This document shows, one piece after another, positions 1 to 64,000 of a DNA stretch of 64,000 nt (position 1 is its first letter; each line of letters opens with the position of its first letter). Source of the DNA: Mycobacterium paraseoulense (GTDB taxonomy: Bacteria; Actinomycetota; Actinomycetes; Mycobacteriales; Mycobacteriaceae); the NCBI RefSeq assembly GCF_010731655.1, contig NZ_AP022619.1, positions 248,001-312,000 on the forward strand. The letters are read 5' to 3'. Made by a program: the position numbers and the translations under genes. Under the pieces are notes generated by a model. That model had not been told where the DNA came from. It saw only the letters and a list, made by a program, of their open reading frames with translations, and ran no database searches.

Positions 1-569
1 TCGCGGTGATCAACCAGGTGCTGGGCATCTCGGCGACCTCCACGCAGGTCACCGCCGGCCTGGGCCGCAACTTCCTGCAGCAGCTCGGCATCCTCAAGCC
101 CGACGACACCGGCATCACCAACGCGTCCCCCGGCGCGACGGCGGGGCGGATCCCGCGGGTGTACGGGCGGCAGGCCAGCGAATACGTGATCCGGCGCGGG
201 CTGTCGCAGATCGGCGTGCCGTATTCCTGGGGTGGCGGCAACGCGGCCGGGCCGAGCAAGGGCATCGACTCCGGGGCCGGCATCACCGGCTTCGACTGTT
301 CGGGCCTGGTGCTGTACTCGTTCGCCGGGGTGGGCATCAAGCTGCCGCACTACTCGGGTTCGCAGTACAACCTCGGCCGCAAGATCCCGTCCTCGCAGAT
401 GCGCCGGGGCGACGTCATCTTCTACGGACCCGGCGGCAGCCAGCACGTGACGATCTACCTGGGCAACGGCCAGATGCTCGAGGCCCCCGACATCGGTCTG
501 AAGGTCCGCGTTGCGCCGGTGCGCACCAGCGGTATGACGCCCTACGTGGTCCGCTACATCGAGTGGTGA
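1..569 (+). CDS. ripA: RipA-type peptidoglycan endopeptidase, 3' part
   Basis: This is the C-terminal part of a gene whose start lies left of the window; the frame is open from base 3. It carries an NlpC/P60 cysteine-peptidase domain with the VPYSWGGG and GFDCSG motifs (the Cys is the nucleophile) and the downstream QHVTIYLGNG motif holding the catalytic His. The protein ends in RYIEW, the usual RipA/RipB tail. In the family these enzymes cut the D-Glu-mDAP stem-peptide bond at the septum. The next gene, a paralogue, begins 4 nt after the stop, as in the M. tuberculosis Rv1477-Rv1478 pair. The coiled-coil N-terminal half expected of RipA is outside the window, so RipA rather than another Rip protein is inferred from order. 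Confidence 0.9.
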   Translation, partial: AVINQVLGISATSTQVTAGLGRNFLQQLGILKPDDTGITNASPGATAGRIPRVYGRQASEYVIRRGLSQIGVPYSWGGGNAAGPSKGIDSGAGITGFDCSGLVLYSFAGVGIKLPHYSGSQYNLGRKIPSSQMRRGDVIFYGPGGSQHVTIYLGNGQMLEAPDIGLKVRVAPVRTSGMTPYVVRYIEW

Positions 570-573
570 ACGA

Positions 574-1329
574 ATGAGAAGTGAACGGAAAACCATGCAC
601 CGCAAGCGGATTCGTCTGGTCAACTTCGCCTGGATCACCACCGTGGTGGCCGGGCTGATGCTTTCGGTGGCCGGTCCGGCCCCGGTGGCCACGGCCGACC
701 CCGGCATCTGGGACCCGACCCTGCCCGCGACCATCAGCGCCGGCGCCCCCGGTGACCCGCTCGCGGTCGCCAACGCCTCGTTGCAGGCCACCGCGCAGGC
801 CACCCAGACCACGTTCAACCTCGGCCGGCAGTTCCTGGGCGGGCTCGGCATCAACATCGGCGGCAACGACGCACCCACCGCGGCCGCCCCCACCAACCCC
901 GGCGGCAAGATCCCGCGCGTCTACGGCCGGCAGGCGATCGAGTACGTGATCAAGCGGATGGGATCGCAGATGGGCGTCCCGTACTCCTGGGGCGGCGGCT
1001 CGCTGGACGGTCCGAGCAAGGGCGTCGGCGACGGCGCCAACATCACCGGCTTCGACTGCTCGGGGTTGATGCGCTACGGCTTCGCCGGGGTGGGCGTGCT
1101 GATCCCGCGGTTCTCCGGCGACCAGTACAACGCCGGCCGGCACATCCCACCGGACCAGGCCAGGCGCGGCGACCTCATCTTCTACGGCCCGAACGGCGGC
1201 CAGCACGTCACCATGTACCTGGGCAACGGCCAGATGCTGGAGGCGTCCAGCCTCGCCGGCAAGGTGACCGTCAGCCCGGTTCGCAAGCCCGGCATGACGC
1301 CGTTCCTGACTAGGATCATCGAGTACTGA
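574..1329 (+). CDS. ripB: RipB NlpC/P60 peptidoglycan endopeptidase
   Basis: A 251-residue secreted protein. The N-terminus has basic residues, a hydrophobic stretch (about residues 18-38) and a likely signal-peptidase site near ATADP. A linker is followed by an NlpC/P60 domain with catalytic Cys162 in GFDCSG and His211 in GGQHVTM. It closely resembles M. tuberculosis RipB (Rv1478), including length and the DPGxWDPTLPA segment after the signal peptide. An alternative ATG lies at 595 (MHRKR); the upstream ATG at 574 is kept because it follows ripA by 4 nt, suggesting coupling. It probably hydrolyses stem peptides of peptidoglycan during division, redundantly with RipA. Confidence 0.95.
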   Translation: MRSERKTMHRKRIRLVNFAWITTVVAGLMLSVAGPAPVATADPGIWDPTLPATISAGAPGDPLAVANASLQATAQATQTTFNLGRQFLGGLGINIGGNDAPTAAAPTNPGGKIPRVYGRQAIEYVIKRMGSQMGVPYSWGGGSLDGPSKGVGDGANITGFDCSGLMRYGFAGVGVLIPRFSGDQYNAGRHIPPDQARRGDLIFYGPNGGQHVTMYLGNGQMLEASSLAGKVTVSPVRKPGMTPFLTRIIEY

Positions 1330-1481
1330 TCCGGTGCGGTTCGCCCTACCGGTTGCCGGGGGCGAACCACCAGCGTCGACGGAATCCGGCGGGCCTGGAA
1401 TAGTTGGACGCGGGCACGTCGCGGCCCCACGGCAGTGGTGGTGCAAGCAGTCGTGTCCGATTGAGCTGTGGAGGGTTATTG

Positions 1482-2611
<1,130 letters not shown>

Positions 2612-2615
<4 letters not shown>

Positions 2616-3565
2616 CGGATCCCAGCGGGCCGGCGGTGTCACATCCGCCATCGATGCAGCGCGGGCAGATCGTCGACCCGAAGCTGGCGGCGGCGCTGCG
2701 GCAGCTCGAGCTGACGGTCAAGCGCAAGCTCGACGGAGTCCTGCACGGCGACCACCTCGGCCTGATCCCGGGACCGGGTTCGGAGCCGGGGGAGTCGCGC
2801 GAGTACCAGCCCGGCGATGACGTCCGGCGGATGGACTGGGCCGTCACCGCGCGCACCATGCACCCGCACGTCCGGCAGATGATCGCCGACCGCGAGCTGG
2901 AAACCTGGCTGGTGGTCGACATGTCGGCCAGCCTGGACTTCGGCACCGTCGGGTGCGAGAAGCGGGACCTGGCGGTGGCGGCCGCGGCCGCGATCACGTT
3001 CCTCAACAGCGGCGGTGGCAACCGGCTCGGCGCGCTGATCGCCAACGGGCAGACGATGACGCGGGTCCCGGCGCGTTCCGGGCGTCAGCACGAGCAGACG
3101 CTGCTGCGCACCATCGCCACCACGCCCAGGGCGCCGGTCGGGGTGCGCGGTGATCTGGCGACGGCCATCGACGCGTTGCGCCGGCCGGAACGCCGGCGCG
3201 GCATGGCGGTGATCATCAGCGACTTCCTGGGTCCGATCAACTGGATGCGCCCGCTGCGCGCGATCGCGGCCCGCCACGAGGTGCTCGCCATCGAGGTGCT
3301 CGACCCCCGCGACGTCGAACTGCCCGACATCGGTGACGTCGTGCTGCAGGACGCCGAGTCCGGGGTCACCCGCGAATTCACCATCGACGCCCAGCTGCGT
3401 GACGATTTCGCCAAGGCCGCCGCGGCGCACCGCGCCGAGGTGGCGCGCACCATCCGCAGCTGCGGGGCCCCGGTTCTGACCTTGCGCACCGACCGGGATT
3501 GGATCGCCGACATCGTCCGCTTCGTCGAGTCCCGCCGACGCGGTGCATTGGCGGGGCGGCAGTGA
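2612..3565 (+). CDS. DUF58 protein of MoxR operon
   Basis: A 317-residue DUF58 protein, orthologous by position and content to Rv1480. The diagnostic motif [17 protein letters not shown] is at about residues 66-82, and the rest has a VWA-like fold ([11 protein letters not shown]). The GTG start overlaps the moxR1 stop by 4 nt, and its own TGA overlaps the start of the next gene, so the three genes look translationally coupled. In bacteria the MoxR-DUF58-VWA trio is thought to act as a chaperone/maturation system at the membrane; the client here is unknown. Confidence 0.92.
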
Positions 3566-4569
3566 CATTGCCGCTCCTCGGCCCGATGTCGTTGTCGGGC
3601 TTCGAACATTCGTGGTTCTTCCTGTTCCTGCTCGTCGTCTTCGGGCTGGCCGCGCTCTACATCGTCATGCAGTTGGCGCGCCAGCGCCGCATGCTGCGGT
3701 TCGCCAACATGGAGCTGCTGGAGAGCGTCGCCCCCGAGCGTCCGCCCAGGTGGCGGCATGTGCCGGCGATCCTGCTGGTGGCCTCCCTGGTGCTGTTCAC
3801 CATCGCGATGGCCGGGCCGACGCACGACGTGCGAATTCCACGCAACCGCGCGGTGGTGATGCTGGTGATCGACGTGTCGCAGTCGATGCGGGCCACCGAC
3901 GTGCAGCCGAACCGGATGGCGGCCGCCCAGGAGGCGGCCAAGGCGTTCGCCGACGAGCTGACGCCCGGCATCAACCTCGGGCTGATCGAGTACGCGGGCA
4001 CCGCGACGGTGCTGGTGCAGCCGACGACCAACCGCGACGCCACCAAAAACGCCCTGGACAAGCTGCAGTTCGCCGACCGCACGGCCACCGGGGAGGGCAT
4101 CTTCACCGCGCTGCAGGCCATCGCCACGGTCGGCGCGGTGATCGGCGGCGGCGATACGCCGCCGCCCGCGCGCATCGTGTTGTTCTCCGACGGCAAGGAG
4201 ACGATGCCGACCAACCCGGACAATCCCAAGGGCGCCTTCACCGCCGCGCGCACCGCCAAGGACCAGGGCGTGCCGATCTCGACGATCTCGTTCGGCACCC
4301 CGTACGGCTTCGTCGAGATCAACGACCAGCGCCAGCCGGTGCCCGTCGACGACTCGACGATGAAGAAGGTCGCCGAACTCTCGGGCGGGTCGTGGTACAA
4401 CGCCGCGAGCCTGGCCGAGCTGAAGGCCGTCTACGCGACGCTGCAGCAGCAGATCGGCTACGAGACGATCAAGGGCGATGCCAGCGTGGGCTGGGTGCGG
4501 TTGGGTGCGCTGGTGCTGGCGCTGGCGGCGCTGGCGGCGCTGCTCATCAACCGCCGCCTGCCGACCTAG
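3562..4569 (+). CDS. BatA-like VWA membrane protein
   Basis: A 335-residue membrane protein matching Rv1481. Two N-terminal transmembrane segments (about residues 12-34 and 68-87) are followed by a von Willebrand A domain with an intact MIDAS motif (DVSQS, near residue 100) and a C-terminal transmembrane helix before NRRLPT. The GTG at 3562 is chosen because it overlaps the DUF58 stop (GTGA) and gives the orthologue length; an in-frame start 63 nt upstream would lie within the preceding gene. It is probably the VWA partner of MoxR1. A palindrome that may terminate transcription lies 46 nt past the stop. Confidence 0.93.
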
Positions 4570-4615
4570 CCCCGCTTGGCCCGCCTGCCCGTTTGATCCC
4601 GCCCGGCCCGCCGGC

Positions 4616-4661
4616 GTAACGCCAGGGCGGGAATTCGGCCGATTTGTCGCCCTGGCGTTAC
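4616..4661. repeat. 46-bp palindromic element, copy 1
   Basis: Two perfect 14-nt arms, GTAACGCCAGGGCG (4616-4629) and its reverse complement (4648-4661), flank an 18-nt loop. It lies between two convergent genes, and the right arm includes the stop codon of the minus-strand DUF559 gene. A bidirectional terminator role is possible, though no U-tract follows. Copies 2 and 3 share the same 14-18-14 architecture. Confidence 0.9.
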
Positions 4662-5497
4662 ATGCGGCGCGCTCGCGCCTGGGCAACCCGGCGGATGATG
4701 TCGTCGGGATGGTCTTCTGCGATGACCCGGACCACGATCCACCCGTAACGTTCAAGCATCTCGAGCCGGCGGATGTCCTTCACGTATTGATAGCGACTGG
4801 TTCGATGTTGGTCGCCGTCGTACTCGACGGCGACCATTATGTCCTCCCAGCCCATATCCAAATAAGCCTCGGCCCAACCCCATTCGTTGCGCACGGCGAT
4901 CTGGGTCTGCGGCCGGGGAAAGCCGGCCTGCAGCAACAGAAGGCGCAGCCACGTTTCCTTTGGGGACTGGGCCCCACCGTCAATCAGCTCGAGAGACGCT
5001 TTCGCCGCCTTCATGCCATGCCGGCCGCGGTAGCGGTCGACGAGCAACTCGACGTCGGCCATCTTCACTTCGATTGCCTGGGCAAGGGCATCGATGGCGG
5101 CGACCGCCGTGCCCCTGGGGTGGCGTCTCGCCAGGTCGAGTGCCGTTCGAGCAGGTGTGGTGACCCGCATGCCGTCGACGATGGTGATCTCGTCGGACTC
5201 GATGCGTTCCTCCCAGACGCGCACTCCTTCAGTTTCGCGACGGTTGGTGTCCATGATCTCGGCCGGCCGCGCCGGGTCGATCCACCGAGCACCATGCAGC
5301 GCGGAGGCGGAGAAGCCGGCGAGGATGCCGCGTCGGCGTGATCGCAGCCAGGACGCTTTGGCGCGCAGCACAGCCGTCAGCTCGGTATCTCTTGGCACGT
5401 ATACGTCACGATGCAGCGCAACGTAACGAGCTCGCAGCTCGTGGCGGGTCACCAGCTGCGCGGCCCGGGCTTCGCTGCCCACGAACGGGTACGTCAT
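4658..5497 (-). CDS. AbiEi-like/DUF559 endonuclease-fold protein
   Basis: A 279-residue protein. The N-terminal half resembles the AbiEi-type antitoxin/transcription-regulator region (a helical start, RDVYVPR, FSASALHGARW, TPARTALDLAR). The C-terminal third has the DUF559 (Vsr/restriction-endonuclease-like) signature SPKETWLRLLLLQAGFP, then VAVEYDGDQHR, with acidic residues typical of a PD-(D/E)xK fold. The ATG at 5497 (MTYPF) is preferred over upstream in-frame starts because homologues begin around YPFxxxEARAAQLVTRHELR. It sits where Rv1482c lies in M. tuberculosis, antisense to its neighbours, and is bracketed by two 46-bp palindromes. The cellular role is unknown; nuclease activity is inferred from fold only. 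Confidence 0.8.
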   Translation of the reverse strand: MTYPFVGSEARAAQLVTRHELRARYVALHRDVYVPRDTELTAVLRAKASWLRSRRRGILAGFSASALHGARWIDPARPAEIMDTNRRETEGVRVWEERIESDEITIVDGMRVTTPARTALDLARRHPRGTAVAAIDALAQAIEVKMADVELLVDRYRGRHGMKAAKASLELIDGGAQSPKETWLRLLLLQAGFPRPQTQIAVRNEWGWAEAYLDMGWEDIMVAVEYDGDQHRTSRYQYVKDIRRLEMLERYGWIVVRVIAEDHPDDIIRRVAQARARRM

Positions 5498-5538
5498 GAC
5501 GAGAGTCTGCGAAGCCCCACCGACATGCGCGCGCGGCT

Positions 5539-5584
5539 GTAACGCCATGGCGGGATTCCGCTCGATATTTCGCCATGGCGTTAC
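5539..5584. repeat. 46-bp palindromic element, copy 2
   Basis: Perfect 14-nt arms GTAACGCCATGGCG (5539-5552) and reverse complement (5571-5584) with an 18-nt loop ending CGATATTT. It lies between the divergent DUF559 gene and fabG1, 53 bp before the fabG1 start, so it may overlap promoter elements of the fabG1-inhA operon. Confidence 0.9.
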
Positions 5585-5628
5585 GTGCGTGGCCAGCCGG
5601 TTACGGGGCGAGCAACCTGAGGCGATAG

Positions 5629-7249
<1,621 letters not shown>

Positions 7250-7272
7250 AAGCGGAATTGCGCTAACCCCTA

Positions 7273-8286
7273 ATGGAATTCGACGCCGTCCTGCTCCTGT
7301 CCTTCGGTGGGCCGGAGGGGCCCGATCAGGTGCGGCCGTTTCTGGAAAACGTCACGCGGGGGCGCAACGTCCCGCCCGAACGCCTGGACGACGTCGCCCG
7401 GCACTACCTGCATTTCGGCGGGGTGTCCCCGATCAACGGCATCAACCGCGCCCTGATCGCCGAGCTCGAGGCGGTACAGGACCTGCCGGTCTACTTCGGC
7501 AACCGCAACTGGGACCCTTACGTCGAAGACACGGTAAAGGCCATGCGCGACAGGGGAGTTCGCCGCGCCGCGGTGTTCACCACGTCGGCGTGGAGCGGTT
7601 ATTCGGGCTGCACGCAGTATGCCGAAGACATCGCCAGGGCGCGCCGCGCCGCCGGGCCGGACGCGCCGGAGCTGGTGAAGCTGCGGCCGTATTTCGACCA
7701 TCCGCTCTTCGTCGAGATGTTCGCCGGCTCGGTCACGGCCGCGGCCGAGAGCGTGCCCGCCGGCGCACGGCTGGTGTTCACCGCGCATTCCGTTCCGGTG
7801 GCCGCCGACCAGCGCCTCGGCCCGAGGCTGTACAGCCGCCAAGTCGCTTACGCCACAAGGCTTGTCGCGGGTGCGGCGGGCTACGCCGACTACGATCTGG
7901 TCTGGCAGTCGCGTTCGGGCCCGCCGCAGGTGCCGTGGCTGGAGCCCAGCGTCGAGGACCATCTCACCGCACTGGCCGCCGCGGGCACCGAGGCCGTCAT
8001 TGTCTGCCCGATCGGGTTCGTCGCCGACCACATCGAGGTGGTGTGGGATCTCGACGAGGAGGTGCGATCCCAGGCCGAGGCGGCCGGGCTGGCGTTCGCG
8101 CGGGCCGCCACGCCCAACGCCGATCGGCGATTCGCCCGGCTGGCCGCCGACCTGATCGACGAACTGCGCACGGGCCGAGAGCCGGCCCGGGTGGCCGGCC
8201 CGGACCCGGTGCCCGGTTGTCTCGCCGGCGTCGACGGCGCTGCCTGCCGCCCGCCGCACTGCGTGCGGGAAGATCCGGGCGACTGA
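7273..8286 (+). CDS. hemH: Ferrochelatase/coproporphyrin ferrochelatase
   Basis: A 337-residue HemH-family chelatase (Rv1485, also called hemZ or cpfC). Family motifs include [11 protein letters not shown] near the start, [15 protein letters not shown], and the catalytic His in FTAHSVP. In actinobacteria the enzyme inserts Fe2+ into coproporphyrin III. The C-terminus has Cys residues spaced C-x7-C-x4-C ([10 protein letters not shown] then PPHC), the region that carries [2Fe-2S] ligands in M. tuberculosis ferrochelatase. It begins 23 nt after inhA and is likely cotranscribed. Confidence 0.95.
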
Positions 8287-8290
8287 GCGA

Positions 8291-9217
8291 CTAATCCACC
8301 CACGCCGAGTGCAGGATCGCGGTGACGGCGGCCATCCGCGCCGAACGCACGACGGCGGTCAGCGGCCGCAACGCGTCGCTGGCGATGCGCGCCTCGGAAG
8401 AGGATCGCGTTCCGAACGGCTCCAGGCCGGCGACGACGGGCGCGGTGAAACGCTCCGGCGAGTCCGGTGACCGGCTGAGCCCCGCGCTGACCGCGATGAT
8501 CGCGTCGACGTGCGCGGCGTTCTCCAGCACCCGCAGCGCCCGGGTCGGCGCATGGTCGGGAACGCGGTGCTGCCGTGCGGATTCCAGCAGCTGCTCGACG
8601 AGTCCCCGCGGATCGTCGATGTCGGCCGTGGCCGATCCCAGTCCGATGGCCCCGAGCGCGTCCGCTGCCGACCGCACGGCCGAGCGCAGGGTGTATTCGG
8701 CATCGCCGAGCTCGTGGTGGTCGAGCACCGGCGCGCCCGGCAGCGAGTACACCGTCCAGGACAGCGCGCAGGCCTCGGGGAAGTCGGCCGGCTCGTCGTC
8801 GTAGGAAAACTCGGGCACCAGCCCGACCGCGGCGGCGGGATCGTATGGGTTGGCGATGATGATCGCCTCGCCCGCGGCCAGGGCGTCACGCTCGAACTGC
8901 GTGCCCGGGGCGAGCCCGCGCACGTCGCCGGGCACCGGCAAAAGCACATTGATCGTCCCGCGCAACGGGTCGGGCCCGCCCGGTGCGGGCGTCGACCGGC
9001 CAACCGCGGCGCGCAGCGTCTGCAGCAGCGTCACCGACCCGGCGTCGTGCACGTCGGGCCACGGCAGCCCGGTATGCCCGGCGGCGACCGCATCATACGC
9101 GGTGACCGATTGCTTTGGCGCCCATACCGATAACGCGTCCAGGACGTCGTCGGGCGCGGCCTTGCCCGCGAGCCAGGCGTTGGCCCACACGGACAGCGAG
9201 ACACTGGGACACCACAC
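8291..9217 (-). CDS. Conserved hypothetical protein, Rv1486c-like
   Basis: A 308-residue protein with no motif that I recognise. Content and position (convergent with hemH, divergent from the NfeD gene) match Rv1486c. It has a mixed alpha/beta composition, no obvious signal peptide or membrane segment, and ends in a Ser/Ala-rich region (ILHSAWVD). The GTG at 9217 ([19 protein letters not shown]) is chosen because orthologues begin there; the frame extends 21 codons further with no support. Function unknown. Confidence 0.8.
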
Positions 9218-9274
9218 GATTCCGCAGTGTAGTTGTTTTGCCCGGCAAAGGCTGATCACGCGTATTCTGGCCGC

Positions 9275-9712
9275 ATGCACGCCGCGGTGCTTTGGCTAAT
9301 ATTCGCGCTGGTGCTCGCCGGTGCCGAGGCGCTCACCGGCCATATGTTTTTGGTGATGCTCGGCGGCGGGGCGCTGGCGGCGGCGATCACCAGCTGGCTG
9401 ACGAACTGGCCCGGCTGGGCGGACGGGACGGTGTTCCTGATCGTCTCGATCCTGCTGCTGGCGCTGGTGCGCCCCGCGCTGCGGCGGCAGCTGACGCCCG
9501 CGCACGTGCCGCAGATGGGCATCGAGGCGCTGGAGGGTAAGAACGCGCTGGTGCTCGAGCGGATCTCGCGCGACAAGGGCCAGGTCAAGCTCGACGGCGA
9601 GGTGTGGACGGCGCGTCCGCTCAACGAAGGGGATGTCTACGAACCGGGGGAGTCGGTGACCGTCTTGCAGATCGACGGCGCCACGGCGGTGGTCTTCAAG
9701 AGCGGCCCATAA
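9275..9712 (+). CDS. NfeD-like membrane protein
   Basis: A 145-residue protein matching Rv1487. Two to three hydrophobic segments (about residues 4-22, 25-42 and 48-66) are followed by an OB-fold-like C-terminal domain of the NfeD family ([10 protein letters not shown] ... [13 protein letters not shown]). The ATG at 9275 (MHAAVLWL) fits the membrane topology; the upstream in-frame extension is polar and unlikely. It lies 36 nt before an SPFH gene. NfeD and SPFH/stomatin proteins are commonly paired and thought to act together in membrane microdomain organisation. Confidence 0.9.
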
Positions 9713-9748
9713 CGGCCGCGAGAAGCGCTGTGAGAGAGAGGAACTCGG

Positions 9749-10897
9749 GTGCAAGGTGCTGTAGCTGGTTTGGTGTTGTTGGCCGTCCTGGTGATATTCG
9801 CCATCGTGGTGGTGGCAAAGTCGGTCGCCCTGATACCGCAGGCGGAGGCCGCCGTGATCGAACGGCTGGGTCGATACAGCCGCACGGTCAGCGGTCAACT
9901 GACGCTGCTCGTGCCGTTCATCGACCGGGTCCGCGCCCGGGTGGACCTGCGCGAGCGGGTGGTGTCTTTCCCGCCGCAGCCGGTGATCACCGAGGACAAC
10001 CTGACGCTCAACATCGACACGGTGGTCTACTTCCAGGTCACCGTGCCGCAGGCGGCCGTCTACGAGATCAGTAACTACATCGTCGGCGTGGAGCAGCTCA
10101 CCACCACCACGCTGCGCAACGTGGTGGGCGGCATGACGCTGGAGCAGACGCTGACCTCCCGCGACATGATCAACGGCCAGTTGCGCGGGGTGCTCGACGA
10201 GGCGACTAACCGGTGGGGCCTGCGGGTCGCCCGGGTCGAGTTGCGCAGCATCGATCCGCCCCCGTCCATCCAGGCCTCGATGGAAAAGCAGATGAAGGCC
10301 GACCGGGAGAAGCGGGCGATGATCTTGACGGCCGAAGGGAATCGGCAGGCCGCGATCACCCAGGCCGAGGGCGCCAAGCAGGCGCAGATCCTGGCCGCGG
10401 AGGGCGCCAAGCAGGCCGCGATCCTGGCCGCCGAGGCCGACCGGCAGTCGCGCATGCTGCGCGCCCAGGGTGAGCGCGCCGCGGCCTACCTGCGGGCGCA
10501 GGGGCAGGCGAAGGCCATCGAGAAGACGTTCGCGGCGATCAAGGCCGGCCGCCCGACGCCGGAGATGCTGGCGTACCAGTACCTGCAGACGCTGCCGGAA
10601 ATGGCGCGCGGCGACGCGAACAAGGTGTGGGTGGTGCCGAGCGACTTCAACGCTGCGCTGCAGGGGTTCACCAGAATGCTGGGGACCCCGGGTCAGGACG
10701 GGGTGTTCCGGTTTGAGCCCTCGCCGGTCGACGACGCACCCCAACACGCCGCCGCGTCCGACGACGCCGACATCGCCGACTGGTTCTCTACCGAGACCGA
10801 TCCCGCGATCGCCCAGGCGGTGGCCAAGGCCGAAGCGAGCGCCCGCCAGCCGCTCGATGGCACGCCGCCGGGGACGCCGCCGCAGTTGGCCCAATAG
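9749..10897 (+). CDS. SPFH/band-7 stomatin-like protein
   Basis: A 382-residue protein matching Rv1488. An N-terminal membrane anchor (about residues 4-24) leads into the band-7 domain (IPQAEAAVIERLGRYSRTV, LRERVVSFPPQPVITEDN). A long Ala/Gln/Glu-rich coiled coil with repeating EGAKQA and EADRQS units follows (about residues 190-250). The C-terminal tail is variable and Pro-rich. It probably oligomerises at the membrane with the NfeD protein encoded just upstream. The GTG start at 9749 follows a GAGAGAGGAA site. Confidence 0.92.
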   Translation: MQGAVAGLVLLAVLVIFAIVVVAKSVALIPQAEAAVIERLGRYSRTVSGQLTLLVPFIDRVRARVDLRERVVSFPPQPVITEDNLTLNIDTVVYFQVTVPQAAVYEISNYIVGVEQLTTTTLRNVVGGMTLEQTLTSRDMINGQLRGVLDEATNRWGLRVARVELRSIDPPPSIQASMEKQMKADREKRAMILTAEGNRQAAITQAEGAKQAQILAAEGAKQAAILAAEADRQSRMLRAQGERAAAYLRAQGQAKAIEKTFAAIKAGRPTPEMLAYQYLQTLPEMARGDANKVWVVPSDFNAALQGFTRMLGTPGQDGVFRFEPSPVDDAPQHAAASDDADIADWFSTETDPAIAQAVAKAEASARQPLDGTPPGTPPQLAQ

Positions 10898-10906
10898 GAT
10901 TGCCGG

Positions 10907-11263
10907 ATGAGCCTTTTCACTTCGCCGAAGACCTACGTGGCGCTCGGCGCCTTCCACGCCGTGGACGCGGTGCTATGCGGTGTCCAGGTGGCCCCGATCA
11001 AGAAGGTCCTGGACGACGTGGGTCTGCCGGAGAACGTTCGGCCCGTGCTGCCGGTGGTGAAGGCGGCCGCCGCCGTGGGCCTGTTGTCGGTCAGCCGCTT
11101 CCCCGCCCTGGCGCGGGTGACGACGGCGATGCTGACGGTCTACTTCGTCGTCGCGCTCGGCGCGCACATCCGGGTGCGCGACAAGGTCGTCAACGCCCTT
11201 CCGGCGGCGATGTTTCTGGCCACGTTCGCCGTGATGACGGCGAAGGGGCCCGACCGCAGTTAG
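10907..11263 (+). CDS. DoxX-like small membrane protein
   Basis: A 118-residue protein with three or four hydrophobic segments (about residues 9-25, 45-63, 66-86 and 98-114), of the DoxX-like type. Its position after the SPFH gene agrees with Rv1489. It starts 9 nt after the preceding stop and probably belongs to the same transcript. Its stop codon overlaps the stop of the convergent oxidoreductase gene. No biochemical role can be read from the sequence. Confidence 0.75.
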   Translation: MSLFTSPKTYVALGAFHAVDAVLCGVQVAPIKKVLDDVGLPENVRPVLPVVKAAAAVGLLSVSRFPALARVTTAMLTVYFVVALGAHIRVRDKVVNALPAAMFLATFAVMTAKGPDRS

Positions 11264-11736
11264 TCCAGGCGCAGCTCGACCATGGGCAGCGGGGTGTCGG
11301 TCTCGGTGATCGGGACGCCGAGCGTTTCCTCCAGCACCGGCCTCATCTGATCCCACGCTGCGCGATGACGGCTCACGTAGGCGGCCAGCGCGCGGTCCGC
11401 CTCGCCTTGGCTCAGTACGCGAGCGGTGGCGCGGCGGGGCGGGTGGCTGCCGGCGAAGACCCGCACGCGCGGGTCGGCCTCGATGTTGCGGAACCACTGC
11501 GCCTTTCGGCCGAAGCCGGAGGCGACGACGTAGGTGTCCGCAGCGGGATGGCCTACGACCTCCAGCACCACGTAACGCGGTGTCCCGGACTTGCGGCCGG
11601 TGTGTTCGAGCATCAGCAGCCGGGATCCGAACACCGCGCCCGCGCGGGCCTTGTAGATCCAGATCGGCGCTCGCATGAGGCGCCGCGACCGCAGCACCCG
11701 TGCGCCGGCGCTGGCGAAAAGAGTTGTGCTGGACAT
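11260..11736 (-). CDS. Deazaflavin (F420)-dependent nitroreductase-family protein
   Basis: A 158-residue member of the DUF385/Ddn split-barrel family. Characteristic stretches are LEHTGRKSGTPRYVVLEVV, VVASGFGRKAQWFRNIEADPRVRV and a C-terminal PMVELRL. Such proteins bind F420 and include nitroreductases and quinone reductases. The ATG at 11736 is chosen because GGAGG precedes it by 5 nt. It lies 19 nt downstream of a TetR gene on the same strand, so the two are almost certainly one operon. The substrate is unknown. Confidence 0.88.
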   Translation of the reverse strand: MSSTTLFASAGARVLRSRRLMRAPIWIYKARAGAVFGSRLLMLEHTGRKSGTPRYVVLEVVGHPAADTYVVASGFGRKAQWFRNIEADPRVRVFAGSHPPRRATARVLSQGEADRALAAYVSRHRAAWDQMRPVLEETLGVPITETDTPLPMVELRLD

Positions 11737-11755
11737 CTTTACCTCCATATCTCGT

Positions 11756-12373
11756 TCACCTGCTGATAAGGCCGTCTCGATAGATCGCAAACACCTCGCT
11801 CGCCCAGCGGCGCATGCCCGCGTGCGAGAGCGGATCCACGCCGAGCACTTCGGTCAGACGGGGCCGCAGAGTCAGCACCGCGAGGTCGTTGACAAGCAGA
11901 AACGCGGCCCGCACCTCGCCGTCCGCGCCGCCACTGGCGGTTCCCGCGGCGACCATCGCGTCGAGCGTGGTTTGGCTGAGCCGGAAAAGCCGGTCGAACA
12001 ATGCCGATCCCGCCCGGCCTCCAGTGATCAGCAGCCGGCCCAGGTACGCCGGGATCGGCGACTCGGGCGGCAGGTGGGTGGCCAGCCCGTCGAGCAGACT
12101 GGGCACCGCGGTGGGCTCGAGCCCGGCCACGGCGGTCTGCTCGGTCATCGTCGTCAGCAGTACGTCGAAGGTCGCGACGACGTGATCGTCGACGATCTCG
12201 ACCAACCCGTCTTTCGAGCCGTAATGCCTAATGAGCAGGGCGGGTGAAACGCCAGCCGCGGTCGCGATGTCGCGCAGGGTGACCGCGTCGGGGCCGCGCT
12301 CGGCGAACAGGGTCAGCGCTTCGTCGCGGATCCGGGCTCGGGCCGTGCGGTCGTCCGGCAGGGGTGAATGCAC
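11756..12373 (-). CDS. TetR-family transcriptional regulator
   Basis: A 205-residue protein with an N-terminal TetR helix-turn-helix (IRDEALTLFAERGPDAVTLRDIATAAGVSPALLIRHYGSK, about residues 14-54, written here in part) and a ligand-binding helical C-terminal domain. It starts with GTG at 12373. A palindromic TAAACA-N2-TGTTTA site lies 12 bp upstream, so autoregulation together with the downstream F420-type oxidoreductase is likely. The ligand is unknown. The association suggests a stress- or xenobiotic-inducible two-gene unit. Confidence 0.9.
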   Translation of the reverse strand: MHSPLPDDRTARARIRDEALTLFAERGPDAVTLRDIATAAGVSPALLIRHYGSKDGLVEIVDDHVVATFDVLLTTMTEQTAVAGLEPTAVPSLLDGLATHLPPESPIPAYLGRLLITGGRAGSALFDRLFRLSQTTLDAMVAAGTASGGADGEVRAAFLLVNDLAVLTLRPRLTEVLGVDPLSHAGMRRWASEVFAIYRDGLISR

Positions 12374-12398
12374 GTTTACTATTATAAACAGATGTTTA
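12374..12398. promoter_or_regulatory. Putative TetR operator
   Basis: An AT-rich stretch in GC-rich surroundings contains a perfect dyad TAAACA-GA-TGTTTA (12385-12398) and an extra GTTTA half-site at 12374-12378. It lies immediately upstream of the TetR start, as expected for an autorepressor operator. No footprint data; inference from symmetry and position. Confidence 0.65.
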
Positions 12399-12425
12399 CA
12401 CGTGGGCGGCCGCGGCCCTCAGATC

Positions 12426-12692
12426 TCAGGCGTGCGGCGCGGGCGGCAACGGCGGCGCGGGCGCAACACCCGTGCCGGACGTGGGTGACGGCGGCGTGGG
12501 GTAAACGCACCCGCCCCCCGACTGCGACGAGAGCGGTGGCGGGTAGGGCGGCGGCGGCAGCTGAACCCGGACCGTCCAGACCAGCCCGGTGATCGCGAAG
12601 GTGGCAAGCGCGCCGAGCACCAGGCCGACCAGCCCCGAGACGGCGGCGACACCGGCCGGGAAGCGGCGGGTTGCGATGTTGTCCGAGGTCAT
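12426..12692 (-). CDS. Small membrane protein with proline-rich tail
   Basis: An 88-residue protein with a short basic N-terminus (MTSDNIATRR), a single hydrophobic segment (about residues 15-42) and a Pro/Ser/Gly-rich extracytoplasmic tail (PPPPYPPPL ... PPLPPAP). The ATG at 12692 has a GGAGAGG site 3 nt upstream. The architecture is the same as the next minus-strand gene (12791-13174), suggesting an old duplication. No enzymatic motif. It lies next to a two-component system, and a functional link is inferred only from proximity. Confidence 0.65.
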   Translation of the reverse strand: MTSDNIATRRFPAGVAAVSGLVGLVLGALATFAITGLVWTVRVQLPPPPYPPPLSSQSGGGCVYPTPPSPTSGTGVAPAPPLPPAPHA

Positions 12693-12790
12693 GTGCCTCT
12701 CCACGGTCGTCGGGTGTGGGTAACCGAGACGCTACTGGCGCGACGGCGGCCGCCGCCACGATTTGAGGGATCGCGGCGGCGGCAGACCGG

Positions 12791-13174
12791 TCAACTATGC
12801 GGAGGCGCGGGCGGTGGCGCGGGCGTGGAGCCCTCGCCGGGCGGCGGCCAGGCGCCACGCGGCGGCCCGGGCGGGCCGGGCGGCGGCTCGAACCCGAAAC
12901 CCATCGGGCCGCCCATCGGCGGGGGAGGCGGTCCGTGATGGAACCCCATCATCGGCGGGGGCGGCGGCCCCGGGAGTGGCGGCGGCCCGGGAGGACCCAC
13001 GCTCACGATCCAGGCGAAGGCGATCGCCGCGATGGTGCCGACCGCGCCGATCAGCGCGCCGGCCAACCCGGCGCCGACGACCACGCCGCTGGAGTGGCGG
13101 CGGGGTTCGCGTGGTTGATAGGTGGCCGGCGGCGGCGCGGGCGGACTGGTGTCGATGTCGTCGTCAGTGGTCAT
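12791..13174 (-). CDS. Membrane-anchored proline-rich protein
   Basis: A 127-residue protein. A cytoplasmic acidic/Pro N-terminus (MTTDDDIDTSPP) and one transmembrane helix (about residues 30-58, VVVGAGLAGALIGAVG) are followed by a tail made almost entirely of Pro, Gly and Met (PPPPPMM, PPPPPMGG). It is divergently transcribed from the response regulator gene. The 87-bp gap between them holds four copies of a GCTGAAG-type heptamer, so control by that regulator is likely. The tail composition resembles the extracytoplasmic loop of the neighbouring sensor kinase. Confidence 0.7.
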   Translation of the reverse strand: MTTDDDIDTSPPAPPPATYQPREPRRHSSGVVVGAGLAGALIGAVGTIAAIAFAWIVSVGPPGPPPLPGPPPPPMMGFHHGPPPPPMGGPMGFGFEPPPGPPGPPRGAWPPPGEGSTPAPPPAPPHS

Positions 13175-13196
13175 GCCGCCGAACGTAGGAGCCGGA

Positions 13197-13239
13197 GCTG
13201 AAGCGGAGCTGAAGAAGCGGGCTTCAGCTTGGCTTCAAG
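13197..13239. promoter_or_regulatory. Paired direct-repeat boxes, likely response-regulator sites
   Basis: GCTGAAG occurs at 13197-13203 and 13208-13214 (11-bp period) on the plus strand. On the minus strand GCTGAAG (13222-13228) and CTTGAAG (13233-13239) occur with the same 11-bp period. The two pairs form an overall dyad centred near 13218 in the divergent promoter region. OmpR-family regulators typically bind direct repeats one helical turn apart. A matching pair lies at 15864-15884. Confidence 0.65.
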
Positions 13240-13261
13240 AACCGGCGCGACAATGGGAGGC

Positions 13262-13975
13262 ATGACGGACTGCCCGCGGGCCACCGCCGACCGGTTCAGC
13301 GTCGGCGCGCCCCGGGTTCTGGTGGTCGAAGACTCCGAGACGATCCGCGAAATGGTCAGCGAGGCGCTCACCGACGTCGGCTATCACGCCGTCGGCCGCC
13401 GCGACGGCGACGGTCTGGAGGAGGTGCTCGACGGGCTGCGGCCGGACCTTGTGGTGCTCGACGTCATGCTGCCGGGGCGCGACGGCTTCGACCTGATCGA
13501 CGTGGTCCGCGACTGGGGCGACGCGGGAATCGTCCTGATTACGGCGCGCGACGGCCTGCAGGATCGGCTGCGCGGCCTGGACGGCGGTGCCGACGACTAC
13601 GTGATCAAACCGTTCGAGCTGGCCGAACTCGTGTCGCGGGTCGGCGCGGTGTTGCGCCGGCGCGGACGGCTGCCGCAGGTCGTCCAGGTCGGCGACCTGA
13701 TGCTCGACGCCGACGCCGGCGTGGCCGCGCGCGGCGGTCGTCGCCTCGATCTGACCGCGACCGAGCTCCGGCTGCTGATCTTCCTCGTCGAGCAGCGCGG
13801 CCGCATCGTCAACGCCGGCCAGATTCTGAACGCGGTGTGGGGGTACGACGCCTACGACCCCAACCTCGTCCAGGTGCATGTCAGTGGCCTGCGGCGCAAG
13901 CTCGAAGCCCACGGGCCGCGCATACTGCACACCGTGCGCGGAATCGGCTACCGGCTGCAGCCCCAGCGGTCATGA
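13262..13975 (+). CDS. OmpR/PhoB-family response regulator
   Basis: A 237-residue regulator. The receiver domain contains VVEDSE, the phospho-acceptor Asp67 in VVLDVMLPG, the conserved Thr in LITAR and Lys in VIKPFE. A C-terminal winged-helix DNA-binding domain follows (LTATELRLLIFLVEQRGRIV ... HVSGLRRKLE). The ATG at 13262 is preceded by GGGAGG. Its stop overlaps the start of the kinase gene (ATGA), so the pair is coupled. I do not recall a two-component system at this spot in M. tuberculosis, so it looks like an accessory pair. Confidence 0.93.
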   Translation: MTDCPRATADRFSVGAPRVLVVEDSETIREMVSEALTDVGYHAVGRRDGDGLEEVLDGLRPDLVVLDVMLPGRDGFDLIDVVRDWGDAGIVLITARDGLQDRLRGLDGGADDYVIKPFELAELVSRVGAVLRRRGRLPQVVQVGDLMLDADAGVAARGGRRLDLTATELRLLIFLVEQRGRIVNAGQILNAVWGYDAYDPNLVQVHVSGLRRKLEAHGPRILHTVRGIGYRLQPQRS

Positions 13976-15468
13976 CGGCCGGATCGACTCGAACCCCCTC
14001 CCTGCAACGCCGGGTGACGCTGGTGGTGGTGGCCTTGCTCGCCTTGCTGCTGGTGGCGCTCGGCGTCACCGTCGACGTCAGCCTGGGCGTTCTCGCCCGC
14101 AGAAATCTGCACGATCGGCTGCTCGCCGCGACGTCGCGCGCCGAGGCGCTGGCCGCCGCGCACACCTCGCCCGAACTGCTGGCCGCCGAGCTCAACGGCG
14201 GCGGCGTGCGCGCACTGCTGGTCACGGCCGACGGCGCAACCTACGGCGATCGCGGCATCAGTCCCGACACCGTTGCCGGACCCATGGCCCCGCCGCCCCT
14301 CCCGGCCCCGCCGCCGTGGGCGCCGCCCCCGCCCATGCCGCCCGGCCCGAATTTCCCACCCCCACCCATGCCGCCCTGGCCCCCGCCCCCTCCACCGCCG
14401 GACGCCACCGCGACGGCCATGGTGCGTCCGCTGCCCGACGGCGCCCGGGTGATCCTCGTCGCCGACACCACGCAAACCACGCAGGTGACCCATCAGCTGC
14501 GGATGCTGATGATCGGGGCCGGCGTCCTGACCCTGCTGGCCGCCGCGCTGTTGTTGGTCGCGGTCAGCCGGGTGGCGTTGCGCCCGCTGGACCGGCTCAC
14601 GGCGCTGGCCAACGACATCAGGACGGGGGATCGCGGCGGGCGCCTGCGCCCGGACCGCGCCGATACCGAATTAGGCAGGGCGGCAAGCGCTTTCGACGGC
14701 ATGCTGGACGCGTTGGAGACTTCCGAACGCCGGGCGCGGCGCGCCGCGGACGCCGCCCAGCGCGCCGAGGCGGCAACCCGGCGCTTCCTGGTCGACGCCG
14801 CCCACGAGCTGCGCACCCCGATCGCGGGGATTCAGGTCGCCGCCGAGCAGCTCGCCAACAGCGCCGCCCGGCAGGACGACGACGTGGCCGACGGCCAATA
14901 TCGCCGGGCCGGCCTGTTGCTCTCCGACGCGCGCCGCGCCGGGCGGCTGGTCAACGACATGCTCGACCTGAGTCGCATCGACGCCGGGCTGCCGTTGGAC
15001 ACCCACGACGTCGACCTCGCCGCGATCGCCGACGCCGAAGCCGACCGGGCCGCGATGCTGGCGCCGCAACTTACCGTCAGTCGTACGGGCGCGGCCAAGG
15101 TGACCGTCAACGCCGACCCCATCCGGCTCGCGCAGATCCTGTCCAATCTGCTCGACAACGCCCGCCGCCACACCCCGCCCGGAGGCGCCATCACGGTCGA
15201 CGTCCACCTGCGCGACGACGCCGCCGGGGTGACCGTGACCGACACCGGCCCGGGCATTCCCGAGGACCAGCGGGAGCGGGTCTTCGAACGCCTGGTGCGC
15301 CTGGACGCGGGGCGGGCCCGCGATCACGGCGGTGCCGGGCTGGGCCTGCCGATCGCCCGGGCGCTCGCGCGCGCCCACGGCGGTGAGCTCGTGTGCCTGC
15401 CCCATGATGGCGGCGCCGAATTCCTGCTCACCCTGCCGGTTTCGGCGGCGGCTCAGCGCAACCGGTGA
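13972..15468 (+). CDS. Sensor histidine kinase with polyproline sensor loop
   Basis: A 498-residue kinase: TM1 (about residues 13-37), an extracytoplasmic region, TM2 (about 175-197), a HAMP linker, the HisKA dimerisation helix with His278 in AAHELRTP, and the HATPase domain with N box (LLDNARRH), DTGPGIP and GGAGLGLPIARA. The extracytoplasmic part includes a stretch of about 40 residues at about 103-143 that is mostly Pro, Met and Trp (PPPLPAPPPWAPPPPMPPG and similar). The ATG overlaps the regulator stop. Substrate or signal unknown. The loop composition echoes the proline-rich exported proteins on both sides. Confidence 0.93.
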   Translation: MTAGSTRTPSLQRRVTLVVVALLALLLVALGVTVDVSLGVLARRNLHDRLLAATSRAEALAAAHTSPELLAAELNGGGVRALLVTADGATYGDRGISPDTVAGPMAPPPLPAPPPWAPPPPMPPGPNFPPPPMPPWPPPPPPPDATATAMVRPLPDGARVILVADTTQTTQVTHQLRMLMIGAGVLTLLAAALLLVAVSRVALRPLDRLTALANDIRTGDRGGRLRPDRADTELGRAASAFDGMLDALETSERRARRAADAAQRAEAATRRFLVDAAHELRTPIAGIQVAAEQLANSAARQDDDVADGQYRRAGLLLSDARRAGRLVNDMLDLSRIDAGLPLDTHDVDLAAIADAEADRAAMLAPQLTVSRTGAAKVTVNADPIRLAQILSNLLDNARRHTPPGGAITVDVHLRDDAAGVTVTDTGPGIPEDQRERVFERLVRLDAGRARDHGGAGLGLPIARALARAHGGELVCLPHDGGAEFLLTLPVSAAAQRNR

Positions 15469-15519
15469 GCGGTGACCGCCCCAGGGAGGCGGCCACCGCT
15501 GCGCGCGGCTAACCCAGCG

Positions 15520-15780
15520 TCACAAACCCGGCGGGCGGAACGGGTCGCCGGGCCCCGGGGGCGGCGGCCCACCCGGACCACCCGGACCACCCGGCCCCAT
15601 GGGTCCACCCGGTCCCGGTGGCCCGCCGAACGGTCCACCCGGCGGGTGCGGCGGTCCCGGCTGCCCCGGGGGCGGTGGTGGCGGCGGATCCGCGTTCGCC
15701 ACCGCGGTGCCGAAGCCGGCCGCGGCCGCCCCGAGGACTGCCGCGAGCAAGGACCCGGCGACGAGTTGATTGATCTTCAC
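15520..15780 (-). CDS. Exported proline/glycine-rich small protein
   Basis: An 86-residue protein with a clear signal peptide (MKINQLVAGSLLAAVLGAA, with a likely cut after AVANA). The mature part is almost only Pro and Gly (PPPPPPPGQPGPPHPPGG and GGPGG units). The GTG start at 15780 is preceded by GAGGAGAG. It is convergent with the kinase gene. About 84-104 bp upstream lies a CAGCCTGAAG direct repeat with 11-bp period, like the repeat in front of the regulator gene, suggesting regulation by this two-component system. Confidence 0.7.
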   Translation of the reverse strand: MKINQLVAGSLLAAVLGAAAAGFGTAVANADPPPPPPPGQPGPPHPPGGPFGGPPGPGGPMGPGGPGGPGGPPPPGPGDPFRPPGL

Positions 15781-15863
15781 TTAGCCCATCTCTCCTCTCT
15801 GTCGGCGGCGCACCACCCGCGGGGAGAACCCGCGGATCGCCGCGATCCGCGACAGTAGGAACT

Positions 15864-15884
15864 CAGCCTGAAGTCAGCCTGAAG
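15864..15884. promoter_or_regulatory. Direct repeat CAGCCTGAAG x2, 11-bp period
   Basis: Two copies of CAGCCTGAAG (15864-15873 and 15875-15884) lie upstream of the minus-strand proline-rich gene starting at 15780. The core CTGAAG and the 11-bp period match the repeats in the regulator's own promoter (13197-13239). Confidence 0.6.
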
Positions 15885-15905
15885 AAGGCGGCGCGGGCCG
15901 ACGCG

Positions 15906-16697
15906 TCATCCGGACGCGGACGCCGCGGTCACCGCGATCAGACCCCACTTCGCCAGCCAGGGCTGGACGAGCTCGGCGACCGAGAACTTCGCGGGGACAG
16001 CACATCCGGGCTTAGGGGTGGAGGGGTCGCCCCCGCGGATGAGGATGCCGACGGCGCGGACGGTGCCGTCGCCTTGGTCGAGGTAGACCGGGCCGCCGGA
16101 ATCGCCGCACTGGCCGGGGGCCTGGAACACGACCTTGCTGTCGGTGATTTCCGTGATCGGTCCGCACGTGGCCTTGCCGGTACCCATGCCGAACTTGCAG
16201 AGTTCCTGGCCGGGCTCCAGGTTCGTGGCGACGCCCGAGACCGGCAGGGCGGCCCCGATCGCCGGATTCTGGGGCACGTTGTCCCCGTTGAGCACGATGA
16301 GGCCGATGTCGTGCTGTTCGTCGTGAACTCCCTCGCTGACGGTCTGGCTGAACGTGCCCAGCGTCGCGTACGGCAGAATCCCGCCCAGGTTCATCGTCAC
16401 GTGGCTGGCCTCGCCGGGGCGGTTGCAGTGGCCGGCGGTGAGAACGCCGGGCTGGCCGGTGCTGGTGCGCACCAAAAACCCGGCGGTGCAACCCATTCCG
16501 CCCGACCCGTCGGCGTACTCGACGTAAATGCCCGTACCGGGGCCGACGGCGCTCGAGGCGGGAAGATCGATCGGCGACAACAGCGGCGGTGGGCCGGGTT
16601 CGTGGGCGGGGCCGGTGTTCTTGGGCAGCATGTAGACGGCCGCGAAGAAGGCGGCGACGCAACACAGCGACGCGATCACCAACAACGCGGAATGCAT
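15906..16697 (-). CDS. Exported trypsin-like (S1-fold) serine protease
   Basis: A 263-residue protein counted from the ATG at 16697; the frame opens 16 codons earlier. A signal/anchor segment (about residues 4-25) and a Pro-rich linker are followed by a chymotrypsin-like domain with a complete triad: His90 in LTAGHC, Asp130 in QHDIGLI and Ser200 in GDSGGP. Cys residues near the His and Ser suggest disulfides typical of exported members. Mycobacteria encode several such proteins of unknown substrate (Rv1815-like). It lies beside the two-component/proline-rich cluster, but no regulatory repeat is seen directly before it. Confidence 0.85.
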   Translation of the reverse strand: MHSALLVIASLCCVAAFFAAVYMLPKNTGPAHEPGPPPLLSPIDLPASSAVGPGTGIYVEYADGSGGMGCTAGFLVRTSTGQPGVLTAGHCNRPGEASHVTMNLGGILPYATLGTFSQTVSEGVHDEQHDIGLIVLNGDNVPQNPAIGAALPVSGVATNLEPGQELCKFGMGTGKATCGPITEITDSKVVFQAPGQCGDSGGPVYLDQGDGTVRAVGILIRGGDPSTPKPGCAVPAKFSVAELVQPWLAKWGLIAVTAASASG

Positions 16698-16845
16698 CCT
16701 GGAACGTTGTGGCGGCGAGTACGAGATGTGGGGTCCGGCCAACACCCCCCCTTTGGCTGCGCGTGCCGGTAAGTGCTGCGAGCCCCAGCTTGCCAGCTTT
16801 CGAGCGCCAATCCTCGGGTTTCGTCAGATCATTCCCACGAATCGA

Positions 16846-17613
16846 TCAGCTGACGGTGACCGGCTCCGGGGAGGACTCGTCGCCGAGGGAACTGTGCGCG
16901 CGGCGATGGTGGCGGCGGTAGTGACGGATCTCGATGACCAGGCCCGTCAAGCCCAGCGTCGCCGTGCACAGCGACACCAGATACAGCAGCGAGCTCGGGT
17001 GCCCGGCGAGCGCGTCGCCGAGGATCACGACGGCGGCGGTGCCGGGGAGCAGTCCGCCCAGGGTGGCCAGCGTGTAGGGCAGCAGGCGGACCGTCGAGGC
17101 GCCGGCGGCGTAATTGATCGCCGAGAACGGCACGGCGGGAATCAGCCGCAACGACAAGATGGCCAGCCAGCCCCGTTGCCGCAACCGCGCGTCCACCGTG
17201 TCGATCGATCGGTGCCGAACCAGGCGGTTCAACCGCCAGCCGGCGGCGCGCACCAGCAGCAACGCGATCACCGCGCTCGCGGTGCTGGCGATCACCGCGA
17301 TCGCCACACCCATCAGCGGGCCGAACAGCAGGCCCGCGGCCAGGGTGAACGCCGTCCGCGGAACCGGCACCACGGTGACCACGACGTGGGCGGCCAGGAA
17401 CGCCAACGGGAACCAGGGGCCGACCGACTCCGCCCAGTCGCGCATCTGCACCGGTGTGGGCAGGGGCAGCCACGACGCGGCCACGATCAGCAGTGTGATA
17501 CCGACCACTGTGGCGATCGCCCGGGGCCGCGACAGCAGACGCGCGGCCGCGCCCAGCGCGCCCGCGAGGTCGCGCAGCGTCCGGTTGATTCTGCAGGTGG
17601 CGGAAGCCGTCAC
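16846..17613 (-). CDS. VTT/DedA-like (TVP38/TMEM64) membrane protein
   Basis: A 255-residue membrane protein matching Rv1491c. Several transmembrane segments surround the VTT-domain motif (FTLAAGLLFGPLMGVAIAVIAS ... LRLIPAVPFSAINYAAGAS), the signature of the SNARE-associated/DedA superfamily, linked in bacteria to lipid scrambling or undecaprenyl-phosphate recycling. The C-terminus is His/Arg-rich and cytoplasmic. The exact substrate in mycobacteria is not known. Confidence 0.9.
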   Translation of the reverse strand: MTASATCRINRTLRDLAGALGAAARLLSRPRAIATVVGITLLIVAASWLPLPTPVQMRDWAESVGPWFPLAFLAAHVVVTVVPVPRTAFTLAAGLLFGPLMGVAIAVIASTASAVIALLLVRAAGWRLNRLVRHRSIDTVDARLRQRGWLAILSLRLIPAVPFSAINYAAGASTVRLLPYTLATLGGLLPGTAAVVILGDALAGHPSSLLYLVSLCTATLGLTGLVIEIRHYRRHHRRAHSSLGDESSPEPVTVS

Positions 17614-17780
17614 GCCTGTAAAGGGTACGGGCCGCAGATGAATAACTCGTATCGCGAGCCTGGCGTTTCACCGCCGGGAGCCGCGATCGTCGTGCCGCGC
17701 GGTTTTCTGCCGACAGGCCCGATCAATTAGCCTCATTAGTAAGTCGCAGGCCCCATTTGCTGGCAAAAAGGGAGCAATCG

Positions 17781-19658
17781 GTGTCCATTGATGTACCCGA
17801 CCTCGCCGAACTAGAACAGGTTCGCGGGCGTTGGCGCAGTGCGGTCGCCGGCGTGCTGTCGAAGAGCACCCGGAAGGACCCCGAGGAGCTCGGGGACCAG
17901 CCCGAGCGCCTGCTGGAAACCCCGACCTATGACGGCATCGCCATCCGGGCGCTGTACACGGCGCTGGACGAGCTGCCGGAACCGCCGCTGCCGGGCGAGT
18001 GGCCCTATGTGCGGGGCGCCGACGCGCTGCGCGATGTGCGGACGGGCTGGCGGGTGGCCGAGGCGTTCCCCGCCGACCGCGTCGCCGGGGTGGCCGCCAC
18101 GGACGTCAACTCCGCGGTGCTCGAGGCGCTTGGCAACGGGGCCAGCGCGCTGGTGCTGCGCGTGGGGGAGTCCGGCGTTACCGTCGACCAGCTCGAGCAC
18201 GCCCTCGAGGGTGTGCACCTGAGCATGGCGCCGGTGATCATCGACGCGGGCGCGGACTACTCCGCCGCCGCCGACGCCATGGTGACGATGGCGACCCGGG
18301 TCGAGGCCGACCAGCGCGAGCTGCTTTCGATCGACCTGGGCGGCGACCCGCTCACCGCGGCGCTGAGCGACCGTCCCGCGCCTTCGCTCGACGAGGTCGT
18401 CGCGGTCGCGCAGCGCGCGGCCGGTGAGCGCGGCGTGCGGGCGATCACCGTCGACGGCCCGGCCTTCCACAACCTCGGCGCCAGCGCGACGTGGGAGCTG
18501 GCCGGCGCCGTCGCGGCCGGGGTGGCCTACCTGCGGCGGCTCACCGAGTCGGGCATGCCGGTCGGCGACGCGCTGCGGCAGATCAGCTTCCGGCTGGCCG
18601 CCGACGACGACCAATTCGGGACGCTGGCCAAGATGCGGGCGGTGCGTCACCTGTGGGCGCGGGTCGCCGAGGTCGTCGGCGACCCGGACGGCGGTGCCCT
18701 CACGGTGCACGCGGAAACGTCGCTGCCGATGATGACCCAGCGCGACCCGTGGGTGAACATGCTGCGTTGTACGTTGGCCGCCTTCGGTGCCGGCGTCGGC
18801 GGCGCCGACACGGTGCTGGTGTTGCCCTTCGACGTGGCGATCCCGGGCGGCTTCCCCGGCACCGCGAGAAGCTTCGCGCGCCGGATCGCCCGCAACACCC
18901 AGCTCCTGCTGCTGGAGGAGTCGCACGTAGGCCGGGTGTTGGATCCGGCCGGCGGCTCGTGGTTCGTCGAGGACCTCACCGCGCGGCTCGCGGAGCGGGC
19001 CTGGGAGCACTTCCAGGCCATCGAGGCGCGCGGCGGATTCGTCGAGGCGCAGCACTACGTCGCCGACCAGATCGCCGAGGTCGCCGCCCGGCGCGCCGAC
19101 GACATCGCGCACCGTCGCACCGCGATCACCGGCGTCAACGAATTCCCGAACCTCACCGAACCCGTTCTGCCGCAACATGACTCGTCGGCTTCCCCCCTGG
19201 CCGCCGGCAACCTGCGGCGCTATGCCGCCGCGTTCGAGGCGCTGCGGGATCGCTCCGATGCCTTCCTGGCCCGCACCGGGGCGCGCCCGCAGGCGCTGTT
19301 GCTCCCGTTGGGTCCCCTGGCCGAGCACAACATCCGGGCCACCTTCGCCGCCAACCTGCTGGCGTCGGGCGGCATCGAAGCCGTCAACCCGGGAACGGTC
19401 GACGCCGCCGCCGTCGCCGGGGCCGTCGCCGAAGCCGGTTCGCCGGCGGTCGCCGTCATCTGCGGCACCGACAAGCGCTACCAGGACGAGGCCGCGGCGA
19501 TCGTCGAGGCGGCCCGGGCCGCCGGCGTGTCGCGGGTCTGCCTGGCCGGGCCGGAAAAGGCCGTTGGCGATGCCGAGCACCGGCCCGACGAATTTCTGAC
19601 CGCCAAAATCGATGCGGTCGAAGCCCTTTCGAACCTGCTCACTCGACTGGGAGCGTAA
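17781..19658 (+). CDS. mutA: Methylmalonyl-CoA mutase small subunit
   Basis: A 625-residue beta (non-catalytic) subunit of adenosylcobalamin-dependent methylmalonyl-CoA mutase (Rv1492). It shares the TIM-barrel region with MutB ([49 protein letters not shown]), but its C-terminal domain lacks the DxHxxG cobalamin motif, as expected. The GTG at 17781 follows a GGGAGC site. It is 5 nt upstream of mutB. The heterodimer interconverts succinyl-CoA and (R)-methylmalonyl-CoA, linking propionate disposal to methyl-branched lipid synthesis. Confidence 0.97.
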
Positions 19659-19663
19659 CCGCG

Positions 19664-21919
<2,256 letters not shown>

Positions 21920-21943
21920 CGCCAGTCATCGATGGTCGCGGGC

Positions 21944-21989
21944 GTAACGCCATGGCGAAAAACGGCCCGATATTTCGCCCTGGCGTTAC
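21944..21989. repeat. 46-bp palindromic element, copy 3
   Basis: Arms GTAACGCCATGGCG (21944-21957) and CGCCCTGGCGTTAC (21976-21989) pair with a single mismatch around an 18-nt loop ending CGATATTT. Architecture and loop match the copies at 4616 and 5539. It occupies most of the mutB-meaB gap, the place where M. tuberculosis carries mazEF4. Confidence 0.88.
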
Positions 21990-22004
21990 AACAGGCCGGC
22001 GAAA

Positions 22005-22982
22005 ATGACTGACTCCGTCGACGAGCTCGCCAAGGCCGTTCGCGGGGGCGACCGCGCGGCGCTGCCCCGGGCCATCACGCTGCTGGAGTCGACCCGCGCC
22101 GACCATCACGAGAAGGCCCAGCGGCTGCTGCTGGAGCTGACCCCGGACTCGGGCAACGCCCACCGCGTCGGCATCACCGGGACGCCCGGGGTGGGGAAGT
22201 CGACCACCATCGAGGCGCTCGGCATGCATCTGATCGAGCAGGGGCATCGGGTCGCAGTGCTGGCCGTCGACCCGTCGTCGACGCGCACCGGTGGATCGAT
22301 TCTCGGCGACAAGACCCGGATGGCGCGCCTGGCGGTGCACCCGGACGCCTACATCCGGCCGTCGCCGACGTCGGGAACTCTGGGCGGCGTGGCAAAGGCC
22401 ACCCGGGAGACGGTGGTGCTGTTGGAGGCCGCCGGCTTCGACGTGATCATCATCGAGACCGTCGGTGTCGGCCAGTCCGAGGTGACGGTGGCCAACATGG
22501 TCGACACGTTCGTCTTGCTGACCCTGGCGCGCGGCGGCGATCAGCTGCAGGGCATCAAAAAGGGTGTGCTCGAGCTGGCCGACATAGTGGTGGTGAACAA
22601 GGCCGACGGCGAGCATCTGGCGGAGGCGCGGGTGGCCGCCCGCGAACTGTCCTCGGCGATCAGGTTGATCCATCCGCGCGAAACGCTTTGGCGGCCGCCG
22701 GTTCTCACGATGAGCGCGATGGAGGGGACCGGGCTCGAAGAATTGTGGGACACCATCGAACGTCATCGCCAGGTGCTCACCGAGGCCGGCGAGTTCGAGG
22801 CGCGCCGGCGGGCCCAGCAAGTCGACTGGACGTGGCAGCTGGTGCGCGACACCGTCTTGGACCGGGTGCTGTCCAACCCGAAGGTGCGCAAGCTGCGCGC
22901 CGACGTCGAACGCCGGGTCAAGGCGGGGGAGCTGACCCCCGCGCTGGCCGCCGAGCAAATATTAACGGCCGCGTCAGAATAA
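22005..22982 (+). CDS. meaB: MeaB/ArgK-type GTPase, mutase chaperone
   Basis: A 325-residue G3E-family GTPase (Rv1496). The Walker A motif GTPGVGKST lies near residue 60, then VDPSSTRTGGSILGDKTRM, the ETVGVGQSE switch region and the NKAD specificity motif. MeaB protects and reloads methylmalonyl-CoA mutase with intact adenosylcobalamin, consistent with its place 85 bp after mutB. M. tuberculosis has a MazEF4 toxin-antitoxin pair between these genes that is absent here. Confidence 0.95.
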   Translation: MTDSVDELAKAVRGGDRAALPRAITLLESTRADHHEKAQRLLLELTPDSGNAHRVGITGTPGVGKSTTIEALGMHLIEQGHRVAVLAVDPSSTRTGGSILGDKTRMARLAVHPDAYIRPSPTSGTLGGVAKATRETVVLLEAAGFDVIIIETVGVGQSEVTVANMVDTFVLLTLARGGDQLQGIKKGVLELADIVVVNKADGEHLAEARVAARELSSAIRLIHPRETLWRPPVLTMSAMEGTGLEELWDTIERHRQVLTEAGEFEARRRAQQVDWTWQLVRDTVLDRVLSNPKVRKLRADVERRVKAGELTPALAAEQILTAASE

Positions 22983-23044
22983 CGGATAGATAAACAATCC
23001 GATTTCGCTCCGGGAGGGTGTGAAATCCAAGTAAATTCAAAAAT

Positions 23045-24331
23045 GTGACGGTGGAAACCCGAGTCGATCGCCGCGCGGTCCCTGTCCACGATGACCCTGA
23101 CGCAGGTCACCGTGTGTCCGGTGCGGCGGACTCACACTTCGGATGCGTCGTTCGCAGTTTCTCGACCATGTTCCCGGCCCGCCGGTTCGGCGGCGGCGCT
23201 CTGGCCGTGTATCTCGACGGCCAGCCCGTCGTCGATGTTTGGACCGGGTGGTCCGACCGGGGCGGCCACCGGCCGTGGTCGGCCGACAGCGCGCCGATGG
23301 TGTTCTCGGCGACGAAGGGAATGGCCGCCACCGTCATTCACCGGCTCGCCGACCGCGGGCTGATCGACTACGACGCCCCCGTTGCCGAGTACTGGCCGGA
23401 GTTCGCGGCCAACGGCAAGGGGAGCCTCACCGTGCGCGACGTGATGAGGCACACCGCCGGCCTGTCGGGCCTGCGTGGCGCCAGCACCGAAGACCTGCTG
23501 AACCACGTCGTGATGGAAGAACGACTCGCCGCCGCGGCGCCCGGGCGACTGCTGGGCAAGCCGGCGTATCACGCGCTGACCTTCGGCTGGCTGATGTCCG
23601 GCCTGGTCCGGTCCGTGACGGGAAAAGGAATGCAGGCGCTGATCCGCGAGGAGCTCGCCGAGCCGCTGGGCACCGACGGGCTGTACCTGGGTCGGCCGCC
23701 GGCCGGCGCGCCGACGCGGGTCGCCGAGATCATCGCCCCGCAGAACCTCGTCCGGAACCCGCTGCTGAGCTGCGTGACGCGCAAGGTGGCCAACCAGCTG
23801 TCCGGGGGATTCCGGTCCATGTACTTCCCGGGCATGGTCGCCGCCGTGCAGGGTGACATTCCCTTGCTGGATGCGGAGATCCCGGCGGCCAACGGGGTGG
23901 CGACGGCCCGGGGGCTGGCGCGGATGTACGGGGCCATCGCCAACGGCGGCGAGGTCGACGGCATCCGGTTCCTGTCCAGGGAGATGGTCGCCGGCCTGAC
24001 CGGTCGACGCAGCCTGCGGCCGGACCGAAACCTGTTCGTGCCATTGGCATTCCACCTGGGCTACCACAGCTTGCCCATCGGCAACGTGATGCCCGGCTTC
24101 GGCCATGTCGGGCTGGGCGGCTCGCTCGGCTGGACCGACCCGGCGAGCGGGCTGGCGTTCTCGCTGGTGCACAACCGGCTGCTGACGCCATTCGTGATGA
24201 CCGATCACGCGGCGTTCGTCGGCCTGTATGCGCTGATCCGCAAGGCCGCCGAGAGGGCGCGTAAACGCGGCTTCGAACCGGTCACCGAATACGGCGCGCC
24301 CTTCTTCGAGCCGGGAGCCGTCGCGGGCTAA
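23045..24331 (+). CDS. lipL: Beta-lactamase-fold esterase LipL
   Basis: A 428-residue class-C beta-lactamase-like hydrolase (Rv1497). The SxxK nucleophile motif is SATK (near residue 91, in VFSATKGMA), with Tyr in KPAYHALTFGWL as the second motif and a GHVGLGGSLG stretch as the third. M. tuberculosis LipL is an esterase. No signal peptide is seen. It is the last gene of the conserved left block; the region to its right is GPL-type. The GTG at 23045 gives the orthologous length. Confidence 0.93.
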   Translation: MTVETRVDRRAVPVHDDPDAGHRVSGAADSHFGCVVRSFSTMFPARRFGGGALAVYLDGQPVVDVWTGWSDRGGHRPWSADSAPMVFSATKGMAATVIHRLADRGLIDYDAPVAEYWPEFAANGKGSLTVRDVMRHTAGLSGLRGASTEDLLNHVVMEERLAAAAPGRLLGKPAYHALTFGWLMSGLVRSVTGKGMQALIREELAEPLGTDGLYLGRPPAGAPTRVAEIIAPQNLVRNPLLSCVTRKVANQLSGGFRSMYFPGMVAAVQGDIPLLDAEIPAANGVATARGLARMYGAIANGGEVDGIRFLSREMVAGLTGRRSLRPDRNLFVPLAFHLGYHSLPIGNVMPGFGHVGLGGSLGWTDPASGLAFSLVHNRLLTPFVMTDHAAFVGLYALIRKAAERARKRGFEPVTEYGAPFFEPGAVAG

Positions 24332-24572
24332 CCCTGCAAAGGATGCGCAGATGGTTGCGCGGACGGCGCTCAAGCGCGGCACCGCGGTGGCGGGCACCGG
24401 AAAAGCCCAGCTCAGTCATGCCGCTAAGCGGTCCGATTAATCCTGGTCTACTGCGGTCTTTACGTAGTTGACATGTGTTTCATCGAACCAGCCTGCAAAG
24501 TCAAAGAATCGGTAATAATCCCGCGATAGACCTGGCGCTGATGTCGCGCACGACTTGGAAGGCTGACGCTGG

Positions 24573-25592
24573 ATGAAATGGGCCCGCATGGCTAGACCCG
24601 CCGAAAGCATTGCCGGCACCGGTAATCTGCTCGAGCGTTCGACCGCGACGCGCCCTCTCGCCTTATTTGTCCTGGGGATGGGGAGGTCTGGGACGTCGGC
24701 ACTGACGCGGGTCCTTTCGCTATGCGGTGCCACGCTCCCGGCCGGGATGATGGGGGCCGACGAAACCAACCAGCGCGGCTACTGGGAGCCGCGCGAGTCG
24801 CTCCTTCTCAACAGGTCGATCCTGGAGCGCCGCGGAAGCGCATGGTGGGACCCGTCGCTGCGCGTGCTGGAGGAAGGCGCCTTCACCCCGGCGGAGCGGG
24901 CGGCGTGCACCGCCGACGTCGCGGCTTACCTGAGGTCGCTGCCGGACGCACCGCTGCTGGTCATCAAGGACCTGCAAATTGTGGTGCTCGCGGAGATGTG
25001 GTTCGAGGCGGCCCGCGAGGCGGGTCTCGATGTCGCCGTCGTGATCGCGGTGCGTCGCCCGCAGGAGGTGATCGCGTCGCTTGGGAAGGCCACCGGGGCG
25101 TCGCCGGAACTCGCGAGTGCCCTGTGGCTGAAGGGAAATCTGCTGGCCGAGCGCCACTCGCGGGGCGTGCCCCGGGTGTTCGTCGAGTACACGCAACTCC
25201 TCGAGAACTGGCGCCGCGAGGTGAAGCGGATTTCCGCCGCGCTGGAGATCGACCTGCGCGCGGACGAGGAAAGCGCGGTCGATGAGTTTCTCACCCCCGA
25301 TCTGCGGCGCAACCGGGACAGTGGCCCGGTGATCAACCGCTTCGGCACCGACTGGATGTCGGCGGTCTACGAGGCGATGCACGCCGCGGCGCTGGACGGG
25401 TCGCCGGACATAGCGACGTTGGATCGTGTGTTCGAGGCGTACCGGGCCAGCGAACATGATTTCCGGCTCGCGTTGGAAGACGCCCGCAGCCACTCCAACC
25501 GCTTCACCGCCAGGCTGCTCCGCCCGTCTCTCATGAGGCCGGCGCTCGAGGTTGTCGCGATGGCGCACCGACGCAGGGGCACCTGGGCTTAG
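24573..25592 (+). CDS. Sulfotransferase-family protein
   Basis: A 339-residue protein with the P-loop-like 5'-phosphosulfate-binding motif GMGRSGTSAL at residues 35-44, followed by a 3'-phosphate-type region (VVIAVRRPQEVIASL, with Arg and Ser) typical of PAPS-dependent sulfotransferases. An alternative ATG lies 15 nt downstream. It stands at the boundary between lipL and the GPL-type genes, preceded by a 241-bp gap in which I see no gene. Sulfated GPLs and sulfolipids are known in mycobacteria, so a lipid sugar acceptor is plausible but not shown. Confidence 0.8.
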   Translation: MKWARMARPAESIAGTGNLLERSTATRPLALFVLGMGRSGTSALTRVLSLCGATLPAGMMGADETNQRGYWEPRESLLLNRSILERRGSAWWDPSLRVLEEGAFTPAERAACTADVAAYLRSLPDAPLLVIKDLQIVVLAEMWFEAAREAGLDVAVVIAVRRPQEVIASLGKATGASPELASALWLKGNLLAERHSRGVPRVFVEYTQLLENWRREVKRISAALEIDLRADEESAVDEFLTPDLRRNRDSGPVINRFGTDWMSAVYEAMHAAALDGSPDIATLDRVFEAYRASEHDFRLALEDARSHSNRFTARLLRPSLMRPALEVVAMAHRRRGTWA

Positions 25593-25714
25593 CTGCCCAG
25601 CCGGGATCGGCAATCCCGGTGGCCGCGGGAGTGTGCCCGATATGATCGACCGGATCGCGCTCTCGGCAACGTGCGCTCGTCACCTACCTGCAGACCAATG
25701 GGAGGTCTCGGCTC

Positions 25715-26788
25715 TTGTCAGCGTCCGTGCTCATCACTGGAGGAGCGGGGTTCATCGGGTCGGCGCTGGCGCACCGCCTCGTCGAGGACGGTTACGACGT
25801 CGCGGTGATGGATGTCTTGCACCCACAGGTGCACAGGCGAGACCGGCCGATCGACCTGCCATCGTCGGTCCGGTTGTTCACCGGCGATGTCACCCACGCC
25901 CCCGATTGGGACGCGGTGCTGCGGTTGTACCGTCCGTCGCAAATCGTCCACCTGGCGGCCGAGACAGGAACGGCGCAGTCCCTGTCGGAAGCTACACGCC
26001 ATGGTTCGGTGAACGTGGTGGGCACGACCCAGCTCCTCGACGCCTTGAGCCGCTCCGGAATTGTCCCCGACCAGCTCGTGCTGGCGTCGTCGCGGGCGGT
26101 TTACGGCGAAGGTGCGTGGCAAGCCGGCACCTATGTCTTCTATCCGCGACCGCGCAGCCACGCACAGCTCGTGGCCGGCCAGTGGGATCCCCTGGGGCCC
26201 GAGGGTGAACCTGCGGTGCCGCTGCCGAGCTGCGCGAGCGCAACGGAAGCCCGGCCAACCAACGTTTACGCCGCGACCAAGCTCGCCCAGGAGCACCTGC
26301 TGACGGCCTGGACGGCCGCGCACGACACCAAGGTCAGCGTGCTCCGGCTGCAGAATGTCTACGGTCCGGGCCAGTCGCTAACGAATTCATACACGGGAAT
26401 CGTCGCCCTGTTCGCCCGGTTAGCGTGCCACGGCCAATCGCTAGAGGTGTACGAAGACGGCCGGATCGTGCGTGATTTCGTGTACATCGATGACGTCGTC
26501 GACGCGCTGTGCGCGGCCCTGCGGCGGCCCGCGACCGAGTCGCGCCGCCTCGACATCGGGTCGGGGAGCGGGACCACCATTCACGAGCTGGCCAACAAGG
26601 TCGCCGCCCTGTGCGACGCCCCGGACCCGACTGTCGTCCCGAAATTCCGCGACGGTGACGTGCGCGCCGCGAGTTGCGACATCGCGCAGGCCGAAACCGA
26701 GCTGGACTGGCGCCCGAAGTGGACCCTCGACGACGGTTTGCTCGCATTGCTGGAATGGATCGGCAAGCAATCCGAATCCTCCGGCTGA
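25715..26788 (+). CDS. NAD-dependent sugar epimerase/dehydratase
   Basis: A 357-residue extended SDR with the NAD-binding GGAGFIGS motif (residues 9-16) and the catalytic YAATK (185-189). An unusually long insert, of about 60 residues, separates the SSR strand from the Tyr. The TTG at 25715 is favoured because GGGAGG lies 10 nt upstream; a GTG 12 nt downstream is possible. In GPL loci an epimerase/reductase beside the core glycosyltransferases (gepiA in M. smegmatis) is thought to make the 6-deoxytalose donor; this gene is a candidate for that role. Substrate unproven. Confidence 0.8.
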   Translation: MSASVLITGGAGFIGSALAHRLVEDGYDVAVMDVLHPQVHRRDRPIDLPSSVRLFTGDVTHAPDWDAVLRLYRPSQIVHLAAETGTAQSLSEATRHGSVNVVGTTQLLDALSRSGIVPDQLVLASSRAVYGEGAWQAGTYVFYPRPRSHAQLVAGQWDPLGPEGEPAVPLPSCASATEARPTNVYAATKLAQEHLLTAWTAAHDTKVSVLRLQNVYGPGQSLTNSYTGIVALFARLACHGQSLEVYEDGRIVRDFVYIDDVVDALCAALRRPATESRRLDIGSGSGTTIHELANKVAALCDAPDPTVVPKFRDGDVRAASCDIAQAETELDWRPKWTLDDGLLALLEWIGKQSESSG

Positions 26789-27032
26789 CCGAACAAAAGC
26801 GCCGGCTGCGCCATGTCAAGAACCATAAGCGCGCGACGGGATCGGCCGTGCCCCCAGCAAACGGCGTAGCTTTGGATGGCACGGTGCGGCGATGTGAAGC
26901 ATATGATGTCCGCAAGGGGCTGACCGGTGGTCAGGCGGCAAGTCACTCGTTGGCTGCGCGGTACAGGTGAAGGGGCCGAGGGTTGGCGAGAATGATGGAA
27001 GCATCCGAATCGCATAGGCGGCCGGAACGGAC

Positions 27033-27080
27033 GTCTAGGCTGATCAAAGGGATGAAGTTCGTGCGAACCAGGGGGCAGCC
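27033..27080 (+). promoter_or_regulatory. Leader shared by the two TylF paralogues (copy 1)
   Basis: The stretch GGACGTCTAGGCT followed by a variable G/A-rich segment and GGGGGC just before the TTG start is repeated upstream of the second TylF gene (31046-31100). It includes a ribosome-binding site 5 nt before the TTG. Promoter function is not shown. Confidence 0.45.
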
Positions 27081-27908
27081 TTGACCGTCGCTGATCGCGG
27101 CATGCGATCGTCATTTGTGGATACGCGATCGGCGTACCTTGACTTGCTGCGGCGCAACCTCACCCGGTACGGCAGTGACGAGTTGGTGCCTGTCGGCTGG
27201 TACTTCTTTGGACGGCCAATGCTCAGCACCCGCAAATTCATGCTGGTGCGGAAGCGCCCGTTCAATCCGCACACGCGCGGCCTGGGGCTCGATTGGCCCG
27301 CGGATGCCCTGACGATGATCGGGATGCAGAGGCTGACGAGTTTGCAGCACTGCGTCGAGACCGTTCTGAACGAGGACATCCCCGGCGACTTGGTCGAATG
27401 CGGGGTGTGGCGCGGCGGGGCGTCGATCTTGATGCGCGCGGTGCTGGCCGCCTACGGCGATAAGAAGCGACGTGTGTGGCTGGCCGATTCGTTCGAGGGG
27501 GTTCCGCCCCCGGACACCGCGCATTACGAAGCGGACAAGGCCATCCGGCTGCACCGCGCCGCCGGCGTGCTGGCCGTGTCGGAGGCACAAGTCAGGGCGA
27601 ATTTCGAGGGCTATGGGTTGCTGGATGACCAGGTCCGATTCCTGCCGGGCTGGTTCAAGGACACGCTGCAGGACGCCCCGATTGATCGCATCTCCGTGCT
27701 GCGGCTGGATGGCGACCTGTACGAATCGACGATCCAAGCTCTCGATGCGCTCTACCCGCGGCTGTCGCCGCGAGGCTTCTGCATCATCGACGACTACCAC
27801 CCGATCGAGGCGTGTCGGCAAGCTGTCACCGACTACCGGACGAAGCATGGCATCACCTCCGAGATCGTGGAGATCGACGGCACCGGGGTGCTGTGGCGTA
27901 AGGAATGA
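27081..27908 (+). CDS. TylF-type sugar O-methyltransferase (GPL core)
   Basis: A 275-residue TylF-family (PF05711) class I methyltransferase. Motifs are LVECGVWRGGASILMRAVL (SAM motif I region), the acidic DSFEGVPPPD, and the metal-binding DGDLYEST and IDDYH. It starts with TTG at 27081, 5 nt after GGGGG, at the position equivalent to the TTG of its paralogue at 31101. Family members in GPL loci (mtfB/C/D in M. avium, rmt genes in M. smegmatis) methylate rhamnose or talose hydroxyls. Which hydroxyl this enzyme uses cannot be read from sequence. Confidence 0.88.
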   Translation: MTVADRGMRSSFVDTRSAYLDLLRRNLTRYGSDELVPVGWYFFGRPMLSTRKFMLVRKRPFNPHTRGLGLDWPADALTMIGMQRLTSLQHCVETVLNEDIPGDLVECGVWRGGASILMRAVLAAYGDKKRRVWLADSFEGVPPPDTAHYEADKAIRLHRAAGVLAVSEAQVRANFEGYGLLDDQVRFLPGWFKDTLQDAPIDRISVLRLDGDLYESTIQALDALYPRLSPRGFCIIDDYHPIEACRQAVTDYRTKHGITSEIVEIDGTGVLWRKE

Positions 27909-28022
27909 CGACCCGCTGCGCCGTCGTCGACCTGCCCACACCGATGCCCGGATTCGCCGATATTTAAGGTGATGTCGGTGCATCATTCCGCCGATGGCAC
28001 AACGGAAGGGCCCAAATCCGCG

Positions 28023-29291
28023 ATGAAATTGGTGCTGGCGAGCTATGGCACGCGCGGCGACATCGAGCCTTCCGTGGTGGTCGCCCGTGAATTGGTCCGC
28101 CGGGGCCACGACGTGCGCATGGCGGTCCCGCCGGACTCGATCGCCTTCACGGAATCGGCCGGGCTGGCGGCGGTCCCGTACGGGCTGGAATCGCAGGCGT
28201 GGCTGGACCTCTATCGCAACTTCTGGACGTCCTTCTTCGGCCCGTTCTGGCGGATCCGGGAGCTGAGGTCGATGTGGCGCGAAATGTGGGATCTCAGCGA
28301 CCAGAGCTGGGCGCAGATGAACACCACCCTGGTGTCGCTGGCCGACGGTGCGGATCTGCTGTTGGCCGGGCAAAGCTATCAGGAGCCCGCCGCCAACGTC
28401 GCGGAGTACTACGACATCCCGTTGGCGACGCTGCATCACGTCCCCATGCGGCCGAACGGCCAAGTGGTTTCGATCCTGCCGGCTCCGTTGGGGCGCTCGG
28501 CGATGACGGCGTTCGACTGGTTCAGTTGGCGCCTGAACAAGAAGGTCGAGGATGCGCAGCGCCGCGAACTCGGCCTGCCCCGGGCGACGGGTCCCTCGCC
28601 GCGACGGATTGCCCAGCGCGAATCACTGGAAATCCAGGCCTACGACGAGGTTTGCTTTCCCGGGTTGGCGGCCGAATGGGCGAAATGGGATGGCCTACGG
28701 CCATTTGTGGGCCCGCTGACAATGGAATTGACCACCAGCGCCGACGACGACGTGGCGTCATGGATCGCCGCGGGAACGCCGCCGATTTGCTTTGGATTCG
28801 GCAGCATGCCGGTCGAATCCCCGGTCGACACCGTCGAAATGATCGGTGCGGCCTGCGCGGAATTGGGCGAACGGGCGCTGATTTGCGCCGGTTGGAGCGA
28901 TTTCAGCGATGTGCCACTGCCCGAGCACGTCAAGGTGGTGGGTGCGGTGAATTATGCCGCGGTCTTTCCCGCCTGCCGCGCGGTCGTACACCATGGCGGC
29001 TCGGGCACCACGGCGGCAAGCCTGCGGGCCGGAGTCCCGACGCTAATACTCTCGATGGATGTCAATCAGACCGTCTGGGGAGCACAGCTCAAACGATTGA
29101 AAGTCGGTACCACACGGCGGTTTTCGGCCACCACCCGGGAAACGCTGTTGGCGGATCTGCGCCGGATACTCGATCCGGATTGCGGCGTGCGCGCGCGCGA
29201 GATCGCCCGGCATATGACCAAACCGGCTGAAAGCGTCGTCAAGGCCGCCGACGTGGTGGAGAAGTTTGCCAGCTCTCGGAGTCGCGCGTGA
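28023..29291 (+). CDS. GT1 glycosyltransferase, GtfA/RtfA family (copy 1)
   Basis: A 422-residue GT-B fold glycosyltransferase of the Rv1524/GtfA/RtfA/GtfB family. It has the N-terminal signature LASYGTRGDIEPS, the central IQAYDEVCFPGLAAEWAKW shared by all four copies here, and the donor-binding C-terminal motif VVHHGGSGTTAASLRAGVP. The ATG at 28023 is chosen by alignment with paralogues; the frame opens 18 codons earlier. It follows the TylF gene by 114 nt. In GPLs these enzymes add 6-deoxytalose to D-allo-threonine, rhamnose to alaninol, or the next rhamnose; which of these applies here is undecided. Confidence 0.9.
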   Translation: MKLVLASYGTRGDIEPSVVVARELVRRGHDVRMAVPPDSIAFTESAGLAAVPYGLESQAWLDLYRNFWTSFFGPFWRIRELRSMWREMWDLSDQSWAQMNTTLVSLADGADLLLAGQSYQEPAANVAEYYDIPLATLHHVPMRPNGQVVSILPAPLGRSAMTAFDWFSWRLNKKVEDAQRRELGLPRATGPSPRRIAQRESLEIQAYDEVCFPGLAAEWAKWDGLRPFVGPLTMELTTSADDDVASWIAAGTPPICFGFGSMPVESPVDTVEMIGAACAELGERALICAGWSDFSDVPLPEHVKVVGAVNYAAVFPACRAVVHHGGSGTTAASLRAGVPTLILSMDVNQTVWGAQLKRLKVGTTRRFSATTRETLLADLRRILDPDCGVRAREIARHMTKPAESVVKAADVVEKFASSRSRA

Positions 29292-29681
29292 TCGGCAAAC
29301 CGACAGCCCGAGTGCGTCCCGCGTGTCAGCGTTGTGACCCCTGGTACCGGTGCCGCGCAAGTTTCGGCTTCTCGAGACATGCGACCCCTCTTTCTGGCAG
29401 ACTGATGGCTGATCAGCCGACGATGCCTGGGGGCCGGGCAAGCCGCCGACAGTCGTCATAGTCCAATGGTCGGGGGGATAGGGCCGATGATTTTGGCTTT
29501 GTCGTACCCCACGGTGTCCGGTGAGAATTGCCGGCCGCCCGCTCGCGGAACCTCACGCCCCACGCCATGCAATGAAAACCCAGTCAATCCCAATCGAGAA
29601 GGGAGAGGCCGAAATTAGGGCCGGAAGACCCTATCTGAGGAGTTGCTTGCGCATGGAAAAAGTGATTAGGGTTACAACGCG
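29292..29681. other. Gap between GT1 copies 1 and 2
   Basis: This 390-bp interval has no frame with convincing coding character. It probably holds a promoter for the second glycosyltransferase, but I see no clear -10/-35 pair or repeat. Confidence 0.5.
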
Positions 29682-30968
29682 ATGAAATTTGCTGTGGCAA
29701 GCTATGGGACGCGGGGTGATATCGAGCCGTGCCTTGCTATCGGCCGGGAATTGGCGCGCAGAGGGCACGCAGTGCGCATGGCCGTTCCGCCCAATCTCGT
29801 TGAGCTCGCTCAGGAAGCGGACCTTGCGGCCATCGGCTATGGACCCGATATGCACGACTTCTGGAGCGACGAATTCATACGCGACTTCTGGAAGAATTTC
29901 GCGCGGGGCCCCATCAAGTTGATGCGCGACGCGTGGGAGCCGGTGCTGCGAAACTGGCAGCAGATGAGTTCGTCACTCGTGGCGGTTGGGGCGGACGCGG
30001 ATTTGCTCTTTACGGGCCAGCTCTACCAGGACCTCGCCGTCAACGTCGCGGACTACTACGGCATTCCGATGGCCACGCTGCATTACATCCCGATGCGGCC
30101 CAACGGCGAGCTGATTCCCGCGCTGCCCGGACCGATGGTCCGTACCGGGATGGCGGTGTACGACTGGATGTGCTGGCGGATGAACAAGAAGGCCGAGGAC
30201 AGGCAGCGCCGTGAACTCGGCCTGCCGACGGCCACGGTCGCCTCGCCGCGCCGGATCGCCGAGCGCGGGTCCCTGGAGATTCAGGCCTACGACGAGGTGT
30301 GTTTCCCCGGCCTGGCCGCCGAGTGGGCGAAATGGCGCGAACAACGGCCGTTCGTGGGCTCGCTGACTATGGAGTTGACCACCGACGCCGACGACGAGGT
30401 GTTGTCCTGGATTGCGAAGGGCGCGCCGCCGATCTGCTTCGGCTTCGGGAGCATGCCGGTCGCAGAGTCTCCGGCGGACACGGTCGCCTTGATCAGCGCG
30501 GCCTGCGAGGAGCTTGGGGAGCGGGCGCTGGTCTGCTCCGGCTGGAGTGACTTCAGTAGTGTTCCGCAGTCCGACCACGTCAAGGTGGTGGGCGTAGTGA
30601 ATTACACGAAGATCTTCCCCGCCTGTCGGGCGGTGGTTCACCACGGCGGCTCGGGCACCACGGCCGCCGGTTTGCGTGCCGGAATTCCGACGTTGATTCT
30701 ATGGACGGCGGGGGACCAGCCCTTCTGGGGATCGCACATCAAGCAATTGCAGGTGGGCACTTCCCGGCGCTTTTCGGCGAGTACCCGCGAAACGCTGGTC
30801 AAGGACCTGCGGAAGATCCTGGCCCCGGAATGCACTGCTCGCGCGCGCGAGATTTCCAGCCGGATGAGCAAACCTTCCGAGAGCGTGGGGCGCGCTGTCG
30901 ACCTGCTGGAGAAGTTCGCCCTCTCGGGACGCTGCGATCGAGCCGCCGGTCCGCAGCGTTGTCGCTGA
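29682..30968 (+). CDS. GT1 glycosyltransferase, GtfA/RtfA family (copy 2)
   Basis: A 428-residue paralogue of the gene at 28023, starting MKFAVASYGTRGDIEP at an ATG that fixes the N-terminus. It carries the same central CFPGLAAEWAKW and the donor motif VVHHGGSGTTAAGLRAGIP. Divergence is greatest at about residues 55-110, the acceptor-binding half. It is followed by 132 nt and then a TylF methyltransferase, so glycosyltransferase-methyltransferase units seem duplicated in this stretch. Likely a GPL core-sugar transferase. Confidence 0.9.
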   Translation: MKFAVASYGTRGDIEPCLAIGRELARRGHAVRMAVPPNLVELAQEADLAAIGYGPDMHDFWSDEFIRDFWKNFARGPIKLMRDAWEPVLRNWQQMSSSLVAVGADADLLFTGQLYQDLAVNVADYYGIPMATLHYIPMRPNGELIPALPGPMVRTGMAVYDWMCWRMNKKAEDRQRRELGLPTATVASPRRIAERGSLEIQAYDEVCFPGLAAEWAKWREQRPFVGSLTMELTTDADDEVLSWIAKGAPPICFGFGSMPVAESPADTVALISAACEELGERALVCSGWSDFSSVPQSDHVKVVGVVNYTKIFPACRAVVHHGGSGTTAAGLRAGIPTLILWTAGDQPFWGSHIKQLQVGTSRRFSASTRETLVKDLRKILAPECTARAREISSRMSKPSESVGRAVDLLEKFALSGRCDRAAGPQRCR

Positions 30969-31100
30969 GCTGAAGGCGAGTCGACATCCAAGTGGGCAGT
31001 TCGGGCCAAGTTGACGGATAGACTGCGAAACGCGTTGAGGGCGTCGAGGGACGTCTAGGCTCGTCACCGGGAGTATCACCATGCGGATTAAGGGGCAACT

Positions 31101-31904
31101 TTGGCCGTGACTGATCACGACACGCGGTTCGCATACCTCGACTTGCTCCGACGCGACCTGACCAGGTACGGCAACGACGAGTTGGTGCCCGTGGGCTGGT
31201 ACCGGCTAGGACGCCCCTTGTTCAGCACCCGCAATTTCATGCTCGTGCGCAAGCGTCCGTTCAATCAGCACGCCCGCGACCTGGGCCTCGACTGGCCGGC
31301 GGACGCCTTGACCATGATCGGAATGCAGCGGCTGACCAGCCTGCAGCATTGCGTGGAGACGGTGCTGGAGGAGGACATCCCCGGTGACCTGGTCGAGTGT
31401 GGGGTGTGGCGCGGCGGGGCGTCGATCTTGATGCGCGCGGTGCTGGCCGCCTACGGGGACGAGAAGCGGTGTGTCTGGCTGTGCGACTCGTTCGCCGGCG
31501 TACCGCCGCCGGACGTCGCAAACTACAAGCAGGACAAAGGGATCAAGCTGCACCGTCATGCGCGCATCCTGGGAATACCGGAAGCCGAAGTGCGGGCTAA
31601 TTTCGAGCGTTACGGGTTGCTCGACGACCAGGTCCGGTTTGTTCCCGGCTGGTTCAAGGACACGCTGCAGGATGCGCCGATCGACCGGATCTCCGTGCTG
31701 CGGCTCGACGGCGACCTGTACGAGTCGACGATCCAAGCGCTCGATGCGCTTTACCCGCGGCTGTCGCCAGGTGGCTTCTGCATCGTCGACGACTACCACG
31801 CGATCAAGGCATGCGCGCAGGCGGTGGCGGACTATCGGGAAAAACACGGGGTGACCGCGGAGATCGTCGAAATCGACGGCACCGGCGTGTTGTGGCGCAA
31901 GTAG
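31101..31904 (+). CDS. TylF-type sugar O-methyltransferase (paralogue 2)
   Basis: A 267-residue TylF-family methyltransferase, strikingly similar along its whole length to the gene at 27081 (shared SLQHCVETVL, GVWRGGASILMRAVLAAYGD and DRISVLRLDGDLYEST). The TTG at 31101 has AGGGG 5 nt upstream; the GTG at 31107 is an alternative. The N-terminus is 8 residues shorter than that of the paralogue. The shared leader shows that the duplication included upstream DNA. It probably methylates a different position on a core deoxyhexose. Confidence 0.88.
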   Translation: MAVTDHDTRFAYLDLLRRDLTRYGNDELVPVGWYRLGRPLFSTRNFMLVRKRPFNQHARDLGLDWPADALTMIGMQRLTSLQHCVETVLEEDIPGDLVECGVWRGGASILMRAVLAAYGDEKRCVWLCDSFAGVPPPDVANYKQDKGIKLHRHARILGIPEAEVRANFERYGLLDDQVRFVPGWFKDTLQDAPIDRISVLRLDGDLYESTIQALDALYPRLSPGGFCIVDDYHAIKACAQAVADYREKHGVTAEIVEIDGTGVLWRK

Positions 31905-32036
31905 ACCGCGTCCGATTGTTCGCTGCGGGTGCCTGAACGGGCGCCGAAATTTGGTGGCTACCAAAAGCTTTGCCATTCGGACGGCCGAACCGGTGAACCC
32001 ATCGCATTTGTCGCGGGCGAACGGTCCGCCAGTGTT

Positions 32037-32840
32037 ATGGTTGCCGCCGTGGCTACAGGGCTGACAACCGCAACCCGCCTGCGGATGTGGTGGGTACGCA
32101 CCGAGTACTGGCTCGCGCGGACTATTCTTCCCGACGTCTACGCCAACGACGCGCTGGTCACGTTCAACAACTATCACGCGTTCCTCGACGATCCGGATTT
32201 CCAGCGCGCCTACCGGCGCGGCGCGCGCTCGCTGGGCAGAGAGGATTGGTATCAGTGGCAGTGGCGCGTGCACGTGGGGCTGTGGGCGGCGGCCAGCGCC
32301 AGCGAGCTTGACGGTGACTTCGTCGAATGCGGCGTCAGCTACGGCTTCTTGAGCAGCGCCATCATGGAGTATCTGGACTGGGACCGGCTGGGGAAGACGT
32401 TCTACTTGCTGGATACGTTCGCCGGGATCGATCCGCGCTTCGTCACCGAGAACGAACGCCGGGCCGGGGCATTGGAAATCAGCGAAGGACACCTGCGTAA
32501 CGGGATGTACGCCAGTGGGGTCGAGAGCGTTCGCGCGAATTTCGCGGAGTGGCATAACCACCGCATCATCGTCGGCGCGGTTCCGGAGACGCTCGACGAG
32601 GTCGATGCGACCACCGTGGCCTACTTGCACATCGACATGAACTGCGCACCACCGGAAGTCGCCGCGTTGCGTTATTTCTGGCCACGGCTCACCCCCGGTG
32701 CCTTCGTGCTCCTGGATGACTACGCGAATCGGGGGCGTGACGAGCAACGTCGCGCCATGGACGCGGTGGCGAATGAACTGGGCGTGAAGATCTGCGCATT
32801 GCCCACGGGGCAGGGCCTGCTCATCAAGCCGGCGCGCTAA
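32037..32840 (+). CDS. TylF-like SAM methyltransferase (third, divergent)
   Basis: About 267 residues if started at the ATG at 32037; the frame is open to 31929 and no ribosome-binding site settles the start. It is a more distant member of the TylF/macrocin O-methyltransferase group: LDGDFVECGVSYGFLSSAIMEYL as motif I region, LLDTFAGIDPRF, YLHIDMN and VLLDDYANRG. It ends convergently with the next glycosyltransferase, and the stop codons overlap by 3-4 nt. A role in O-methylating a GPL sugar is inferred from context. Confidence 0.8.
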   Translation: MVAAVATGLTTATRLRMWWVRTEYWLARTILPDVYANDALVTFNNYHAFLDDPDFQRAYRRGARSLGREDWYQWQWRVHVGLWAAASASELDGDFVECGVSYGFLSSAIMEYLDWDRLGKTFYLLDTFAGIDPRFVTENERRAGALEISEGHLRNGMYASGVESVRANFAEWHNHRIIVGAVPETLDEVDATTVAYLHIDMNCAPPEVAALRYFWPRLTPGAFVLLDDYANRGRDEQRRAMDAVANELGVKICALPTGQGLLIKPAR

Positions 32841-34099
32841 GGAAGGCCTTCTTCCTGGCGAGCGGCGCTTTCCAAGAGATCCGCGGCCCGGGCGACGCTC
32901 TCGGCGGGGGTAGTCATCCGGCCGGCGAGTTCGCGGGCTTGAACCGCATATTCCGGGGCCAGGATCTCGCGGAGGTCCGCGACAAGCGATTCCTGGGTGG
33001 TGTCGGAAAAGCGCCGGGCGGTTCCCACCTTGAGGCGCTTAACCTGGTTGCCCCAATAGGGCTGGTCGGCCGAGCTCCAGAGAATCAAGGTGGGGATGCC
33101 GGCACGCAGGCTTGCGGCCGTGGTGCCCGAGCCACCGTGATGAACGACCGCTCGGCAGGCCGGGAAGACCGATGCGTAATTCACCACGCCGACCACCTTG
33201 ACGTGGTCGAGATGCGGCACGCCGCTGAAATCAGTCCCCCCGAAACAGAGCAGCGCCCGCTCGCCTAACTCCGCGCAGGCCGAACTGATCATTTCGACTG
33301 TGGCGGAGGGAGATTCGAGCGGTATGCTGCCCGAACCGAAGCAAATCGGCGGTGTTCCCGCGGCGATCCACGACGCCACGTCCTCGTCGGCATCCGTGGT
33401 CAACTCCATGGTCAGGGCGCCGACGAAGGGTCGTCGATCGCTCCATTTTTTCGCCCATTCGGCAGCCAGGCCTGGAAAGCAAACCTCGTCGTAGGCCTGG
33501 ATTTCCAGCGACCCGCGCTCGGCGATCCGCCGCTGCGACCGACGGGTCGCCTTCGGCAGGCCCAATTCACGGCGCTGTGCGTCCTCGACGTCCCGCGTCG
33601 CGCGCCAAAACAACCACTCGATCGTCGTCATCGCGGAGCGGACCAGCGGCGACGGCAGACTCGGAACGAGCTGGCCGTTGGCCCGCATGGGGAAGTGATG
33701 CAGCGAGGCGAGCGGGATGTCGTAGTGCTCCGCAACGTTGGCGGCGGCCTGCTCGAAGTTCAGGCCGGTGGCGAGCAGATCGGCGCCGTCCGCCAGCGTT
33801 TTGAGCGTGGTACTCACATCGGCCCAATGCCGGATGAGGGGTTCCCAGACCTTGAGCACCACCCCGGTCGGCTCGCGGAAAAAGTCCTTCCACATGTTGC
33901 GCAGGAATTCCTCGTCCAGGAACTCCTGCACTGTCGGTCCGTAGGGCACCGCCGTAAGCCCGATGGATTCGACAAATCTCACGAGTTCCGGCGGGACGGC
34001 CAAATGAACTCGGTGGCCTCTGCGCAGCAGTTCGCGGCCGACGGCGGCGGACGGCTCGATGTCTCCACGAGTTCCGTAACTCGCCAGGGCAAATTTCAT
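32837..34099 (-). CDS. GT1 glycosyltransferase, GtfA/RtfA/GtfB family (copy 3)
   Basis: A 420-residue paralogue, in opposite orientation to copies 1 and 2, with MKFALASYGTRGDIEPSAAV at the ATG, CFPGLAAEWAKKW (one residue inserted) in the middle and VVHHGGSGTTAASLRAGIP near the C-terminus. It lies 13 nt downstream of copy 4 on the same strand, so the two form an operon. Probably transfers a deoxyhexose in the GPL oligosaccharide. Confidence 0.9.
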   Translation of the reverse strand: MKFALASYGTRGDIEPSAAVGRELLRRGHRVHLAVPPELVRFVESIGLTAVPYGPTVQEFLDEEFLRNMWKDFFREPTGVVLKVWEPLIRHWADVSTTLKTLADGADLLATGLNFEQAAANVAEHYDIPLASLHHFPMRANGQLVPSLPSPLVRSAMTTIEWLFWRATRDVEDAQRRELGLPKATRRSQRRIAERGSLEIQAYDEVCFPGLAAEWAKKWSDRRPFVGALTMELTTDADEDVASWIAAGTPPICFGSGSIPLESPSATVEMISSACAELGERALLCFGGTDFSGVPHLDHVKVVGVVNYASVFPACRAVVHHGGSGTTAASLRAGIPTLILWSSADQPYWGNQVKRLKVGTARRFSDTTQESLVADLREILAPEYAVQARELAGRMTTPAESVARAADLLESAARQEEGLP

Positions 34100-34112
34100 G
34101 CTTCTAGCATTA

Positions 34113-35366
34113 TCAGTGCGGACGCCCCGCGCCGGCGAAGGCCTCCACGAGATTGGCGGCCTTCGCGACGCTTTCGGCGGGCTTGGTCATCCTGGTCGCG
34201 ATCTCGCGGGCGCGGGAGACACATTCCGGGGCGAGAACCACACGCAGGTCTTCCACCAGCGATTCGCGTGTGGTGGCCGAAAACGGGCGGGCGGTACCCA
34301 CTCTCAACCGTTTCACCTGCCCCGCCCAGATCCGCTGATCGCCGGTGCTCCAGAGGCTCAATGTCGGAACTCCGGCGCGCAGGCCTGCGGCGGTGGTGCC
34401 CGCGCCGCTATGGTGTACTACCGCACGGCAAGCGGGGAAGACCGCCGCGTAGTTGACCGGGCCCACCACCTTGACTTGGTCGGCATGGGCCACGCCGCTG
34501 AAGTCGCTCCAGCCCGAGCAAATCAATGCCCGTTCGCCCAGCTGCTCGCAGGCGGCACCGATCATGGCGACCGTGTCCGAGGGAGATTTAACCGCTGTAC
34601 TGCCGAATCCGAAGCAGATCGGCGGTGTTCCCGCTGCGATCCATGACGCGACGTCTTCGTCGGCATCCGTGCTCAGCTCCATGGTCAGCGTGCCGATAAA
34701 GGGCCGTCGCCCATCCCATTTCGCCCATTCTGCCGCCAGGCCGGGGAAGCAGACTGCGTCGTAGGCCTGGATTTCCAGCGAACCGCGGGCGGTGATTCGC
34801 CGCGGCGCGGGTCGTTTCGCCTTGGGGAGTCCGAGTTCGCGGCGCTGGTCGTCCTCGGCCTTCTTTGTCACGCGCCACTGCGGCCAGTCCAGCGCTGCCA
34901 TTGCCAAGCGCACGACGGGGGAAGGCAGGCCCGGAGCGAGCTGGCCGTTGGGCAGCATCGGGAAGTAGTGCATAGTGGCAAGCGGAATGCCGTAATACTC
35001 AGCGACGTTGGCGGGAACCCCGGGAAACCCGGGGCCGGTCAGTACGAGATCGGCCCCGTCGGCCACTGACGTCAGCGTGGCGCTCATGTCCGCCCAGGAC
35101 TGGGTGAGGAGTTCCTGGGCTTCCCGCCATAACCTGACCACCTCGTCGATTCTCCAGAATCGGCGCAGAAAGTCGGTGTCCCACATGCCCTGCTGTTGAT
35201 CGGGTCCATAGGGGACCGCGGCAACCCCAGCCGACTCCACGAGGCCGACGAGGTTCGGCGGGACGGCCAGGCGCACTTCGTGGCCCCTGCGCAGCAGTTC
35301 GCGGGCGACCGCGGTGGCGGGCTCAATATCGCCGCGAGTTCCGTAGCTTGCCAGGGCAAACTTCAC
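34113..35366 (-). CDS. GT1 glycosyltransferase, candidate GtfB (copy 4)
   Basis: A 417-residue paralogue starting with GTG at 35366, which has GGAGGGG 4 nt upstream; the longer frame to 35531 is unsupported. It has KFALASYGTRGDIEP and CFPGLAAEWAKW, but a variant donor motif in which the second Gly is Ala (VVHHSGAGTTAAGLRAGVP). It is the last core-type glycosyltransferase before the variable genes, the place of gtfB in MAC GPL loci, but copy 3 could equally be the orthologue. Operon with copy 3. Confidence 0.85.
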   Translation of the reverse strand: MKFALASYGTRGDIEPATAVARELLRRGHEVRLAVPPNLVGLVESAGVAAVPYGPDQQQGMWDTDFLRRFWRIDEVVRLWREAQELLTQSWADMSATLTSVADGADLVLTGPGFPGVPANVAEYYGIPLATMHYFPMLPNGQLAPGLPSPVVRLAMAALDWPQWRVTKKAEDDQRRELGLPKAKRPAPRRITARGSLEIQAYDAVCFPGLAAEWAKWDGRRPFIGTLTMELSTDADEDVASWIAAGTPPICFGFGSTAVKSPSDTVAMIGAACEQLGERALICSGWSDFSGVAHADQVKVVGPVNYAAVFPACRAVVHHSGAGTTAAGLRAGVPTLSLWSTGDQRIWAGQVKRLRVGTARPFSATTRESLVEDLRVVLAPECVSRAREIATRMTKPAESVAKAANLVEAFAGAGRPH

Positions 35367-35484
35367 GACACCCCTCCTTCCGGTCGTCGTCTGCTTTGGC
35401 GATGCCGGAGCCATTATGTCTGGATCTTGGACTGCCGGATGGCGTTCGGTCTTGGACGTGACCGGCGTCAGCGAGGCAAGAGCC

Positions 35485-36480
35485 TCACCAACCACCGCGG
35501 ACGAGCAATCCGGGATCGGGCCACTGGCCACGCCCCCTCGCCCTCCTGATGAGCATCTTCATCATCGCGGCGTATCGATTCAACGCGTACAGCAACCCTT
35601 TGGAACGGGCGGCCCAAAGGCTGATCTCGAGCCGGTCCTTGTCAGAGCTCGCCAGGAAGGTCGCCGGGTGGTTGAGGGGAAAGTCCAGTTCTTCGGCATC
35701 CAGCGAAGCAAGCGAGGAATAGACGCTGTGCCGGGTCGTGTTCGTGGCCTCGGCGTGGAAGCCGATGTTTCGTATCAGGTTCCTGGCGGGAACGGCGCAC
35801 AGGCCAGAGTTCGCCCATATGCTAAAGACCCACTGGTAGGCCCAAGTGTTGATGTTGCCGTCAAAAACATGTTGAAATGTCGATTCCCAGTAATACCGGC
35901 CGACCATGTTGGGCAAATACTGGTCGAAGAGCTTCCGATCTCTTATCTCCGGCCACTGCGTCATATGGACGTCATACTTCGCCCAAGCGCGCCTCCAGGT
36001 GGCCCATCCCCAGTAGTGCGGATATCTCGAGAAGTAATAACTGTCAGCGGATTCGGCGCGTCCGAACAGTCGATTGTTCCCGGAAATCATCATGACCCGC
36101 TCGTCGCTCTCGTAGCGATCCAGGAGCTCGGAGGAGTAGGGGAAGAATGAGCCCGATGGCAAGCAGTCATCTTCGAGGATGATTGCTTTGTCGATGCGCT
36201 CAAACGCCCAGGTGATACCGGAGGAGATACGAAGCCGGCAACCCAGATTGGTCTCCGAGAAGTTCCTCTCGACTTCGCAGTCCCAGTCCACTTCGTCGAT
36301 GATGGCGCGCGTCGCCGCGCACTTCTCGGCCTCGCCGGGCCTTTCCGCGCGGGGGCCGTCTGCGATCACCAGAAGCTTCCTCGGCCGCGCCTCCCTGATC
36401 TTGTCGAAGACCTGCCTGGTTGTGTCCGGCCTGTTGAAGATGATGAAGATGACTGGAACGGAGTGTGCTTCGTTGATCAC
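35485..36480 (-). CDS. GT-A-fold glycosyltransferase (GT2-like)
   Basis: A 331-residue protein. An N-terminal nucleotide-sugar-binding region (VPVIFIIFNRPDTTRQVFDKI) and an acidic AIILEDDCLPS motif act as the DxD-like metal site. GWATWRRAW further on is typical of sugar transferases related to sulfotransferase-associated or capsule GTs. It overlaps the upstream methyltransferase by 4 nt (ATGA), indicating coupling. It is probably one of the transferases extending the serovar-specific chain; donor and acceptor unknown. Confidence 0.8.
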   Translation of the reverse strand: MINEAHSVPVIFIIFNRPDTTRQVFDKIREARPRKLLVIADGPRAERPGEAEKCAATRAIIDEVDWDCEVERNFSETNLGCRLRISSGITWAFERIDKAIILEDDCLPSGSFFPYSSELLDRYESDERVMMISGNNRLFGRAESADSYYFSRYPHYWGWATWRRAWAKYDVHMTQWPEIRDRKLFDQYLPNMVGRYYWESTFQHVFDGNINTWAYQWVFSIWANSGLCAVPARNLIRNIGFHAEATNTTRHSVYSSLASLDAEELDFPLNHPATFLASSDKDRLEISLWAARSKGLLYALNRYAAMMKMLIRRARGRGQWPDPGLLVRGGW

Positions 36481-37118
36481 TTGATGCAGTCAACCACTAT
36501 CGACATCGGCCTGAAGGGACGCGACACTCTCTCGTCGTTGTCCGGGGTTCTCTTGACAAAGCCTTTCGAGTAGTCAATTGGCTTCGTATGAGGAGCTCCA
36601 TTTTCATCGTAGTAATGAAGGAATTCCACGGAGGAAAATTCTGTATTCCTGAGCAGCTGAGCAGCATCCTCAAATTTGGGGAACCAAACATGGCCACCCT
36701 TCACGACCGTCTTCTTGCCAAAGATCGGAGGCCGCCGTTTGTACGCCCCGCCCCCGAACGGATCGAACACGATGTTACCCTCGCCGTCTTTGACCGATCG
36801 CTCGTAGAGTAAGTCGCAGCGATAATCGGGGAGTGACAACCTGAAGAGCCCGCCCTTTTTGAGTACCCGGTATATTTCGAAAAGTGTGGCGGGGATCTTT
36901 CCATACGCGATGTGCTCGAAAACGTCCTCAGACTGGTACGTATCGACAGATTCATCGGACAGGGGCAGTGGCTTGGTAACGTCGTGACGAATATGCCACT
37001 CGTCAGCTTGTGTCAGTGACAAGCCCACCTGTTGCCGACTGCGATACTCGGGCATGTCCGGCAGATCGCCGGCGTATAAATTAACAACCGAACGTGCGGG
37101 TAGTTCGCTGAACTTCAT
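36477..37118 (-). CDS. SAM-dependent methyltransferase (Methyltransf_11-like)
   Basis: A 213-residue protein with the weak motif I VVNLYAGDLPD, then DVFEHIAYGKIPATLFEIYRVLKKGGLFRLSLPDY, the usual acidic loop and post-motif strand of class I methyltransferases. Base composition is visibly more A/T-rich than neighbours (many Lys, Asn and Ile codons), suggesting transfer. It lies 11 nt downstream of the UDP-glucose dehydrogenase gene and overlaps the following glycosyltransferase, so the three form one operon. It may methylate a uronic acid or deoxysugar. Confidence 0.75.
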   Translation of the reverse strand: MKFSELPARSVVNLYAGDLPDMPEYRSRQQVGLSLTQADEWHIRHDVTKPLPLSDESVDTYQSEDVFEHIAYGKIPATLFEIYRVLKKGGLFRLSLPDYRCDLLYERSVKDGEGNIVFDPFGGGAYKRRPPIFGKKTVVKGGHVWFPKFEDAAQLLRNTEFSSVEFLHYYDENGAPHTKPIDYSKGFVKRTPDNDERVSRPFRPMSIVVDCIK

Positions 37119-37129
37119 GTGTCTATTCC

Positions 37130-38446
37130 TTAAATCCGACCCATGCCGTGGTACTCGAAGCCCTCAGTCCGTAGGCGTGCAGGGTCGTAGATGTTGCGGC
37201 CATCGAAGACCACCTGGCCTCGCATCGCCGACTTGACGCGCTGCCAAGACGGCCGCTGGAACTGCTTCCACTCCGTCAGCAGGAGCAACGCGTCGGCGCC
37301 CTGGACCGCGTCGTACATGTTTCCGGCGTACTCGATCGACTCTCCGAGCGCCTTTTTCGCCTTATCGGTTCCTTCGGGGTCAAAGGCCCGAACTAGCGCC
37401 CCGAGTTCGACCAGCGTTTTCGCGATGATTAACGAGGGGGCCTCGCGCACGTCGTCGGTCCGTGGCTTGAAGCTGAGTCCCCAGAGCGCGATGCGCAGGC
37501 CTTGCAGATTCTTCGTAGGCGACCCGCCCCCGAAACGGGCAACGATCTTGGACACTAGGGCGGCCTTTTGCTCGTTGTTGACCTGCTGGACCGCGCGCAG
37601 CAGACGCATGTCCGACCCCAGACCGTCGCCGGTATATAGAAGGGCCTGAACATCTTTCGGCAAGCATGACCCGCCATAGCCGATGCCGGGAAACAGGAAT
37701 TCATAACCAATGCGCTTGTCCGCCCCGATGGCCTCCCGCACCGCCGAGATATCGGCACCGGCCTTCTCGCACAAGTTCGAGATCTCGTTGATAAAGGAAA
37801 TCTTGGTCGCGAGAAAGGAGTTGGCCGCGTACTTCGCCATCTCGGCGCTCCTGATGTCGATGACGATCAGAGGATGAAAGGTGCGCAGGAACGGCTCGTA
37901 GAGCTCTCGCATGATATCGAGGGCGCGCTTAGAGTCGCCGCCGATGACCACGCGGTCGGGCTGCATGAAGTCGGCGACCGCTTTGCCCTGCTTCAGAAAT
38001 TCGGGGTTGGACACCACGTCGAACTCGTGTTTGGCCTTGCTGCGAATGATCGCTCGAACTTCGTCGGCAGTCCCGACAGGAACGGTCGACTTGTTGACGA
38101 CGACCTTGTAGCGGTCCATATAAGACCCGATATCATCAGCCGCGGAGTAGACGTGGGTGAGGTCGGCCGCACCACTCTGGCCCATGGGCGTTGGCACGGC
38201 GATGAAGATCACGTCTCCGTGTTCGATTCCGCGCCGCATGTCGGTCGTGAAGTCGATGAGCCCGTTCTCCCGGTCCGTTTCGATCAGCTCAGCCAGGCGG
38301 GGCTCGTAAATCGGGACTTCTCCCGCGAGTAGCTGGTCTATCTTGGCCTGGTCGATATCGACGCAGACGACGTCATTGCCGCTGTCCGCGAGGCAGGCAC
38401 CCGTGACGAGGCCGACATAGCCGGATCCGATAACCGTAATCTTCAA
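37130..38446 (-). CDS. UDP-glucose 6-dehydrogenase
   Basis: A 438-residue enzyme of the UDP-glucose/GDP-mannose dehydrogenase family. It has an N-terminal NAD motif GSGYVGLVTG, the family signatures IAVPTP and EFLKQG, and the catalytic Cys261 in GYGGSCLPKD. The TTG at 38446 is selected because AGAGG lies 5 nt upstream and it gives MKITVIGSGYVG, the usual beginning; the 26-codon extension to 38524 is not conserved-looking. It oxidises UDP-glucose to UDP-glucuronic acid, implying that the oligosaccharide contains GlcA, as several MAC serovar GPLs do. Confidence 0.93.
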   Translation of the reverse strand: MKITVIGSGYVGLVTGACLADSGNDVVCVDIDQAKIDQLLAGEVPIYEPRLAELIETDRENGLIDFTTDMRRGIEHGDVIFIAVPTPMGQSGAADLTHVYSAADDIGSYMDRYKVVVNKSTVPVGTADEVRAIIRSKAKHEFDVVSNPEFLKQGKAVADFMQPDRVVIGGDSKRALDIMRELYEPFLRTFHPLIVIDIRSAEMAKYAANSFLATKISFINEISNLCEKAGADISAVREAIGADKRIGYEFLFPGIGYGGSCLPKDVQALLYTGDGLGSDMRLLRAVQQVNNEQKAALVSKIVARFGGGSPTKNLQGLRIALWGLSFKPRTDDVREAPSLIIAKTLVELGALVRAFDPEGTDKAKKALGESIEYAGNMYDAVQGADALLLLTEWKQFQRPSWQRVKSAMRGQVVFDGRNIYDPARLRTEGFEYHGMGRI

Positions 38447-39536
38447 GATGACCTCTTCATTTCCTTCGATCGGTCCCGTGGTCCCGAAGCCAACGGTCTC
38501 ATGCGCGATCGGTCCCGAGTACATTTTCCACGGGTTGACCTAGATTCGATTTAACCCCCGGTCCGCTGTCAGAGAGCCCAACGCGGCCGTATAGCCATCA
38601 ACGTCGGCGCGTTCCCCTCACAAGAACTGGCCATCGACCGGCTGCAGGAGATCCGCCTGAGCAGGCATCCGGCCCGACGCCGCCAGTTCGTTCAACTCGA
38701 GCAGTCTGGGTCGGCGCGGGTGAGGCCGGCACCATGCGTTCATACAGAGAGCGCCAGTCATCTTCAGGTCGTACACAGGGAACCCGCCGTTTGGACTGGT
38801 TTCAGGATGGTGGTGATATCGGCGAATGAATTGGGTGGCTGTCGGCAAGGACTGGCTCAAAGAAGATTGGTCGAAATCTTCGGTGACGTGGGATCAGTGA
38901 GAGGCCAGGTTTCACTAAACGCCTTGGTGCGCAACTGGAAAGCTACACCAGCGAAACTGCATCACTGCGCGTGTGGCTGGAGCGGACATCCCATTGCTAG
39001 CCTGGGCGCTGACTGCTGGCTGGCCACGCTCCGGGTATGGCCAGCCCGATCGAGTCGACGACCTCGAAGCGCCGGCCGCGCACGTTGATGGCTGGCGACG
39101 GCAAATGTTCGTGCTGGACCACAAGCGGCGTCACCCGGTTTGTCCTAAGCTGAGATGCCATACCCTTCCCCAAGAGCCGCCGCCGACCCAAATATGTCGG
39201 TACCATCCCCAGAACCCGGGGCTGGTGGGTCTAGGAGTTGCAGAAGGGGTTGGGGGATGCTCGGACGCGACGTTAGTGGACCAAGGCGAACCCGAGATCG
39301 GCATGTGTTGTCGGGAGTGCATCGAAACGCGCGCCCCTGTGGGTGATCGTGATATCGCCGTTAGTGGTCAGGCCATTTCGTACGCGTAGCAGCGCCGCAA
39401 TCGGCTATGGCGTTTTGGACGGGCAGCGCTTGGTGATCGTGCGGCCCAGATGTGGTCACGAATATCATAATTAACGTGAGTTACTCAGTTGGCCATCAGT
39501 AGAGTTACTTCACTGAACCCGCTGGGGAGGCAACGC
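38447..39536. other. Long gap without recognised gene
   Basis: About 1.1 kb between divergently transcribed genes. The left 80 nt hold the UDP-glucose dehydrogenase leader. Several short frames exist on both strands (for example plus 38720-39088 and minus 38997-39206), but none has a recognisable domain or a good ribosome-binding site. It may be a decayed gene or insertion-sequence relic plus promoters. A dyad TAACGTGAGTTAC lies at 39472-39484. Confidence 0.5.
39472..39484. promoter_or_regulatory. TAACGTGAGTTAC dyad upstream of GT2 gene
   Basis: TAAC-N5-GTTAC, 53 bp before the GTG at 39537. A 12-of-13 match (TAACGCGAGTTAC, 46231-46243) lies upstream of the cytidylyltransferase gene. Possible common operator; speculative. 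Confidence 0.35.
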
Positions 39537-40538
39537 GTGACTGGCGAACGTCAATTAACCCGTGTGGACTCGGTCAGCGTCGTGATTCCGGTCTACAACG
39601 GAGCGGCGACCTTGCCCCACGTGGTGAAGGAGCTTGGACAACTCCGTTCGATACAGGAAACCGCCGGCGGTCGTCAGTTCCGCGTCGACGAGGTGCTCCT
39701 CGTGTGGGATCGGGGTATTCGCGGTAGCGACGACGTCGTCCGTGAGCTGGCTGCAAGCGACGAATGGGTCCGCCCGGTATGGCTGTCCCGCAACTTCGGA
39801 CAACATGCCGCCACCCTCGCGGGTATGACGTCGTCAGGCGGCGACTGGATCGTCACGATGGACGAGGATGGACAGCACGATCCGGCATATATCGGCGACT
39901 TTCTCGACAAGGCATACCGGGATCGCACACAACTCGTGTACGCCTCGCCGAAGAACCGACCACCCCACGGTGGCTTCCGCAACGCTTCGTCTTGGCTAAC
40001 GAAGTGGCTGTTCTTGCACGTGCTGGTGTCGTCCGAAGGGCTAAGGGCCTTCAACAGTTATCGACTGATCCTCGGCGAGGCCGGACGAAGTGTCGCCGCC
40101 TACGCTGGCGCGGGCGTGTTTCTTGACGTCGCTTTGTCTTGGGTTGTCGCCGACCCCTCAACCTGTCCGGTATTGATGCGCCAAGAAGGACGACCCGCTA
40201 GTGCGTATACCTTCCGGCGCTTGGTCTCGCATTTCTGGCGGCTCGTTGTCTCTTCGGGTACCCGCCCGCTGCGCTTCGTGTCCATGATGGGCATTCTGTT
40301 CGCCCTTCTCGGTTTGGGCGTGGCGATCTATAGCGTGATCCAGAAAGCGGTCGGAGGTATCACCGTGCAGGGGTGGACATCGGTGTTCGTGGCGGTGCTT
40401 GTCCTCGGAGGAGTCGTCTTGTTCGCGCTGGGAATCATCGCCGAGTATATCGCCGCTTCGGCCAGTATGGCGATGGGCAAACCGGTGTACGTCATCGTCC
40501 GCGATCCCGGTGACATCTTCGATGGCCCGGCGGACTGA
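39537..40538 (+). CDS. Membrane GT2, polyprenyl-phosphate sugar transferase type
   Basis: A 333-residue GT2 enzyme of the ArnC/GtrB/DPM1-like type: VSVVIPVYNGAATL at the start, a MDEDGQHDP metal site, LSRNFGQHAATLAG, and two C-terminal transmembrane helices (about residues 243-270 and 285-310) before a short cytoplasmic tail. The GTG at 39537 has GGGGAGG 6 nt upstream and is preferred to the TTG at 39489. Relatives load a sugar on to polyprenyl phosphate for use on the outer side of the membrane, or act directly in deoxysugar pathways. The adjacent SDR gene follows after 3 nt. Confidence 0.85.
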   Translation: MTGERQLTRVDSVSVVIPVYNGAATLPHVVKELGQLRSIQETAGGRQFRVDEVLLVWDRGIRGSDDVVRELAASDEWVRPVWLSRNFGQHAATLAGMTSSGGDWIVTMDEDGQHDPAYIGDFLDKAYRDRTQLVYASPKNRPPHGGFRNASSWLTKWLFLHVLVSSEGLRAFNSYRLILGEAGRSVAAYAGAGVFLDVALSWVVADPSTCPVLMRQEGRPASAYTFRRLVSHFWRLVVSSGTRPLRFVSMMGILFALLGLGVAIYSVIQKAVGGITVQGWTSVFVAVLVLGGVVLFALGIIAEYIAASASMAMGKPVYVIVRDPGDIFDGPAD

Positions 40539-40541
40539 CGA

Positions 40542-41501
40542 GTGCTTACCTGGGTCGTGGGTCGCGGCGGACTGCTCGGCAGCGCCGTGTCGCGGGCGAT
40601 TGGCCAGAGATTCATGGGACTTCCGGTGCCATGGGAAGACCACGATGCGGCGGTCGCCGCGCTCGACTCCGATCTTGAGCGATTCGTCCGAGCGGCCAGA
40701 AACGGCGATTGGTCGGTTATTTGGGCGGCCGGCAGCGGCGTCATCGGCTCCACGGCTGACCAACTAGACACTGAGACAAGCGTCATGTCTCACCTAGTTA
40801 CAAGAATGCGCGACTTTCGGCCAGACGGTCGCGGTGCGTTCTTCCTCTCATCCTCCGCGGGCGGTATCTATGCCGGCTCGACTCACCCACCATTTAGTGA
40901 GTCGACGACGCCGCGGCCGCTCAGCCCCTACGGCGAGGCGAAACTCGCTCAGGAGGAGATCTTGCAGACGACGCTCGGAGGCTGCGTCCCCGTGGTCATC
41001 GGACGGTTCTCAAATCTCGTCGGGCCTGGTCAGAACCTGATGAAACATCAAGGTCTCGTCAGTCAGCTGTGCCGGGCCGCCGTCACACGACAATCGCTAA
41101 ATGTTTTCGTGCCGATGGAGACGCTCCGCGACTACTTGTACGTGGATGATGCGGCCGCGATGGCTCGCACGCTGGTCGAGAATACCGTGCGCAACCAGCC
41201 GCTGACGCCGGTGTTACGCAACATTTCATCTCAACGGCCTGTGTCCGTCTGCGCTGTCGTACGGACGGTGCAACAGGTTGCGCACCGTACGGTCCGCATC
41301 GCGCTGGGGACCAGCCCGTCATCGCATTATCATGTTAGAGACCTGCGGCTTTACACTGACTTTCCGCATGATTTCCGGGGCGTGGCGATCACGCCGTTTC
41401 CCGTGACAGTCAAACGCGTGTACGACGATGTACTGTGGCGTGTGCGCCTCCGGGTATCGGAACCTGTGCTGAATAATTCTCGCCAAAAGGCCGCCCTTTA
41501 G
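40542..41501 (+). CDS. NAD-dependent epimerase/dehydratase family protein
   Basis: A 319-residue extended SDR. The nucleotide-binding loop is GRGGLLGS, without the typical ATG/GGTG lead-in; the catalytic motif is YGEAK, with LSSSAGGIYAG as the Ser strand. It starts 3 nt after the GT2 gene and is surely cotranscribed. Pairs of an ArnC-like GT and an SDR suggest modification of a lipid- or nucleotide-linked sugar. The reaction cannot be predicted. Confidence 0.8.
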   Translation: MLTWVVGRGGLLGSAVSRAIGQRFMGLPVPWEDHDAAVAALDSDLERFVRAARNGDWSVIWAAGSGVIGSTADQLDTETSVMSHLVTRMRDFRPDGRGAFFLSSSAGGIYAGSTHPPFSESTTPRPLSPYGEAKLAQEEILQTTLGGCVPVVIGRFSNLVGPGQNLMKHQGLVSQLCRAAVTRQSLNVFVPMETLRDYLYVDDAAAMARTLVENTVRNQPLTPVLRNISSQRPVSVCAVVRTVQQVAHRTVRIALGTSPSSHYHVRDLRLYTDFPHDFRGVAITPFPVTVKRVYDDVLWRVRLRVSEPVLNNSRQKAAL

Positions 41502-41637
41502 ACTAGGCCGCCGGCCATCCTGAAATCTGGCGATTATTGACAGCCGGGACGGGTGCGCACCTCTTGGGTGGACTCGTACATCCGGATTCAGGAAGATCCC
41601 GAAATGCCGGGTGCTTCTAAAGCTGAGGCCACGCCAC

Positions 41638-42471
41638 TCATCGCACGTCTTTTCGCACTCCGACAATCCGGGGCGGGTCAAAAGCGTTCTCGGGCCTTGC
41701 CCCAAAACGCAACAGTGCACGCTGGCTGTACTCGTCCGCAATACTTTCGGCGAGTTGTCGAATGGTCACCGGTTCACCTGAGCAGATGTTCACCGCCCCC
41801 TGATGCTGCCCCAGTGCGACATCGGCGATCATCCGAGCGGCGTCTTTCACATTGAGAAAATCGCGCACCTGGTCGCCGCGGGTGAGGAACACTTCCTGGC
41901 GGGCCGCTAGTTGCCTGCGAATGTATGGCACCAATCGCCGCTCATCTTCGCCTTCCCCGTATAAGTAGAAGATCCGGCACCAGGCAAAGCTCATGCCTTC
42001 CCCGCCCAAGAAATAACGGAGCACCTGAAAGGCCGACGCCTTGCAGGCGGCATACAAAGTATTCGGTGCCAACGGGGTATCGGTCGTCATCAAGCCTGCT
42101 GAAGAGTCGTACTCGGCGCAGCTTCCGATGCCAACGAATCGCTTGCCCCCGACCGTCGCAAATGCGGAGGCCAGGTTGAGCGTGCCAGTGAGGCACGAAA
42201 GGTTCAGTGAGGACGTGAGGTATTTGCCCGGCTCCGCATACCAAGCCGCATGCACCAGGATTTCCGATCCTTCTAGCAACTCTTCCAGTCGGCCGGTCGA
42301 TTCGGCAAACAAGTCGGGCGTGTTCACGACCTCTAGCGCTCCACGTGCCGGGACCTCATCAATACAGGACGGGTTGCGAACGAGCACCCTCACCGAGCAG
42401 CCCCGTTCGAGGAGATTGCGCAGGATCTGCCTTCCGACGAATCCCGTTGCTCCGGTTAAGGTAACGGTCAC
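41638..42471 (-). CDS. NDP-4-keto-6-deoxyhexose reductase (SDR)
   Basis: A 277-residue extended SDR with TLTGATGFVGRQIL at the N-terminus and YAACK as the Tyr-Lys pair, with GIGSCAEYD as the Ser strand. It is similar in style to the reductases ending CDP-sugar pathways (abequose/tyvelose-type RfbJ/S). It is the last gene of a five-gene minus-strand set for a CDP-deoxysugar, 72 nt after the C-methyltransferase. Predicted to reduce the 4-keto group of the C-methylated, epimerised intermediate. Confidence 0.78.
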   Translation of the reverse strand: MTVTLTGATGFVGRQILRNLLERGCSVRVLVRNPSCIDEVPARGALEVVNTPDLFAESTGRLEELLEGSEILVHAAWYAEPGKYLTSSLNLSCLTGTLNLASAFATVGGKRFVGIGSCAEYDSSAGLMTTDTPLAPNTLYAACKASAFQVLRYFLGGEGMSFAWCRIFYLYGEGEDERRLVPYIRRQLAARQEVFLTRGDQVRDFLNVKDAARMIADVALGQHQGAVNICSGEPVTIRQLAESIADEYSQRALLRFGARPENAFDPPRIVGVRKDVR

Positions 42472-42543
42472 GACAACCTCAGCTCGGGTCCAGAGCGTAT
42501 GTCGATCTCGTGGTCGACCGCTTCGTGTAAGTGATGCGAAACT

Positions 42544-43767
42544 TCACTGCACGCTTAATTTGGGGACCGCCGTCACGAAACGCGTGCCGCTGCGGACAAG
42601 GTCAGCCAATTGGGTCCGCACCTCACGAGCGATGTTCCAGGGCAAGATGAGGACATAGTCCGGTGGGTTCTCCCGCAGCGCCGCTGGTGAGGTGATAGGG
42701 ATATGGCTCCCTGGCATGAATTTTCCTTGCTTGGATGCCGCAGCATCGCACACGTACGGCAGCAAATCCGGTAGCACACCGGCGTAGTTCAACAGCGTGT
42801 TACCTTTCGCGGCGGCTCCATAGGCTGCCACGCGCCGGCCGGCGCGCTTCTGCTCGATTAGGAAAGCTAAGAGATCGTCCTTCACCCGATCGGCACGCTT
42901 CTGAAACTCGGTGTAGGTCTCAAGCTGCGTCATCCCAAACTGGTCCTCACGCAATAGCAGCGCACCGACGCGATCCGTAGTGGCGATCGGCGCCTCGACG
43001 TGGCAGCCGTACACACGCAAGCTGCCGCCGTGGGTTTGCAGTTCCTCCACGTCCCACACACGGATGCCAGCTGTGGCAAAGATGCGGGCCACCGTGGTGA
43101 GCGACAGGTAAGAGAAATGCTCGTGATAGACGGTGTCGAATTGGGTCTGTTCAATCATCGGCATCAGGTGCGGAAACTCAAGAGTGACGACGCCTTTGGG
43201 CTTCAGCACGGTGGCCAGCCCGCGGGTAAAGTCGTTAATGTCAGGTACGTGGGCATACACGTTGTTGCCGACGATCAGATCTGCGTGCCGCCCTTCATCA
43301 GCCAGTTGGCGTCCGAAGGTTCCGCCAAAGAATTCCCGCCTGACTGGGATTCCCAGCGCCTCAGCGGCTGCCGCTGTGCCCGCTGTGGGCTCGATGCCTA
43401 GGCAGGGGATGCCTGCTGCGACGAAGTTCTTCAGTAGGTAGCCATCATTGGAGGCCACTTCGATGACGAAGTTCTCAGGTCCAAGTTGCAGGCGCCTGGT
43501 GATCATGGCTACATACTCGGCCGCATGATCGAGCCAACTGCTCGAAGTGCTTGAGAAGTAGGCGTAGTCGGCGCTGAACAATTCTTCGGCGCGGGCGTAG
43601 TCCTCGGTCTGCACCAGCCAGCACTGGTGACACACCTTTACGCGCAGTGGATAGTGCACTTCCGGGTTGCACAGGTCTTCGGCCTCCAGGTACGCGTTGG
43701 ACGGAGGCGCAAAGCCCAAGTCCACAAAGGTGTGCTCCACTGGCGTACCGCAGTGTCGGCATTTCAT
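42544..43767 (-). CDS. NDP-hexose C-methyltransferase
   Basis: A 407-residue three-domain methyltransferase of the TylC3/TcaB9/EvaC type. The N-terminal zinc-binding domain has Cys3, Cys6, Cys46 and Cys49 (CRHCG, CHQCW). The SAM domain has VIEVASNDGYLLKNF and GIEPTAGTA. The C-terminal domain contains YGAAAKGNTLLN. These enzymes transfer a methyl group to C-3 of a 4-keto-6-deoxy nucleotide sugar, creating a branched sugar. Its start overlaps the stop of the RmlC-like gene (ATGA). With CDP-glucose genes next to it, the likely substrate is a CDP-linked 4-keto sugar. Confidence 0.9.
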   Translation of the reverse strand: MKCRHCGTPVEHTFVDLGFAPPSNAYLEAEDLCNPEVHYPLRVKVCHQCWLVQTEDYARAEELFSADYAYFSSTSSSWLDHAAEYVAMITRRLQLGPENFVIEVASNDGYLLKNFVAAGIPCLGIEPTAGTAAAAEALGIPVRREFFGGTFGRQLADEGRHADLIVGNNVYAHVPDINDFTRGLATVLKPKGVVTLEFPHLMPMIEQTQFDTVYHEHFSYLSLTTVARIFATAGIRVWDVEELQTHGGSLRVYGCHVEAPIATTDRVGALLLREDQFGMTQLETYTEFQKRADRVKDDLLAFLIEQKRAGRRVAAYGAAAKGNTLLNYAGVLPDLLPYVCDAAASKQGKFMPGSHIPITSPAALRENPPDYVLILPWNIAREVRTQLADLVRSGTRFVTAVPKLSVQ

Positions 43768-44315
43768 AACGCGACTCCTATGAAGTCGGCGTCCAGGAGT
43801 GGATGGGATAGGTCGCGCGGTGAAATGTCCTCAGGTGGCAATGGCCAGGTAATGGCTAGGCGGGGGTCATCGTGACGTAGCCCGCTCTCGGCGGGCGGGT
43901 GGTAAAACGCGGTGTGCAGGTATAACAACTCGCTGTCAGGCTCTAATGTCTGGAAGCCGTGGGCGAATCCTTCTGGGATGACAAGCATTTGGACCTTGTC
44001 TTGTGCGAGTTCCTGCGCGTGCCACTGCAAGAACGTGGACGATCCCGTTCGCAGGTCAACCGCGACGTCCCACACTCGGCCGCGAAGGCAGCGGACCAAT
44101 TTCATTTCCGCATGTGGCGGGTGTTGAAAATGCATGCCCCGGATGGCCCCGGCACGGTTGGTTCTGGAGTGGTTAATCTGCGCGATTTGGCGCTGTCCCA
44201 GCACGGGCTCAAGCTCGTCGGCGCAGAAGATGCGGATGAATGCGCCGCGCTCGTCGTAATGCGGCAAGGACTCCACAAGTTTCAGGTCGGGGATCGGGGT
44301 GTCGAGGATCCTCAT
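43764..44315 (-). CDS. RmlC-like NDP-4-keto-6-deoxyhexose epimerase
   Basis: A 183-residue cupin epimerase of the dTDP-4-dehydrorhamnose 3,5-epimerase family. Catalytic His62 (RGMHFQ), Lys72 (EMKLVR) and Tyr138 (FYHP) are present at the standard RmlC positions, and the DPRLAITWP segment follows. The ATG at 44315 overlaps the upstream dehydratase stop (ATGA). It may act as a 5-epimerase (or 3,5-) converting the intermediate to the L-series. True dTDP-rhamnose RmlC is usually encoded elsewhere, so this copy is dedicated to the CDP-sugar set. Confidence 0.88.
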   Translation of the reverse strand: MRILDTPIPDLKLVESLPHYDERGAFIRIFCADELEPVLGQRQIAQINHSRTNRAGAIRGMHFQHPPHAEMKLVRCLRGRVWDVAVDLRTGSSTFLQWHAQELAQDKVQMLVIPEGFAHGFQTLEPDSELLYLHTAFYHPPAESGLRHDDPRLAITWPLPPEDISPRDLSHPLLDADFIGVAL

Positions 44316-45400
44316 GTTGTTGCCCAAGCCAAATCCGATGCCACCGCATCTGTGATGTATGCGTCCAGTTGGTCCGCGCTCGCCACTTGACCGAGTTCCA
44401 GCCATCGGCGATACCAGTCGGCCGTGTGGTGGACTGCCTTTTCAAGATTCCAGACGGGACGCCAGCCGAGATGCATCTTCGCCTTGGCTGTGTCGAGCTG
44501 CAGCAAGCCCGCCTCGTGTGGCTGCGGACTGGATGCAGCTTGCCACCGAAGATCTGGCCACGAGCGAGCAAAGTCTCCTAGCACTTGCTCAACCGTACGG
44601 TTCCCTTCCCCGTCCGGGCCGAAATTCCACGCATCGCCAACCGTGATGTCACCCGCCAGTAGCCGCTCACCCAGTAGCAGGTACCCACTGAGGCAATCCA
44701 GCACGTGTTGCCAGGGGCGCGTTGCGCGCGGCGACCGAATGACTGCTGGCTCTCCAGCGACGAGGGAACGCATTAGGTCTGGGATCAGTCGGTCCTCAGA
44801 CCAGTCACCGCCGCCGATAACATTGCCGCCCCTGCCAGTTGCGAGCAGCGGAGCCGAGGGCTGCTGGAGAAACGCATTTCGGTAGCTCGCGGCGACCAAC
44901 TCGGCGCCGGCCTTAGACGCGCTGTAGGGGTCGCGGCCGCCCAGGCGGTCCCGTTCGCGGTAGGCCCAAGGCCATTCGCGATTCTCATAGCACTTGTCAG
45001 TCGTGACGACTACCACAGCACGCACACTTGGTGTGTGACGGGCGGCCTCGAGTACATGCACCGTGCCCATGACATTGGTGGACCATGTAGCGACCGGCTC
45101 GTGGTACGACCGACGGACCAACGGTTGGGCTGCCAAATGGAAGACGATCTCCGGCCTCTCCGCAGCGAAGACCTCGCGGACTGCCGCTTCATCGCGAATG
45201 TCGATGCGATGATCGGCCATGGATAGCTTCAGTAGGTCCCAATGGCTTGGTTCGGACGATGGGTCCAATGCAAGCCCAGCGACGTCAGATCCCAGCGCAT
45301 GCAGCCAAAGACACAGCCAACTGCCTTTGAAGCCTGTGTGGCCAGTGACGAAGACCCGGCGCCCGCGATATGCGGTTCCGAAAGCGTTCAACGCCAGCAT
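44312..45400 (-). CDS. rfbG: CDP-glucose 4,6-dehydratase
   Basis: A 362-residue extended SDR of the RfbG/DdhB type. The NAD motif is [11 protein letters not shown] (typical of CDP-glucose dehydratases rather than RmlB), with [11 protein letters not shown] and YSASK as the catalytic region and [16 protein letters not shown] in the C-terminal half. It converts CDP-D-glucose to CDP-4-keto-6-deoxyglucose. It overlaps the cytidylyltransferase gene by 13 nt (start at the second ATG, 45400; 45406 is possible) and the RmlC-like gene by 4 nt. Confidence 0.93.
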
Positions 45401-46161
45401 TTCCACGGCGCTTTGCCGCTACTCCATAGTTCTTCGAGCAGATTCCTGTCTCGGAGTGTGTCCATAGGCTGCCAGAAGCCAGAATGCTTGAAGGCAATCA
45501 TTTCGCCGTCGGCGGCGAGACGAGCCAATGGCGCGCTTTCCCAAGAGATCTCGTCGCCCTCAATGTAATCGAGTACCGCGGGCGACAGGACAAAAAAGCC
45601 ACCATTAATGAGTCCGCCATCGCCACGCGGTTTCTCGACAAAGCGCGTGACTTGGTCGCCCTCGCACTCGATGGCCCCGTATCGCCCAGGCGGAAGCACC
45701 GCGGTAACCGTGGCGTGACGCCCGTGCTGGCGGTGGAATTCGATGCTCGCGCCGATGTTGACGTCGCTCAACCCATCACCGTAGGTGAAGCAGAAAGCCT
45801 CATCGTCTTGAATGTAGGTTGCCACGCGTTTGAGACGCCCGCCCGTCATCGTGTCTTCACCAGTATCTACCAGCGTTACTCGCCAGGGTTCTGCGTGGCG
45901 CACATGTACCTCCATTTTGTTAATGGACATATCAAAAGTCACGTCCGACATGTGCAGGAAATAGTTGGCGAAATATTCCTTGATGACGTAACCCTTATAG
46001 CCACAGCAAACGACAAAATCGTTAATACCATGCTGAGAGTAGAGCTTCATTATGTGCCACAGGATCGGCCGTCCGCCAATTTCCACCATCGGTTTAGGGC
46101 GGATGCTGGTTTCCTCCCTCAGGCGAGTCCCTGCACCGCCTGCCAGTAATACGGCTTTCAT
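45388..46161 (-). CDS. rfbF: Glucose-1-phosphate cytidylyltransferase
   Basis: A 257-residue nucleotidyltransferase of the RfbF/DdhA type: [18 protein letters not shown] signature loop, [22 protein letters not shown] active-site Asp, and [14 protein letters not shown] near the end, a hallmark of CDP-glucose pyrophosphorylases. It makes CDP-glucose from glucose-1-phosphate and CTP. The ATG at 46161 begins the conserved MKAVLLAGG; the frame continues 13 codons upstream. It is first in the five-gene CDP-sugar operon. Confidence 0.95.
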
Positions 46162-46643
46162 TGGATCAGCGTCTGCTCGAGATGGTGCCAACTCGACCAA
46201 TTCGTCGCACCATTTGCTAATCCACAGGAGTAACGCGAGTTACCTTTAGCTGTGACAGTCATATTCTTCATAACACGATGAATGAGAAGGAAAACCCCAA
46301 CGGTTAGGTGCTCCTGGCCTCGCGCTCCAGGTCGCTTCGGTACGCACGAGTGTAATCATGCTGCCCCAACAACGGCACAGTAATCAGCGGGACACGCGGT
46401 CAGCGTACACCGAATTCGATCGCCCCGACGGCCCGACCGCGAGACAAACCTTGGTTGGTTAACCTTCGACTCACGCGTCGTCAACGACATGACAGCTGAC
46501 ATCACTCACTGGGCTGGCGCCCGGTGATCGACGGCCGAGCCCGTATGCTGCTACCTACCTCTAGGGTATGCAGTCCCACTCTTCACTTCCTGGGTAGGGA
46601 CGAGCGCAAATTACGGAACTTCGGTCAAGTAAGCTCCGCACCG
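46162..46643. other. Gap upstream of CDP-sugar operon
   Basis: A 482-bp non-coding-looking interval between same-strand genes. It is rather A/T-rich near 46190-46300 and should hold the promoter of the rfbF operon. It contains the dyad GTAAC-GCGA-GTTAC at 46230-46243, similar to a site at 39472-39484. No RNA gene seen. Confidence 0.5.
46230..46243. promoter_or_regulatory. GTAACGCGAGTTAC palindrome upstream of rfbF
   Basis: 5-nt inverted arms GTAAC/GTTAC around GCGA, 69 bp upstream of the rfbF start on the opposite strand. Near-identical 13-mer upstream of the GT2 gene at 39537. Possible operator. Confidence 0.4.
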
Positions 46644-47306
46644 TTATGCGGCGCGGTGGGCCACAACCACCGCGCGGTCGGACACCCCACTCGAGATCGG
46701 ATAGTGGCGGATAGCCTCATGGCCAAAGACATCACAGGCCATCTCGAGGTAGCGCTCTGAAGAGCGGATGAAATCTCCTTCGTCGAGCCGGACGACAAGG
46801 CGCCCAACCAAGTTCCATCGGTTCCGCGTCGGTACGGGCTCGCTGATCACCAGGACGCCGCTCCCCGGCACAAGGACACGACGGCTTTCCTGTAGGAGAC
46901 TTCGCGCGGAAGCGTCATCTAGGTGGTGTATTACGCCGGTAATAACCACTGCGTCGAAAGAGCCATCCGCGAATGGCAACGCACGCCCGTCCGCAACCTC
47001 AAAACGGTAATGGTTCTTCGTGGCCCGGGCCCGCGCGATGTAGCGGGCGTTCATATCCACGCCGACGTAACTTTCGGGGCGGAAAGCGTTCGCCATAACA
47101 CCAGTCCCGCAGCCTAGATCGAGGATCGATGCCGCGTTAGCGATTCCTTCTCTGCGCAGGACATCCTTCTCGCTTCGGTACCCTGCCTCGAGAATCCACC
47201 GGAGGAGATCGAACGTGCGGGGCTCAGCTGCAAGGGCGTGAATCCCGCGGCGAATCACGCTAGGCGTGGACACAGTTGGCAGCCTAGCATCATCGCCACC
47301 ACACAT
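46644..47306 (-). CDS. Class I SAM methyltransferase
   Basis: A 220-residue methyltransferase with the canonical motif I ILDLGCGTGVMA, the acidic VGVDMN, the motif IV region FDAVVITGVIHHLDD, and RRVLVPGSGVLVISEP. It belongs to the broad UbiE/Methyltransf_11 group, whose members methylate O, N or C atoms. Its position among deoxysugar genes suggests sugar O-methylation. It lies alone on the minus strand, 157 nt downstream of a glycosyltransferase gene. Confidence 0.82.
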   Translation of the reverse strand: MCGGDDARLPTVSTPSVIRRGIHALAAEPRTFDLLRWILEAGYRSEKDVLRREGIANAASILDLGCGTGVMANAFRPESYVGVDMNARYIARARATKNHYRFEVADGRALPFADGSFDAVVITGVIHHLDDASARSLLQESRRVLVPGSGVLVISEPVPTRNRWNLVGRLVVRLDEGDFIRSSERYLEMACDVFGHEAIRHYPISSGVSDRAVVVAHRAA

Positions 47307-47463
47307 GCGCCGCTATGGCTTTCCGTTCAAGGCGCGTGCGCCGTGCCATGCCGCTCCACGGGTTACCCGCCAACCAGCCACAAAGGCTCGCGGTGATTGC
47401 TTAACTACCCGAATGCCGCGTCGACGCTATGCCATTACTGCGACACAGCTCAGCGATGCAACA

Positions 47464-48348
47464 TCAGCACCCGTCGGACGGCATCGCCGCAGTCGTCGTG
47501 GCAGCGTTGCCGGAGTCCAAGCGCCGTGCCAGCCGGCGGTACATCACGCGCCGTCCGAGGGCATTCAGCCGGGCTCGCGCACCGCCGAGTATGAGGTGGC
47601 GCCGACCGATCAAACCTGGCAGGGCCGCGGCCAATTCACGCTGTAAATCAACGACATCGTGGTGGTCGGATCGAGTCCGCTGCAGCTCCTCACTCCACTG
47701 CGACCGGCGCAGCCGGAACGCTGCAAGCGGCAGGGGGACGGCAAAGAGATCGCCATGAAGCAACACGGCGCAGTAGGTCGCCAGGTCCAGGACGAACGAG
47801 GAGCGAGCATTCCAGCCGCCTGCGTCGACTAGCGCGACGCGCCTGAACATTACGCACGCCGGCGCGCCGAAAATATTCGTGCCAGCGACCACGGTTCGGC
47901 GGATAGCCTCAGTGCCGGCGACCTCGCCGCGCAACCTTGCGAGCCCGCGGCGCCGCAACACTTTTCTCCCCGCGGCGTCGATGACGTCCATGGTGCATGC
48001 GGCGAGCGCTGCCGACGGGTGCGCCGTCAACGCCGCCACCTGTACCGCCAGGCAGTCTGGGTACAGAAGATCATCGGCGCAGACCAGTTTGACGAACTCG
48101 CCGCTGGCGAGGCCGGTGACGGCGTTGAAGTTGGCCGTTGCTGCGATGTTGGAGGCGTGTCGGCTCAGGCGGACCCGAGGGTCGACGGTATAACGCTGCA
48201 GTGCCTCCCACGTGCCGTCGGTGGACGCGTTGTCGGAAACGAGCAGTTCGAAGTCGCTGAACGTCTGCGTCAAAATCGACTGCATGGTCGCATCAATGAA
48301 CGCGACGCAGTTGTACACCGGCACGACGACCGATACCGATGGTGTCAC
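47464..48348 (-). CDS. GT2 family glycosyltransferase
   Basis: A 294-residue GT-A glycosyltransferase: VSVVVPVYNCVAFIDATMQS, LVSDNASTDGTW, the metal site VCADDLLYPDC, and a catalytic-loop region DAGGWNARSSFVLD. The C-terminus is Arg/Ala-rich without a membrane helix. It resembles rhamnosyl/galactosyl transferases of surface glycan clusters. Donor unknown. It is likely one of the chain-extending enzymes. Confidence 0.85.
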   Translation of the reverse strand: MTPSVSVVVPVYNCVAFIDATMQSILTQTFSDFELLVSDNASTDGTWEALQRYTVDPRVRLSRHASNIAATANFNAVTGLASGEFVKLVCADDLLYPDCLAVQVAALTAHPSAALAACTMDVIDAAGRKVLRRRGLARLRGEVAGTEAIRRTVVAGTNIFGAPACVMFRRVALVDAGGWNARSSFVLDLATYCAVLLHGDLFAVPLPLAAFRLRRSQWSEELQRTRSDHHDVVDLQRELAAALPGLIGRRHLILGGARARLNALGRRVMYRRLARRLDSGNAATTTAAMPSDGC

Positions 48349-48927
48349 GGCACTGCCTCCTGCTCGGCCAAGCCGAGTTCGAGATTACGGCGGAATGACA
48401 AGTCCCGATGAGTGGGCCAGCTATGCACCGCGGCCACCGTGACGATGGCCAGCTGCGGCAGCCAGAGGAGCTCCGAGAGCACATGGTCTCCTTATAGCAG
48501 GGTGCCCGAACCGATGGGGCGCCGGGCGAAGCGCCGAAGTCATGGTCAATAATTCAATTCCTACCCAATTCTGCCGCTCGGCTTCCCGCATATCGTGCGA
48601 GCATCCAAGGTAATGGATCAACACAACTACGGATATGCATCTACACTGCGAACACCGCTTGGGGACCGGAGGGCGAGTCATGGTAACTTTCACGGCTGTG
48701 CCCGTATACGATGCGGCGATTCTGGCTGAGGTGCCCTTCGACGACCGTACCCAACCAGCACCGAATGCGGCGATCAATGTTCCTATGCGGGGTTGGTTGA
48801 CGGCCTGGTTCGCCACTGCGAGCAGTAAGTATCGGCGAGGCGCTGGTGACGTGAGCGCCACCTACGATCTCACTGCCATGGCGCCGGTTGTTTCCCCTCT
48901 GGCGGTGCCGACGGGAGCCTTTCCGAG
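48349..48927. other. Divergent promoter region, no gene recognised
   Basis: A 579-bp gap between a minus-strand GT2 gene and a plus-strand methyltransferase gene. It has an A/T-rich patch at about 48540-48660, consistent with promoters. Short frames (minus 48421-48861, plus 48635-48931) show no recognisable domain. Confidence 0.45.
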
Positions 48928-49818
48928 GTGAGCGTAGCGGCGACGGTGAAAGCCCGGTTCGGGCGGCCCGTGCTGCTCAACCTGCGCCCGCTGCGCGACC
49001 GCCGCGCCGACGAGAAGGGACGATGCGTAGCCTGCGGCGCCAATACTGTTTTCGTCCTCAATTCCTGGACCATCCCTGACGACTTGCGTGCGTTTTGGGC
49101 CGATCCCAGGGTGTCGCGCGCCTATACCCGGCGCGAGAGCATGTTCTGCCGGTTCTGCTGCAGCAACCTGAGGGTGAGGCGGATCGCCGAGGTACTTGTC
49201 GGGCTCTACGGTCCGCCCGGGTGTGGGTCGTTGGCTGAACTGATCGAGGACCCGACATTCCGCGATCTCGCCGTCGCCGAGGTAAACACGATCGGCTCGC
49301 TCGGGTCCCTGCATGCCCTGCTGCGACGGCTCCCGCGACTTATGTTCTCCGATTACCGGGGACCGCAGCGACTGGGGGAGATAATCGACGGCGCCCGAAA
49401 CGAAGATATTTGTCGTCTTACCTACCCCGATGCAGCCTTTGACCTCGTCCTGTCGTCAGACACTCTGGAGCACGTCCACGACTTCCGAGCCGCACTAGCC
49501 GAGACGCGGCGGGTACTTCGGCCTGGAGGTCGTCATGTCTTCACGGTCCCGGTCGTATGGACGCGCGCAACTACGAAAGCACGGGCCCAAATTGGCGAGG
49601 ACGGCGAACTCGTGCACCTGATGCCGGCGCTTTACCACGGTAGGGGCAGTGGGGCTTACCGGTTCATTCCGGTCGGGGCCGATTTGCTGACGTTTACCGA
49701 GTTCGGGCGCGACATCATCGATTATGTGCGCGAGGCGGGCTTCGAACCGGAGGCCTACCTAGGCGCCGACGATGGTACTGGGGCACAGATCGTATTTGCG
49801 GGGCGCGTCCGCGGGTGA
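48928..49818 (+). CDS. Methyltransferase-like protein with Cys pairs
   Basis: A 296-residue protein. The N-terminal part has two CxxC pairs (GRCVACGAN and MFCRFCCSN), probably binding zinc. The middle and C-terminal parts resemble a SAM methyltransferase domain from motif IV on (AAFDLVLSSDTLEHVHDFRAALAETRRVLRPGGRHVFTVPV). The expected glycine-rich motif I is not visible: LMFSDYRGPQRLGEIIDG stands in its place. Such Cys-containing methyltransferases occur in surface polysaccharide clusters. GTG start at 48928. The role is likely sugar methylation, but the cofactor site is atypical. Confidence 0.7.
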   Translation: MSVAATVKARFGRPVLLNLRPLRDRRADEKGRCVACGANTVFVLNSWTIPDDLRAFWADPRVSRAYTRRESMFCRFCCSNLRVRRIAEVLVGLYGPPGCGSLAELIEDPTFRDLAVAEVNTIGSLGSLHALLRRLPRLMFSDYRGPQRLGEIIDGARNEDICRLTYPDAAFDLVLSSDTLEHVHDFRAALAETRRVLRPGGRHVFTVPVVWTRATTKARAQIGEDGELVHLMPALYHGRGSGAYRFIPVGADLLTFTEFGRDIIDYVREAGFEPEAYLGADDGTGAQIVFAGRVRG

Positions 49819-50303
49819 CTGCACGGGTGGCTCCACGCACGCGGATGCGCAAGCAGCCCACCTGCAAGCAGCGCAGCGCCTGCAAGCTCGCAGCCAACAC
49901 CAGCCAGACCATCGGTGTCTGGCGCAGCACCGTCGTGGAATGGTCTTCGGCCAGATGGGCCCATCCTGCACGACGTCAAACGTCCGTTGCGCGCAGACTG
50001 TGCCCGGCGTGCGGGGCGTCGCTGGTGGTGCGCGCCTGCGACAGCCTAGGTAACTTCTCGGGCCCCATAGATACGCGCGGGATCGCCAGCCTCGCGGCCG
50101 GTTCAGCAACTGCGGCCAGCTCAGCTAATCGTCGTGCGTCTACCACGCTGCTGAACGGCTTCGGCCAACGGCACTTCTCCTGCTGGTGCGGCGCCCCGAC
50201 GGCTCAGGCCAAGTACCTCGCGCACGTTGAGCGCGCCAGCTGTCACACCGGTCGGTCACGGCGGTGTTACGAAATTGCCGGGCGATCAAGCGACAAGTCT
50301 TGA
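49815..50303 (+). CDS. Possible small Cys-containing protein, uncertain
   Basis: A 162-codon frame whose GTG overlaps the previous stop (GTGA). The first third has GC-rich third positions like a real gene and includes CPACGASLVVRAC and FSCWCG Cys clusters. The sequence is otherwise low-complexity (Arg/Ala/Ser-rich), with no known domain. It may be a coupled small protein, a decayed reading frame or a chance frame. Low confidence. Confidence 0.25.
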   Translation: MTARVAPRTRMRKQPTCKQRSACKLAANTSQTIGVWRSTVVEWSSARWAHPARRQTSVARRLCPACGASLVVRACDSLGNFSGPIDTRGIASLAAGSATAASSANRRASTTLLNGFGQRHFSCWCGAPTAQAKYLAHVERASCHTGRSRRCYEIAGRSSDKS

Positions 50304-50725
50304 TTAGAACCGCCGCAGCGTCATCTTTGCGAGAAGGCAATATCTCACCGGCTGCTCAGCAACTCGGGGGATTTGAGGCGTTGAGGCTGGCCCGCCGCCG
50401 ATAAGGCAGTGGGTCCGGTCAAGACCGGCCGGACCGTGTGCTCGCCAGACTCCCGACGGCCAGGCTTGCGCTCAGCCTGAGCAGGTTCACATTTGGGCCT
50501 GGTGCTCTGCCAGTCTGTGCGAGATAGGGTCGGCCGCCCCGCCCGGGCAGGGCGACTCGGGCCGGACGGCGTGGGCGAATACCGAAGTTGCGGTTGAACG
50601 AATCTGGTCGCGTGGTCCGATGAACGGATTAGGCGGCGACATCATCGATTACGCGAAAGGCAAATTTTGAGCCCAAAGCCTTGCTATCGCAAGTCTTCTC
50701 GGCAGACTCCCGTCTTTTGTGGCGA
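50304..50725. other. Convergent gap, nothing recognised
   Basis: The interval lies between the uncertain frame above and the stop of the minus-strand membrane protein. No coding frame, repeat or RNA gene could be recognised. A segment at about 50635-50650 (gacatcatcgattacg) repeats wording found at 49709-49722 in the methyltransferase gene, hinting at a decayed fragment of that gene. Confidence 0.35.
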
Positions 50726-52225
50726 TCACTCCGTCATCGGCTCGGATGCGCAAGAGGAGGTGCTGACAGCCGTATCCGGGGGCCCCGTCGGTGTTGGCCC
50801 TTGGTCACCGGCACAGCCATGTGAGACGGCCGGTCTCCGTGCGTAGGAGACGATGATCACCGCGATCGCGATGAGCCACAAGATCGGCGCCCAACCCACT
50901 GTGGTGATAACAATTAACCTGCTCACTCCTGGCTGTCCTGAGACCGGTGAAGGGGCTGGCGGGCCTGCGGGGATCTGAGCGATGCTAAGCGCAACAGCCA
51001 AACTCACGCAGATGCCGACCGCACGACGGCGGCCGCCGTCGCGTGCAAGCCGTTCAAATATCCCAGTACCGGGCGGTCCGTCGGGGTCTCGGACGATGAG
51101 CGCAGCGACTGGCAATACGAATATTAGGTAGTAGCGGATGACCAGAGGGGGGAAGAGCGCTGCGGTGGCCAACAGGACGATGCCCGCCATGACGGGCGGA
51201 ATGCGCCGCCCCAACGCAACCACGGAGGCGACTACAAGCGCTAGGACGGCATACCCGATCAGCGATCGCGGGCCAGCGAGGAAGCCGTCCGGCACTTTAC
51301 CGCCCGTTTGGTTAAGCTTGATGGTGTCTGGGACCATCAGGAGCGCTTTGCCAAAGGACACATTCTGCTGTCCTACAAGCCATTGGAAGGGATTATCTTT
51401 GGCGAGAAGGTTGTGGATCGACCGTCCAATTGTCTCCGGAAAATCTCGCGGCCACAGCAAGTACGCAGCGAGATTGGAGATCGCGACCCCACCGAGCGCG
51501 AGGCCGCCCAAACGCCACTGCCGAGCCGCCAACAATGCCACCGCCAAGACGGAAAATTGGGGTTTCACGAGCGCGACCAAGACAACCATGACCGCCACCA
51601 GTCCCCACCGCTGTCGGCACAACGCTATCAAGAAAACCAGCGCGACCGGGACTACGAAGCCCGCCGAGTTGCCCCGATCGACCACCATCCACGCTGGGAT
51701 GGCTGCGGCACCCAACGCCAAAAAGACCACGACCCGTTCCAGCCCGCGTGTTCCCCTGGCCGCCCAGACCGCAGGAGCAAGGACAGCGGCCGTCAGCGCG
51801 AGCAGATAAAAGATCAGCCCCAATTGCGGTGCACCCAGCCATTTTGCGGGAAGCCCGAACAATAGTTGCGGGAGCATTCCAGCCGCGGGGTACACCATTC
51901 CCCCCGCCTGGTGACCCGGGAGCAGCAGCATGCCCCAGGGGTCGGGCCGCGCCCCGGCGTCCACCACTATTCCGTAGTCGCTGAAGCAGTGCCTACCGAT
52001 CTTCGTCCCCCAGTTGCCGAGGCAGTCCTCGGGAGGGTGCACAAGAGAGGAAACCACGTCGGCTGAGTAGTACTGGGTGAGGATGTAGCCCAGTGCCGCC
52101 GAAACCGCCGTCGCCAGCAGGATGATGCCGAGCAGGATGGTCCGCTCAGATTCGCCGGTGATTGCCGCGAACCGCTTCCGGCTTCGCTCGACCTGGCCTT
52201 GCGGTGCCCCGTCGGGTTGAGTCAT
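50726..52225 (-). CDS. Polytopic membrane protein, GT-C/GT87-like (Rv1508c-like)
   Basis: A 499-residue protein with about 10 transmembrane segments. The first extracytoplasmic loop contains the DYGIVVDAGARPDPWG region, and a later loop has RGNSAGFVVP and WPRDFPETIG, in the style of GT87/GT-C polyprenyl-phosphate-mannose-dependent transferases. The ATG at 52225 has GGAGAAGG just upstream; the frame extends to 52477 without support. Position and orientation relative to gmdA/epiA match Rv1508c of M. tuberculosis. A glycosyltransferase acting outside the membrane is plausible but unproven. Confidence 0.8.
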   Translation of the reverse strand: MTQPDGAPQGQVERSRKRFAAITGESERTILLGIILLATAVSAALGYILTQYYSADVVSSLVHPPEDCLGNWGTKIGRHCFSDYGIVVDAGARPDPWGMLLLPGHQAGGMVYPAAGMLPQLLFGLPAKWLGAPQLGLIFYLLALTAAVLAPAVWAARGTRGLERVVVFLALGAAAIPAWMVVDRGNSAGFVVPVALVFLIALCRQRWGLVAVMVVLVALVKPQFSVLAVALLAARQWRLGGLALGGVAISNLAAYLLWPRDFPETIGRSIHNLLAKDNPFQWLVGQQNVSFGKALLMVPDTIKLNQTGGKVPDGFLAGPRSLIGYAVLALVVASVVALGRRIPPVMAGIVLLATAALFPPLVIRYYLIFVLPVAALIVRDPDGPPGTGIFERLARDGGRRRAVGICVSLAVALSIAQIPAGPPAPSPVSGQPGVSRLIVITTVGWAPILWLIAIAVIIVSYARRPAVSHGCAGDQGPTPTGPPDTAVSTSSCASEPMTE

Positions 52226-52622
52226 CTGCCTTCTCCTCGGTTCAGCACGAAACTGTTCGCGTGAGCAGGGGCCCTCGTGCGCCCACATCCGGGCCCTAAG
52301 CGTGAGCCGCGGCAACCCCTTCGGCGGGCTGCAACACGAGGCGCGGTAGGCGCGCGCCAGGTCAGCGGATTGAGTTTCGCGCAAAGACTGCTCAAACACA
52401 AGGAATTCGGCCGGATGTGTTCCGGCAGACGCACGCCGCTGCAATCGATATATTTCCTGGCGTATTGGCAATACCATCGCGCACGTTTGCGTGAGCTGAG
52501 CATCTAGTATTGACAGCGATCGTGCCCCGCGGTGTCACACACGTACGACGAGGAGTGAGACCGGCGCGCGAGGCGCGGGGGAGATGTGGTGATGAGCAGG
52601 CACCGACGAAAATAGGGTTTTA
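52226..52622. other. Divergent promoter region before gmdA
   Basis: A 397-bp gap between the minus-strand membrane protein and gmdA. A TTGACA hexamer at 52510-52515 could be a -35 element for gmdA, but no convincing -10 is placed at the right distance. No gene seen. Confidence 0.4.
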
Positions 52623-53645
52623 GTGAAACGAGCGCTCATAACCGGAATCACCGGCCAGGACGGCTCCTATCTGGCTGAACTCCTGCTGATCAAGGGGTAC
52701 GAGGTCCACGGGCTGATCCGCCGAGCCTCAACGTTCAATACGTCGCGGATCGATCATCTCTACGTCGACCCACACCAACCGGGCGCGCGATTGTTCTTGC
52801 ACTATGGGGACCTGACCGACGGCACGCGGTTGGTGACCTTGCTGAGCACCATCGACCCCGACGAGGTGTACAACCTTGCGGCACAGTCGCATGTGCGCGT
52901 CAGCTTCGACGAACCGGTTCATACTGGCGACACCACGGGGATGGGATGCATCCGACTGCTCGAAGCCGTTCGACTTTCCCGAGTGGAGTGTCGCTTCTAT
53001 CAGGCCTCCTCCTCGGAGATGTTCGGCGCGTCACCGCCACCACAGAGCGAGCGGACGCCGTTTTATCCGCGGTCCCCGTATGGCGCTGCAAAGGTCTACT
53101 CCTACTGGGTGACGCGCAACTATCGCGAGGCATATGGGCTGTTCGCGGTCAACGGCATCTTGTTCAACCATGAATCGCCAAGGCGCGGTGAGACATTCGT
53201 TACCCGAAAGATCACTCGGGCCGTCGCGCGCATCAAGGCCGGCGTCCAGTCAGACGTCTACATGGGCAACCTCGATGCTGTCCGCGACTGGGGTTATGCG
53301 CCGGAGTATGTCGAGGGTATGTGGCGGATGTTGCAGGCCGATGAGCCCGACGATTTCGTTTTGGCGACGGGGCGCGGTTACAGCGTGCGGGAGTTCGCTC
53401 AAACCGCATTCGACCATGCGGGACTTGATTGGCAAAAGCACGTGAAGTTTGACGACCGCTATCTACGCCCCGCCGAAGTCGATTCGCTGGTGGGCGACGC
53501 GACGAAGGCCGCTGAATCGTTGGGGTGGAAGGCATCCGTACACACCAGCGAGCTGGCGCGGATCATGGTCGACGCGGACATCGCGGCCTTGGAGTGTGAC
53601 GGCAAGCCGTGGATCGACAGGCCCGTGCTACCAGCTTGGAGCTGA
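52623..53645 (+). CDS. gmdA: GDP-mannose 4,6-dehydratase
   Basis: A 340-residue GMD-family [22 protein letters not shown] loop, [19 protein letters not shown], the SSSEMFG strand with catalytic Ser/Glu, and YGAAK with catalytic Tyr and Lys. It converts GDP-D-mannose to GDP-4-keto-6-deoxymannose. It matches Rv1511 (gmdA; mdhtA in MAC nomenclature). A GTG at 52623 starts the frame. The fucose synthase gene follows after 5 nt, so the pair makes GDP-L-fucose. Confidence 0.96.
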
Positions 53646-53650
53646 GGGGA

Positions 53651-54613
53651 GTGGACAATTTGGTCAGAGTCCTCGATCGCGCATCGCCGGTCTACATTGC
53701 CGGGCACCGCGGGCTGGTCGGGTCCGCCGTGTTACGCAGGCTTGAGGCCGAAGGATTCACCAATCTCCTTCTGCGGACCCACGAGGAACTCGACCTGACG
53801 GATCGCGCCGCGACGTTCGACTTCGTTCTGCACACTAGGCCGAAGGTGGTCATCGACGCCGCCGCCCGTGTCGGCGGCATTCTGGCGAACGACACCTACC
53901 CGGCGGACTTCCTGTCCGAAAACCTGCAGATTCAGGTCAACCTGCTCGATGCCGCCGTGGCCGCGCGGGTGCCGCGGCTGCTGTTCTTGGGGTCCTCGTG
54001 CATCTACCCCAAATTCGCCCCACAACCCATCCAAGAGAGCGCGTTGTTGACCGGGCCCCTGGAACCTACCAACGACGCATATGCCATTGCCAAGATTGCC
54101 GGCATACTTCAGGTACAGGCGGTCAGGCGCCAGTGGGGACTGGCGTGGATCTCGGCGATGCCCACCAATCTCTACGGACCCGGTGACAACTTTTCCACTT
54201 CAGGCTCGCATCTCCTGCCGGCGCTCATTCGACGATATGAGGAGGCCAGAGCCAGTGGTGCGGACGAGGTGACCAATTGGGGCTCCGGAGCTCCCCGCCG
54301 TGAGTTGCTGCACGTCGACGACCTGGCGAGCGCGTGTCTCTACCTTCTCGAACACTTCGACGGTCCTAACCATGTCAACGTTGGCACCGGCATCGACCAC
54401 ACCATCAGCGAGATCGCTGACATGGTCGCCACCGCAGTGGGGTTTACTGGCGAAACCCGTTGGGACGCAACTAAACCGGATGGAACGCCGCGGAAGCTGT
54501 TGGACGTTTCGGTCTTGCGGGAGGCGGGATGGGCCCCGCAGGTCGCACTGCGGGACGGCATCGAGGCAACGGTGGCTTGGTATCGCGCGAACGCCGGCGC
54601 GGCGCGAAAATGA
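53651..54613 (+). CDS. epiA: GDP-L-fucose synthase (epimerase/reductase)
   Basis: A 320-residue GMER/Fcl-type SDR, matching Rv1512 (epiA; merA in MAC). It has YIAGHRGLVGSAVLRRL, the FLGSSCIYPK strand, YAIAK catalytic pair and NLYGPGDNF. The GTG at 53651 or TTG at 53660 may be the true start, since GAGGGGA lies at 53644-53650; the TTG has the better spacing. It completes GDP-L-fucose synthesis with GmdA. Fucose and its O-methyl ethers are common in MAC serovar GPLs. Confidence 0.95.
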   Translation: MDNLVRVLDRASPVYIAGHRGLVGSAVLRRLEAEGFTNLLLRTHEELDLTDRAATFDFVLHTRPKVVIDAAARVGGILANDTYPADFLSENLQIQVNLLDAAVAARVPRLLFLGSSCIYPKFAPQPIQESALLTGPLEPTNDAYAIAKIAGILQVQAVRRQWGLAWISAMPTNLYGPGDNFSTSGSHLLPALIRRYEEARASGADEVTNWGSGAPRRELLHVDDLASACLYLLEHFDGPNHVNVGTGIDHTISEIADMVATAVGFTGETRWDATKPDGTPRKLLDVSVLREAGWAPQVALRDGIEATVAWYRANAGAARK

Positions 54614-54723
54614 ATGCGTCCGGCCGCGGTCCTATTGAGTCACCCTTGCGGGGCGCCGAGCGGGTGGTAACGTCCGCCGCCGCACTTCTTCTTCGACCGG
54701 TGCTTGCGTGTTAATGTGACGTC

Positions 54724-55455
54724 GTGGATTTGTTCCGCCGCGGGGGTTTGATTGCACGTAGCACCACCTTCGAAGTGTCGCGCCCTTATTCTGACAAAGG
54801 CGCTAAGCGTCAGTTCGTAAAGCAACTTGATTCGCGCGGAGTGAGCGTGGTTTTTGATGTCGGGGCTAACTCTGGCCAATACGCTACGGAGCTCCGGATG
54901 GCTGCCTACATGGGCCGCATCATCTCATTCGAACCGCTATCGGGACCGTTTGCGCTGCTGGAACGCAATTCATCGAAGGATCCGCTTTGGGATTGCCGGC
55001 GATGTGCCTTGGGTGAGGTCGACGGCACGATTTCGATAAATGTCGCCGGCAATGCGGGCGCAAGCAGTTCCGTCCTGCCCATGTTGAAGAGTCATCAGGA
55101 CGCTTTTCCGCCGGCGAATTATGTTGGAACAGAAGAGGTTCCGATGCACCGGCTTGACACTGTGGCGAATGACTTGCTGCAGCCTGCGGATAAACTTTTC
55201 CTGAAGATCGACGTCCAAGGGTTCGAGAAGCAAGTTATTGCCGGAGCTCAAGAAACGGTGAGTGACCGTTGTGTGGGCATGCAAATCGAACTGTCTCTTT
55301 TGCCCCTGTACGAAGGTGGCATGCTCATTCGCGAGGCGCTCGACGTGGTCTATTCACTGGGCTTCACATTGACCGGGCTGCTGCCCGGCTTCACCGATCC
55401 TCGCGATGGCCGAATGCTGCAGGCTGACGGCATCTTCTTCCGTGAAGGTAGTTAG
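54724..55455 (+). CDS. FkbM-family methyltransferase
   Basis: A 243-residue FkbM-type SAM methyltransferase, the same length and position as Rv1513. It has VVFDVGANSGQYATELR as motif I, IISFEPLSGPF as motif II, LKIDVQGFEKQVIAGA as the FkbM signature, and IELSLLPLYEGG. GTG start at 54724, 110 nt after epiA. In related loci FkbM enzymes methylate sugar hydroxyls such as fucose or rhamnose; the position here is not known. Confidence 0.9.
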   Translation: MDLFRRGGLIARSTTFEVSRPYSDKGAKRQFVKQLDSRGVSVVFDVGANSGQYATELRMAAYMGRIISFEPLSGPFALLERNSSKDPLWDCRRCALGEVDGTISINVAGNAGASSSVLPMLKSHQDAFPPANYVGTEEVPMHRLDTVANDLLQPADKLFLKIDVQGFEKQVIAGAQETVSDRCVGMQIELSLLPLYEGGMLIREALDVVYSLGFTLTGLLPGFTDPRDGRMLQADGIFFREGS

Positions 55456-55464
55456 TACTGGCGG

Positions 55465-56271
55465 TTACTCGCTTGAGTTCTGCCGTGCTCGTGCTTTCGA
55501 TACCTTCGTGAACACGAATTCTAAGAAGCGAAGGTAGTATTCCCAGGTGCGTAGATACGCGCGCGAGATCTTTCGTCCGGCCAGCGGGTAGCGTTCGTGC
55601 ATGTCCCACATGCGACGCAAATCATGAAAGACCTCGCTCGGGTGGCGGTTAGTGCCAATTCCGGTGGTGTCGAAGTCGCATAACACACGTCGTACCGTGA
55701 TCGGATCGCGAAGCAAAGCGGCGCGCAAAATAAATTCTTGGTCGGCGGCGACTCCGAAATCGAGGTCGTAGCCGCCCAATTTCTCGACAAGCGAGGACCC
55801 GAAAAATGATGCCTGGTGCGGAACCACCTGCCAGCCGGCGAGGAACTTTCGGATGCTGAAGGGGATCGGGCCACGCACGCGCCCAAGACCGATGAGGTTA
55901 TCCATGCCGAAGCCCCACGCTTCGCGTGCCGGTCCATGAGCTGAGCTCGCCTCCACGGCCGCAGCGACCGCGTCCGGATCGGAAAAACGATCTCCGGAGT
56001 GCATGAACCACAACAGATCGCCGGACGCGTGGGCGATGCCCTGGTTCATCGCGTCGTACCTTCCGCCGTCGGGCTCGGACTGCCAATACGCAAATCCCGG
56101 CTCAGTCTTTGATAGATACGCCACCACATCGTCACCGGATCCGCCGTCGATCACGATGTGCTCAATGCGACCGCCGTAGCGCTGGGCCCGCACACTGTCG
56201 ACCGTCCGCTTGAGCCCATCGAAATCGCGGAAGGAGATCGTTATCACTGAGACGGTCGGAGCCGAAGTCAC
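55465..56271 (-). CDS. GT2 glycosyltransferase (Rv1514c-like)
   Basis: A 268-residue GT-A glycosyltransferase with VSVITISFRDFDGLKRTVDS, HIVIDGGSGDD, the LLWFMHSGDRFSDP metal site, and VPHQASFFG in the acceptor half. It is similar to WcaA/colanic-type transferases. The GTG at 56271 is preceded by GAGGAAG; the frame extends upstream into a Pro/Gly-rich non-homologous part. It is convergent with the FkbM gene, as in M. tuberculosis Rv1513-Rv1514c. Confidence 0.88.
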   Translation of the reverse strand: MTSAPTVSVITISFRDFDGLKRTVDSVRAQRYGGRIEHIVIDGGSGDDVVAYLSKTEPGFAYWQSEPDGGRYDAMNQGIAHASGDLLWFMHSGDRFSDPDAVAAAVEASSAHGPAREAWGFGMDNLIGLGRVRGPIPFSIRKFLAGWQVVPHQASFFGSSLVEKLGGYDLDFGVAADQEFILRAALLRDPITVRRVLCDFDTTGIGTNRHPSEVFHDLRRMWDMHERYPLAGRKISRAYLRTWEYYLRFLEFVFTKVSKARARQNSSE

Positions 56272-56281
56272 CAACTTCCTC

Positions 56282-57346
56282 CTAGCATTCTTTGCCGCCC
56301 TGCCGCACGGAACTCCTTGTGCCCCTTGTGGTCCCGGTTCGGCTTCTGGAGCCGGACGGCCAAACATCGACCAGCCCTCTTCGGCTGGGCGCAACGGCAG
56401 CCAGCCTTCGTCTCAAAATGTTGAGCCGCCGCGTGGGCGTCGCCCAGCGGTATTGCAGCGCCAGCATTGCGAACCGCGGATGCTGTGCGATGGTGTTCTC
56501 GAGCGCGGCGCGACCTTCCGGGCCCGGGACCTTTGCGATCTGGTGCAGGATCCAGTCAGCCATCACCGTGATGAGCTCTTGGCACGCGGGGTCGCCCGGG
56601 AAGAGGTCAAACATGGCATCGAACGTCGCCGCATGACCGGGGCCGTGCGTCAGCCAGAACTGGGAAGGGTCCACGACCTGGTTATGCCACATGCCTTCAG
56701 AATGGCGGCGGTAGACGGCCATCGTTTCCGGCAACATAGCGATTTCGCCGTGAACAGCGTGCCGGACGTGCAGGTACCAGTCCAGCGGCATGATGTCGGC
56801 GGGGATGTCGTCGTAGCGCTCGAGACGGCGGTAGACGACGGAGTTGGTTTGGATGAAGTTCATCAAGATCAGGGCGTCGACGGTCAAGTTGCCGCGTAAG
56901 TACACCGGTGGGAACTTCGAGTCTTTGGCAGAACCGTCATCCCACATCACCCGCACCGGGTGGAAGCACACGGCCGTCCCCGGGTGTTGGTCGAGGTACG
57001 TGACTTGCTTGCTCAGCTTAAGTGGATCGATCCAGAAGTCGTCTCCCTCGCACAGTGCGACGTACTCGCCCCGCGCTAGCGACAGGGCACCCACCAGGTT
57101 CTTGTTGAGGCCCAGGTTCTCGGGTCTGAAGATCGGCCGGAACAATTCCGGGTAGCGCTGGGCGTACTCCCGAATGATCCCCGGGGTGGCGTCAGTCGAG
57201 GCATCGTCGGCGACGATGATCTCCATCGCGAAATCGGTCCGCTGGGTGACAAAGCTGTCGAATGCCTCTCGGACGTAAGCCTCTTGGTTGTGGGTGGTGG
57301 TCACGATGCTGACTTTGGGTGAGTTTGCCGCCGCCCTTTCGTTCAC
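56282..57346 (-). CDS. GT2 glycosyltransferase (Rv1516c-like)
   Basis: A 354-residue GT2 enzyme: VSIVTTTHNQEAYVREAFDS, IIVADDASTDATPGI, the VALCEGDDFWIDP metal site (EGDDFW is characteristic of this subgroup) and a C-terminal Arg-rich extension. It is 10 nt upstream of the preceding glycosyltransferase on the same strand, so the two are cotranscribed. It matches Rv1516c in order. Likely a chain-extending transferase of the variable oligosaccharide. Confidence 0.88.
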   Translation of the reverse strand: MNERAAANSPKVSIVTTTHNQEAYVREAFDSFVTQRTDFAMEIIVADDASTDATPGIIREYAQRYPELFRPIFRPENLGLNKNLVGALSLARGEYVALCEGDDFWIDPLKLSKQVTYLDQHPGTAVCFHPVRVMWDDGSAKDSKFPPVYLRGNLTVDALILMNFIQTNSVVYRRLERYDDIPADIMPLDWYLHVRHAVHGEIAMLPETMAVYRRHSEGMWHNQVVDPSQFWLTHGPGHAATFDAMFDLFPGDPACQELITVMADWILHQIAKVPGPEGRAALENTIAQHPRFAMLALQYRWATPTRRLNILRRRLAAVAPSRRGLVDVWPSGSRSRTGTTRGTRSSVRQGGKEC

Positions 57347-57416
57347 CGCGGAAACCTCATTGGGTGAGCCGAGCCAACGACCTTGGTGCCGTGGTGCATT
57401 GCGATGTCGAAACGCC

Positions 57417-58208
57417 TCACGCGTTGGCTTCGGCCGCGAAACGATAGCCGCGCAGGGCCATCGGAATGAACAGCGCTAACAGCACGACCGCCCAGAGGAG
57501 AGTCATCTCCAGAGGCTGGAGGAGGGGGCCGCCGTGGGCCAGTCCCCACATCACCTCTATCGGTGGCGACATCGGTTGCATGCGAACAAGTGGACGAAGC
57601 CAGTCCGGGAACAGCCCGATCGGGGTCGTGCCGGGATTGAGGAATGCCAGCGAGACCGTACCGGCCGCCAGCCACGTCATGACGGTGCGACCATTCGCAC
57701 GGATGGCAAGCGCCATCACCAGCGCCGTGAATCCGATTACCACGATTGGCGGTATCAGAATGTAAAGCAGTGCCGTGGCCCAGCCGTGTGCGAACCGCAG
57801 GCCCAGCGCCACTCCCAGCGCGGTGATCAGAATCGTCCCGAGGAGTGCCCGCGCGGCCTCGGCGGCGATCCGTCCGGCGAGCGCACTCACCCGGTGTATC
57901 GGTAGCACCCACATGCGGCTGAGCAGCCCGGATTCGCGCTCGAGCTGTATGCCGACCGAGGTGCTGAAAGCGCCGAATAGCGCGGACAACACCGCGCTCA
58001 CCGGGACCAGGCCGTAGATGCTCTCGACGCCGGTGACCTGATGTACCCGCTCGCCAAGCACCACCTTGTAGGTGACGAGAAGGCAGATCGGCAAGACCAG
58101 CGAACCCATCAGCACCGCTCGGTCCCGCTGCCACCGGGTCAGGAGTCGACCCGCTTGCACCCAGCTCTGGGCCAGCATCGAGCCCTGGATTCCCGGCTGC
58201 GTTGTCAC
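57417..58208 (-). CDS. drrC: ABC-2 type permease DrrC
   Basis: A 263-residue ABC-2 permease with about six transmembrane helices and the conserved WLRPLVRMQPMSPPIEVM motif near the C-terminal third, as in daunorubicin-resistance type exporters. The GTG at 58208 overlaps the drrB stop, indicating coupling. The longer open frame to 58520 runs inside drrB and is not used. In MAC GPL loci drrC marks the right end of the serovar-variable segment. Probably forms the membrane channel together with DrrB. Confidence 0.92.
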   Translation of the reverse strand: MTTQPGIQGSMLAQSWVQAGRLLTRWQRDRAVLMGSLVLPICLLVTYKVVLGERVHQVTGVESIYGLVPVSAVLSALFGAFSTSVGIQLERESGLLSRMWVLPIHRVSALAGRIAAEAARALLGTILITALGVALGLRFAHGWATALLYILIPPIVVIGFTALVMALAIRANGRTVMTWLAAGTVSLAFLNPGTTPIGLFPDWLRPLVRMQPMSPPIEVMWGLAHGGPLLQPLEMTLLWAVVLLALFIPMALRGYRFAAEANA

Positions 58209-58948
58209 TAGGTCCGCCTCTGCATCCGCAGCGTGATCGCACCGAAGACCAATACCATGCCCATACACCAGGCGAGGCTGATGGCTAGGTTGCCAGAGAC
58301 AACCCGGCCGGTGGCCAGGTTGCGCAGCGTCTCGGCGACCTGCGACACGGGCTGGTTGCGGACAAACGGGCGTAACCATTGGGGGAATGTGCTCTCCGGG
58401 GCAATTCCGGTGGACAGCATGAAGAGCATGAGCTGTGGGACGAACAGGAGCTGGGTGGCGCCCTGGATACTTCTGGCGCTCGAGCCCATCGCATCGGCCC
58501 CCAGCGCCACGGCCAGGCACAACAGCAACGCGATGAGCACGAAGGCCAGCGCGTACCCCGCTCCACCGGTGATCCGGAAACCGAACGCGTAGCCGGCGAC
58601 CATTGCGACCGTGAGGGCGAGCGCCCCCCGCATCAGGGTGGCGACCATCCGCGCGCTTACGGGGACTACTGCGGCGATCGGGAGAGTCGCCAAACGCTCA
58701 CCGAGCGAAGTCAGGCGGTCGCGTGCCGCGCGATCGGCGGTGAGCAGCGCGACGAAGATCACGGACTGGGCGACGACGCCGGGAACCAAATACTGTGAAT
58801 AAGTCATGCGCTGCGTTTCGACCAGACCATGCAGCGCCGCAGTGAAGCCGGCTAGATACGCAACGGGAGACATTATCTCGAAAACCAACCCGCCGTCGCG
58901 CGCGGAGGCCATCAGCGAGCGTTCGGTAAGGGCGGCCAATGCGCTCAT
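58208..58948 (-). CDS. drrB: ABC-2 type permease DrrB
   Basis: A 246-residue ABC-2 permease, paralogous to DrrC, with about six helices and the corresponding WLRPFVRNQPVSQVAETLRNL motif. Its start overlaps the drrA stop by 4 nt (ATGA). Together with DrrA and DrrC it would form a lipid exporter. The analogous M. tuberculosis DrrABC exports phthiocerol dimycocerosate; the substrate here is presumed to be GPL, but that is inference from location. Confidence 0.92.
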   Translation of the reverse strand: MSALAALTERSLMASARDGGLVFEIMSPVAYLAGFTAALHGLVETQRMTYSQYLVPGVVAQSVIFVALLTADRAARDRLTSLGERLATLPIAAVVPVSARMVATLMRGALALTVAMVAGYAFGFRITGGAGYALAFVLIALLLCLAVALGADAMGSSARSIQGATQLLFVPQLMLFMLSTGIAPESTFPQWLRPFVRNQPVSQVAETLRNLATGRVVSGNLAISLAWCMGMVLVFGAITLRMQRRT

Positions 58949-59946
58949 GACTGAGCCACGGACCGTTCGGTGAGGTGCAGGAACGCTTCGTCCAGTGAGG
59001 GCTTGCGCAGCGAGATGTCGGCGAGCTCGATGCCCAGTGCGTCGACCCTGCGAAACACCTCAGCCAGCGTGGTTACTCCGTCCGGGGCGAACAGCGAGAC
59101 CGAATTGGCCTCGCCGTCGACGTCGATCCCGTCGAGCCCGGTCAGTGCCGCCGCGACCTGCGGTAAGTCGGCAGGATTCGCCGGGGTCACCTGGCAATAG
59201 CTGCCACCGGCCCTGCGCTTGAGGTCCTCGGCGGTGCCGCTGGCCACCACCTGTCCGTGGTCGATGACAACGATCGAATCGCTGAGTACGTCGGCTTCTT
59301 CCAAGTACTGCGTGGTAAGCAGCACGGTCATGCCCTGCAGGGCCAACGAGCTCACCAGCGACCACACGGCGCGACGGCTACGCGGGTCCAGCCCTGTGGT
59401 CGGCTCGTCGAGGATCAGCACCTTCGGGGGCACCATCAATGCGCTGGCAAGGTGGACGCGCCGCCACATGCCTCCGGAGTATGTGGATACCCGCCGGTCG
59501 CCGGCCGCCTCGAGGTCGAACTGATCGATCAGCTCGTCGGCGCGAGCCTTGGCCTGCTTGCGGCGGAGACCCCGCAGCCGCCCGAACAACACCAGGTTCT
59601 CTCGGCCGGTGAGCAAAGGGTCCAATGCGGTGGACTGGCCGGCCATCCCGATGCTGGCACGCACCTGGGCGGACTGACGGATGATGTCATATCCGGCAAC
59701 GGTGGCATGGCCCGAACTCGGCCGGATCAGCGTGGAAAGGATGTTGATGGTGGTCGTCTTGCCGGCGCCGTTGTGGCCGAGCAGGCCGCATACCGTCCCC
59801 GCCGGAACCGAGAAGTCGACGCCACGCAGCGCCGGCGTGCTTTGCCCGAATGTCTTTGTGAGGCCGACAACCTCAATCGCCAATGGGCTCACAGTGGTGA
59901 GTATTTCATGCGGAATGCCCCCGTGTTGACCGTTCGGGTAGTACAT
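58945..59946 (-). CDS. drrA: ABC transporter ATP-binding protein DrrA
   Basis: A 333-residue ATPase of the DrrA/CcmA group. The Walker A is GHNGAGKTTT, the signature is YSGGM, the Walker B is VLILDEPTTGLD, and the switch His lies in LLTTQYLEEAD. The C-terminal domain is of the DrrA type. The start may be the ATG at 59946 or the GTG at 59892 (VSPLAIEVVGLTK), as no ribosome-binding site decides. It is first of the drrA-drrB-drrC operon. Confidence 0.93.
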   Translation of the reverse strand: MYYPNGQHGGIPHEILTTVSPLAIEVVGLTKTFGQSTPALRGVDFSVPAGTVCGLLGHNGAGKTTTINILSTLIRPSSGHATVAGYDIIRQSAQVRASIGMAGQSTALDPLLTGRENLVLFGRLRGLRRKQAKARADELIDQFDLEAAGDRRVSTYSGGMWRRVHLASALMVPPKVLILDEPTTGLDPRSRRAVWSLVSSLALQGMTVLLTTQYLEEADVLSDSIVVIDHGQVVASGTAEDLKRRAGGSYCQVTPANPADLPQVAAALTGLDGIDVDGEANSVSLFAPDGVTTLAEVFRRVDALGIELADISLRKPSLDEAFLHLTERSVAQS

Positions 59947-60070
59947 GACACTGCCGGCCGCACCGTCGCCGGTTTTCGCTGTGTGCGGCTGCCGCGGGTG
60001 AATAAGCAGAATTGGTTTGCCCGCGCGAGCTCATTCGCCGCCTGCGACGACGGCAGATCGCCAAGACCAA

Positions 60071-62983
60071 TTAAACCGAAGGCCTTGGAATTTCCGTTGT
60101 AGGCGTATCGTCGGCGAACCTTCGGTGTAGCAACAGGGATCGCACCAGGGGACGGGGCCCCTCAGCCCGAAGCATTTGACTGGCGGGGCGCGGACGAACT
60201 ATCTGTGGCCACCAGAACCAACGTCCGAGCAGCCTGGCGATAGACGGTGTCATGAACGAGCGTACGATCAACGTGTCGAACAACAGCCCTAGACCAATGG
60301 TGGTACCCACCTGACCGATGATCCGCAAATCGCTGACCACCATTGCGGCCATCGTGAATGCGAACACCAGGCCCGCGTTCGTCACGACCTTACCGGTACC
60401 GCCCATCGCCCTAATGATGCCGGTGTTGATACCGCCGGCTATTTCCTCTCTCATCCGGGACACCAGCAACAGGTTGTAGTCGGACCCCACCGCCAGAAGG
60501 ACGATCACAGACATTGGCAGCACCATCCAGTACAAATTTATGCCAAGGATGTATTGCCAGATCAGTACGGACAGACCGAATGACGAGCCGAGCGAAAGTG
60601 CCACAGTGCCGACGATTACCAGTGAGGCCACGAAACTTCGCGTGATGATCAGCATGATGATGAAAATAAGGCAGAGTGCGCCCACTCCTGCGATGAACAG
60701 ATCGTAGGTGGAGCCATCGCGGAAGTCTTTGAATGTCGATGCGGTGCCGGCGATGTAGATCTTGGACGGCTCCAGGGGGGTCGTCTTGAGCGCCTCCTCG
60801 GCCGCCGTCCGTATCTTGTCGATACGCGCGAGACCCTCTGGTGACGCGGGATCGCCCTTGTGGGAAATGATGAATCGCGCCGCTTTTCCGTCCGGCGACA
60901 AGAACTGGCTCATCGCGCGCTTGAAATCCTCGTTCTTGAAGATGTCGGGCGGCAGATAAAAGGAATCGTCGTCCTTGGCGGCGTCGAACGTCGCCCCCAT
61001 GGCGGTGGCGTTCTCTTTCTGGTTGTTCATCTGGCCGAGGGTTCCGTTCATGGTGCTGTAACTGGTCAGCAGCATGTTCCGCGCGTCCTCGGCAACCGCG
61101 ATCGACACCGGAAAAACCTCGAGCAGTTTTGGCAGCAGCGCGTCCATCTTGTTCAGATCGACAATAAGTTCGTCGAGTTTATCGCTCAGCGTGTCGATAC
61201 CGTCGAGTTCCTCAAATATATTCCTCATAGCCCAGCAGATGGGGATGTCGTAGCAATGCCGTTCCCAGTAGAAATAGCTTCGGAGCGGCCTGAAGAAATC
61301 CTCGAAGTCCGAAAAGTGATCTCTGAGGTCGGATATAACGTCACGCATTTCTTTCGTCTTGGCGATCGACTCATGCGTAATAGCCGTTATCTGCTTTTGC
61401 AGTGCGTACATGCGCTTCATCGACGCAATTTGGAAGGACAATACGTCCGCCTGCTTCAGCATGTCTGCAGTGCGGGCTTTCATGTATGTCTGATCTTGCT
61501 GCATCACCGCGTATTGCATTTGCATCAAGAAAGGTATTGACGTGTGCTGAATTGGGGTGCCCTCGGGTCGGGTTATGCCCTGCACCCGGGAGATGCCGTG
61601 AACCTTGAATATCGCCTTAGCCAGTCTGTGCAAGACGAGGAAATCCGCCGGATTGCGCATGTCGTGGTCCGATTCGATCATCACGATTTCGGGCATCATC
61701 CGCGCTTGAGAGAAATGACGATCGGCGGCCGCGTACCCGACGTTGGCGGGAATGTCGTTGGGCATGTAGAAGCGGTTGTTGTAGCTAGTCTGATAGCCGG
61801 GCAGGGTCACCAGCCCGACCACGGCCACCGCTATAGTCGCAGCGAGAATGGGTACGGGCCAGCGGACAATCGCCGTGCCGATCCGGCGCCATCGACCGAA
61901 GGCGAGAACCCGTCTGGGGTCGAAGAGCCCGAAACCGCTCCCGAGAGTGATAACCGCCGGAACCAAGGTAAGCGCGATCACGACCGCCACGAGCATGCCC
62001 ACGGCGCACGGCACACCCATGGTCTGGAAGATGGGCATGCGGGTAAAGCCGAGGCACAACATCGCCCCGGCGATCGTCAAGCCGGAGCCCAAGACAACGG
62101 GGGCTACGCCACGATAGGTGGTGTAGAAGGCCGTTTCCCGGTCCTCGCCGGCCTGGCGCGCTTCCTGGTAACGGCCGAAGAAGAAGATTGCGTAGTCGGT
62201 TCCGGCCGCCATCGCAAGCGCCACCAGCAGATTGACGGCAAAAGTGGAGAGCGCGACGAGACTGTGATCGCCGAGAAAGGCGACGATTCCGCGGGCCGCA
62301 AGGACCTCGATTCCCACGGTGACCAGCAACAAAATTACGGTGAGGACCGACCGGTACACGAAGAGCAGCACCACAAAAATGATCAGCGCGCCCACCGCGG
62401 TCATCTTCAGAATGGATCCGTCACCGGCCTGCTGCATGTCCGACAACAGCGCTGATGGACCGGTGACATAGACCTTGAGCCCCGGCGGCGGCGTGGTATG
62501 CGCGATGATACTGCGGACCGCGGCGATGGAGTCCTGACCGAGGGTGGTGCCTTGGTTGCCGGCCAGGTTGAGTTGCACGTAGACGGCCTTGCCGTCGTCA
62601 CTCTGGGCACCCGCCGCCGTCAGCCGGTCTCCCCATAGATCCTGGACATGCTCGACATGCTTCGGGTCGGCTTTTAGCGCACGGACCAATTGGTCGTAAT
62701 AGTTGTGAGCGTCGTCCCCGAGGCGCTGCTGCCCCTCCAGCACGATCATTGCAATGCTGTCCGAATCGGACTCCTTGAAATCCTTGCCCATACGCTGCAT
62801 CGCCTGGACCGCCGGTGCGTCCTGGGGAGCCAATGGCACGGAATGCTCTCGGCCCACCGTCTCCAGCCAGGGAACACCGAAAGTCACCAGCAGCGTCAGC
62901 GCGACCCACGCCAGGACGATGAGCACCGAGAACCGGCGGATGCTCCGGGCGAAGAACGGCCCTCGACCGGTTTCGGTGCTCAT
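60071..62983 (-). CDS. MmpL-family RND lipid transporter
   Basis: A 970-residue RND transporter of the MmpL4/TmtpC type found in GPL loci. There is a TM1 near residues 17-40, a large extracytoplasmic loop, then TM helices with the Asp-Tyr proton-relay pairs GTDYAIFF (about residue 262) and [11 protein letters not shown] in the second half. A long second extracytoplasmic domain contains a coiled-coil stretch (about residues 480-600, [18 protein letters not shown] and on). MmpL4a/4b proteins export GPL precursors with an MmpS partner and Gap. No mmpS gene is in view. It is 159 nt downstream of the next mmpL. Confidence 0.93.
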
Positions 62984-63142
62984 GCGGCCCTCAACGCCGC
63001 CGCGGCATTCCGCCGCTGCGGGCTCATCACAGCCTTGACCACACCGTCCACTTCGGCGCAGCGGCGAATGCCGTCCCTGTTGTCCTGTGTCACGATGTTC
63101 CCCACGGTCGCTATGCCTGTGCTGAAAGTGGAAGTCCGGCAG

Positions 63143-64000
63143 TTAGAGCGGCTCTTTGAGCAACAGCGAGCGCACCAACGGACGGGGGCCTAACGGCCGT
63201 AGCAACGAGCTGGCGGGTCGCGGACGCACGCGTTGCGGCCACCAGAACCAGCGTCCCAGCAACGCAGCGACAGACGGCGTCATGAACGCGCGCACGACCA
63301 AAGTGTCGAACAGCAGACCCAACCCGATCGTCGTGCCCGTCTGGGCGACGCTGCGCAAGTCGCTGACACCCATCGAAGCCATGGTGAACGCGAACACCAG
63401 GCCCGCATTGGTGACGACCTTGCCGGTCCCGGCCATCGCCCGGATGATGCCGGTGTTGATACCGGCGGCAAGCTCCTCTTTCATCCGGGAGACCAGCAGC
63501 AGGTTGTAGTCCGAACCCACCGCCAGGAGGACGATCACGGACGTCGATAGCACCGTCCAGTGCAGTTGCAGGCCGAGAAGATACTGCCAGACGAGCACGG
63601 ACAGCCCGTACGATGCGCCCATTGACAGCAACACCGTGCCGACGATCACCAGCGCGGCGATGAAACTTCGCGTCATGATCAGCATGATGATGAAAATGAG
63701 GCAGATCGCGGCGACCCCCGCGATCAAGAGATCCCATTTGGAGCCGTCCACGATGTCTTTCGTGATCGCGGCGGTGCCGGTGAGATAGATCTTGGCGTCT
63801 TCCAACGGGGTTCCCTTGAGCGCCTCTTCGGCCGCCGTCTTGATGGGTTCCACGCGGGAAAGGCCTTCGGGCGTCGCCGGATCGCCCTTTTGCGAAATGA
63901 GCATCCGGACGTCTTTTCCGTCCGGCGACATAAAGATTTTCTCCACACGTTTGAAGGCCTCCGAGTCATTGATGATTCCCGGCGGCAGGTAGAACGAGTC
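63143..64000 (-). CDS. Second MmpL transporter, C-terminal part
   Basis: The gene continues past the right edge; 285 C-terminal residues are visible. They are very similar to the same part of the neighbouring MmpL: RISRVEP-like linker, [19 protein letters not shown], the [15 protein letters not shown] proton-relay helix, and [19 protein letters not shown]. Tandem mmpL genes (mmpL4a/mmpL4b; tmtpB/tmtpC in MAC naming) are a hallmark of GPL loci. The upstream mmpS and peptide-synthetase genes, if present, lie outside the window. Confidence 0.93.

Follow-up and report, generated by a model that had tools for sequence, protein, structure and literature searches.

We found that five genes on the minus strand of a 64,000-nucleotide stretch of the Mycobacterium paraseoulense genome (NZ_AP022619.1, positions 248,001 to 312,000; hereafter the window) probably form one pathway to CDP-6-deoxy-3-C-methyl-L-hexose, a sugar that would be transferred to the GPL of the same locus. 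The genes for DdhA, DdhB, an RmlC-type epimerase, a C-methyltransferase (CMT) and an extended SDR (SDR5) are five open ORFs at 41638-46161. DdhA and DdhB overlap by 13 nt (19 nt with the GTG start of DdhB), DdhB and the RmlC-type gene by 4 nt, and the RmlC-type gene and the CMT by a further 4 nt, while a gap of 72 nt separates the CMT from SDR5; this layout, described in an earlier sequence-only reading, was confirmed by ORF and family checks. In the proposed route, DdhA would form CDP-glucose, which DdhB would convert to CDP-4-keto-6-deoxyglucose; the CMT would place a methyl group from SAM on C3 and the RmlC-type protein would invert C5, in either order, and SDR5 would reduce the C4 ketone. 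Because C2 would keep the glucose configuration, the product is expected to be the L-manno or L-talo form, which would then be passed to the GPL made by the window locus.

Both enzyme families of the CDP-glucose 4,6-dehydratase route are over their cut-offs, in agreement with the CDP-glucose start that had been read from the sequence. DdhA, the glucose-1-phosphate cytidylyltransferase (45388..46161, minus strand), matches TIGR02623 at 463.3 bits (cut-off 300.25) and 1tzf at 432.9 bits; DdhB, the CDP-glucose 4,6-dehydratase (44312..45400 from its ATG, with an alternative GTG start at 45406; minus strand), matches TIGR02622 at 468.9 bits (cut-off 278.45). Against solved CDP-glucose 4,6-dehydratases, DdhB scores 364.6 bits (1rkx) and 363 bits (1wvg), and its next-best solved match is a dTDP-glucose dehydratase at 76.5 bits. 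These first two steps are common to the pathways for CDP-3,6-dideoxyhexoses such as ascarylose and abequose, which, however, require an RfbH-type E1. The claim that no such dehydratase is present held in a profile search of the whole window genome, where NF011936 gave 0 matches; all 14 of the 14 control genomes were matched, none over cut-off. On this result a 3,6-dideoxy product was rejected.

The zinc-type sugar C-methyltransferase (42544..43767, minus strand), proposed to act at C3, carries the zinc-binding Methyltransf_13 domain (PF08421, 81 bits) and a C-terminal Methyltransf_14 domain (PF08484, 202 bits), both over cut-off, and has no NCBIfam match. The same two domains make up the TylC3-type 3-C-methyltransferases MtmC (4rv9), 5t6b and TcaB9, to which the CMT aligns over its full length at 225-258 bits. 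That these nearest solved relatives are named sugar 3-C-methyltransferases supports the C-methyltransferase assignment in the sequence-only reading. The relatives come from dTDP pathways of antibiotics, whereas the window CMT is adjoined by CDP genes. When all candidates were scored, this CMT was the only PF08421 match in the window genome, and each of the four kansasii-type genomes tested (G222, G091, G057 and G158) likewise had one PF08421 gene, the CMT.

Some enzymes of this type act at a different carbon: NovU methylates C5 in noviose biosynthesis, and one Pfam pair serves both C3 and C5 sites. The RmlC-type protein (43764..44315, minus strand; PF00908, 194.5 bits) scores 148.4 bits against the 3,5-epimerase equivalog TIGR01221, falling just short of the 155.75 that is required, and its match to NovW reaches 98.3 bits. 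Were the CMT to methylate C5 and the RmlC-type protein to act as a C3-epimerase, a 5-C-methyl sugar would result, but we regard this as quite improbable given that the named solved relatives are 3-C-methyltransferases and that the four kansasii-type genomes tested carry this PF08421 gene only, kansosamine being a 3-C-methyl sugar. We favour methylation at C3, with the RmlC-type protein as the putative C5 (3,5) epimerase. In the RmlC alignment, the columns of Salmonella R60, H63, K73, H120, Y133 and D170 are identical in the window protein and in all 98 rows, and the Y139 column is conserved in 91 of the 98. The L-series sugar proposed earlier is a reasonable expectation.

The core of the set is common among other bacteria. 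Of the 80 nearest named loci (taken from 588, and so biased to close relatives), 67 have ddhA-ddhB-rmlC ahead of the CMT on the same strand, and the grouping of these genes is not due to chance. Among 396 sampled genomes, 24 mycobacterial ones (M. paraseoulense included) encode a CMT of at least 71% identity; DdhA and RmlC accompany it in all 24, with DdhB between them in 19. The class-wide search found matches at E <= 1e-120 in 15 of 394 genomes, four of which belong to the same genus (M. paraseoulense included), and the remaining 11 show 48-55% identity; both searches scored at most four candidates per genome. Next to the distant mycobacterial CMTs of loci L165-L169 (48-52%) lies a DdhA-like gene, with DdhB and RmlC not beside the CMT (in L168 an RmlC-like match is found 7.7 kb upstream), and L170 and L171 (CMT 43-44%) have a DdhA-like match at 35-36%. 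As L165-L171 are without the full gene set, complete association with CDP genes is a property of the close CMT clade.

Within that clade, the CMT is typically accompanied by CDP genes, and on the 67 of the best 80 loci the view of a CDP-linked C-methyl version as unusual was rejected. This is where the sequence-only reading has to be revised: its CDP start, C-methyltransferase, absence of RfbH and GPL locus stand, and its description of the CDP version as unusual does not. The same counts bear on the suggestion that the CMT uses a dTDP sugar supplied by genes at another site, with the CDP genes serving a different sugar. RmlA and RmlB are indeed encoded elsewhere in the window genome, and the dTDP origin of the solved relatives would fit, but beyond the recurrent CDP genes, RmlB exceeds 80 bits in one named locus only (L016, beside ddhAB) and, with overlapping matches resolved, RmlA has no match in the named loci (again the best 80 of 588); we consider a dTDP substrate very improbable. 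In a published account of Sinorhizobium meliloti, a distant organism, SMb21416-21418 appear with consecutive locus numbers as ddhA, ddhB and an NDP-hexose 3-C-methyltransferase (PMC4053727), the same three enzymes as in the window, in a passage that names no product.

SDR5 (41638..42471, minus strand; PF01370, 115.6 bits) is the proposed C4-ketoreductase. Its motifs GATGFVG at 7 and YAACK at 140 are in place, and G7, G10, G13, Y140 and K144 are invariant across 31 of 31 rows; no NCBIfam family is over cut-off (rmlD, 19 bits) and the best solved relative is weak, at 50 bits at best. Across 99 CMT-clade loci, an aminotransferase ending was observed in 34, SDR5 in 29 and both in 0, where about 10 would be expected. 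This count leaves out L002-L005 and L027 (whose contigs equal in length those of L144, L151, L156, L154 and L164) and the seven outgroup loci L165-L171. On the CMT tree there are 18 changes between the two ending states (shuffled mean 21.5). Neither ending nor another SDR lies right after the CMT in 18 of the 99 loci, some of which are on short contigs, and in two of them, L158 and L159, SDR5 is present but farther from the CMT. The gene after the CMT appears to set the C4 state, through an aminotransferase or SDR5 and never both. No such aminotransferase was detected within 4 kb of the CMT or elsewhere in the window, nor a homologue in the window genome by a search run without a positive-control genome.

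Alternatively, SDR5 could be a neighbour with another role, the C4 ketone being reduced by SDR6 or another enzyme to give the same product class. SDR6, an NAD-dependent epimerase-like protein (40542..41501, plus strand; PF01370, 70.6 bits), is by position a relative of MKAN27430c. The lack of a specific family for SDR5 and its 72-nt distance from the CMT are compatible with such a role, as is its variable position and strand among mycobacteria: it lies within 4 kb of the CMT in 11 of the 24 genomes, on the opposite strand in nine of these, and is less tied to the CMT than DdhA, DdhB and RmlC are. Against this, SDR5 orthologues (48-57%) directly follow the CMT in 17 of the 80 named loci (best 80 of 588), and SDR5 and the aminotransferase never share a locus. 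SDR6, present in 10 of 23 mycobacterial relatives, also occurs in six of the nine mycobacterial loci of the aminotransferase form (L142, L143, L145, L148, L150 and L154) and is thus not tied to C4 reduction. We find this alternative unlikely and retain SDR5 as the candidate C4-reductase.

The best-anchored relative of the window genes is the LOS cluster of M. kansasii. The LOS contains N-acylkansosamine, and the cluster MKAN27430c-27450 encodes an epimerase, a GT2, a cytidylyltransferase, an epimerase/dehydratase and a 'rhamnose epimerase'; the gene table lists no aminotransferase, and the CDP genes were not assigned to kansosamine (PMC4403928). Its gene order is the same as in the window, but this cluster makes LOS whereas the window is a GPL locus. 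Loci L142 and L148 are hit without mismatch by the published MKAN27435 primers; both hold M. kansasii LOS-type genes that continue with the CMT and an aminotransferase, where the window ends in SDR5. The window relative of MKAN27435 is a GT2 glycosyltransferase (39489..40538, plus strand; PF00535, 66.2 bits), which the forward primer matches at 39564 with two mismatches; the reverse primer has no window match within three mismatches. A 16S comparison did not place the window genome in the MAC, giving nearly the same closeness for G364 (2715 bits) and for G222 (2712 bits), the genome of L148 with its M. kansasii LOS genes.

The alternative ending and the kansosamine link are new beyond the sequence-only reading. 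Judging from gene content, the aminotransferase form of the cassette probably makes the kansosamine of M. kansasii. SDR5 would occupy the place of the aminotransferase in related loci, including those of the M. kansasii LOS type, where the aminotransferase would yield kansosamine from the shared intermediate; the window sugar would be its neutral counterpart.

The assignment of the window to a GPL locus, made earlier, is supported by two MmpL genes and by NRPS genes beyond the window. The first MmpL gene lies at 60071..62983 (minus strand; PF03176, 768.9 bits) and the adjacent second runs past the window end; farther on, Condensation matches mark two NRPS ORFs (3474 and 2548 aa), presumably mps1 and mps2 by size and place. 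The locus also includes ABC transporter genes of drr type, which serve as a marker of GPL loci (57343..59946, minus strand; PF00005, 117.3 bits; PF01061, 54 bits), of which the third (57343-58242) is named by position only and has no Pfam match, and a nucleotide-sugar (UDP-glucose-like) dehydrogenase (37130..38524, minus strand; TIGR03026, 458.3 bits, cut-off 189.8). Within the 16-20 kb taken from each of 23 mycobacterial relatives, however, drr genes occur in five and LOS-type SDR6 and GT2 genes in 10, so the sugar could be destined for another glycolipid. An LOS-like destination, with the sugar made as proposed, would accord with the M. kansasii cluster (PMC4403928), but we judge it rather doubtful: MmpL and NRPS genes adjoin in the window genome, and L155 and L158-L161 also have the cassette beside drr genes. 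Transfer to GPL is the destination we prefer. L155 (G364) is a GPL locus that carries the aminotransferase form; if its host is M. intracellulare ATCC 13950, and if the serovar 16 GPL of that strain is without a C-methyl sugar, the GPL sugar cannot simply be read off from the cassette. A literature search gave no usable account of the serovar 19 GPL or of C-methyl GPL sugars.

With middling confidence, we propose more widely that ddhA-ddhB-rmlC-CMT is a cross-phylum cassette for a CDP-4-keto-6-deoxy-3-C-methyl-L-hexose branch point, at which one exchangeable last gene would set the antigen: the aminotransferase would lead to kansosamine and SDR5 to a neutral sugar resembling vinelose or nogalose. 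The CDP-vinelose of Azotobacter and the virenose of Coxiella are 6-deoxy-3-C-methyl hexoses like the proposed window sugar, and vinelose is likewise CDP-linked. Our literature search found no vinelose genes, and we know of no published genes for the vinelose-, nogalose-like or kansosamine-type sugars of this model. For virenose, a published study proposes dTDP or GDP routes (PMC3539893), in contrast to CDP in the window. If the model is true, genes could be assigned to kansosamine, a characteristic M. kansasii LOS sugar, and to CDP-linked C-methyl sugars generally, which would be less exotic than thought. The MKAN27435-type GT2 would become a candidate for transferring the CDP sugar instead of fucose, and the choice of aminotransferase or SDR5 would offer a one-gene marker for an amino or neutral branched sugar in a mycobacterial glycolipid or proteobacterial polysaccharide. 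L155 also has a formyltransferase and a CmcI-type O-methyltransferase in its locus, perhaps pointing to an N-formyl kansosamine form in some GPLs.

The loci compared here probably encode a shared core pathway with an exchangeable step at C4, its product being kansosamine (4-amino-4,6-dideoxy-3-C-methyl-L-mannose) or the neutral counterpart. The observation of a five-gene set in the sequence-only reading is sound: all five ORFs are confirmed on the minus strand, and the overlaps it gave (13, 4 and 4 nt) are correct, as is the gap of 72 nt before the SDR gene. DdhA (45388-46161) clears the NCBIfam cut-off of the glucose-1-phosphate cytidylyltransferase family, and DdhB (44312-45400, or from a GTG at 45406) that of the CDP-glucose 4,6-dehydratase family. 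The third product, an RmlC-type member of PF00908, scores 148.4 bits with the NCBIfam RmlC equivalog profile, under the cut-off of 155.75, and keeps the Salmonella R60, H63, K73, H120, Y133, Y139 and D170 columns in the alignment. The fourth, the C-methyltransferase (CMT), has both of its C-methyltransferase domains, and its solved relatives include 4rv9 (D-mycarose 3-C-methyltransferase), 5t6b and 5t64 (sugar 3-C-methyltransferases) and TcaB9. The fifth, SDR5, belongs to the extended SDRs and has no more specific name; its GxxGxxG and YxxxK residues are invariant across 31 of 31 aligned rows.

We examined the best 80 of 588 confirmed CMT loci, the majority labelled Proteobacteria in the tree, and found ddhA, ddhB and rmlC upstream of the CMT gene on the same strand in 67. 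After overlapping matches were resolved, these 80 loci held one RmlB match above 80 bits (L016, beside ddhAB) and no RmlA match. CDP genes are thus the rule for this CMT clade, and the earlier view that a CDP version is unusual was wrong. The 13 exceptions are L004, L005, L009, L032, L037, L042, L045, L047, L054, L063, L066, L076 and L080; L045 and L047 have little upstream sequence covered, and in L042 both DdhA and DdhB are present at another position. Within the genus, a CMT of at least 71% identity occurs in 24 of 396 sampled genomes, the window's own included (next best, 52%). These 24 form one clade (SH-aLRT 98) among the 99 close-clade rows of a quick-method tree, which is compatible with a single entry into mycobacteria. 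In five of the 24 loci (L143, L147, L154, L156 and L157) the operon lacks ddhB at its place between ddhA and rmlC, with at least three changes on the CMT tree; recognisable remnants persist in L143 and L156, and each of the five except L156 contains a second DdhB-like stretch, of 48-51% identity, at another site. More distant mycobacterial CMTs (L165-L169, 48-52%) adjoin a DdhA-like gene without DdhB or an adjacent RmlC, perhaps another CDP sugar route. The RmlC-type gene of L163 (also L117:798-1501) matches as two separate pieces and may be interrupted or diverged.

The 4 kb downstream of CMT were scored in 99 loci (75 named non-mycobacterial loci from the best 80 of 588, 23 mycobacterial loci and the window) for a same-strand DegT/DnrJ/EryC1 aminotransferase (>300 bits) and an SDR5 orthologue (>200 bits). 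The aminotransferase was found in 34 loci, lying within 60 nt of CMT in 32 of them, and SDR5 in 29, and no locus had both, against a chance expectation of about 10 (hypergeometric P 3e-7, relatedness ignored). Another SDR follows CMT in 18 loci, and a further 18 have none of these genes; among the latter, L158 and L159 have SDR5 farther off, and some end soon after CMT. Looser thresholds yielded one locus, L034, with weak matches to both. If L158 and L159 are assigned to the SDR5 group, the endings change at least 18 times on the CMT tree (shuffled labels: mean 21.5, minimum 13), so they are exchanged often and the exclusion does not stem from one lineage. Mutual exclusion is the pattern that would be expected of two enzymes consuming one C4 ketone, and it is mainly for this reason that we call SDR5 a putative C4-reductase. 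Among the mycobacterial loci, SDR5 occurs in 11 (13 with L158 and L159) and the aminotransferase in nine. A CmcI-type sugar O-methyltransferase gene is found downstream in 46 of the 99 loci, alongside either ending, and none was found in the window. No homologue of the kansasii-type aminotransferase was found in the window genome, searched without a positive-control genome using a query that finds the 34 aminotransferase loci by tblastn.

The aminotransferase ending can be anchored in the M. kansasii LOS cluster described in PMC4403928. Genes tabulated there (Table 1) include MKAN27430c (epimerase), 27435 (glycosyltransferase), 27440 (glucose-1-phosphate cytidyltransferase), 27445 (epimerase/dehydratase) and 27450 (rhamnose epimerase), none of which has an orthologue in M. 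marinum, and also 27475 (methyltransferase); an aminotransferase is absent from the table. Fucose and N-acylkansosamine are present in LOS-IV and higher (PMC4403928). Both MKAN27435 primers match loci L142 and L148 with zero mismatches, and the gene order in both is SDR6, GT2, DdhA, DdhB, RmlC, CMT and aminotransferase. In L148, CMT and the aminotransferase overlap by 4 nt and a TylF-type methyltransferase lies farther downstream; in the similar L154, an ATP-grasp-like gene that would suit N-acylation follows the aminotransferase. With all candidates scored, a single PF08421 gene, the CMT, is present in each of four genomes that carry such a locus (G222, G091, G057 and G158). Judged by gene content, the kansasii-type genes and kansosamine fit closely, an assignment that is our proposal and is absent from PMC4403928; passages of a second paper naming kansosamine, PMC4703794, do not touch on it. 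The window's GT2 (39489-40538) and SDR6 (40542-41501), both on the plus strand, are relatives of MKAN27435 and MKAN27430c, respectively, and adjoin the operon inside a GPL locus.

For the window, we infer the activities, the stereochemistry and the destination of the sugar. DdhA and then DdhB would perform the first steps, CMT would methylate C3, the RmlC-type protein would epimerise C5 and SDR5 would act at C4. The product would be L-manno or L-talo provided that C5 is inverted and C2 left unchanged, for which dTDP-L-rhamnose biosynthesis is the model. RfbH has no match in the window genome, in line with the earlier statement that an E1/E3 dehydratase is lacking; the earlier pathway is mostly right, apart from its CDP argument.

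EryCIII-like glycosyltransferase, TylF-type O-methyltransferase and nucleotide-sugar dehydrogenase genes flank the operon on one side, and GDP-mannose dehydratase, epimerase (Fcl-like by position), drr-like ABC transporter and two MmpL genes on the other. Past the window end lie an ORF of mmpS size and three more, 3474, 2548 and 8229 aa long, that match the NRPS Condensation domain. We take the region to be a GPL locus, as had been proposed, on the strength of the MmpL pair, the drr-like genes and these NRPS ORFs. The 8229-aa ORF (G000:C1:333984-358673; 85984-110673 in window numbering, outside the window) comes third after two GPL-locus NRPS genes. PMC11978893 reports that some mycobacteria have additional GPL-like NRPS loci of variable size; in M. 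abscessus the distance from the first locus is 600 kb.

In 16-20 kb stretches from the 23 mycobacterial relatives, SDR6 and GT2 occur together in 10 and drr genes in five, none of which has SDR6 in the stretch taken; GPL as the destination of the sugar is therefore likely but not certain. Two gene arrangements weigh against the pathway reading: SDR5 often stands apart in mycobacteria, on the opposite strand in nine of 11 loci, and the five loci named above have no ddhB in the operon. One GPL locus (L155:7601-14403) combines the aminotransferase form with a formyltransferase (PF00551) and a CmcI-type O-methyltransferase, the set that would be expected for N-formyl-kansosamine. Its genome may be that of M. 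intracellulare ATCC 13950, whose serovar 16 GPL is not known to contain a C-methyl sugar; if both points are right, they argue against the cassette simply predicting the GPL sugar. The single 16S match in the window genome is 99% identical to those of G364 (which carries L155), G222 (which carries L148), G091 and the genome of L004, with nearly equal scores against G364 (2715 bits) and G222 (2712 bits). The locus is bordered at 17757-24331 by two methylmalonyl-CoA mutase genes, MeaB and a beta-lactamase-fold gene, a set that is also located beside the M. tuberculosis Rv1492-Rv1497 region.
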